DNA from: a virus
Direction: 5' to 3' (one strand)
Virus record (IMG/VR): IMGVR_UViG_3300042549_010437
Coordinates: 1-35,469 of that record
DNA: 35,469 nt
Part shown: piece after piece, positions 1 through 35,469 of the stretch
Position numbering within the stretch: the first letter of the stretch is position 1
Layout: every line of letters begins with the position of its first letter
The notes under the pieces: generated by a model
What the model was told of the DNA's origin: nothing
Seen by the model: the letters and a program-made list of their open reading frames with translations, nothing else
Databases searched by the model: none
Made by a program: the position numbers and the translations under genes

Positions 1-547
1 ACACGATTACTTTTTCAGTAATTAATTGTAAATAATCTTTATCACTAGAAACTATAAATGCTCTATCATCTGGGTTAACGGGTAATGTAGAGCTTAAATA
101 AGCAATAACATCATCTGCTTCCATTCCGGGGAACGAAATTGTTTTAACCGGGAGAGTTTGTAGATAATTAATAATACGAACTATTTGATTTACTTTAGAT
201 TCATCTTCTTCTTCTAAATCATCAAACAATGCATGTTTGGTAACTCGTGTTAGGTTTCTTCCCGATTTGTATTCCGGTATAATGTTTTTTCTATTGTGGG
301 ATGAATTCATTCCATCAAATATAACATATACTTGTGTAGGTTGGATTGTGCGAATTAAAGCTCCCAAAGAGCGAAAAAATCCTCCTAAACCCCCTACGTG
401 GACTCCATTTGAATTTACAGCGTTTATAGCACTAAAATTTCTAAAGAAGAGGTTGAGTCCATCTATAAGTAGATATCTTTCTGATTGTTGTGTTTCTTCT
501 CCATGTTCTTGAACATTATTTAGGAGATTTAAGAGGTCTTTTTTCAT
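1..547 (-). CDS. rnh: 5' nuclease of the T4 RNase H / FEN family, C-terminus beyond window
   Basis: This is the 5' part (182 codons) of a gene that runs off the left edge. It starts at the ATG whose A is at 547, three bases after the UvsX stop. The protein has the metal-binding acidic residues of T4 RNase H / 5'-3' exonucleases in order: LLIDG (D29), a glycine-rich helix GGLGGFFRS (52-60), VIFDG (D78), YKSGR (93-97), EADD (E143, D145, D146) and SSDKDY (D169, D171). In T4 this enzyme removes RNA primers from lagging-strand fragments and is stimulated by gp32, which fits its position in a run with the ssDNA-binding protein and the recombinase. The family assignment is firm. The name RNase H rather than a generic flap or 5'-3' exonuclease is inference from the T4-like neighbourhood. 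The helical arch and C-terminal domain cannot be judged here. Confidence 0.83.
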   Translation of the reverse strand, partial: MKKDLLNLLNNVQEHGEETQQSERYLLIDGLNLFFRNFSAINAVNSNGVHVGGLGGFFRSLGALIRTIQPTQVYVIFDGMNSSHNRKNIIPEYKSGRNLTRVTKHALFDDLEEEDESKVNQIVRIINYLQTLPVKTISFPGMEADDVIAYLSSTLPVNPDDRAFIVSSDKDYLQLITEKVIV

Positions 548-550
548 ATA

Positions 551-1639
551 TTAATCTTCGTTTTCAAATAAATCTGGTGTTGGGGCTTTTTCGTCCCATT
601 CACTGTTGTCTTCTTGTACTGTGTAGTTACCTTGTCCTAAGATATCGGCCCATTCACTAGAATTTTCTTTTTTGTACTTATCTATTGCAGATGGTTTATC
701 TGGAATAAATCCATGGACTGTACTTACAATAGTTCCCATAGTGGTAATACCATTGATGTGGTTTTTATCACAAGCAATTTTAGTACGCAATGCAAATTCA
801 ACTTTTTTCTTGTCTCTTACAGCATTGATTTTAGATGTACCTGCATTTGTAACATTACCAAATGTTAAACAAAGTGAAACATCATAGTAAAATGTATCTC
901 CACCTTTATTCGTCATTCTAGGTTGTGACATTGGAGTTAAAGCCGGAGCAACACCTACTTTGTTTACAATAAACAAGGTATTCGTGTATTTTGAGCTTTC
1001 CTTACGAGACATTACAATTTGCTGGTTAATGAAATTACCGAATTGAGTTGCAATGGCTCCTGCGTTCCACATTGGGTTATTTTTACCTTGTTCAATTGAC
1101 ATTTGACATGGGATTGAACCTACTGAATCCCAAAGAAATAATAGATCATATGGTAAGTTACCTTTCTTTTGTTCCGTTAGTAAATCAATAATAAACGCAG
1201 CAATGTCTTCAATTGAATTTAGAGTACTTCTATCTCGGTAAATGAAAAATCCTGTTTGATCTACAATTTCACCTGTGTCTGTATCAACTATATCGTCAAT
1301 TTGGAATCCCATTTTTTTCCAATGGTTCCAATCGTGTTTCATTTCAGTGATAATCAATACAGGTAACACACCCATTTTTTGAGCATTAACTGCTACTTCA
1401 ATGGTCATAGTAGATTTTCCTGTGTTACTTTTCCCCCGAACCATAGTGTTGTGACCCATTGGGATTCCGGGGATAGATAGAGCTTCCTGCAATGCTGGGG
1501 AAAATGGGATCCATTTTTGCTCTTTAAATTTAACGTTAGACGCTAAACCTTTGTTTGCTTTAAATTTGTCTAAACTGAAGGCGGTTTTCAGTTCTTTGTC
1601 CGCCGCCTCTGTTAGCGATTTTCTTGTTGTTTTAGCCAT
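551..1639 (-). CDS. uvsX: UvsX-like RecA-family recombinase
   Basis: This 362-aa RecA-fold ATPase has a Walker A motif GKSNTGKST (69-77), a following ITEM segment (97-100) and a Walker B strand LLFLWDS (166-172). Length and layout match T4 UvsX (about 390 aa) better than bacterial RecA, whose C-terminal domain differs. It ends in an acidic tail (DLFENED). UvsX forms filaments on ssDNA, catalyses strand exchange and starts recombination-dependent replication, working with gp32. The gene lies 17 bases after the gp32-like gene and 3 bases before the 5' nuclease, so these are probably co-transcribed. The leader before the ATG is AAAATAAGTT, with no Shine-Dalgarno sequence. The loop and polymer-interface residues were not checked. 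Confidence 0.9.
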   Translation of the reverse strand: MAKTTRKSLTEAADKELKTAFSLDKFKANKGLASNVKFKEQKWIPFSPALQEALSIPGIPMGHNTMVRGKSNTGKSTMTIEVAVNAQKMGVLPVLIITEMKHDWNHWKKMGFQIDDIVDTDTGEIVDQTGFFIYRDRSTLNSIEDIAAFIIDLLTEQKKGNLPYDLLFLWDSVGSIPCQMSIEQGKNNPMWNAGAIATQFGNFINQQIVMSRKESSKYTNTLFIVNKVGVAPALTPMSQPRMTNKGGDTFYYDVSLCLTFGNVTNAGTSKINAVRDKKKVEFALRTKIACDKNHINGITTMGTIVSTVHGFIPDKPSAIDKYKKENSSEWADILGQGNYTVQEDNSEWDEKAPTPDLFENED

Positions 1640-1656
1640 AACTTATTTTAGGTTGA

Positions 1657-2469
1657 TTAAAACGGCATATCGTCTTCATCATCAAATAATTCATCAAATG
1701 AATCTGCTTTTGATTTTTTAGCTGCCGGTTGAGCAGATAAGCTATAATTTGATTTAGCAGGGATTGCTGTTTCTTTTACTGGAGCTACTTCATCTTCTTC
1801 GTCTTCTTCTGGGGATAACCATTCTTGTAAAGCAGCTTTGATATCATCAAATGGAAGTGGTTTGTAAGATTCTTTTGGATTAGTTTGTTCTTCTAACCAC
1901 AACTCAATTTCATTTTCATCTTTAGATAATGAAGATACTTTCATTGAAGGTGCAATGGTAGTTTTATTGTACTTTGTACCTGTAACATCTGGTCCAACTG
2001 TAACTAATTTAATGTCACGGCCAGTCATGATGTCTGTAAAGTCACCTACTTCTTCGTCTGCTGCCATTTGTAAAAATGCTTCGTAAACTTCTTTACCAAA
2101 TTCCCACAATTGAACACCTTCAGATTCTTCACCACGTACGATTACAGGAGCAAAAATACGAACTTTAGGATCTAATTTTTTAGCTAGTTTCCAATTTTCT
2201 TTGTCATTTGTACCACGTAATTGTTTTGCAAATTCAGCAATTGGATCTTTTTCACCCCAGTTTAATGGAGAAGCAATTACTTTTTTACTTCCAATTCCAT
2301 AATAAAATTTCATTTCTGTAAATGGAAATTCTTTATTGTACTTAAAAGGTACAACACGGATTGTTTGTTTACCAATTTGCGGTTTAAATCGCTTGGTTTG
2401 ATTGGACGAACCACTTGAAGCGGGTTTCGACATAGATTCAAGTTTCTTCTTGATTGCATCTAGATTCAT
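1657..2469 (-). CDS. 32: gp32-like single-stranded DNA-binding protein
   Basis: This 270-aa protein has the layout of T4 gp32: a short helical, lysine-containing N-terminus for cooperativity (1-25), a central OB-type core with aromatic and basic residues (about 30-200), and an acidic, disordered C-terminal tail (about 215-270). The position directly upstream of uvsX supports the call. It differs from T4 gp32 in two ways. There is no cysteine at all, so the T4 zinc site is absent. The extreme C-terminus reads FDDEDDMPF, which looks like the DDDIPF tip of bacterial SSB rather than the T4 tail. It would coat ssDNA at forks and recruit replication and recombination partners. The 60-base gap upstream shows no promoter that I trust. 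Confidence 0.82.
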   Translation of the reverse strand: MNLDAIKKKLESMSKPASSGSSNQTKRFKPQIGKQTIRVVPFKYNKEFPFTEMKFYYGIGSKKVIASPLNWGEKDPIAEFAKQLRGTNDKENWKLAKKLDPKVRIFAPVIVRGEESEGVQLWEFGKEVYEAFLQMAADEEVGDFTDIMTGRDIKLVTVGPDVTGTKYNKTTIAPSMKVSSLSKDENEIELWLEEQTNPKESYKPLPFDDIKAALQEWLSPEEDEEDEVAPVKETAIPAKSNYSLSAQPAAKKSKADSFDELFDDEDDMPF

Positions 2470-2529
2470 AATATAACTATTTTATTGTTTACAACGTTTA
2501 ATATAATAACCTTTTTTCAAATAACCAAA

Positions 2530-2991
2530 CTATAGTTCAATTATTTTATAAATTTTTGTATTTAATTGTTTAATCTCATTGTGTTGAGTTAACAATATAC
2601 AATTTTTGTAATGTTGCCAGTTTACTGGGTATCTTGTATCTACTACTCCACCGTTTAATTTTTTAATTAACTCGTTTAAGGCATTTATAGTGTAAAGGGT
2701 ATTTGATTCTTTTTTTCTATGTACTAGAATTGTGTTTTCAGGTATGTCATTTACATTACCTTGATCTACATTATAAGTAATAACATATTCATTATTACTT
2801 TTAACATGTAACACAAACATTTTATTGTACATGATAACGTACTTGCTTGATAACTCATTAATCAAATCCTCAAGATCTGTTAACGGGGTAAAGGTGCAAA
2901 AAAGTCTGTTATTCATTAATGTAAAATCTATTGACTGATCAAAGTCATATTGATTATACGTATGGCAAGGTTGTTCGAGAGTGTTATACAT
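2530..2991 (-). CDS. Hypothetical protein between polymerase and ssDNA-binding protein
   Basis: I do not recognise this 153-aa protein. It has no signal peptide, membrane segment or clear catalytic motif. The composition is rich in Asn, Tyr, Ile and Thr, with alternating hydrophobic residues typical of beta strands (for example YVIMYNKMFVLHV, 51-63), and the C-terminal third looks helical. It starts five bases after the stop of the Pol A-like gene and is followed after 60 bases by the gp32-like gene, so it belongs to the replication transcription unit. A role as a small replication accessory protein is possible but rests on position only. Confidence 0.7.
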   Translation of the reverse strand: MYNTLEQPCHTYNQYDFDQSIDFTLMNNRLFCTFTPLTDLEDLINELSSKYVIMYNKMFVLHVKSNNEYVITYNVDQGNVNDIPENTILVHRKKESNTLYTINALNELIKKLNGGVVDTRYPVNWQHYKNCILLTQHNEIKQLNTKIYKIIEL

Positions 2992-2996
2992 AACTT

Positions 2997-4247
2997 TTAT
3001 TTTAATTTGTGGTAGTTTATACCTCTTTTGGTTTTTGTTTGCAATTTATATTTATTAAATATTCCTACCACTTTAAGCATTACTTCTGGTTCATTTTGAT
3101 CGAAATCAAATAAAAACGAATCGTAAACATATAGTACAAGTTTAGTATTTTTCCCTCGTAATATTTTAAAAATATCCCACAATATAAGAACATTATTTGC
3201 GGTCTCCAAGTTCTGTAACACATAATTTAAAAGTTTTTGTGGATTCATTTCATCCATTTCACTTTTTATAAACCTATGTTTTGAAACAGGACATTCAATG
3301 TATCCTCCATAATTAAAAGAATCCCATAAATCATCTACATATGCTTGTACTTTTTGAAAGAATTCTAAATCTCTATATTCTTTCCAAATACCGCCATAAA
3401 GCTGTTTAAATGTTATTTCCTTTGATTGTTTGTAGTCCACTCCATACATCTGAGCAAAAGCCATATGAATATCATCACACTCGAAAGTGTAATGTAATAG
3501 GTTAGCAAGAAGGGTAGGATGGTAAGCACTAATATCCATTTCAATAAAAATATCGTTGCGTGGTATAAAACATTCTCTTTCTCCATTATCTTTATTTAAA
3601 GCTGAAAAATTTATATTATTAAAAGTGTTTGATGGTCTTGTTGTTAATGTGTTTAGGTTATATTGCGTGTAGATAAACTCGTTTGTTTCTTTATTGAAGT
3701 ACTGCTCGAATTTAGTTTGGTCTACTTTTATCCCCGCTCTCTCTAGTTGATTAAACACGAGTGCTGCTTTGTTGTAAAACGGGTTAAACCTTATTTTTTC
3801 GTAATTTGCAAAATTTTGTTCACATACCTCATAGTGTTTTACAATCGGTACTATTGTATTTAAATGTGGAACATTTGGGTGTTTATTGTAAATATGATTG
3901 TGAGCTTGTGTTAATTTAGGTATATACGTATGGGGGGAGGGTGAGGGTTGGTTACAATGCTTAAGAGCAAAGTAATGTAAAAATTCTTTTCTATCCCTTA
4001 CATAAATGTATTTTATACTATTTAAAATTGATAAACAATCCTCTATTGTTGAATTTATTGTTTCACTATGATTTATTGGTATAATATAACCTTTTGTATC
4101 ATCTTTTGGACGAATGTAAATAGCACATATATCGTTTTCAACAGGGTGTAAATTATGGGAAGTAGGTATTACTTCAACATAAGCTACTTCATGTTTAATT
4201 TGACAAAGTATGTCTATTTTTATTTGATCTTCTATAAGCCAATACAT
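2997..4247 (-). CDS. Miniature family A DNA polymerase, apparently exonuclease-dead
   Basis: This 416-aa protein carries the Pol A palm and fingers motifs in order: TTRPSNTFNNIN (202-213), equivalent to the TGRLSSxxPNLQNIP element; motif A MDISAYHPTLLANL (237-250, D238); motif B KEITFKQLYGG (276-286), which keeps the O-helix pattern K-x3-F-x3-YG (K276, F280, Y284); the NYVLQNLETANN segment (341-352); and motif C YVYDSFLFD (373-381, D376), where the usual His-Asp-Glu is Tyr-Asp-Ser. Only about 25 residues separate AGIKVD (171-176) from the TTRPSN element, against roughly 130 in E. coli Pol I, so the thumb is almost gone. The first 150 residues resemble a shrunken 3'-5' exonuclease fold (GYIIPINH, 53-60) without its DxE motif. 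Pol A is seen; loss of proofreading is inferred. It is the first gene of the replication block. Confidence 0.8.
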   Translation of the reverse strand: MYWLIEDQIKIDILCQIKHEVAYVEVIPTSHNLHPVENDICAIYIRPKDDTKGYIIPINHSETINSTIEDCLSILNSIKYIYVRDRKEFLHYFALKHCNQPSPSPHTYIPKLTQAHNHIYNKHPNVPHLNTIVPIVKHYEVCEQNFANYEKIRFNPFYNKAALVFNQLERAGIKVDQTKFEQYFNKETNEFIYTQYNLNTLTTRPSNTFNNINFSALNKDNGERECFIPRNDIFIEMDISAYHPTLLANLLHYTFECDDIHMAFAQMYGVDYKQSKEITFKQLYGGIWKEYRDLEFFQKVQAYVDDLWDSFNYGGYIECPVSKHRFIKSEMDEMNPQKLLNYVLQNLETANNVLILWDIFKILRGKNTKLVLYVYDSFLFDFDQNEPEVMLKVVGIFNKYKLQTKTKRGINYHKLK

Positions 4248-4251
4248 GCTT

Positions 4252-4282
4252 TAAAGATACAAAAAATATTTTATGATTCCAA
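4252..4282 (-). promoter_or_regulatory. Possible Bacteroidota-type promoter before the Pol A gene
   Basis: Reading the minus strand, TTG (4282-4280) is followed after 20 bases by TATCTTTA (4259-4252). This is one base away from the Bacteroidota housekeeping consensus TTG...TAnnTTTG at a fitting spacing. It lies between the last virion gene and the first replication gene, where a switch of promoter class would be expected. The predicted start would fall almost on the ATG at 4247, which would make the mRNA nearly leaderless; this weakens the call. Confidence 0.3.
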
Positions 4283-4289
4283 GGAAAAA

Positions 4290-4928
4290 TTAAGTAAAAT
4301 TATTTTTAAAATATTGAGAAAAACCGTACCATTTTAAATTTTGTTCTACTCCTTTAACCGTATTAGAATTTGATTCTATATTGTCAAGTTGCCAAACTAT
4401 TTTAGTAGGTGAATATAAATCATATGCTATTTCAGGATCTTGGCTTATTAATTTATTGTAAGTATCCTTGCTTATTTCTAAATAAATTAATTCATTGTTT
4501 TTTTTACAAAAATATTTTGTATAAACTCCTCTATTATAGTCATCGTTAGTAGGTCTAGTTATGGAAAAAATAGGTAAAAATCTAGGTTGGATTTTAATAG
4601 GATAAATTTTTGTGTTAAGTCCTATAGGATATGGTGTACCATCGGATCTTGTGGGGACATCGTTTACTGCAGTGATAGCTTGAGTATAATCTTTATCGGG
4701 TTGAGTAAAAAATGTGGGGTTTTCAATATCACCAACATCTGGAGTAGATGGGTTGAATGGTTCAAGTTCTAAAGGAACTCCATCATTTGGGTTTTTTCCA
4801 GAATATATTCTTCCATTTGATACTGTGTAATAAAAGCCAGTATATTGTTCTTTAGAAGATTTATATATAAGTTCTCCTCCACTAGTGTATAATTTAGTTT
4901 TTATTTGGGATTTTGGGTAATATGCCAT
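4290..4928 (-). CDS. Uncharacterised protein at the end of the baseplate block
   Basis: This 212-aa protein opens MAYYPKSQIKTKLYTSGGEL and then has a tyrosine- and glycine-rich stretch (TGFYYTVSNGRIYSGKNPND, 30-49), a proline-rich middle and a more hydrophilic C-terminal part. It has no signal peptide or membrane segment and no enzyme motif. The start is 12 bases after the CHAP-protein stop and is followed by the promoter-like gap before the polymerase, so it closes the late block. A minor virion or baseplate protein is the most likely role from position and composition. The fold is unknown to me. Confidence 0.65.
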   Translation of the reverse strand: MAYYPKSQIKTKLYTSGGELIYKSSKEQYTGFYYTVSNGRIYSGKNPNDGVPLELEPFNPSTPDVGDIENPTFFTQPDKDYTQAITAVNDVPTRSDGTPYPIGLNTKIYPIKIQPRFLPIFSITRPTNDDYNRGVYTKYFCKKNNELIYLEISKDTYNKLISQDPEIAYDLYSPTKIVWQLDNIESNSNTVKGVEQNLKWYGFSQYFKNNFT

Positions 4929-4940
4929 GATAATAAATAT

Positions 4941-5723
4941 TTAAAATATTACTCTACAAAAACCTGCTACATATTTCCACCCATAACTTAAAATACTTGA
5001 TTTATAAACAAGTCCACCTCCATCTCTTGGGTCTTTTACAGAACAATTACCTTCAACTGTTGAAACATCAATAAGTTTTCCTCCAGATACTTTTACTCCA
5101 ACAACTAATCCAATATGTCCTCCTGTAGGATAATTAAAGGAAATCATATCTCCAGGTTCTGGGAGGGTAGTACCAGCTTTAGCTTCTGTAAAGTTAATAA
5201 ATTGTTTTTTTGCTTTAAAATAATTATTTGTAGCCGATACACTTCTTGAAAGTGGGTTTAATTTTCCTTGGTTTAATTGAGTATTCCAAATAGATAAATA
5301 ATCAGTAGTTGATGGAACTAAAGCATTTCCTACAGTATAAGCATCTTTCCAACATAAATTAGTAAAGCAGTTACACCAAGCCATTGGTGAGCTCCATTTC
5401 ATATTAATATCAGACCAATCCTTCATTTTTGCTTCAAATTTTTTATCATGCCATCCTAAATTATTTCCTGCTACTTCATTATTTCCAACATATGAAAATG
5501 CTATTTTAACTATTCGTTTTCTTAGTTCATTTGTTACACCTGAAAGTGCAACTAAGTTATCGATAGTTTCAAGTGGTAAAGCTATTGAAGATACTGGTCC
5601 ATTAGGTCCTGAGGTTCCGTAAGTTCCAAGTTTTCTATCTTCACTTTCTGCAGGGGGATTTGTTGTGGTGATTTGGGTTGTTGTGAAATTAAATCCGTGT
5701 TGGGTTTGTGGGTTAAATGGCAT
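4941..5723 (-). CDS. Free-standing CHAP-type peptidoglycan hydrolase
   Basis: This 260-aa protein has a Thr/Pro-rich N-terminal tail (1-45, ending in the collagen-like GTYGTSGPNGP) and a CHAP/NlpC-P60-like cysteine peptidase domain (about 65-260). The probable catalytic Cys is C117 in MAWCNCF, the His is H203 in GGHIGLV, and the third polar residue is in VEGN (223-226). LPEPGDMISF (187-196) is the usual strand before the His. CHAP enzymes cut peptidoglycan amide or peptide bonds. The domain is a clear paralogue of the C-terminus of the hub-like protein immediately upstream, sharing GNNLGW, AWCN, FTNLCW, LPEPGDM and DPRDGGG. There is no signal peptide, so it is either virion-borne or an endolysin reaching the wall through a holin not seen here. 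Confidence 0.82.
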   Translation of the reverse strand: MPFNPQTQHGFNFTTTQITTTNPPAESEDRKLGTYGTSGPNGPVSSIALPLETIDNLVALSGVTNELRKRIVKIAFSYVGNNEVAGNNLGWHDKKFEAKMKDWSDINMKWSSPMAWCNCFTNLCWKDAYTVGNALVPSTTDYLSIWNTQLNQGKLNPLSRSVSATNNYFKAKKQFINFTEAKAGTTLPEPGDMISFNYPTGGHIGLVVGVKVSGGKLIDVSTVEGNCSVKDPRDGGGLVYKSSILSYGWKYVAGFCRVIF

Positions 5724-5734
5724 ATTATTTTATT

Positions 5735-8700
5735 TTAAAATAGAACTTTACAGAAACCTTTAATAGTTGAAAGTGAAACTGATGGTTTATATTGGGTTCC
5801 TCCACCATCTCTAGGATCACTAGATGAGGTGTTTCCCCCTATGGTTGAAATACTTGTTAATTTACCTCCAGTAATTTGAGTAGCTGCAACTATTTCAATA
5901 TGGCCAAAGTTAAATACAACCATATCTCCAGGTTCAGGGAGCTTTGTTCCTGCTTTAGCTTCCGCAATTGTGATTGATTGTCCTATAGCAGCAAACCCAT
6001 TCAATGTGTTGAATACTCCAGGGGTAAGAGGTTTACCATACGCCCCTTTATTAAGTTTAGTATCCCAAGCAGATTGGTATGAGGTTGTTGGAGGAACTAG
6101 AGAATTACCGGTTGTATAAGCTTCGGTCCAACATAAATTAGTAAAATAATTACACCATGCATGTGTTAATTGCCACGGAACTTTTAAACTTTTCATTTTA
6201 ACTTCAAATCTAGGATCATACCATCCTAAATTATTTCCAGGAAGTTCAGATTGACCTACGTACGAAGCTGCTATTTTAATTATTCGTTTTCTTAAATCAT
6301 TTGTTGTACCTGAGTTGGTTACTATTTGGTCAATTGCAGTTAAGGTTAAAGCGTATGGGCCTGCTGGTCCACTTGGTCCTGCGGTTCCAAAAGTTCCTTG
6401 GGCTTTAGGTCCAGTTCCACCAACGGCTGTAATATTAGTAGGAGCACCATTGGTAGCATTTCCACTCGGTGCAGAAACTTCTATTATTCTTGGGTCATTG
6501 CTTGATTCTCCTGTATTTGATGGTTTTGGAATAGTAGCTAAACTAGTTTTTCCTATAACCGTTGTTTGGATTTCTGTAGTCCAGTCATTTCCTTTTAATT
6601 CATGGCTAACTCCGGTTACTAAAAAATCTAATGCATTACCATAATTACTAGGTAAAAATCTAGTATCTATACTTAGTTTATTGTATATCTGTAATCCAGA
6701 TATTCCATCTAAGGTAAAATTAAGTTTAAATGGAATAAAACCAAGAGTACCATTTTGATTTCCTGGGGAATTTGCAAGTAAATATTTGTAATATTCGGTA
6801 ACAATAGAAACATTCTTTTTAATTAGATCTTCACTAAACTTACCAATTTTATCTTGAGTAAAATCTCCATCTAATCCATAACATAAATTAACCCATCCTA
6901 TAAAATCTTTATCATAATTATCTTTAGGTTCTATATCAGTATAATTTGGGCTAGGTGGGATTAATTCTTTATTAAATCTATCTATTAATCCGCTATTAAG
7001 TTTTGAAAATGAAACAGCTTCAGTTCCTTTAACATATCCTTTTGCTGTAGCTCCAACAGTAGCTATAGATGCTAGTTCGGGTGTGATGGTAGTTTTAAGT
7101 TCAATATTTCGAGCAAAATTTGAGTCATTTCCAAAATATCCAAAAAGTTCAAGAAAAGTTGAATCTCCTGGGATTTCTTGAGGGATTGGGGTAGTATCTA
7201 TTATATTTATTATATTAGTATTTTCAGTAACTATAGGTTCAAGATTATTAACACCACCTAAAGCTCTATTAATTCCATTACATATTTCAGTTAAAAATGA
7301 AAATAAATTTGTATCTCCTCGTTCATCAGTAGTTGAAGAAAGACATTGAGCTACAAATTCAGTATTAAGGTATATATTCATAGGATATGCCTTATTGTAG
7401 TTATTTTGATCAAAAAATGATTCTAATCCATCAAATGCCCTTTGAGATTTTCCATTATTTTTATCAAAAATACCATTTTTAACTATACACACCATAGGAT
7501 CAGCTGATATAGTGATTGGAAGGGTGTACATCATACTGCTGTTTTCTCCGTATGCTATGTCAATTAATGGTGGTTTTTCAGCTCCATTATCTATTAATGG
7601 AATTATTTTATCTCTAATAAATTGGAGTAAATATCCAAATTTTACATAATATTGAGGTGAGGTAGCTAATATTTTAAATGCTACTTTTGCTGGAGCATCT
7701 GAAATTGGGTTAGAAACTGTGTTAGTTGATGTTGCTGTGGAAGGGATTTCTGTAAAATCATTATAATTTTGAGTTAATGTTCCTGTAACTCCTAGGTAGT
7801 ATGTAGGGGTGCTTCCATATGTTTCAATATCGGTAATGGTAAGTGATGCCCCTGTTTTTAGATTATATCTTTTTACTAATTCGTTTTTAGCGTCTGTTAA
7901 AGGATCAGTTCCTGAAAAGGCTTTAATTTCTTCAACATAGGTCATAGCTCCACCTACAACAACATCAGGAGTTCTAAATTTATATGATTTTGTAGATGAA
8001 GTAAGAGTTGTTACATTATTGTTAATAAACTCACCTACTTTAACTTTTTTTCCATCGGTTAATGTTATACTAATTTCACTTTTTGCTCCAGTATCTACTG
8101 AGTCAAGATATGTCCATAACCATAGCATGGAGTTAAGTAAACTAGAGGATTTATTTCCTTCTACTGTTTGTGCTGCTACCGGAGTATATGTACTAGATTT
8201 ATTAACATCTTCTAAAAATGTTACTAATTTACGATCAATTGAAATATTAGTTTTTAGTGATTCAATAATATCACCCATACTTAATATGGTTATATTGATA
8301 TCATATGAACCATCTTTATTAAACGTCCAATTAAAATTAGAGACAGTTCCAAGAATTCCATCATAGTTTCCACAATAAAATTCACGTTTGGCTTCTATAT
8401 TAGTTAAAATATTTAAATAGTTAGATGAGGTAAAAAAGGAATCCTCTATAACAGTATTTAAAACAGGTTGTACATCTCCATTTCTATCTAAATAAAATGC
8501 ATTTCCCCATTCTAACATTACAGTATAACCTAAACGTAAATAAAGTAAATTAATAGTTTCAAATTGATCTTTGCTATGAACTTTAAGATTAACATTTGCT
8601 TTTTTTAATGAACCCCTATTTAATGATTTAATATCTGCACTTACTATTCCAGCCATAGGGACAGGTCCAAATTCACTGTCTTGATATATTTTATTTCTTC

Positions 8701-8989
8701 CTTCTTTTTGTATTAATGAAGATCCATCAAAAATAGAAGTTCCACCAAATAGTATATTATTTTTAGCTAATCCCATTCCTTTAAATAATGGAGATAACCC
8801 TGAATTAGTTAATACTTCTGAGGTAGTGCTAGATCCAGATGCAAGTTTTACCCAAGCATTATTTCCATTTAAAAAATGGATTTGTTGAGGGCTTCTGTTT
8901 GAAGCAGTGCCACTTCCATGGAGATTTTGACGTTTTTCAATTTGTTTTCTAACGTATCCTAGTGGTGTTTTTCCTAAAATTCCAGCCAT
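5735..8989 (-). CDS. Baseplate hub-like protein with C-terminal CHAP hydrolase
   Basis: This 1084-aa protein is one of three tandem hub paralogues. Residues 1 to about 815 are the shared hub region, with hallmarks SEFGPVPMAGI (105-115), LNRGSLKKA (123-131), RLGYTVMLEWGN (152-163), EISITLTDGKKVKVGEF (305-321), KFGYLLQF (450-457), INRALGGVNNLEPI (573-586), GYVKGTEA (651-658) and SIVTEYYKYLLA (728-739). A linker with a collagen-like stretch, GTFGTAGPSGPAGPY (865-879), leads to a CHAP domain (about 890-1084) with C946, H1030 and N1053. By position after the tape measure and by multi-domain form it should sit at the centre of the baseplate, like T4 gp27/gp5, and open the peptidoglycan during infection. 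Homology to gp27 itself is inferred, not shown. The ATG is two bases from the motif at 8992-9002. Confidence 0.8.
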   Translation of the reverse strand: MAGILGKTPLGYVRKQIEKRQNLHGSGTASNRSPQQIHFLNGNNAWVKLASGSSTTSEVLTNSGLSPLFKGMGLAKNNILFGGTSIFDGSSLIQKEGRNKIYQDSEFGPVPMAGIVSADIKSLNRGSLKKANVNLKVHSKDQFETINLLYLRLGYTVMLEWGNAFYLDRNGDVQPVLNTVIEDSFFTSSNYLNILTNIEAKREFYCGNYDGILGTVSNFNWTFNKDGSYDINITILSMGDIIESLKTNISIDRKLVTFLEDVNKSSTYTPVAAQTVEGNKSSSLLNSMLWLWTYLDSVDTGAKSEISITLTDGKKVKVGEFINNNVTTLTSSTKSYKFRTPDVVVGGAMTYVEEIKAFSGTDPLTDAKNELVKRYNLKTGASLTITDIETYGSTPTYYLGVTGTLTQNYNDFTEIPSTATSTNTVSNPISDAPAKVAFKILATSPQYYVKFGYLLQFIRDKIIPLIDNGAEKPPLIDIAYGENSSMMYTLPITISADPMVCIVKNGIFDKNNGKSQRAFDGLESFFDQNNYNKAYPMNIYLNTEFVAQCLSSTTDERGDTNLFSFLTEICNGINRALGGVNNLEPIVTENTNIINIIDTTPIPQEIPGDSTFLELFGYFGNDSNFARNIELKTTITPELASIATVGATAKGYVKGTEAVSFSKLNSGLIDRFNKELIPPSPNYTDIEPKDNYDKDFIGWVNLCYGLDGDFTQDKIGKFSEDLIKKNVSIVTEYYKYLLANSPGNQNGTLGFIPFKLNFTLDGISGLQIYNKLSIDTRFLPSNYGNALDFLVTGVSHELKGNDWTTEIQTTVIGKTSLATIPKPSNTGESSNDPRIIEVSAPSGNATNGAPTNITAVGGTGPKAQGTFGTAGPSGPAGPYALTLTAIDQIVTNSGTTNDLRKRIIKIAASYVGQSELPGNNLGWYDPRFEVKMKSLKVPWQLTHAWCNYFTNLCWTEAYTTGNSLVPPTTSYQSAWDTKLNKGAYGKPLTPGVFNTLNGFAAIGQSITIAEAKAGTKLPEPGDMVVFNFGHIEIVAATQITGGKLTSISTIGGNTSSSDPRDGGGTQYKPSVSLSTIKGFCKVLF

Positions 8990-8991
8990 GT

Positions 8992-9002
8992 ATATAAATA
9001 TT
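8992..9002 (-). promoter_or_regulatory. Late-motif copy (variant) upstream of hub-CHAP gene
   Basis: The sense strand reads AATATTTATAT, which is the recurrent AATATTTATAA motif with the last base changed. It lies only 2 bases before the ATG and overlaps the end of the upstream gene, so it may be chance or a leaderless start. Confidence 0.3.
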
Positions 9003-11331
9003 ATTTAAAGGAAGAATATAAATTTACAGCAGCTAAAGCTTGATTATAGACTGTTTCATTTCCTGTAATGATATCACAATCAGTTAATGTTCCATTTTTA
9101 TATGCTGGGAGGGTTCTAGCTCCATATCCGTTCCAATCTCTATAATACCTCCAAGCCCATTGATTTGGGTCATCAGCTTGGGCAAACATATTTCTTTCAA
9201 TTATTTTAGAAACTAATGGGATTAATCCTACTTTTAAACTAGAAAAACTATAATAGAATTTTACTATACCCGTTCCACCTTCAGTAGCTTTAACTTTTCC
9301 ATTAACATCAGAAGCAGTAAATACTTTAAAACCAGATGCTTCTACTCCTGTAAGGTTATTATTAAATCCTTTTATTTTTCCTCCAGATCCTTGTTCTCTA
9401 ATACCTACAGATAATGCAGATGTAACAACTCGTTTTTTAATTTGTCTAGAAGCTCCTGGGATCATTGTGTTAACTAGGGCATCAGCTGCTTGAATAAATT
9501 CTTGGTATGTTGCTAAAGTTGTGACTCTAGCTACTTCTGGTTTAGAAGATAAATTTACTGAAACTGTTGGTAATGATGTAGCTGGGGCTATAACTGGTTG
9601 AGTTCCACTCCATTTTACTGATTTAGGGTAAATTGTATCTACATTGTTTGGAGAAGCTAAACCACATACTGTATCTGGGTTTTGTCCTGTTGAAGGAGCT
9701 GATCCTCCAGTACTTGAAACTATTACTGGTTCAACTTTAGGAGCACTTTTAGTCTCAGTTTTGTTTCTAGTTGGGATAACTGATGCTGATGTTTTGGGCA
9801 TGGCTGTTGAAGTAATATCTGTTAACCAGGTATTTCCTTGAAGAGAATGATTAACATTAGTTACTATAAAATCTAAAGCACTTCCATAATCTTTAGGTAA
9901 AAAATTAGTATCTAAAGTTAATTTATTATATATTTTTATACCTGAAATTCCATCTAATGTAAAATTAAGTTTAATTGGGATAAATCCTACAGTTCCTGAT
10001 TGGGGGTTAGATGTTGATTGTTTAGCTAATAAATATTTGTAATATTCTGTAACAATAGATACATTTTTTTTAATTATACTGTCTTCAAAATCACCTATTT
10101 TATCTTCATCAAGGGCTCCATTTAAACCATAACAAAGTGTAATCCATCCTATAAAATCTTCTTCATAATTTACTTCTGGGTCATTTGCCGGGGTAGTAGC
10201 TAAGTTTGGGGGGATTAATTCATTATTAAAACGATCAACTAAACCATTATTCCATCTTGAAAACGCAGTAGCTTCAGTTCCTTTAACATAGCCTGATTTA
10301 GTAGCTCCGGCTGTTATCATTGTAGCAAATTCTGGGGAGATAACTGTTTGGAGGTTAACTTTTCTAACAAATGTAGATTCTATTCCACCATAATATCCAT
10401 ATAATTGAATTATTCCTTTATTTGAACCTACAATAGTTCCTGGGATTGGGGTGATATCAATAATTTTAATAATATTGTCTTCTTCATTTACTATTGGTTC
10501 TAAATTATTTAACCCCCCCAATGCTCTATTTATTCCAGAACATATAGAAGATAAAAATTTAAATAAATCAATATTTCCCTTATCATCTTTTTGTGAAATA
10601 CATTTAGTGATGAAATCAAAATTAAGATAAACATCCATAATGCTAGCTTTATTTTCATTAGTAGGATCCATCCATGGGGGCTCTAATTCACTTAAAACTT
10701 TAGCATCTTTTCCACTAACTTTAGTAAATTTATCTGTTCTTACTAAACATACTTTAGGGTCTAAAGATATAGAAATTGGTAAACAAAACATATCTCCTGA
10801 ACTATATTGGATTTTAATAAGTGGAGATTTATTGTTAGAGCTTATTACAGGTATTATATTTTCTTGAACATATTGAAGTAAATACCCAAATTTAAGATAA
10901 TATTGATGTGTGGTTGATTTAATTCTAAATGCGGTTTTTGGAGGAGCCGTAGAAAGAGGATTATCAATGGATGATGCTACTGTAGAACTTACTTCTACAT
11001 ATTTAACTAATATTTCAGTACTACTAGGATCTGAATAGCCTTTAGAGTTAGAGCCAGCATCCTTTATATCTGTTTCAGGACTTGGGGTTGATGCTACAGT
11101 ATATGTCTTATATTGAGCATATAGTTCTTTATTAGCATCTATACTAGGATCTACTCCGGTAAATGATTTAGTTGATTTTTTATCATATGAAATTGAAGTT
11201 CCACTAGTTGTAGCTTCATAAAAATCATATGTCTTAGTATAAGTAGAAAGGGTTGATGATGAATTTGTTAAAAATTCACCTACTATTACTTTTTTTCCAT
11301 CTGTTAATGTTATTGATATTTCGTCAGGCAT
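9001..11331 (-). CDS. C-terminal part of a split hub-like protein plus unassigned domain
   Basis: This 776-aa protein begins MPDEISITLTDGKKVIVGEF, which aligns with internal residues 304-321 of the hub-CHAP paralogue. Residues 1 to about 520 then match the remaining hub region (KFGYLLQY 147-154, INRALGGLNNLEPI 267-280, GYVKGTEA 347-354, SIVTEYYKYLLA 425-436). It therefore lacks the first third of the hub, which is supplied by the separate gene upstream (10-base gap). After a Ser/Pro linker comes a domain (about 600-776) with GIREQGSGGK (643-652), NNNLTGVE (657-664) and WAWRYYRDWNGYGART (725-740). The pattern of a Glu followed by NNxxG is loosely like glucosaminidase or lysozyme-fold enzymes; I give that low weight. 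ORF and paralogy are certain; the terminal domain function is unknown. Confidence 0.75.
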   Translation of the reverse strand: MPDEISITLTDGKKVIVGEFLTNSSSTLSTYTKTYDFYEATTSGTSISYDKKSTKSFTGVDPSIDANKELYAQYKTYTVASTPSPETDIKDAGSNSKGYSDPSSTEILVKYVEVSSTVASSIDNPLSTAPPKTAFRIKSTTHQYYLKFGYLLQYVQENIIPVISSNNKSPLIKIQYSSGDMFCLPISISLDPKVCLVRTDKFTKVSGKDAKVLSELEPPWMDPTNENKASIMDVYLNFDFITKCISQKDDKGNIDLFKFLSSICSGINRALGGLNNLEPIVNEEDNIIKIIDITPIPGTIVGSNKGIIQLYGYYGGIESTFVRKVNLQTVISPEFATMITAGATKSGYVKGTEATAFSRWNNGLVDRFNNELIPPNLATTPANDPEVNYEEDFIGWITLCYGLNGALDEDKIGDFEDSIIKKNVSIVTEYYKYLLAKQSTSNPQSGTVGFIPIKLNFTLDGISGIKIYNKLTLDTNFLPKDYGSALDFIVTNVNHSLQGNTWLTDITSTAMPKTSASVIPTRNKTETKSAPKVEPVIVSSTGGSAPSTGQNPDTVCGLASPNNVDTIYPKSVKWSGTQPVIAPATSLPTVSVNLSSKPEVARVTTLATYQEFIQAADALVNTMIPGASRQIKKRVVTSALSVGIREQGSGGKIKGFNNNLTGVEASGFKVFTASDVNGKVKATEGGTGIVKFYYSFSSLKVGLIPLVSKIIERNMFAQADDPNQWAWRYYRDWNGYGARTLPAYKNGTLTDCDIITGNETVYNQALAAVNLYSSFK

Positions 11332-11341
11332 ATGATATTAA

Positions 11342-12793
11342 TTAAGGCCAATATAATTGGTCTGATGAATTTGCAAATCTATTATAAAAATCTCTTGCAG
11401 ATTTAGTTCTTTTAAATTGATAACTACCTTCATATATTGGTTTACCTTTATTACATTCATGGCATACTTCAACTATTGCTGCAAATTTCCAAGTTGAATC
11501 TTCTATAGTAGTTTTAGATAAAGGATCATTTAACCATCTATCAGTACTACTTTTCCATCCTCCTTTAAATAAATAATTTAATTGAGCATTTACTGTGGAA
11601 CCTACTAAAGATTCTAACATTTGTTTTGATTTGGTTAAATCTGTTTGGCCTGGGTTGCCTAATTGATTTCCTGAGTTCCATTGGATTAAACCTAAATCGG
11701 TAGTTCCTCCAAAATCTTTATCATTAAATGCTCCTGGGTTAAATCCTGATTCTTCAAACATGTTACCCATAGCAGCGGCTACTTGGATTTTAGTTAAACC
11801 TTGAGCTTTTAAATATGTAAATATTTCTAGTTCATTTATTTTAGTTTGACCACTAGATATAGTAGATGTAGTTCCTGATGGGGAGGTTGAACTTCCTTCT
11901 ACGGTTGATACTGCTGGTTGTGGTGGTGGGTTAAAATATGTCCACAACCAAAGCATAGAAGTGATTAAGTTATCGTCTTTATTTTTTTCTAAAATTACTG
12001 AATTTCCTGAAATTGATTGGTTAGCTTTTCTAGCTTCTTTAAGGAATGTTGTAGTTTTACTATCAACTGAAATGTCTGTTTTTAATGATTCAACTACATC
12101 TCCTAAACTTAAAATAGTTAAAGTTATATCATATGAACCATCAGGATTAAAAGCCCAATCAAAATTAGAAATTCTTCCCAATAAAGCATCGTAATTACCA
12201 CAATATTTTTCTCTTTTTCTTTCAATAAATGGTAATACAAATGTGTAATCTCCATCCGAGGAAAAAGAAAAGAAAATATCTTCTATAAGAGTATTATGGA
12301 TTTCTTGAACATCTCCATTTTTATCTAAATAAAATGTATTTCCCCACTCTAACATTACAGTATAACCTATTCTCATATAAAGAACATCAATAGCATCAAA
12401 TTGTTTTTTATTGTGGGCTTTTATTTTTACTGTTGATTTTTTTAATGAACCACGATTTAATGCTTTAACATCAGCACTTATTATACCGGCCATAGGAACA
12501 GGACCAAATTCACTATATTTATACGTTTCATCAAATCCATTTTTTTGAGTTAAAGACGAACCGTTGAATGTTGATGTTCCATTAAATAATACATTATTTT
12601 TAGCTAATGAACTACCTATTCCATTTGTCGTTACATAAACACCAGAAGCTAATTTTATCCAGGATGTATTACTATTCAAATAATGTATTTGTTCTGGGGT
12701 TCTGTTTTTAGCGACTCCACTCCCATAAACTTCTTGTCTTTTAGTTATTTGATTTTTTACGTAAGGTGGAATTTCATTTCCTATTATTGACAT
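11342..12793 (-). CDS. N-terminal part of a split hub-like protein plus tail lysozyme
   Basis: This 483-aa protein matches the first third of the two full-length hub paralogues: RTPEQIHYLN (31-40), SEFGPVPMAGI (94-104), LNRGSLKKS (112-120), RIGYTVMLEWGN (141-152) and SMLWLWTYF (279-287). There the hub sequence stops. A Ser/Thr/Pro linker (288-318) leads to a lysozyme-fold domain (about 322-483) of the phage-tail-lysozyme type, with the helix QVAAAMGNMFEESGFNPGAF (337-356; E348 the likely catalytic acid) and DLGLIQW (366-372). It should hydrolyse the glycan strands of peptidoglycan. The missing hub part is the next gene, ten bases downstream. This resembles T4 gp5 in principle, where a lysozyme domain sits in the middle of the hub/spike protein and is separated by proteolysis; here the separation is in the genes. 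Confidence 0.8.
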   Translation of the reverse strand: MSIIGNEIPPYVKNQITKRQEVYGSGVAKNRTPEQIHYLNSNTSWIKLASGVYVTTNGIGSSLAKNNVLFNGTSTFNGSSLTQKNGFDETYKYSEFGPVPMAGIISADVKALNRGSLKKSTVKIKAHNKKQFDAIDVLYMRIGYTVMLEWGNTFYLDKNGDVQEIHNTLIEDIFFSFSSDGDYTFVLPFIERKREKYCGNYDALLGRISNFDWAFNPDGSYDITLTILSLGDVVESLKTDISVDSKTTTFLKEARKANQSISGNSVILEKNKDDNLITSMLWLWTYFNPPPQPAVSTVEGSSTSPSGTTSTISSGQTKINELEIFTYLKAQGLTKIQVAAAMGNMFEESGFNPGAFNDKDFGGTTDLGLIQWNSGNQLGNPGQTDLTKSKQMLESLVGSTVNAQLNYLFKGGWKSSTDRWLNDPLSKTTIEDSTWKFAAIVEVCHECNKGKPIYEGSYQFKRTKSARDFYNRFANSSDQLYWP

Positions 12794-12797
12794 GTTT

Positions 12798-15700
12798 TTA
12801 AGGTATTGCGTTATCTAAATTTTGACCAATTAATGCAAATGATGGAGTAGCGGCTCCTGGATGGGTTGGGTAAAATCCGATTTTTGGGTTGATAAGAGTT
12901 GCTCCTAAGTTTGTATATTTTGTATAATATGCATTTACTTCTGATTCTAGAATATTTTTTAATCCTACAGTACCTGGTACTGCTGTCCACCCCCAAGAAC
13001 CTTGGATAACAAATATTTTAGCGTTAGGGAATTTTAATTTAACAGCCGCCATTAATCCAGGAACATCATCATTCATAAATTTACCAAATCCACCATTTGT
13101 ACCTACACATAAAGCTACATTTTTAACTTGTGGACTTACAGCAAATGCTTTAATATCATCTCTCATATTAAGAGCAGTCCAACCACTTTGCCATAATGAA
13201 CCTGGTCCTCCTGTTGGTTTAAGTCTTGAAAATTTAGTTGATTTTGCATCTACATCTGGTGTTTGAGAATCTCCTATTAATAAATTTGGTGGGACTGTTC
13301 CTGTAAATGGAACTGCAGATGGAGAAACAGCTGTAGAAGGTGTAGAAGTAGTTGTAGTTGTAACTGGTTGAGGTCTTGGTGTATTATTTAAAACATTTGT
13401 TATTTTAAAATCTGGGATTTTAAGTGGGGTGGAGTTAGGGTGACTTATAGTTTGAATTTCAGTTTCCCAATCATGTTTTCCTAACTTATGGCTAATTTCA
13501 GTTACTATAAAATTTAATGCATCTCCATAGTCTTTAGGTAAAAATTTAGTATTAGTTACAATTCTATTATATATTTTTATTCCTGAGAGACCGTCCATAG
13601 TAAAACTTAATTTAAATGGGATAAATCCTATACCACCACCTTGTTTTTCTTTACTAGAAGCCATCACATATTTGTAATATTCTGTAGCTATTGATATGTT
13701 TTTATTTATTATATCATCTGATATAGTTCCTAATTCACTTGGGGTATCTCCTAAAACTCCACTAAATCCATAACAATATGTTTTCCATCCAATGAAATCG
13801 TGCACATAATTATATTCTGCCTCATTTTCATCTCCTATAGTTGCTGATGAAGGGTTAGATGGGATTAGTGTTTTTCGAAATCTATCTGTAATACCTTCAT
13901 TCCATCTAGCAAATGCTGTAGCTTCGGTTCCTTTAACATATCCTCCAGCAGTAGCCCCAATAGAAATCATAGTAGCATATTCTGGGGTTATTGCAGTTTT
14001 AATATCAAGATTTCTGATGAAATTTGATTGGGTTCCATAATAACCAAATAATTGCATAAAATATGATGGGGTTGATAATACTCCTGGGATTGGTGTAGAG
14101 TCTATTATCTTAAGAATATTTTCAGATTCATCTATTATTGGTTCTAGATTATTTATTCCACCTAGAGCTTGATTTAATCCTGTACATATTGCTGAAAGGA
14201 AATTATAGATATTTACATTTCCTTTTTCATCTACATTACTAGAAATACAACTATTAATAAATCCAAAATTAAGATATATATTCATAGCGTATGCTAAGTT
14301 AATATTAGTTCCACTACTATCTATATCATTCCAAGATTCTAATTCACCTAATACTACATCTGGTTTTTTATCAGATTTAATAAATTGTTTATTTTTTACT
14401 AAACATACTCTAGGATCTAATGATATTGAAGATGGAAGACAATACATTAAACTACTATTTTTACTATATACTATATCTACAATTGGGGAATTTGAACCAT
14501 TTGTACTTATTTCAGGTATAACATTTTCTTTTAAAAATTGAAGTAAATATCCAAATTTTAAATAAAATTGTTCTGGGTTTTGGCATTGAATTTTAAATGC
14601 TACTTGTGAAGGTGCATTTTTTAATGGATTATCAGTGTTTGATGTTGTAGTTGTAGTAACAGATTCTACCCATTGAACCCTTGCATTTTTTGGGCCAAAA
14701 GAATTGTTTTCATATTTTCCGGCATTTCCTATTACCTCTGGATGGGAGGGGTAAATTTGATTATATTTTTTAAGGGCTTCATCTCTAATAAATTTATCAA
14801 AATCAACAGTACCCGCGGGGGATGAAATTGAGGTTTTATCTGATTCTATTTCAGCACCTCCAGGTCCACCTCCAACCCAATGGATTAAATTCCAAGTTTT
14901 AACTGAGGAAGAAAATGTTGCTGTATTACCTCCATTATTTAAAAATTCACCTACTTTATGAGATTTAGTTTGTTCTATAGTAATTTCTGGTCTAGTAGTA
15001 CCAGCTTCAGTATCAGTATGATCAAAATATTTCCATAAAAATAACATAGAACTAATTATATTATCATCTTTATATGTTTCTATAATAACTGGGGTGTTGT
15101 TGGCAGTTTTAGCATTTCTTCTAAATTCAGTTAAAAATTTAGATGTTTTATTATCTATAGATAAATTTGTTTTTATAGATTCAATTACATCCCCAGCACT
15201 AGTTATTGTTAAATCTATATCATATGATGCATCTTGGTTAAATGTCCAACTAAAATTAGTAACTTTACCAAACATCCCATCATAATTTCCATGATATATT
15301 TCTTGATAATCTTTTATTCTAGGAAGGATAGATTTATATGAACTTTTTGATGGGGAGGAAAAAAATAAATTTTCTATAATAGTATTTTCAACTTTTTGAA
15401 GATCAGTACCATTAGTTGTAAAAAATGTGTTCCCCCACTCTAACATTACATTATATCCTAAACGTAAATAAAGTAAACTAAGAGTTTCAAATTGTTTTTT
15501 GTTATGTGCTTTTATTTTAACGTTTGCCTTTCTAATAGAACCTCTATTTATGTATTTTATATCAGCACTTATTATACCAGCCATAGGAACAGGTCCAAAC
15601 TCACTATATTGATATGTTTTATCAAAACCTTGTTTTTGAGTTAAAGACGAACCGTTAAACGTTGATGTACCACCAAATAATACATTATTTTTAGCTAATT

Positions 15701-15920
15701 CCATTCCTGTAAGGGATGGATTTAAATCAGAATTAATTAATCTAGATGAGTCTGATATTGATACACCAGATGCTAATTTTATCCAAGTAGTATTAGAGTT
15801 AAGATAAGCTATTTGTTCTGGGGTTCTTGTTTGGTTAGTTCCGCTACCCTGGACTTTTTGTCTAGCTTTTATTTGGTTTACTACCCAAAGTTCTATATCT
15901 TGTCCTATTACATTACCCAT
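12798..15920 (-). CDS. Baseplate hub-like protein with C-terminal SGNH hydrolase domain
   Basis: This 1040-aa protein is the most upstream of the three hub paralogues and is full length. Shared landmarks are RTPEQIAYLN (32-41), SEFGPVPMAGI, RLGYNVMLEWGN, KFGYLLQF, GYVKGTEA and YYKYVMA, running to about residue 840. A Thr/Pro/Ser linker (about 846-878) precedes a domain of about 160 residues with the SGNH/GDSL blocks: block I NLLIGDSQ (879-886, nucleophile S885), block III CVGTNGG (938-944, N942) and block V YPTHPG (1017-1022, H1020). The Asp usually three residues before that His is absent (Tyr), so a Ser-His dyad is likely. Such domains deacetylate or de-esterify sugars; a target in the cell wall, capsule or surface glycans is inferred. 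The stop is 4 bases before the next hub gene. Confidence 0.8.
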   Translation of the reverse strand: MGNVIGQDIELWVVNQIKARQKVQGSGTNQTRTPEQIAYLNSNTTWIKLASGVSISDSSRLINSDLNPSLTGMELAKNNVLFGGTSTFNGSSLTQKQGFDKTYQYSEFGPVPMAGIISADIKYINRGSIRKANVKIKAHNKKQFETLSLLYLRLGYNVMLEWGNTFFTTNGTDLQKVENTIIENLFFSSPSKSSYKSILPRIKDYQEIYHGNYDGMFGKVTNFSWTFNQDASYDIDLTITSAGDVIESIKTNLSIDNKTSKFLTEFRRNAKTANNTPVIIETYKDDNIISSMLFLWKYFDHTDTEAGTTRPEITIEQTKSHKVGEFLNNGGNTATFSSSVKTWNLIHWVGGGPGGAEIESDKTSISSPAGTVDFDKFIRDEALKKYNQIYPSHPEVIGNAGKYENNSFGPKNARVQWVESVTTTTTSNTDNPLKNAPSQVAFKIQCQNPEQFYLKFGYLLQFLKENVIPEISTNGSNSPIVDIVYSKNSSLMYCLPSSISLDPRVCLVKNKQFIKSDKKPDVVLGELESWNDIDSSGTNINLAYAMNIYLNFGFINSCISSNVDEKGNVNIYNFLSAICTGLNQALGGINNLEPIIDESENILKIIDSTPIPGVLSTPSYFMQLFGYYGTQSNFIRNLDIKTAITPEYATMISIGATAGGYVKGTEATAFARWNEGITDRFRKTLIPSNPSSATIGDENEAEYNYVHDFIGWKTYCYGFSGVLGDTPSELGTISDDIINKNISIATEYYKYVMASSKEKQGGGIGFIPFKLSFTMDGLSGIKIYNRIVTNTKFLPKDYGDALNFIVTEISHKLGKHDWETEIQTISHPNSTPLKIPDFKITNVLNNTPRPQPVTTTTTSTPSTAVSPSAVPFTGTVPPNLLIGDSQTPDVDAKSTKFSRLKPTGGPGSLWQSGWTALNMRDDIKAFAVSPQVKNVALCVGTNGGFGKFMNDDVPGLMAAVKLKFPNAKIFVIQGSWGWTAVPGTVGLKNILESEVNAYYTKYTNLGATLINPKIGFYPTHPGAATPSFALIGQNLDNAIP

Positions 15921-15937
15921 AACCTATTTAAAATTAT

Positions 15938-16252
15938 TTAAATCACACCATTTAATCTCTCATAACTTGAAATAATACTAGGTATTCTACTTGGTGATGG
16001 AATTCTTAATTGAGCACCAACACTTGGATATATTGAATCCAAACTTTGAAATGTGTTAGATCTAGCTATAACCCACCATAAACTAGAATCACCATAATAA
16101 TTTTGAGCCATAATATCATATCTGTTACCTTGTGTAATATACACATAAAGATCTGAATTTCCAAGGGGAATTTCAGGATATTTAACAGTTGAATATCTTT
16201 TTATTTGACTTTCTGGGGTTTGTCTAATAGGGATTCTAGAATATCTATTCAT
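15938..16252 (-). CDS. LysM-like small baseplate protein (gp53 / tail protein X type)
   Basis: This 104-aa protein has a LysM-like core: YVYITQGNRYDIMAQNYYGD (36-55), then SLWWVIARSN (56-65) and SIYPSVGAQLRIPSPSRI (73-90). The pattern of a threshold strand, helix, YGD, W-x-I-x-x-x-N and a final xLxIP strand is shared by T4 gp53, P2 gpX and other small baseplate components that clamp the hub to the tail tube or wedge. It lies between the 952-aa junction-like protein and the first hub gene, which fits. Homology to gp53 as such is not proven. There are no membrane or signal segments. Confidence 0.72.
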   Translation of the reverse strand: MNRYSRIPIRQTPESQIKRYSTVKYPEIPLGNSDLYVYITQGNRYDIMAQNYYGDSSLWWVIARSNTFQSLDSIYPSVGAQLRIPSPSRIPSIISSYERLNGVI

Positions 16253-16263
16253 AATATGTTAAT

Positions 16264-19122
16264 TTATATCCCAAATGGGTTTTCTTGAACAACATTGTTA
16301 GATGCTCCAAAAAAGAATGCATCTACTTGATTTCCTTCAGTATATGTTCTTATTATTTGATTTTGGTCTGAAGGTAATTGGTCGGTTAAATCTATTGGGG
16401 GTGGTTTTAATGATTTATATAAGAAAGAACCAGAAGGATCAAAAGTATTATTATTAGAAATATATCTTTGATTTCCAAAAGCACTTTTACCATCTTGTTC
16501 ACCATTTAAAATGCTTCTAAGGGTTTCTGCATCTGTTTCTCCAGATGGAGTAACTATATTTTGTATTTTCGGTCTGAAATTTTGTATAGGAGTAAATTTC
16601 ATTTGAACTTTAATTATAAAAGGAAGTTCTAATGGGGCAATATCTGGAGCTGGATAAGTTGGGTCTTGTATAACTATATTCCATGGAGAATCTTCTGGAA
16701 TTTCAAATTGAAGACTGTTTATTATTCCTGGTTGGTTATCTAAGTAATCTCCTAAAGTAAGGTTAGCAATATTACCTCCCATATACCCATTAGTTGAGTA
16801 ATATGGGGATAAAGAAGATGCTAAGTAATTTAGTTTTCTATACATGGTAACTAATTCTTCTTTAGATTGAGCAACTACAGTAAATGATAAACTTATATCT
16901 CTATTAAATCCACCATATTTGTAAAATTTTTCTCCTCTACCCATATACTCAATCTTATTCCAATCAGCACTATATGAATCACCAAAAGAATCAATAAATG
17001 ATCTAAAGTGCATATAAAAATTTTCTTTTGTATCTGGGTTGTAGATAGAAATATGAAATTTAATCATATCATCTACTAAAGTTTTATCTTGAATAGGTTT
17101 ACTAGATTGATATATAGGCAATGCTGTAATTCTATCTACAGGACCCATCCTTGTTTGGGTAATATTATCAATTTTTCCTAATGTAGGAAAATTTAAATTT
17201 CCTGGTGATCCGGGTCCTGTGCCTTTTTTCCCACCTAGATTTAATCTAGTTTCAATGTTTTGAGTTTTATAACTAGGAGAGATACTTAAAAATGTATGAC
17301 CTTCTAAAGCATTTAAACTTTTTCTAAAATCTTCTAATGTAGAATGATCAACATCATTTTTTGTTTGAAGTTTAATAATTAAAGGATCTGTAGTAGAGTA
17401 TTTTTTAGGATTTAATGGGACAGTACCATTAGCTAAAGTAACTGTAACTGTAGGAGTAGGATCCGTAGCATATGTTACTTGAGTAGCCCAAGGTTGTAAT
17501 GTTAATGAATTATTTTCTAGTAATCTAGAGGAATTTGATAATTTAGATATATAATCAGGATCACCAAAATAATCTTCAGCAGCATATCCAGCTTTGTAAA
17601 ATACTGAACCTCCACTTCCATTTGGTCCATTACCATATATAAAATCTGGGGAGAATCTATTTGGATTATTTGGGCCATGGTTGGGGTATGCTGTCCCTTC
17701 ATATGGGTCTTGAAAGTTATAACCTGTTCTTGCAGGAGTTATACCATCATTTAATGTAGCAAATTTAATTTTAGTTTTACCTATACCTAAAATACTACCT
17801 GGTCCTCCACCATATGATAAAAGTGTGTCTGCAGTAGATTCAACAGAATTATTTATATTTAATCCAAATTTATCCCATAATCTTAAAAGTCTATTTTTAT
17901 ATTTTCCACCTAAAGTAAGTTCTTCTAATTCTTCTTCGGCATCTAGGATTTGTTCGGGAAGTTTTTTTACTTGTTTAGCATAATATGCTTCTTGATCTTT
18001 ATCGTTTTTTATAGCTTTTTCACGGGCTATTTTTTCTTGAGAGTCTTTATTTTTTGCTTCTTTAAGTTTTTGTTGATAACCATTATTATCTGATTCTATA
18101 GTTTTTCCTAGGGTTTCATCAAAGGTATATGTTGTTTTATCATATCCAGTATCTCTTCCCCATTGTAATATAGCGGCTTCATATGATTGGTAAATTGAAC
18201 CATTATATGGAACATTTCCTGTTTGATATTGAGGATCAGTACTAGCATCATAATCTTTATAGATTTGGAGGTGTACTTGAGCATCCGTTAAATAATCCTT
18301 TAATTTTTGGATTTTATTAATTTTTCTAGATACTTTGCTTTGATATCCTTTAGAATTTTCGGAAGAAATATCATTTTTATTTCGATTAAATGCTACTTTT
18401 TGATAGTCTCTAATACTTAATTGAGGAATTATACCTGTTGGGTCAATCCCTTTATCATTCAAATGTATACCTGCAAATCCAGTAGCAGCTTGACCAATAG
18501 TAGATAATGGAGTATATAATCCTCCATTTAAAACTCCATATAAATATGCTGCACCTGCCCTAGCTGGTTCTGTTTTAACAGCAACTCTAGAAAGTAAATT
18601 TTGTTTAGCTAAAAATAAAACTCCGTTTACACTTTTGTAATCTAAAAAATATTTTGTTAAACGAGTAGCATCAATTACAGAACGTGATAATGATTTAGTT
18701 CCTCCTCTGATTATGCTATCTGGTATATTTGGTAAATCATCAACAGCATATACAAGACTTCCGGCTAAAGGTCCAAAAGAAGCAAATTGGTTAAAGGTAT
18801 TTTGGACTAAACCCGCTGGGCCTAAACCATTAGTTGGTTTAAAAAAAGCAGCGTTGAATGGGAGTAATCCTGGTTGAGACCAAGCATTTATAAAATTGCC
18901 CCAAGCATCTCCTACTGTCTTAGTACCTGTTCCTGTAAGTCCAACACCTTTTATATAAGGTTGACTACTACTTCCTCCACCAGGTCTATCTTTACCAAAC
19001 GGAATACTTTTTTGTCCAAAACTATTCGCTGAAGATACATTTCCTACCTGACCTTCAGAATTTCCAGAGTAAAATTTAAAATTTTCTGGGTTAGTTAATA
19101 ATTTGACAAGAAAAGAACCCAT
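16264..19122 (-). CDS. Large baseplate / tail-tube junction-like protein
   Basis: This 952-aa protein has a glycine-rich N-terminus opening MGSFLVKLLTNPENF, a helical and charged middle with coiled-coil character (roughly 265-410, including EEELEELTLGGK), a Pro/Gly/Asn-rich part and a conserved-looking C-terminal region. In that region the order IKFHISIYNPDTKENFYMHF, then SFTVVAQSKEELVTMYRKLN, then LGDYLDNQPGIINSL resembles the tube-like beta-sandwich domains of baseplate tube-initiator and cap proteins (T4 gp48/gp54 class). The placement between the tape-measure block and the LysM-like gene supports a role at the junction of baseplate and tube. No enzyme motif was seen. The name is inference; the structural role is likely. 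Confidence 0.65.
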   Translation of the reverse strand: MGSFLVKLLTNPENFKFYSGNSEGQVGNVSSANSFGQKSIPFGKDRPGGGSSSQPYIKGVGLTGTGTKTVGDAWGNFINAWSQPGLLPFNAAFFKPTNGLGPAGLVQNTFNQFASFGPLAGSLVYAVDDLPNIPDSIIRGGTKSLSRSVIDATRLTKYFLDYKSVNGVLFLAKQNLLSRVAVKTEPARAGAAYLYGVLNGGLYTPLSTIGQAATGFAGIHLNDKGIDPTGIIPQLSIRDYQKVAFNRNKNDISSENSKGYQSKVSRKINKIQKLKDYLTDAQVHLQIYKDYDASTDPQYQTGNVPYNGSIYQSYEAAILQWGRDTGYDKTTYTFDETLGKTIESDNNGYQQKLKEAKNKDSQEKIAREKAIKNDKDQEAYYAKQVKKLPEQILDAEEELEELTLGGKYKNRLLRLWDKFGLNINNSVESTADTLLSYGGGPGSILGIGKTKIKFATLNDGITPARTGYNFQDPYEGTAYPNHGPNNPNRFSPDFIYGNGPNGSGGSVFYKAGYAAEDYFGDPDYISKLSNSSRLLENNSLTLQPWATQVTYATDPTPTVTVTLANGTVPLNPKKYSTTDPLIIKLQTKNDVDHSTLEDFRKSLNALEGHTFLSISPSYKTQNIETRLNLGGKKGTGPGSPGNLNFPTLGKIDNITQTRMGPVDRITALPIYQSSKPIQDKTLVDDMIKFHISIYNPDTKENFYMHFRSFIDSFGDSYSADWNKIEYMGRGEKFYKYGGFNRDISLSFTVVAQSKEELVTMYRKLNYLASSLSPYYSTNGYMGGNIANLTLGDYLDNQPGIINSLQFEIPEDSPWNIVIQDPTYPAPDIAPLELPFIIKVQMKFTPIQNFRPKIQNIVTPSGETDAETLRSILNGEQDGKSAFGNQRYISNNNTFDPSGSFLYKSLKPPPIDLTDQLPSDQNQIIRTYTEGNQVDAFFFGASNNVVQENPFGI

Positions 19123-19126
19123 TATA

Positions 19127-19459
19127 TTATTGGTTTAATGATTGAATTTTACTTTTGTATGAATTTGTAGGAGTATAAATCGGTTTATAATTTGGGTCTG
19201 CTCCTATAGGATCATTTAACTCTAAAATAGATGGGGAAGGTATGTAACTAAAAGCTCCATTTTCATAAGATAAATAATCTCGAAAAAATAAAGGATAATT
19301 ACTTATTTCTGAACCCCTTGTTGAAGCTCCTCCATTTTGTTGTTGAACATCATAATGTAAATTAGATTTTTTTGTAGACAGAGGATTAACACGTGGAGTT
19401 GTTCCATCATAGGAACTCAAACTAGACCCATTAACTGTTAGCTTATCTAATAATCCCAT
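19127..19459 (-). CDS. Small repeated-family protein, copy 1
   Basis: This 110-aa protein starts MGLLDKLTVNGSSLSSYDG and is paralogous to the next upstream gene over the first 40 residues (shared pattern MGLLDKLT-x2-GS-x-LS-x2-DG-x-TP-x-V). The C-terminal half (FFRDYLSYENGAFSYIPSPS) is extra relative to the shorter copy. It is rich in Ser, Asn, Pro and Tyr with no obvious fold, membrane segment or signal. The gene ends 4 bases before the 952-aa baseplate gene. The opening resembles that of the 952-aa protein (MGSFLVKLLTN), so a shared docking peptide is possible. Function unknown; a minor baseplate component is inferred from position. Confidence 0.65.
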   Translation of the reverse strand: MGLLDKLTVNGSSLSSYDGTTPRVNPLSTKKSNLHYDVQQQNGGASTRGSEISNYPLFFRDYLSYENGAFSYIPSPSILELNDPIGADPNYKPIYTPTNSYKSKIQSLNQ

Positions 19460-19470
19460 TACGTTATATT

Positions 19471-19686
19471 TTACCCAGGTAAGTTATTCAAATATTGTGG
19501 GGGAGTTACACCATTAATATCTAATAATGAGGGAGTTGGGAATCCTGGTAGGTTAGGGCTACCGTTGATCGAGTAAGTATTGTGTAAAGTAGATTGTTGA
19601 GTATCTAAGTTTGTTACAGGAGGAGTAGCTCCATCAAATTGGCTCAATTGTGATCCTTCTGCTGTAAGTTTATCTAAAAGTCCCAT
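19471..19686 (-). CDS. Small repeated-family protein, copy 2
   Basis: This 71-aa protein opens MGLLDKLTAEGSQLSQFDG and shares an N-terminal module with the following 110-aa gene, including STLHNTYSINGSPN versus a diverged equivalent. A proline-rich tail (PGFPTPSLLDINGVTPPQYL) follows. It is the first gene after the tape measure, separated by 29 bases that hold the recurrent late motif. I do not recognise the function. Tandem duplication with divergence is visible in the protein sequences. Confidence 0.65.
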   Translation of the reverse strand: MGLLDKLTAEGSQLSQFDGATPPVTNLDTQQSTLHNTYSINGSPNLPGFPTPSLLDINGVTPPQYLNNLPG

Positions 19687-19701
19687 GATTAATTGTTTTT
19701 A

Positions 19702-19712
19702 TTATAAATATT
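19702..19712 (-). promoter_or_regulatory. Late-motif copy upstream of small paralogue pair
   Basis: Sense AATATTTATAA followed by TAAAAA, ending 15 bases before the ATG at 19686. It matches the motif that precedes the sheath, tube and tape-measure genes. Confidence 0.5.
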
Positions 19713-19715
19713 ATA

Positions 19716-22019
19716 TTATTGTACTTTGTAACTATTTTTTCTCATAGCATCACCATCAGCATTTGGATTTGCTCCTGTTGTTGCTTCAATTACTTTAGTT
19801 CCATCTATTGATACGTTTATTGGACGACTAGCTAATGCATTTAAATCCGCACGTAACTGCGATATAGCATTTACCACAGCTGCCATATCTCCACCACCAC
19901 CACCTATTTTAATACTACCTTCAGCAGTAGAAACAACATCATTTCCTTTTGATGATTTTGAACCAAATAAATCAGTTCCTGCTATAACTGAATCTTTATT
20001 ATTTAATTGGATTGAACCTTCAGGCCCAGTCAATGTTCGTTTACCATACCCTGAACCTCCAGCTGCCGGGAAGACTCCATCATTTACTTTGGCATCGGAT
20101 TTAGCTGAGGATACAGCTGCCATTATTGCAACTATACCTCCTACTACTGCTATAGCACCTACACCTAGTGTAAGGGCTGATGCTGTTGCTGCTGTTGTTG
20201 CTGCTAAAGCTCCAGAAGTTGCTAAAGCAGAAACAAGGCCTGAAATTAAACTGGTTAATTTTATTCCTGCTATTATAGCAGCAATACCGCCAAATAATAA
20301 TTTTAAGGCTTTAGTATTACTAGCTAAACTAGCTATCATATTTACTAAATTCATTGCAGGTCCTTCAACTATAGATGTTACCGTTGCTTGAAGTTTTTCC
20401 ATAGCAGCATTAAATCTATCTTGAGCAGAAATTTTAGTAAGAGCAGCTTGAGCTTCTTTTTCATTTCCTACAGAAGCCATTAATTGATTGGCTTCATCCA
20501 TTTTACCTTGAGCTTTTAAAGCTTCAACACGTTCTTGGATTTGTTGTTTTGTTTGATCTCCTAATTTATTTAAATTTTCTTGATAAACTAAAGAATTAGC
20601 TAATTCATCCGAACTCATTCCAACAGCTTTTGCTAGTGCATCTTGTTGAATTACATTCATTTTTGCAAAATCGGCTGCACTTCCAACTTGTTTTAGCATT
20701 TCACCGGCTGCTTCTGCTGATTTTCCCTCTAAAGCTAATGATCTGGCTTTTTCTAAATTAAGATTTTTACCAGTTAATAATTCAGCTGTAAGTTCACTTT
20801 CAATAGATTGTTCAAAATCAAGTAAACCAGAAGCGGCCTTTTTAGCTTGATCTAATGAAATACCTAATTTATTTGCTTGAACTACGGCTTTAGCTATTAA
20901 TGCTGGGTTATTTTGGTATTGTAATCTTAATTGACCCGATACTTTAGCTACTTCACCTATTACTTTTTTATTATCTAATTGTATTCCTTTTTGTTTAGCT
21001 AAAGCTGATGTCTGTTTAATTACTGAATTTGTAACATCTTCTGCTGATTGACCATTAGCCATAGCTAATTGTTGAATACCGGAAGCTTCTTCAGCAGATA
21101 GCTTCATTGCTTTAGTTAAGTTAACTTGATCTTCAACTTGTTGTTCAGTAAAACCTCGTGTAGCTCCAAAAGCATCTGCTAATTCTAATTGGGAAGCTAC
21201 TTGGTTTTTAGTAGTCATTAATACATTGTTGGATGAATTTTGAATTTCAACCATTCTATCTCTAACACCTTTGGCTTCGTCTTTTGAAGTAGCCATTGAT
21301 TTAGATAAATCTGTAACTTGTTGATCAGCTGCAAATCCAATTTTAATTAATTCTTGAAATCCTTTGACTATCAACCCAGTCATTACTAATGGATCTTTTA
21401 AACTAGTTAAAAGAGATTTACCCATACTTCCAAAAGCAGCACCCATTGCCTGGATTGAGCTTCCTGTTTCTTTAGCTTTATTTCTGGCTGCTTCTAATGC
21501 TTCGTCTGTCTTTAATAATTCACCAACTATAGGAATTTGAGACATTCCTTTTAAAAGAACACCAGTAACACCAGTTTTTTTATTTATTTGATCTCTTAAT
21601 TTACTTTCAGCTGAAATAGCTTTCAATAAATTTTGTTCAACGGAGAAATTTTCTCTAGCTGCTTTTAATAAAACCTTTTCTTCTTGGGATAATTTTACTT
21701 TAGACCTTAATGTTCCAGATGTTGTAGTGTAAACTCCTTTTTCAACGGCTAATCTTTCAGCTGAAGTTTTTAAATCTCTTAAATTAGATTCTGCTTTAGA
21801 TTGTAAATCTTTAACTTGTTTATCATTTAATTGAGATATTTCTTCTTCATTATTTTGGAATTGTTTAGCTATATTTAATAAACTAGTATATTCCTTTTTA
21901 GCATCAGTAATGTTATTGATTTTTTTAAATAACTCTTGAGTAATGGATTTTAAAGTATCCCTTAGATCTTTAAAGCTATCTCCTAAATCTTCAACTTCTT
22001 TTTTTGGTTGCTTAGCCAT
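19716..22019 (-). CDS. Tail tape measure protein
   Basis: This 767-aa, mostly helical protein has coiled-coil-like heptads (about 10-150), long amphipathic helices through the middle, a strongly hydrophobic Ala/Gly/Ile/Leu stretch (about 574-636) and a Gly/Ser-rich C-terminal tail with GPEGSIQLNNKDSVIAGTD (665-683 region). This composition is typical of tape measure proteins, which fill the tail tube, set its length and are ejected into the host envelope. It lies immediately after the overlapping chaperone frames, the standard position. By the usual length-to-tail relation it implies a tail of order 100 nm, in the T4 range. The leader carries the recurrent motif. A role equivalent to T4 gp29 is inferred from position. 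Confidence 0.83.
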   Translation of the reverse strand: MAKQPKKEVEDLGDSFKDLRDTLKSITQELFKKINNITDAKKEYTSLLNIAKQFQNNEEEISQLNDKQVKDLQSKAESNLRDLKTSAERLAVEKGVYTTTSGTLRSKVKLSQEEKVLLKAARENFSVEQNLLKAISAESKLRDQINKKTGVTGVLLKGMSQIPIVGELLKTDEALEAARNKAKETGSSIQAMGAAFGSMGKSLLTSLKDPLVMTGLIVKGFQELIKIGFAADQQVTDLSKSMATSKDEAKGVRDRMVEIQNSSNNVLMTTKNQVASQLELADAFGATRGFTEQQVEDQVNLTKAMKLSAEEASGIQQLAMANGQSAEDVTNSVIKQTSALAKQKGIQLDNKKVIGEVAKVSGQLRLQYQNNPALIAKAVVQANKLGISLDQAKKAASGLLDFEQSIESELTAELLTGKNLNLEKARSLALEGKSAEAAGEMLKQVGSAADFAKMNVIQQDALAKAVGMSSDELANSLVYQENLNKLGDQTKQQIQERVEALKAQGKMDEANQLMASVGNEKEAQAALTKISAQDRFNAAMEKLQATVTSIVEGPAMNLVNMIASLASNTKALKLLFGGIAAIIAGIKLTSLISGLVSALATSGALAATTAATASALTLGVGAIAVVGGIVAIMAAVSSAKSDAKVNDGVFPAAGGSGYGKRTLTGPEGSIQLNNKDSVIAGTDLFGSKSSKGNDVVSTAEGSIKIGGGGGDMAAVVNAISQLRADLNALASRPINVSIDGTKVIEATTGANPNADGDAMRKNSYKVQ

Positions 22020-22032
22020 TTAAAATATTTTG

Positions 22033-22043
22033 TTATAAATATT
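22033..22043 (-). promoter_or_regulatory. Late-motif copy upstream of tape measure gene
   Basis: Sense AATATTTATAA followed by CAAAAT, ending 13 bases before the ATG at 22019, within a 38-base gap. Confidence 0.5.
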
Positions 22044-22057
22044 AAAATTTAATAATT

Positions 22058-22372
22058 TTATTTATATTTTACTGGTATTTTGTTATTTTTTGCTTTAGAT
22101 AGATACTCCGGGGATTTTACTTTTCCATCGGCTCCTATAACTGTTTTATTTCCGGATTGGTTTGAAGAATTTTGTTGGTTGTTTTTTTCATCTTCATAAT
22201 GTTTAATCATTTCATTATAAGTAAATTTACGAAGCCAAATTGGCATATTGTAAACAGTATGCCAATCATAACCACCTTTTCCGTGAAAAACTATTTGATG
22301 TATTTGTGTAAATAGTGAAACCCTTATTTCAGGGACTCTATCATACGTCAGGCCAAAAAAAGTTAATCCCAA
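22058..22372 (-). CDS. Tail chaperone second frame, probably expressed by frameshift
   Basis: This open frame overlaps the end of the gp26-like gene by 32 bases. Its only possible start codons near the overlap are TTG (22372) or ATA; no ATG lies between the preceding in-frame stop and the overlap. The 0 frame passes through AAC TTT TTT TGG, and a +1 (or -2) shift on the T7 run (22361-22355) would join it to this frame as GGC CTG ACG, giving a fusion of about 338 aa. The encoded part has a compact, aromatic-rich segment (QIHQIVFHGKGGYDWHTVYN, 23-42, then MPIWLRKF) and a basic, Asn/Lys-rich tail. A short chaperone plus frameshifted extension just before the tape measure is the widespread G/GT-type arrangement. 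Independent translation from TTG cannot be excluded. Confidence 0.6.
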   Translation of the reverse strand: MGLTFFGLTYDRVPEIRVSLFTQIHQIVFHGKGGYDWHTVYNMPIWLRKFTYNEMIKHYEDEKNNQQNSSNQSGNKTVIGADGKVKSPEYLSKAKNNKIPVKYK

Positions 22373-23075
22373 CTGGGATATTGACTCTATCGCTACTTCC
22401 GTCGGGAAAAAAAGTTAGATCAACATCGGGTTGAATCTCTTTAATATATTCTCTTAATGCTCTGGAATCTTTAGCTAAGAGATAATTATCGATAAAGTTT
22501 CGTATATCTTTTTTTTCTCTTTCTCCATTTACTGAGGTTATGAGATACTTTAAACGGGTGGATAATTCTGGGGAATTATCTTTATTTATTTTTTTAAGTC
22601 CTTCTAATTCACGATTAATATCTTGTTCGTCTTTATGCGTTAAAAGTTTAAAAGTAATTGTATTTTTTGAATGAGGTAATGTAAAAACAAATTCATTTAC
22701 ATGGTTATTAAACAATTCTTCTTTTAATGGTTTACTTTCAATAGTTGATAAATCAATAGTATGCATTTCACCGTTATATTCAAAAGTATAATCTGAACCG
22801 TATCCTAAAATACGTGAGGCAACCATGATAGCATTTTTATCTCCTACTAATAAATCATCATAATTTATTTTAGATACAATAAGTGATTTCATTAATTTAT
22901 CTAGTACTGTACCATTTTTAATATATGATTGGTTAGTAAGAATATCTTCTTCCTTAGCTGTCATATATTTCATTTCGATTTTACCACTTGCTAATTCAGA
23001 TCCTTCAGCGTAAAGTAAACCTTTTGAGGGTAATTCAATGGTTTCTGTTGGTAAAGTAAATTTTGATTCTTCCAT
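22341..23075 (-). CDS. 26: gp26-like baseplate hub assembly / tail chaperone protein
   Basis: This 244-aa protein has the signature of the T4 gp26 baseplate family: PSKGLLY (16-22), MKYMTAKEEDILTNQSYIK (34-52), LDKLMKSLI and DLLVGDKNAIMVASRILGYG (73-92). It lacks membrane or signal segments. In T4, gp26 is needed for assembling the central hub and was once thought to be part of it; its location just before the tape measure suggests equivalence to tail assembly chaperones. The last 32 bases overlap a second open frame that may be reached by frameshifting. A second T7 run in the same gene (22413-22407) precedes the overlap. The start ATG follows an AT-rich leader carrying only a weak variant of the late motif. 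Confidence 0.8.
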   Translation of the reverse strand: MEESKFTLPTETIELPSKGLLYAEGSELASGKIEMKYMTAKEEDILTNQSYIKNGTVLDKLMKSLIVSKINYDDLLVGDKNAIMVASRILGYGSDYTFEYNGEMHTIDLSTIESKPLKEELFNNHVNEFVFTLPHSKNTITFKLLTHKDEQDINRELEGLKKINKDNSPELSTRLKYLITSVNGEREKKDIRNFIDNYLLAKDSRALREYIKEIQPDVDLTFFPDGSSDRVNIPVGINFFWPDV

Positions 23076-23116
23076 AATTCTTATTTTATATAACTTAATT
23101 GTTTGATATACATATA

Positions 23117-23488
23117 TTAAAGAGTAGTAATATTATCAGGATTTATATTAAATGATATTACTCCTGGTACTTTTCTTACTTGGGCTGCGATTTCTTGCAT
23201 TTTTGTGCGGTCAAATCCTCCTTTTACAATCCAAGGATAACCATCTACTTTTACAGTCAATATAGATTTAAATTTTTCTGTATCTTGTTCACTATATTCA
23301 AGTGGTTCTTTAGATGAAATAACTGAAATTCCAGTAATGGCTCTAATATCGGAATATATTTCTTTTTGAGGGCGTTGTTTAATATTGGAAATTAACATGC
23401 CTACCATTTTAAATTTATCTTGGTATTCTTCGTTTAATTTTTTATTTAGTTCTTCCTTAACTAACGCGCGTAAATTATTTAATTTCAT
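23117..23488 (-). CDS. Hypothetical small protein upstream of gp26-like gene
   Basis: This 123-aa protein starts MKLNNLRALVKEELNKKLNEEY, a charged amphipathic helix. It is followed by an alternating alpha/beta core with ISNIKQRPQKEIYSDIRAIT, LTVKVDGYPWIVKGG and VRKVPGVISFNI, a beta-alpha-beta pattern that could be a ferredoxin-like fold. I do not recognise a family. It lies between the exported-protein cluster and the chaperone gene. The motif-bearing leader puts it under its own putative late promoter, suggesting that the structural transcript restarts here. A virion-assembly function is inferred from context only. Confidence 0.65.
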   Translation of the reverse strand: MKLNNLRALVKEELNKKLNEEYQDKFKMVGMLISNIKQRPQKEIYSDIRAITGISVISSKEPLEYSEQDTEKFKSILTVKVDGYPWIVKGGFDRTKMQEIAAQVRKVPGVISFNINPDNITTL

Positions 23489-23501
23489 TTTTCGATATAT
23501 G

Positions 23502-23512
23502 TTATAAATATT
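23502..23512 (-). promoter_or_regulatory. Late-motif copy upstream of 123-aa gene
   Basis: Sense AATATTTATAA followed by CATATAT, ending 13 bases before the ATG at 23488. It sits immediately after the exported-protein cluster, so it may restart transcription of the tail genes. Confidence 0.5.
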
Positions 23513-23515
23513 ATA

Positions 23516-24079
23516 TTATCTAATTATAGTAACGTGTCCATGAATTAATCTACGTTCGTCTGTACCCAATATTCCAAAATCAATAACCCAAGTGTAAACT
23601 CCATCTGTTACTGATTTATTGTTGTAGGTTCCATCCCAACGTGATTCAGCATTCCAGCTCTCCCAAATCAAATTTCCCCATCTATTAAGTACAATTAAAT
23701 GGAAATCATCTTTTTCATATGGACCTTCAAACATAGGACCCCATGTTGTATTGTATTCATCATCATTTGGAGTAAATGTATTTGGAACCCAATAAAGTAA
23801 AGGATCACATTCAATTACAATAATACTATATGTTTGAGGAATACTAGAACATCCATCTGCAGTAGCAGTAGCTGTTATTATATATGTTCCTGGTTTGTCC
23901 CATGCAATTGTTATTTCATTTCCATAATAATATTGCCCATCACAATACCATTCAATGTTACTAGCAATATCCGATTGAGTTGAATAACTAAAGTATTTAA
24001 CATCATCACATATCTCTATGGTTTGTTGAGAAAATACTAGTAAAGGTATTAAAAATAATATGGAAAAAATTAATTTCAT
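23516..24079 (-). CDS. Exported protein with T9SS type B (gliding-motility) sorting domain
   Basis: This 187-aa protein has an N-terminal signal peptide (MKLIFSILFLIPLLVFSQ, 1-18) with the FSQ end common in Bacteroidota. A PKD/Ig-like beta domain (about 25-90) follows, then the complete gliding-motility-associated C-terminal domain (about 97-187): VPNTFTPNDDEYN (98-110), VLNRWGNLIWES (130-141), WDGTYNN (148-154), DGVYTWVIDF (159-168) and GHVTIIR (181-187). In hosts this domain directs proteins that have crossed the inner membrane through the type IX system to the cell surface. The ATG overlaps the stop of the previous gene (TAATG), indicating translational coupling. Export to the surface of the infected cell is the inference. 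Such a domain inside a tail-gene operon is unexpected; function unknown. Confidence 0.85.
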   Translation of the reverse strand: MKLIFSILFLIPLLVFSQQTIEICDDVKYFSYSTQSDIASNIEWYCDGQYYYGNEITIAWDKPGTYIITATATADGCSSIPQTYSIIVIECDPLLYWVPNTFTPNDDEYNTTWGPMFEGPYEKDDFHLIVLNRWGNLIWESWNAESRWDGTYNNKSVTDGVYTWVIDFGILGTDERRLIHGHVTIIR

Positions 24080-24636
24080 TAATTATGTTGTATTGGAGAT
24101 AATACTGGTACTGGATTGATAACTGCTCCTGTATTAGCACTAAATGTACATCCACTTTGAGTATAAGTATAAGTAATCAAGGAATTTGTTGTTCCGGGAC
24201 AAAATTGATTTCCCGATACACCTGTACCACTCCATATTCCTCCTGTAGGTGTTGCTGTTAATACTAGACATGGGTCATTAGCACAAAAAGGTCCTACTGG
24301 GGTAATTACAGGGATAACTTGGTATATCAACACATTAAGTGTTACTGGTAGAGCAGGACATCCAGCTGCACTTGAATATGCTACTGTAATTGCATTATTA
24401 ATTAATCCTGGAGGACAAGCTGACCAATTTACTTGGATTGAATTTGTTCCTTGACCTGAGGTTAATGTAGCACAAGATGGAATTGTCCAAGTATATGTTC
24501 CTGCACCAACTGAAGGTACTGTATAAGTTGATAATGCTGTGGTTTGGTAACAAACGGTATCCGGGTTAATTGTTGTTAATTGAGAATAAACAATTGATGG
24601 GATAATTAGAAGAAGTGTAAAAATTAATTTTTTCAT
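24079..24636 (-). CDS. Exported PKD-like protein, second of the secreted trio
   Basis: This 185-aa protein has a signal peptide (about 1-19, ending IPSIVYSQ) and two or more Ig/PKD-like beta segments. Typical phrases of Bacteroidota surface adhesins are present: GAGTYTWTIPSCATLTSGQG (44-63) and TGGIWSGTGVSGNQFCPGTT (131-150). Several cysteines (29, 55, 74, 93, 118, 123, 146, 163) could form disulphides after export. It lacks a sorting domain of its own and ends NPVPVLSPIQHN, similar to the end of the preceding protein (TPVLGNIIHN). The stop overlaps the start of the sorting-domain gene by one base. It looks like one segment of a long host-type adhesin encoded as a separate polypeptide. Confidence 0.78.
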   Translation of the reverse strand: MKKLIFTLLLIIPSIVYSQLTTINPDTVCYQTTALSTYTVPSVGAGTYTWTIPSCATLTSGQGTNSIQVNWSACPPGLINNAITVAYSSAAGCPALPVTLNVLIYQVIPVITPVGPFCANDPCLVLTATPTGGIWSGTGVSGNQFCPGTTNSLITYTYTQSGCTFSANTGAVINPVPVLSPIQHN

Positions 24637-24646
24637 TTTTTTGTTT

Positions 24647-25240
24647 TTAGTTATGAATAATATTCCCTAATACAGGGGTTGTTGCGTTAATTGTTCCATT
24701 AAACACGTTAAACGGCGTTACGGCATCACAGCTATTACTCGTATAACTACCCCAAAGCCCATCAGAACCTGCGGTAACTTGAATTAATAAACTTTGAGGG
24801 GTACATACATTTGCTACTACTAAAGTAACACAAAATGTCCAAGTACATGAGCCTGCATCTCCAAAATCATTTCCTGGATTACCATCTATGGTTAAATCAA
24901 AAAAGTATCCTGGTCCTACTGTTACTACAGGTGTTGTGGTTGATGTTACTGAGGTTTTCCATACCCATTGCCCTCCAGTTGCATTACCTCCACAATTAGC
25001 AGGAGCCGTTTGAGGTGTAACAGAAGCCCAACCAGCACCTAATGTCAAGTCAAATCCATCTACCCAATTAGTACCTGCTTGTGTATATCCATTCATTGTA
25101 TAACACATTGTTACTGTTTGGCCAGGTAAATAAGTTCCTCCTACGGGTGGTGGGGATAAAGTAAATGATTGTGTTCCATTACATTGACTATAACTAAAAT
25201 AAGAAATAAAAATAAATAATATAACAACAAATAATTTCAT
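24647..25240 (-). CDS. Exported beta-rich protein, first of the secreted trio
   Basis: This 197-aa protein has a hydrophobic signal peptide (about 1-19, ending SYFSYSQ) followed by CNGTQSF. The Cys after Q does not make a proper lipobox, so ordinary cleavage is more likely than lipidation. The mature part is Gly/Thr/Val-rich with beta-sandwich features such as GGTYLPGQTVTMCYTMNGY (34-52), DGFDLTLGAGW and PGNDFGDAGSCTWTFCVTL (121-139), like cohesin- or PKD-type domains in Bacteroidota surface proteins. It ends TPVLGNIIHN. It is the first gene after the terminator, so the trio can be transcribed apart from the tube gene. Function unknown; a surface or envelope role is inferred from the signal peptide. 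Confidence 0.75.
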   Translation of the reverse strand: MKLFVVILFIFISYFSYSQCNGTQSFTLSPPPVGGTYLPGQTVTMCYTMNGYTQAGTNWVDGFDLTLGAGWASVTPQTAPANCGGNATGGQWVWKTSVTSTTTPVVTVGPGYFFDLTIDGNPGNDFGDAGSCTWTFCVTLVVANVCTPQSLLIQVTAGSDGLWGSYTSNSCDAVTPFNVFNGTINATTPVLGNIIHN

Positions 25241-25242
25241 GC

Positions 25243-25253
25243 TTATAAATATA
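25243..25253 (-). promoter_or_regulatory. Late-motif copy (variant) upstream of exported trio
   Basis: The sense strand reads TATATTTATAA, ending 2 bases before the ATG at 25240 and downstream of the terminator hairpin. A possible start of a separate transcript for the trio. Confidence 0.35.
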
Positions 25254-25285
25254 ATAACAAATTTTTAATATTCCAAAGGAAAACG

Positions 25286-25314
25286 AAAGCTCCACCACTT
25301 ACGTGAGGAGCTTT
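25286..25314 (-). terminator. Hairpin terminator after the tail tube gene
   Basis: Minus strand AAAGCTCC (25314-25307) pairs perfectly with GGAGCTTT (25293-25286), enclosing a 13-base loop that can add a short CAC/GTG helix. CGTTTTCC follows, a short T tract. The element is in the only gap over 60 bases in the structural block, 20 bases after the tube stop. The plus-strand orientation has no T tract, so it works for leftward transcription only. Confidence 0.75.
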
Positions 25315-25333
25315 ACTATTACGCGAATATGTT

Positions 25334-25822
25334 TTAGTAATTCAAGATACAATAATCTGGTTGTACTGTTATTGTAATATTTACTGCTGTACCATCATCA
25401 TCCCAATTATAATCTCCAAAGTTAACTTCAGTAATCATAGCTCCTTTAAGAATCCATTCATTAACAACATCACCTACAGGACCTAAACCATTAAATGTGA
25501 TATCTTTTTTATAGAAATCAGAATAACCATCTCTACCTGTTACTGACTCGTGACCTAAACGAACCCATTCCATTACTGTTTGTGAACCAGCAGGGGTAAT
25601 AGCTTCAAATAATGTGAATTGAACTGTATTCCAGATAGTTTTTCCTTTTACGTAACGTTGAACGTTGATGTGATTAAGAGCAACTGCGGTTTGTGTTAAT
25701 GAAATAGCACCCATTCCTTTTACCAAATATGATGGGATTCCATCCATATAAAGGATGAAACGGTTTGTTAGCCTTGGTTCAAACGCTGTGTAAAATATTT
25801 CGTTCGGATTTAAAATTGCCAT
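25334..25822 (-). CDS. 19: Tail tube protein (gp19-like)
   Basis: This 162-aa protein matches T4 gp19 in length (163 aa), in position right after the sheath, and in pattern: RLTNRFILYMDGIPSYLVKG (17-36), a beta-hairpin region INVQRYVKGKTIWNTVQFTL, EWVRLGHESVTGRDGYSDFY (85-104) for the helix and loop, and a final WILKGAMITEVNFGDYNWDD (122-141) with beta strands. The tube forms stacked hexameric rings inside the sheath and carries DNA and tape measure. It is preceded by a copy of the late motif and followed by the hairpin terminator, as expected for a heavily expressed gene. Identification is firm. Confidence 0.9.
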   Translation of the reverse strand: MAILNPNEIFYTAFEPRLTNRFILYMDGIPSYLVKGMGAISLTQTAVALNHINVQRYVKGKTIWNTVQFTLFEAITPAGSQTVMEWVRLGHESVTGRDGYSDFYKKDITFNGLGPVGDVVNEWILKGAMITEVNFGDYNWDDDGTAVNITITVQPDYCILNY

Positions 25823-25848
25823 TTTCTTTTTATTTTAATTTTGTTTTA

Positions 25849-25859
25849 TTATAAATATT
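25849..25859 (-). promoter_or_regulatory. Late-motif copy upstream of tail tube gene
   Basis: Sense AATATTTATAA followed by TAAAACAAAATT, ending 26 bases before the ATG at 25822. The largest spacing seen; too far to be a ribosome-binding element, which favours a promoter. Confidence 0.55.
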
Positions 25860-25873
25860 TAATTTTTTAGTTT

Positions 25874-27607
25874 TTATCCAGGAAATTCAGCTCCTGTTGG
25901 TAGTAAGATAAAATCTAAAGAAATAAATTCTGCTGTGCGTGTTGGTTGAATGTAAATTTGTCCTACTAATTGATTTCTATCTATTACATCTGGTCCATTA
26001 TTTGAATCATCCATAATTACTTTAAAGGCATATAGACCTTGTTTTTGTTGGATTGTTTCTAAATATGGGTTTACTCTTACAAGGAATGAATTTCTTGTAG
26101 AAATAGTGTTTTGTTCAAATACTACTGTATCAGCAATTTGACGGATATAGTTTTTCAATTCAATCAATAAACGTCTTACATTTACTCTATCAAGTGCAGA
26201 AGCTGCTTTTTGTAATGTTTTTTGTCCAAATACTACAACACCTTGTTTTGGTAAAGTAGCTAATGGGTTAACATTATTTTCGTATAGTGTATCTTTTTGA
26301 GATTGACTTAATCTATATTGAGCACGTAACACTGTTGATAAACCACCACGATTAATACCTGCTGGTGCGAACCAAGGAGCTGATACTTTATCGTTAAATG
26401 CATATACACCTGGGATTACAGTTGATGCTGGTGCCCATACGTGTTTTCCTGTGGCTGGGTCTACAATTCTTACCCAAGGCCAATATGTTGCAGCATATGA
26501 TGTGTCTCTAGTTTGTGCTTGTGTTTCAGCGTCTATTATTAATCCGTCGTATGAAGTTAAATCCATTACAAATAAACTATCTCCTCTATTTTGAGTATTT
26601 GTTATAATACTTGTAATTTGAGAAGGATGTAAATCATTTGTTAATCCAGGAGTAAATAATACATTATATTGGTATGCTTCATTGTTAGATAAAATATCAA
26701 TTGCTATGTCATAATCAGCTCCCACTAAACCTTGTGAATTTCCAGATGTTATAGTATCGTAAAAATTAATATCAGTTGGTTGTGAACCTACAGCACCATT
26801 AAATAAACCGTTTTGAGCTACTGGGATTGAACCTGTGTATTGTGGTTTTGCAACACCGTTTGGATCTAAATAATTTGGTGTGGGGTTGTTTACTGCTGTT
26901 ACACGAACATATAAAGATCTATTTGGGTAATTTCCAGTAACTATAATTTGATTAGTATTTGGATCATATACTTGTTTTTGATCACCTATTACTTTAGAAA
27001 TATATTTTGGAGAATTTGGATCTAAACTAACACCATTCCAACTTTCAAGAATTGTTTTTTTATTGTTAAGATCATCTCCTCTTCTTATTAATAAGTTGAA
27101 TGTACCTGAACCTGTATTAGGGCCTGTAATTTCAAATCTAATGTTATCTTTAGTTCCTAGGGTTAATGATCCATTTGATCCTGTAACTCCTGTATTCATT
27201 ACTGTACCTTCACCAATTGTTTCAAGTTCAAAAATATTAAATCCTACATATCCTGATTGTACATATCCATTTATTACATATAATTCATCATTAGTAACAT
27301 AAGAAGATGTTGCTGAGGTGAATGAACCTGATGCTACACGAGTTACTATTAAAGATAGACCACCATAATTAAAATAATTATAAGCAGCAATAGATGTAAA
27401 ATATGAATAATTTAAACTTTCACTAGTAACTACATCACCAAACCAAGTTGTATATTCAGAATAAGAAGTAACTTTAACCGGAATGTTAACCGGTCCTTTT
27501 GCTGTAGGTCCCATTATAGCAGCACCGGCTTGTGTAGGTTGTGCTGTTAAAAATGTATTATCTATCTCATTTAGTGAAACCCCAGGAGATACTGTAAAAT
27601 TTGCCAT
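25874..27607 (-). CDS. 18: Tail sheath protein, copy B (gp18-like)
   Basis: This 577-aa protein has the contractile sheath signature. The N-terminus is VSPGVSLNEIDNTF with GAAIMGPTAKGPVNIPV (28-44) and a strand YNYFNYGGLSLIVTRV. The C-terminal domain contains FAPAGINRGGL, ALDRVNVRRLLIELKNYIRQ and the final IYIQPTRTAEFISLDFILLPTG, the strand that interlocks with neighbouring subunits. It is clearly paralogous to the sheath gene just upstream (same landmarks, different insertions in the middle). Sheath subunits polymerise around the tube and contract on infection. Whether both copies enter one sheath is unknown. Its 45-base leader holds the late motif. Confidence 0.92.
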   Translation of the reverse strand: MANFTVSPGVSLNEIDNTFLTAQPTQAGAAIMGPTAKGPVNIPVKVTSYSEYTTWFGDVVTSESLNYSYFTSIAAYNYFNYGGLSLIVTRVASGSFTSATSSYVTNDELYVINGYVQSGYVGFNIFELETIGEGTVMNTGVTGSNGSLTLGTKDNIRFEITGPNTGSGTFNLLIRRGDDLNNKKTILESWNGVSLDPNSPKYISKVIGDQKQVYDPNTNQIIVTGNYPNRSLYVRVTAVNNPTPNYLDPNGVAKPQYTGSIPVAQNGLFNGAVGSQPTDINFYDTITSGNSQGLVGADYDIAIDILSNNEAYQYNVLFTPGLTNDLHPSQITSIITNTQNRGDSLFVMDLTSYDGLIIDAETQAQTRDTSYAATYWPWVRIVDPATGKHVWAPASTVIPGVYAFNDKVSAPWFAPAGINRGGLSTVLRAQYRLSQSQKDTLYENNVNPLATLPKQGVVVFGQKTLQKAASALDRVNVRRLLIELKNYIRQIADTVVFEQNTISTRNSFLVRVNPYLETIQQKQGLYAFKVIMDDSNNGPDVIDRNQLVGQIYIQPTRTAEFISLDFILLPTGAEFPG

Positions 27608-27619
27608 TGTATTTTTTTA

Positions 27620-27630
27620 TTATAAATATT
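27620..27630 (-). promoter_or_regulatory. Late-motif copy upstream of sheath B
   Basis: Sense AATATTTATAA followed by TAAAAAAATA, ending 12 bases before the ATG at 27607. Confidence 0.55.
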
Positions 27631-27652
27631 AATTTTTTTCTTAAAATTTAGT

Positions 27653-29416
27653 TTAAGATGGGAAAACTGCACCTGTAGGTAATATGTTGAAATCTAAAAT
27701 AATAAATTCAGCTGTTTTTGTAGGTTGTAAATAAATTTGACCTATTAACTGGTTGTTGTCTATTACTGTTGGTGTATTGTTAGATTCATCCATTACAACT
27801 TGATAAGATGTTAATCCTTGGTTATTTTGAACTGTAGATAGGTAAGAATTAATAATAGATGAAAATTCATTTCTAGTAACTGTATCATTTTGTTCAAACA
27901 CATATGAATTTGCTACTTGAGAAATATAATTTTTCAATTCAATCAATAAACGTCTTACATTTACACGATCTAATGCGCTTTGTTTTTTCTGTAAGGTCTT
28001 TTGTCCAAATACAGTAACGCCGGAATTTGGAAATGTTGCTATGGGGTTGATGTTAGCTTGGTAAAGTGAATCTCTATTTCCTTGGGTTAAAAATCTTTCT
28101 GCTGCTAATGCATTAGTAATTATTCCTCTATTTATACCAGCAGGAGCAAACCATGGATATGAAATTGAATCATTTTTAGCATAAACTCCAGGTATCATAG
28201 TAGAAGCAGGAACCCATCTTTGAGTAGCTGTATTAGGATCAATTGTTTTAACCCAAGGCCAATAATTAGCAACATATGAATTGTCATATAATGCTCTAGC
28301 ACCGTTAGTTAAAATAGCATTAATAGGAGAATTATATTTTACCAAATCAATAACTGTCATGGTATCTGCTCTTTCAGTAACAGTATTAACTAATTGTGTT
28401 ATTACTGAAATGTGATCGGTAAATGTGTCATCTGCAATTAATCCAGGTGCTGTAATGAAATTATATTTGTAAGCATCTTTATTAGCAAGTAATGCTATAG
28501 ATTCAGTATAATCATTTGCATGTAAACCTTGAATATTATCATTTACAATATTTTCATAATATGCTCCAGCAGCAAATGTTGGGATATTATCTCCGTTTCC
28601 ATCACCAAATACTCCTTGAGCTGCTTTTGGAAGTGAACCTGTATATTCATTTTTAGGTAAACCTAAATTATTAAAATAATTTGGAGTAGGTTGATTTACT
28701 TGTTTAACACGAACATAATTTGATATGTTAGGATAATTACCTACGGTTTGGATATAATACTCACCATTATCTTCTTGAATAGTTTCATATTGATTTCCAA
28801 TTATTTTTTCAATATAATTTGGTGAAAATGGATCTAATGATAATGGACCCCAAGTTTCTACAATTGATGGTTGAACACTTGAATCATTACCTTGTCTAAT
28901 TAACAATGTAAAAGTTCCGTTATCAATATTTGGAGAAAGTATTTGCCATCTGTAATTATTAGATGAACCACTTAATAAAGTATCGTTTGTGCCTGTAGGA
29001 CCATCACTATTTAATATTTTTCCTTCAGCAAGAGTTTCCAATACAAATACACTAGTATTGTATGGAGCGCCTGCAGAATGATCAGATGCTGAAACAAATG
29101 ATGATGAAGCTGGTGTCCACGCTGTTAAAGTACTACCACTTACTACTCTAGTTACAAGTAAAGCTGATCCGCCATTGTTAAAATAGTTATAAGCTGAAAT
29201 TGATGTTAAGTAGGTATATGATTGACCTCCACTAAGAAATGTAGTACCATACTTGTTAGTATAGTCACTATAAGTTGTACATAATGTGGGGATTCCGACT
29301 TTTCCTTTAGGGGTTGGTCCTATAATTGCTGCTCCTGCTTGAACTGGGGCTTGTGTAATAAATGATTGATCATTTTCTATGGCTAATACACCAGGTGATA
29401 CAATTGTTTCTGCCAT
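27653..29416 (-). CDS. 18: Tail sheath protein, copy A (gp18-like)
   Basis: This 587-aa sheath paralogue has N-terminal VSPGVLAIENDQSF and GAAIIGPTPKGKVGIPTLCT (28-47), then the strand YNYFNNGGSALLVTRV. The C-terminal landmarks are WFAPAGINRGI, ALDRVNVRRLLIELKNYISQ, GLTSYQVVMDESNN and IYLQPTKTAEFIILDFNILP. It differs from copy B throughout the central (likely outer, protruding) domain while core motifs are nearly identical, which points to an old duplication with retained core contacts. The gene follows the 88-aa coiled-coil gene and a motif-bearing leader of 45 bases. Identification is firm; the reason for two copies is not. Confidence 0.92.
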   Translation of the reverse strand: MAETIVSPGVLAIENDQSFITQAPVQAGAAIIGPTPKGKVGIPTLCTTYSDYTNKYGTTFLSGGQSYTYLTSISAYNYFNNGGSALLVTRVVSGSTLTAWTPASSSFVSASDHSAGAPYNTSVFVLETLAEGKILNSDGPTGTNDTLLSGSSNNYRWQILSPNIDNGTFTLLIRQGNDSSVQPSIVETWGPLSLDPFSPNYIEKIIGNQYETIQEDNGEYYIQTVGNYPNISNYVRVKQVNQPTPNYFNNLGLPKNEYTGSLPKAAQGVFGDGNGDNIPTFAAGAYYENIVNDNIQGLHANDYTESIALLANKDAYKYNFITAPGLIADDTFTDHISVITQLVNTVTERADTMTVIDLVKYNSPINAILTNGARALYDNSYVANYWPWVKTIDPNTATQRWVPASTMIPGVYAKNDSISYPWFAPAGINRGIITNALAAERFLTQGNRDSLYQANINPIATFPNSGVTVFGQKTLQKKQSALDRVNVRRLLIELKNYISQVANSYVFEQNDTVTRNEFSSIINSYLSTVQNNQGLTSYQVVMDESNNTPTVIDNNQLIGQIYLQPTKTAEFIILDFNILPTGAVFPS

Positions 29417-29434
29417 TTGTTATAAATTATTTTA

Positions 29435-29445
29435 TTATAAATATG
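29435..29445 (-). promoter_or_regulatory. Late-motif copy upstream of sheath A
   Basis: Sense CATATTTATAA followed by TAAAATAATTT, ending 18 bases before the ATG at 29416. A partial second copy (AATTTATAAC, 29429-29420) lies between it and the ATG. Confidence 0.5.
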
Positions 29446-29461
29446 GTAAAACTAAAATAGA

Positions 29462-29728
29462 TTAATCTAAATTAATAATCTCACCGGATGTTGGGTCTAC
29501 ATTAGACTTACCATACTTTTCAAATATTAATTGAGTAAAACTTTTTTCCTTATTTGCTAATTCCTCTAAAAACTCTTTCGCATCTGAATATCTTTGGTCG
29601 ATTTGGATTTTTACCAATTCGATTTGGCCTAGTTCTAGAATTACTGTTTGAGTTCCTTCTTGAATTTCTTGTAAAGTTTTAAATTCTTCTTCTGTTAAAA
29701 ACTTTTTTTCTGTTGTAACTTGTTCCAT
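29462..29728 (-). CDS. Small coiled-coil protein between tail completion and sheath genes
   Basis: This 88-aa, strongly charged helical protein has LTEEEFKTLQEIQ (11-23), VILELGQIELVKIQIDQRY (29-47) and ELANKEKSFTQLIFEKYG (56-73), then a short DPTSGEIINLD tail. Heptad spacing suggests a coiled coil of two helices, prefoldin-like in appearance. There is no signal or enzyme motif. The start is 17 bases after the 48-aa basic gene, with a leader of repeated AAATAAAT. I recall small coiled-coil proteins with a GE-x-INLD-like end in other phages of Bacteroidota, but I cannot name a function. Assembly factor or minor capsid/neck protein are both possible. Confidence 0.7.
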   Translation of the reverse strand: MEQVTTEKKFLTEEEFKTLQEIQEGTQTVILELGQIELVKIQIDQRYSDAKEFLEELANKEKSFTQLIFEKYGKSNVDPTSGEIINLD

Positions 29729-29745
29729 TTTTTATTTATTTTTAT

Positions 29746-29892
29746 TTATTTACCTTGTGATATATATTGTTTAATATAGTTTTTACTAGTTTTTATTTTG
29801 CTAGATTTTGATTTTGCATGAACCCCTGGTCTTTTTCTCCTTGGTTTTTTGTTAAAAGAGATAGATGAAATTGATTTTGTTTTTGCTGCCAT
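29746..29892 (-). CDS. Very small basic protein (48 aa)
   Basis: A complete short ORF with ATG at 29892, one base after the stop of the gp15-like gene, and TAA at 29748-29746. The product is 48 aa, about one third Lys/Arg, with the central phrase KKPRRKRPGVHAKSKSSKIK (15-34) and a C-terminal NYIKQYISQGK. Coding is supported by tight packing between two genes on the same strand, an ATGGC start context like its neighbours, and an otherwise unexplained 150-base gap. The RPGVHAK-x-K-x-S phrase is one I associate with small proteins in other phage structural regions, from memory only. It is likely to bind nucleic acid or an acidic virion surface. Confidence 0.75.
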   Translation of the reverse strand: MAAKTKSISSISFNKKPRRKRPGVHAKSKSSKIKTSKNYIKQYISQGK

Positions 29893-29893
29893 T

Positions 29894-30799
29894 TTATAGA
29901 TTATTTAAATTAGTAACGGTTTCTATTCCTACAATAACTTGAGATGTACTGTTGTATTTTTTTATAGCTGTTAATTGTTTTTGAATGTTGTCAGGGATAA
30001 TATATCCTTTAATTGTTAATGTAAAGTTTGATTTTGCTATTCTATTAGAATTATCTGAAATTTCAATTGGAGTTGAAAATGAATTAATGGTAGCCATAAA
30101 TTTAAATCGTTCCGGGTCACCCCAATACGAATCAGATGCATAATTAATTGCTTCTACAATTTTATTTAATTGAGAGACATAATATGTTTGAATAGCACAA
30201 GTGTAACTTATAGTAACGTAATCGGGAATAATATTAACAATAAATTGTTCTGTTGGTATGCGATTATTTAATATATCAAAATTTGAATATGCATTTTTTG
30301 GATTGTATGTTTTTTTCCACGATGTGTATAAATGTGGTGTATTAGCATCCATTTTATTTCCTAAAGATCTATTTTTATCTATAGTTTCACGTTTAAACAT
30401 AATAAGCGGAGCCATAATAGCACCATTTTTATCTTTATAATATCCATCTTTTTGTGTTGATTTCCATTTTTCAGGTGAACCATATATAACAGGAACAGCT
30501 ATTCTAACATTGTTTTGAATAACATATGGACGTATCACATTTTGAAAATAATACATTATAGATTCATCTATATCTTCAAATCCTACTGTAAATTGTTTGG
30601 TAGTATCTCCTTTGAATGATGTTTGTAATGAACGATTAATACCTAATCCATTTTGTTCATTTGCTGTGAATTGATCAAAATTAGAAGGTATATTAGGATT
30701 GCCATAAGATTCCCCGGTTTCGGGAAACACATATGGTTCTATCTGCTCATTTGAAATCTGTTTTTGGGATTTCGGAGTAGGTTTTCTAGTTGATGGCAT
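29894..30799 (-). CDS. 15: Tail completion / sheath stabiliser (gp15-like)
   Basis: This 301-aa protein has a disordered Pro/Lys/Gln-rich N-terminus (1-70), then DIDESIMYYFQNVIRPYVIQ (77-96) and NVRIAVPVIYGSPEKWKS (97-114), followed by PLIMFKRETIDKNRSLGN (131-148). In T4-like phages, gp15 has the same helix, then (I/V)PVIYG-x-x-E-(K/R) element; it caps the tail tube and sheath and docks to the neck. A later part with EQFIVNIIPDYVTISYTCAI fits a beta barrel. Gene order gp13-gp14-gp15-sheath-tube supports the call. The gap to the gp14-like gene is 3 bases. Confidence 0.8.
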   Translation of the reverse strand: MPSTRKPTPKSQKQISNEQIEPYVFPETGESYGNPNIPSNFDQFTANEQNGLGINRSLQTSFKGDTTKQFTVGFEDIDESIMYYFQNVIRPYVIQNNVRIAVPVIYGSPEKWKSTQKDGYYKDKNGAIMAPLIMFKRETIDKNRSLGNKMDANTPHLYTSWKKTYNPKNAYSNFDILNNRIPTEQFIVNIIPDYVTISYTCAIQTYYVSQLNKIVEAINYASDSYWGDPERFKFMATINSFSTPIEISDNSNRIAKSNFTLTIKGYIIPDNIQKQLTAIKKYNSTSQVIVGIETVTNLNNL

Positions 30800-30802
30800 A
30801 TT

Positions 30803-31312
30803 CTATATTCTTTCTCTAGTAATTTGGACTTTATCAGCAGGTACATAATGTGTGATGCAAATAGTTGATATATTTGAACCAAAACCTTCTAATCCTGGGT
30901 TTAGTGGATTTATATTATATGGATAATCTGGGTCTTTTCCTACAAATAATTGATTATTAGTTGTATTATCAATTTCCCAATATCCTTCATACCACATAAT
31001 TATATCTCCTACTTCAGGGTTAACATTAGCATCAACTAAATCATCACGTAAAAATTTAAATGTCATAGGTCGTTCATAACTTACACCAAAGTCATCAGTT
31101 GGTGCAGTGTTGTCTCCTCTATCAATTAGCACGTTTAAAAGAACTGGTTCTGCATATAGTTTTGTACCGGCTGCTTCACCATAGATATTTACTTTTGTTT
31201 CAGCGGTTTTAAGTTGATAAAATACACATTGTTGAGTAATAATATCCCACAACAACTCTCTATTGAGATGTCTAAACAATGAAATATCACGAGCTGATCC
31301 AAATAGTGCCAT
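30803..31312 (-). CDS. 14: Neck protein (gp14-like)
   Basis: This 169-aa protein opens MALFGSARDISLFRHLNREL, then LWDIITQQCVFYQL and ETKVNIYGEAAGTKLYAEP (38-56), a segment typical of the T4 gp14 head-completion protein family. The end has PEVGDIIMWYEGYWEID and ICITHYVPADKVQITRERI. It is shorter than T4 gp14 (256 aa) but in the usual place directly after gp13, one base apart. In T4, gp13 and gp14 close the head after DNA packaging and bind the tail. The identity of gp14 rather than another neck component is inferred from order and the IYGEA element. Confidence 0.75.
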   Translation of the reverse strand: MALFGSARDISLFRHLNRELLWDIITQQCVFYQLKTAETKVNIYGEAAGTKLYAEPVLLNVLIDRGDNTAPTDDFGVSYERPMTFKFLRDDLVDANVNPEVGDIIMWYEGYWEIDNTTNNQLFVGKDPDYPYNINPLNPGLEGFGSNISTICITHYVPADKVQITRERI

Positions 31313-31313
31313 A

Positions 31314-32459
31314 TTATCCTACAAAAATGTTCATTGGAACGTAATTAATTGTTTTTTGTTGAGCCTCACCTTCGGCTGCTTTTTTCTCTAGTAATGCTTT
31401 ACGAGAAGTTGTATCAAAATATAATCTTAAACGTTCAATTAGTGCTGTTTTCTCACTAGTTGCTGCTGCGATTAAGTCTGATTGGTTTAATGTAATTTCA
31501 GATCCTGGGATTGGTATATTAGAATATTTTCCTCTAACATATCCTAGCATTTCTTTTACTAATGCTAAAGAATATTCAAATACCCATGAACGCCCAATTG
31601 AATTTATATTAGAATATGTTGGATTTTCATATGGTATATTTGATACATTTGTAATTAAATCAGAACCACCAGAATATGGGTTATTTCGTTCAGTTTTAAG
31701 TATGTAATGGAAATTTAGTTTTTGTATACCTCCTGTTGGTATAGGAAACAATCTTAATTGATTGTTAACCAATTCAAAAGTATATTGTGACTTTCTAATT
31801 TGGTCATTTAATTCAATAGCTTGAATTTTCTGTAAATCATAATTCATAGGCATTAACATAAAGTTAATAGCTGGTGAATATGATCCCCATCCAAAACTAT
31901 CTAACATTTGCATCATACCCGTACCTGTACCTGCGTATGGGTCAAAATATCTTGTAATAGCGGGAGGTGCCTCGTAAAATATACGTTTAATTTCAATTCC
32001 ACCTGATATGCTTTGGGAAATTGCCCATTCATTCATATCATAGTTTTGTACTCTATATTTTAAGTCAATAGAACCTGTGTGGTATGTTACTGTTCCACCA
32101 ACACCTGCTTCTTCGCCATATTGATCGGAAAGTAAAACTACACCTGCTAAATTTTCCGAAATGAGTCTATCATTTGGAGCACCAATTGAAGTTGAGTTAC
32201 CTTGAAAAGAAAGTAAATTATCTGCAGCTTGGTAAGCGTATAGTTCGTTTCCATAAGTAGTAACAGCATCTTCTAGAGCTGTGTAGAAGTTAATGTTTTG
32301 CAATTCAATCTCAACTAAAGGATAACCTAAGCGTTGAGCTGCAAATTTAGCAAATTTGTCAGCATCTTGTTGGAATTGATAATCATTATCGTAAAATCCA
32401 AAAGGTGTGTCGCCAGGAAAGAAGCTACTTGAGCCCGGCCATATAGGAATATTTGCCAT
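31314..32459 (-). CDS. 13: Neck protein (gp13-like)
   Basis: This 381-aa protein has GYPLVEIELQNINFYTALED (45-64), then AVTTYGNELYAYQAADNLLS (65-84), the pattern of T4-like gp13 neck proteins. A middle region is rich in Tyr/Pro/Gly. Late helices WVFEYSLALVKEMLGYVRGK and IPIPGSEITLNQSDLI also agree with that family. It ends NYVPMNIFVG, one base before the gp14-like gene. gp13 forms the portal-proximal neck ring in T4 and seals packaged DNA. The 55-base leader carries a late-motif copy. Confidence 0.82.
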   Translation of the reverse strand: MANIPIWPGSSSFFPGDTPFGFYDNDYQFQQDADKFAKFAAQRLGYPLVEIELQNINFYTALEDAVTTYGNELYAYQAADNLLSFQGNSTSIGAPNDRLISENLAGVVLLSDQYGEEAGVGGTVTYHTGSIDLKYRVQNYDMNEWAISQSISGGIEIKRIFYEAPPAITRYFDPYAGTGTGMMQMLDSFGWGSYSPAINFMLMPMNYDLQKIQAIELNDQIRKSQYTFELVNNQLRLFPIPTGGIQKLNFHYILKTERNNPYSGGSDLITNVSNIPYENPTYSNINSIGRSWVFEYSLALVKEMLGYVRGKYSNIPIPGSEITLNQSDLIAAATSEKTALIERLRLYFDTTSRKALLEKKAAEGEAQQKTINYVPMNIFVG

Positions 32460-32471
32460 CTTAGTATTTTA

Positions 32472-32482
32472 TTATAAATATT
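32472..32482 (-). promoter_or_regulatory. Late-motif copy upstream of neck gene
   Basis: Sense AATATTTATAA followed by TAAAATACTAAG, ending 12 bases before the ATG at 32459. Confidence 0.55.
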
Positions 32483-32514
32483 AGTAAATTTAAAAGCAAC
32501 AAAAGTTTTACACA

Positions 32515-34344
32515 TTATGATATTTGTGATACTGTTACTATTATTGATGGTGTTGCTGGGAATCCACTTCCTGCTGCACTATATGGGAATGAAGTATTGT
32601 TTCCGTTTGAATGATACCAGAGCTCAACATATTCCCCTGCGTTCATTTCGTCGCTAAATTGGGAAGTTGTAAGTTGTTGTGTATTTCTCTGTACTTGTAC
32701 TTGTACTCCTGAATTATCTATATTAGATCCGGTTTTTTTAAACCATATATGTAAAATAGGATCAACTGAACCTCCTTGGTTTGCTGTTAATGAGTAATGT
32801 ATATTGTATAATCCTGTATTTTGAAATGTTATTCTGCTTTGACTAACTATATTTACACCACTTCCATGGTAGGTTAATGGAAGTTTAAACGATGCTGATA
32901 CATTTGATGTTAGGGTTATAGAGGCCGTATTAGCGAATACTGCATAATTAAACTGCTTATTACCGTTTACATAAAATCCATCATTTATATTTAATGCTGA
33001 TCCTGAACTTAGTGTTAGTGAACCTGTTAATACTGTATTACCTATTTCGGTTAAAGATCCTGAGACTTTTAGTGAGCCTGTTATTATTACATTTTGATTA
33101 AGCGGATTAATATAGGAAGCTGTTTGAGCATAGGAAGCACTAGTTGCATAGGAAGCACTTGTAACGTTTCCTCCATAATATGAAGCTGTTTGAGCATTTT
33201 CAGCCCAACTAGCTGTTCCAAAGAATCTACTACTTGATGGGATTGTTATACCTGTTGTATCTATTATTGTTGATAAGCTCCTAGTAACAGCTCCAATAGC
33301 ATAAGTATAGAAAGCTGCTCTACTACCATAACTAGATGTTGAATAATTTTCTGTAGCTTGAAATTCTAAAGATGTTGGAACAGCTCCTACTACCGGAAAG
33401 TAGCTACTTGTTGCATAACCTAGTCCTGCGAACCTAACTAATACATCTCCTGATAGTGTTGGGGTTGGGAGTGCTGCTGTTCCCCTAGCGTGCCTACCTA
33501 CGTAAATTGCTCCTATGTTTGTTCCAAATCCATCAACAGTTACCCTTGCAGCTTGAGCATTGTTACTGGTAACGTGAATCATTCCACTAGGATTAATTAC
33601 AGGTTGATAAGAACCTGATGGATTTCCTATAATACTAAATGCTCCAATATCATTGGCTGGTATATTTGGTACAAGCAATATTGTCCTACCTGTAGTATCA
33701 ACTCTAAATGGTGTGTAAGAACCACTTACTACTCTAAAACCAGCTGATTTAATGGATACATCTCCTCCAAGATTTATAAGCTCTGCGTTAGCTCCACCAG
33801 GAATATCTGACTGTATGTTAATAGATCCTGATTGTACGTAAATTGATTTCCAAGGTTGTGTTAGAGATCCTAAAGAATATGAACTAGAAATTTGTGGAAG
33901 AACATCACCAAAAATAAGTATGCTACCGGTCATGGCAATGCTACCAGTTAGTGAAGTATTTCCTGTTAGTGTATTATTTCCTATTTGAGTTGTTGAACCA
34001 GTTATATTTAATGAACCCGTCATTGTAGTAGTACCTTGAATTGTGCTAGAGCCACTAATGGTAATACTACCTGAAAGTAGGGTATTTCCTAGTAATGAAT
34101 TATTTCCAACTTGTGTTGTAGATCCAGTTACATTAAATGAACCAGTTATATATACGTTTTGACGTAATGGATTAACATATGATGCTGTAGATGAAAATGA
34201 AGCACTTAAAATACTTCCAGCAGATGTAATATACCCTACATCATTAACTAAACTAGATATTTTGTTTCCTTCAAATAAAACACCTTTAAATTTGGAATTT
34301 TCCCAATTATAGTTATATTTTTTTTCTTGAGAGAAATCAGCCAT
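32515..34344 (-). CDS. Fibre protein with TASY repeats and C1q/TNF-like tip
   Basis: This 609-aa protein has an N-terminal attachment region (MADFSQEKKYNYNWENSKFK), Ser/Thr/Gly-rich repeats with SASF-x-STASY, NVYITGSFNVTGSTTQVGNN and a similar NITGSTTQIGNN, and PQISSSYSLGSLTQPWKSIY before a long beta-rich stretch. A second repeat zone follows (SASYATSASYAQTASY, then INPLNQNVIITGSLKVSGS). The last ~140 residues (FNYAVFANTASITL, FQNTGLYNIHYSLTANQGGS, NAGEYVELWYHSNG, PSIIVTVSQIS) form a jelly roll of the C1q/TNF type, common at receptor-binding fibre tips. It should form a trimeric fibre or neck whisker. Attachment site on the virion is not known; proximity to neck genes allows whiskers as well as tail fibres. 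Confidence 0.75.
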   Translation of the reverse strand: MADFSQEKKYNYNWENSKFKGVLFEGNKISSLVNDVGYITSAGSILSASFSSTASYVNPLRQNVYITGSFNVTGSTTQVGNNSLLGNTLLSGSITISGSSTIQGTTTMTGSLNITGSTTQIGNNTLTGNTSLTGSIAMTGSILIFGDVLPQISSSYSLGSLTQPWKSIYVQSGSINIQSDIPGGANAELINLGGDVSIKSAGFRVVSGSYTPFRVDTTGRTILLVPNIPANDIGAFSIIGNPSGSYQPVINPSGMIHVTSNNAQAARVTVDGFGTNIGAIYVGRHARGTAALPTPTLSGDVLVRFAGLGYATSSYFPVVGAVPTSLEFQATENYSTSSYGSRAAFYTYAIGAVTRSLSTIIDTTGITIPSSSRFFGTASWAENAQTASYYGGNVTSASYATSASYAQTASYINPLNQNVIITGSLKVSGSLTEIGNTVLTGSLTLSSGSALNINDGFYVNGNKQFNYAVFANTASITLTSNVSASFKLPLTYHGSGVNIVSQSRITFQNTGLYNIHYSLTANQGGSVDPILHIWFKKTGSNIDNSGVQVQVQRNTQQLTTSQFSDEMNAGEYVELWYHSNGNNTSFPYSAAGSGFPATPSIIVTVSQIS

Positions 34345-34350
34345 ATTTTA

Positions 34351-34361
34351 TTATAAATATT
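34351..34361 (-). promoter_or_regulatory. Late-motif copy upstream of fibre gene
   Basis: Sense AATATTTATAA followed by TAAAAT, ending 6 bases before the ATG at 34344. It overlaps the TAA stop (34362-34360) of the partial upstream gene. Confidence 0.5.
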
Positions 34362-35469
34362 AACCAAATGAACTTACAATAGCAGCATTAGAAGCAGATG
34401 TTGCAGTTGAAGCAAGTCTTTGTCCAATTGAATTAGATGCCGTTAATGAAGTTACTGCATAGTTCCATAAATCTTCTGGTTTTGCAATGGCTGTTCCAAC
34501 AGTATTGTCTACGGCTACACCTATTGATACAGATTGTGGATTTGGTACTTGCATTGAACCTGTTAATTCATTTCCAGGACCAAATGAAATACCTGCACGT
34601 ACATTGGAACCCGAAGGTACACCTGTAACTTGATCGGGTGATACAAGTGAAATTGTATTAGTGGATCCGGATACTCCTATTGTGTATCGGGTTGTATTAT
34701 CATCATATAATCTTACGTTATAGCAATATATTGCATTTCGGGAACCTGAATTGATGAATGGGCCTGAGAATATGTTGGTTGCTGTGGTTGATGTTGATGA
34801 TACTGCGTTATTAGTTGTAGTGGCTTGTAATTGACCTATTACGTTTATGATACCAGCTGTGGTTGAATTAATTCCTACTGAGGTGGATGTCCCAGCTTCT
34901 ATTATTCCAGTAACATTAACTATACCTATCGATGAATTATTTATTCCATGGGATGTTGTACCAGTTCCTCCTGTAACATTTCCTGTTATGTTAAGAATTC
35001 CTGTTGATAAATTTAATAAACCAACATTACTAGATGTTCCTCCTATAACGTTTCCAGTTATATTTATAGTACCATTAGATTCATTTCTAACAGCCATACT
35101 ACTATTACCATTAGTACCTCCATTAATATTTCCTATTATATTTATAATACCGTTGGATACATTAACAATAATCCAACGTCCTATAACACCAGTACCTGTT
35201 ATATTACCTATAGTACCTATAATATTAATTGCACCTGTTGATATATTTCCTAATGAATATCTACCATATGGGAATACTGATTGAATAGTGATCGATCCAG
35301 TATTTTGATATTGTATCATACCATTTGTAACATCACCTCCTGAAGAATCAATTCCAAATACTGTTGATGTTATATTATAATCTCCTAATATGTTTATTCT
35401 TCCACCGGCTGCGATTCCAACTGTAGTGGTATTTCGTATACTTTGTACAGTTATGTTTTGATCTAATGT
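34360..35469 (-). CDS. Beta-solenoid fibre-like protein, 5' end beyond window
   Basis: The frame is open without a stop from the right edge to the TAA at 34362-34360, giving at least 369 aa. An internal ATG at 35319 is not the true start, because coding-like sequence of the same type (RINILGDYNITST) continues upstream of it. The product has irregular repeats of about 22-26 residues with the core INI-x-GN-(V/I)-x-GGT and a G-(I/L)-x-N-x-S-x-G turn (for example INIIGNINGGT, INITGNVIGGT, LNITGNVTGGT, VNVTGIIEAGT), as in right-handed beta-helices. The C-terminal PEDLWNYAVTSLTASNSIGQ and RLASTATSAS resemble helical ends of phage fibres. Adhesion or decoration is likely. It is followed 15 bases later by the second fibre gene. 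Confidence 0.72.
   Translation of the reverse strand, partial: TLDQNITVQSIRNTTTVGIAAGGRINILGDYNITSTVFGIDSSGGDVTNGMIQYQNTGSITIQSVFPYGRYSLGNISTGAINIIGTIGNITGTGVIGRWIIVNVSNGIINIIGNINGGTNGNSSMAVRNESNGTINITGNVIGGTSSNVGLLNLSTGILNITGNVTGGTGTTSHGINNSSIGIVNVTGIIEAGTSTSVGINSTTAGIINVIGQLQATTTNNAVSSTSTTATNIFSGPFINSGSRNAIYCYNVRLYDDNTTRYTIGVSGSTNTISLVSPDQVTGVPSGSNVRAGISFGPGNELTGSMQVPNPQSVSIGVAVDNTVGTAIAKPEDLWNYAVTSLTASNSIGQRLASTATSASNAAIVSSFG

Follow-up and report, generated by a model that had tools for sequence, protein, structure and literature searches.

The window, by which we mean the whole stretch of 35,469 nucleotides analysed here, is a linear IMG/VR virus record (IMGVR_UViG_3300042549_010437) and a fragmentary metagenomic contig. 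Its tail module is T4-like and, when read leftward, comprises two sheath genes, a tube gene (weak match to PF06841), a tape measure gene (match to phrog_167), a baseplate wedge gene and a block of hub genes, followed by replication genes for gp32 (PF08804) and, as judged by eye, a RecA-like protein. In the reading direction, both the tape measure and the gp53-like wedge lie upstream of the hubs, and the order of the baseplate cluster around the hub was found to be the same in relatives. The features of the hub block and its neighbor are:

15938..16252, minus strand: gp53-like baseplate wedge protein adjoining the hubs (phrog_7145, E = 3.7e-9)
12798..15920, minus strand: h1, hub paralogue 1, 1040 aa, hub at about residues 1-845 (ORF, tblastn, alignment, AlphaFold)
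12798..13298, minus strand: SGNH-like C-terminal domain of h1, with GDS at 883, GTNG at 940 and H1020 (motifs only)
11342..12793, minus strand: h2a, 483 aa, N-terminal part of hub paralogue 2, hub body at residues 1-305 (ORF, tblastn, alignment)
11375..11836, minus strand: tail lysozyme domain (Phage_lysozyme2) at the h2 break (PF18013, E = 2.5e-18, residues 320-473, whole profile)
9001..11331, minus strand: h2b, 776 aa, C-terminal part of hub paralogue 2, hub body at residues 1-527 (ORF, tblastn, alignment)
9001..9750, minus strand: C-terminal domain of h2b, no family match (AlphaFold pLDDT 36)
5735..8989, minus strand: h3, hub paralogue 3, 1084 aa, hub body at residues 1-829 (ORF, tblastn, alignment)
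5735..6322, minus strand: CHAP-type C-terminal domain of h3, with C946 and H1030 (PF05257, E = 0.045 and 0.011; motifs)
4941..5723, minus strand: stand-alone CHAP protein, 260 aa, with C117 and H203 (PF05257, E = 1.6e-4)

Junctions in and beside the hub block have gaps of 4-17 nt, those from h1 to the stand-alone CHAP gene measuring 4-11 nt. Within the block, no clear excess of promoters or terminators was found, nor were long identical repeats or inverted repeats of note; repeat-based switching among the hub copies is ruled out by the lack of long identical repeats. Judging from the operon layout, h1, h2 and h3 are probably made together from one operon.

Several other features of the window were recorded. 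The 952-aa baseplate protein at 16264-19122 has a counterpart of 954 aa in L125, a related viral contig, and shorter counterparts (506-716 aa) in several relatives checked (L005, L026, L048, L074, and the Flavobacterium phage immuto). Two tandem tail-sheath paralogues (25874-27607 and 27653-29416) are 50.5% identical, and a second sheath gene is also present upstream in many single-hub relatives (L022, L031, L139, L144, and L149); given the paired genes, the sheath may be mixed too. Three secreted-looking proteins are encoded within the tail module (23516-24079, 24079-24636, and 24647-25240), one with a CHU_C type IX secretion sorting domain (3.6e-14), which points to a Bacteroidota host, and another with a PKD_6 domain. 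Beyond the hub block, a 416-aa protein (2997-4247) with a weak match (6e-5) to the end of DNA polymerase A adjoins the same 153-aa gene in relatives, and is perhaps part of a split polymerase.

An earlier, sequence-only reading had proposed three tandem hub paralogues at this locus, and this was borne out by the minus-strand ORFs and by tblastn of h1 against its own record, in which h3 (E = 4.9e-247), h2b (3.3e-145) and h2a (1.0e-111) were detected far beyond chance. At the protein level h1 is 48% identical to h3, 45-48% to h2b and 58-59% to h2a, and the short motifs previously listed as shared by the hubs were found at aligned positions in the copies. A poorly conserved linker (h1 residues ~250-445) shows roughly 20-40% identity, compared with 45-70% in the flanking parts of the hub. 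Among 68 single-hub rows, 63 columns are conserved in 90% of the rows or more; h1, h2 and h3 each retain 62 of these, while the single hubs themselves depart from these columns 1.6 times on average. The window hub set consists of several full-length paralogues with different C-terminal domains, and every one of them is a complete hub subunit of the gp27/VgrG type, whose variable C-terminal slot ordinarily holds a peptidoglycan enzyme.

The fold of the hub was modeled with AlphaFold2, using the hub part of h1 (13386-15920) together with 30 relatives (pLDDT 79, pTM 0.77). The best Foldseek matches of the model among solved structures are mostly hubs and spikes of contractile injection systems, and include the AlgoCIS spike (E 2.6e-5), the phi812 baseplate, the Anabaena eCIS, Mu-gp44-like proteins of Neisseria and MuSo2, VgrG and, further down the list, T4 gp27. 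These matches are local and partial, with low global TM-scores (0.2-0.5), and comparison of hub sequence profiles with the PDB found nothing credible. Because the global scores are low, the hub identity rests on the consistency of the structure matches together with gene position. The predicted tail hub is supported by a model whose matches are of the gp27/VgrG/Mu gp44 type.

The second paralogue is divided between two ORFs. h2a comprises the N-terminal part of the hub followed by a complete tail lysozyme, and h2b begins where the hub resumes, so that the alignment agrees with the earlier view of the 483- and 776-aa proteins as one split hub; as read from the sequence, h2a and h2b form a single hub that carries one enzyme where it is broken and a further domain at its C-terminus. 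This interruption falls in the poorly conserved linker, which is also split in single-hub phages (L015, L017, L023-L025, L031, L110-L113, and L122), and in L110 and L112 a tail lysozyme (PF18013, ~1e-14) likewise occupies the break, at a somewhat different point. Since both the splits and the lysozyme recur in single-hub phages, the h2 break is a recurrent and tolerated architecture. A frameshift or pseudogene is ruled out by the whole lysozyme domain and by the recurrence of the split elsewhere. The single split hubs of L110 (7086-10975) and L112 (7077-10975) share the plan of h2 and end in a domain that is CHAP/NlpC-like by motif and has no Pfam match.

The ends of the hubs had been read as different wall-active domains; the ends do differ, but two of the four assignments proved weak or missing. 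The tail lysozyme of the split pair was confirmed as a complete Phage_lysozyme2 domain, a wall enzyme fused to the hub. The CHAP domain at the end of h3 was retained on its Cys and His motifs, which it shares with the 260-aa protein, as the Pfam scores of both fall below the curated cut-off. The end of h1 displays the GDS, GTNG and His motifs of the proposed SGNH hydrolase, but Tyr replaces the usual Asp of DxxH, and no sequence match was found in Pfam, PHROGs or the PDB; relatives of this end were not detected in phages or viral contigs. No relatives of the h2b end were found in phages, viral contigs, bacterial genomes or plasmids, its low pLDDT was obtained when it was modeled alone, and a profile comparison of the h1 and h2b ends with those of the relatives found no similarity. 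The region 4941-15920, previously described as the hub set, does contain it, but also includes the 260-aa ORF that had been passed over; this encodes a CHAP protein in its own right, a paralogue of the h3 end with which it shares 53% identity.

Hub relatives were collected by scans of viral contigs and combined with the window and immuto (NC_055915) to give 169 loci with hub sequence, some of which are from the same contig; no relatives were found in bacterial genomes. One hub with one last domain was the rule (135 loci), while one hub body was accompanied by two last domains at 11 loci and by three at 4. Three full hubs were present at two loci, the window and L125, and the remaining 17 loci were cut or had no hub body or no last domain. 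Neither a pair of full hubs nor a fourth last domain was seen at any of the 169 loci. In ordinary relatives the hub is usually followed by one swappable wall-enzyme domain, including chitinase-like GH19, amidase_2, M15/VanY, GH24, SLT, PF18013, cell wall hydrolase_2, DUF2272, DUF5675 and CHAP-like (by motif) domains, among others; L005 has a hub without any enzyme. The presence of DUF5675 (L045 10577-11284) and DUF2272 (L041 12767-13432) in the wall-enzyme slot suggests a cell-wall-directed activity for both families.

A search among related viral contigs for hubs in three copies identified one further case, L125 (17,870 bp), in which three full-length hubs occur in the same order, position, orientation and gene context as in the window. 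Thus, the three linked hub paralogues stand as described but are not unique to the window. The flanking replication genes of the two contigs are 82-88% identical, whereas the hub pairs are ~54-59% (h2 and h3) and 45% (h1) identical. All six hubs keep 59-63 of the 63 conserved columns, within the range of single-copy hubs, and form one clade in the tree (support 100/99), in which h2 pairs with L125b (99/98), h3 with L125c (100/98) and, more weakly, h1 with L125a (91/81), the last pairing being left unresolved by the topology-test analysis. Topologies that force either the window's three or L125's three hubs into one clade were rejected (p-AU 0.0195 and 0.0244). Separate triplications in the two phages are accordingly rejected at a p-AU of about 0.02; with the pairing in the tree, this indicates that the triplication predates the split of the window and L125 and has been retained since. 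The history of copy 1 could differ, as its pairing is weakly resolved, and the retention is not very deep in time, since the flanking genes are still so similar and triplets are known from two phages only. Nonetheless, that a second virus keeps the same three copies suggests that all three matter. The CHAP end is common to h3 and L125c, while slot 1 ends in the SGNH-like domain in the window versus a transglycosylase-like domain (phrog_7182) in L125, and slot 2 in the h2b domain without family match versus an endolysin-like domain (phrog_90).

A different layout was found in a sister clade, at loci L026, L048, L074, L088-L090, L093, L095, L097, and L101, which form one clade where sampled. Here the hub body ends before the last domain of ~100 residues and is followed by one to three genes, never more, each encoding the last domain joined to a different end. 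Because the hub body is without that domain, each hub monomer presumably receives it from an arm protein. Loci with the three-arm layout, a hub body and then three arm genes, include:

L026, 9995-15685 (arm genes at 12671-15685)
L088, 6239-12110
L089, 6331-11998

The arms of L026 are transglycosylase-like, lytic-transglycosylase-like (by eye) and M23, those of L089 are hydrolase_2, VanY and M15, and those of L090 include PF18013 and VanY. In L026 the three arms share 77-82% identity in this last, docking domain. On more than one occasion this lineage has equipped a single hub with multiple enzymes. They number at most three, which is also the subunit count expected in a hub.

Taken together, the hub fold, the paralogy, the ancestry shared with L125, the full hub constraint and the swappable enzymes are shown by computation. 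The interpretation that we favor, at about even odds, is a modular multi-enzyme hub in a T4-like contractile-tail phage of a Bacteroidota-type host, in which a triplicated hub undergoes mixed assembly. By this account the tail-hub gene was triplicated, with the middle copy split into two ORFs and an extra tail lysozyme placed at the break; the three hub proteins would be co-produced and come together at one site, and, because the hubs are so similar, mixed trimers would be the simplest outcome. One tail tip would then present several putative wall activities (lysozyme, CHAP amidase/endopeptidase, SGNH-type esterase, and one without an assigned family) that may open the cell wall. That the three are expressed together, that they assemble within the same virion and that their end domains are enzymatically active is here inferred. 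A stricter form, an obligate or preferred A:B:C heterotrimer with its own enzyme on each subunit and, together with the sister clade, a plug-in system of up to three enzymes per hub, is held more tentatively, at somewhat short of even odds; it is compatible with the data, and in its favor are (i) full hub conservation, (ii) the tight operon, (iii) the shared ancestry and retention, and (iv) the parallel clade with up to three arms.

Alternatively, each paralogue may form its own homotrimer, giving three interchangeable tips and a mixed population of virions from one infected cell, which would be bet-hedging for hosts with different walls. Every copy is a complete hub, the window and L125 have kept their hubs but carry different enzymes in slots 1 and 2, and the paralogous VgrG1 and VgrG2 of Serratia apparently do not form heterotrimers (PMC4924876). 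However, the genes form one operon-like block without a switching or regulatory signature, and the single hub body of the sister clade accepts as many as three arms through docking domains so similar, as in L026, that sorting into pure trimers would be hard there. We regard separate homotrimers as less likely than mixed ones, but as a serious rival. It is improbable that one copy only is the structural hub, the others being enzyme carriers at another baseplate site or remnants in the course of being lost; the stop and inserted lysozyme that split h2, and the position of h1 as the least closely paired copy in trees, would fit, but every copy in both phages keeps the conserved hub columns, and the split form recurs stably in single-hub phages, with lysozyme at the break in L110/L112. 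An assembly or annotation artefact, conceivable for a single metagenomic contig without an isolate, has next to no likelihood given copies only ~48% identical in protein and ~60-80% in DNA across alignable stretches, and is refuted by the independent contig L125, which carries the same triplet.

Known systems provide partial parallels to the mixed, multi-enzyme hub. In phage T4 the lysozyme-spike, gp5, is separate from the single gp27; similar to the window hubs, the gp27-gp5 complex has a hub fold at the tail tip, adjoins wedge genes and carries a wall hydrolase, whereas the window enzymes are fused to a hub whose gene is present three times. The closest isolated relative found, immuto, encodes a homologous hub with a C-terminal VanY, but this hub is single and 28% identical. 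Known tail hubs had been taken to be homotrimers with one enzyme; gp15 of Anabaena phage A-1(L) is indeed homotrimeric, yet carries three extra domains named lysozyme, endoglucanase, and peptidase, the latter two of which were shown to be active (PMC10966104). Like h2a and h2b combined, gp15 has wall-enzyme domains both within the N-terminal half and at the C-terminus, but it is the product of one gene without paralogues (PMC10966104). Bacillus phage 0305phi8-36 gp147 likewise combines a gp27-type core with exchangeable wall-degrading ends, but in one copy (PMC2147016). The VgrGs of type VI secretion systems (T6SS; V. cholerae VgrG1-3 and A. dhakensis) resemble the window in having several hub/spike paralogues with different effectors (PMC8668125, PMC3166118), although they belong to a bacterial weapon and not a phage. 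A VgrG heterotrimer has been proposed and is genetically supported in some systems, the genetics of V. cholerae and A. dhakensis pointing to mixed spikes or a need for several effectors (PMC8668125, PMC3166118). A literature search turned up no publication on a phage with three hub paralogues, although such a search cannot prove absence. Overall, the hub fold, paralogy and different ends of the sequence-only reading hold, and the heterotrimer it proposed would fit the data; the three linked copies are not unique, and the one-enzyme rule for known hubs is not quite right.

The usual view of tail hubs is that of threefold-symmetric homotrimers. The present results describe two evolved layouts for placing several wall enzymes on a hub: three whole paralogues, or a hub body with up to three arms. 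If the hubs mix, the symmetry assumptions made in tail-tip reconstructions would hide the mixing, and the domain that docks the arms would lend itself naturally to fitting different lysins to one tail. The heterotrimer question, which is open for VgrG spikes, thus becomes testable in phages.
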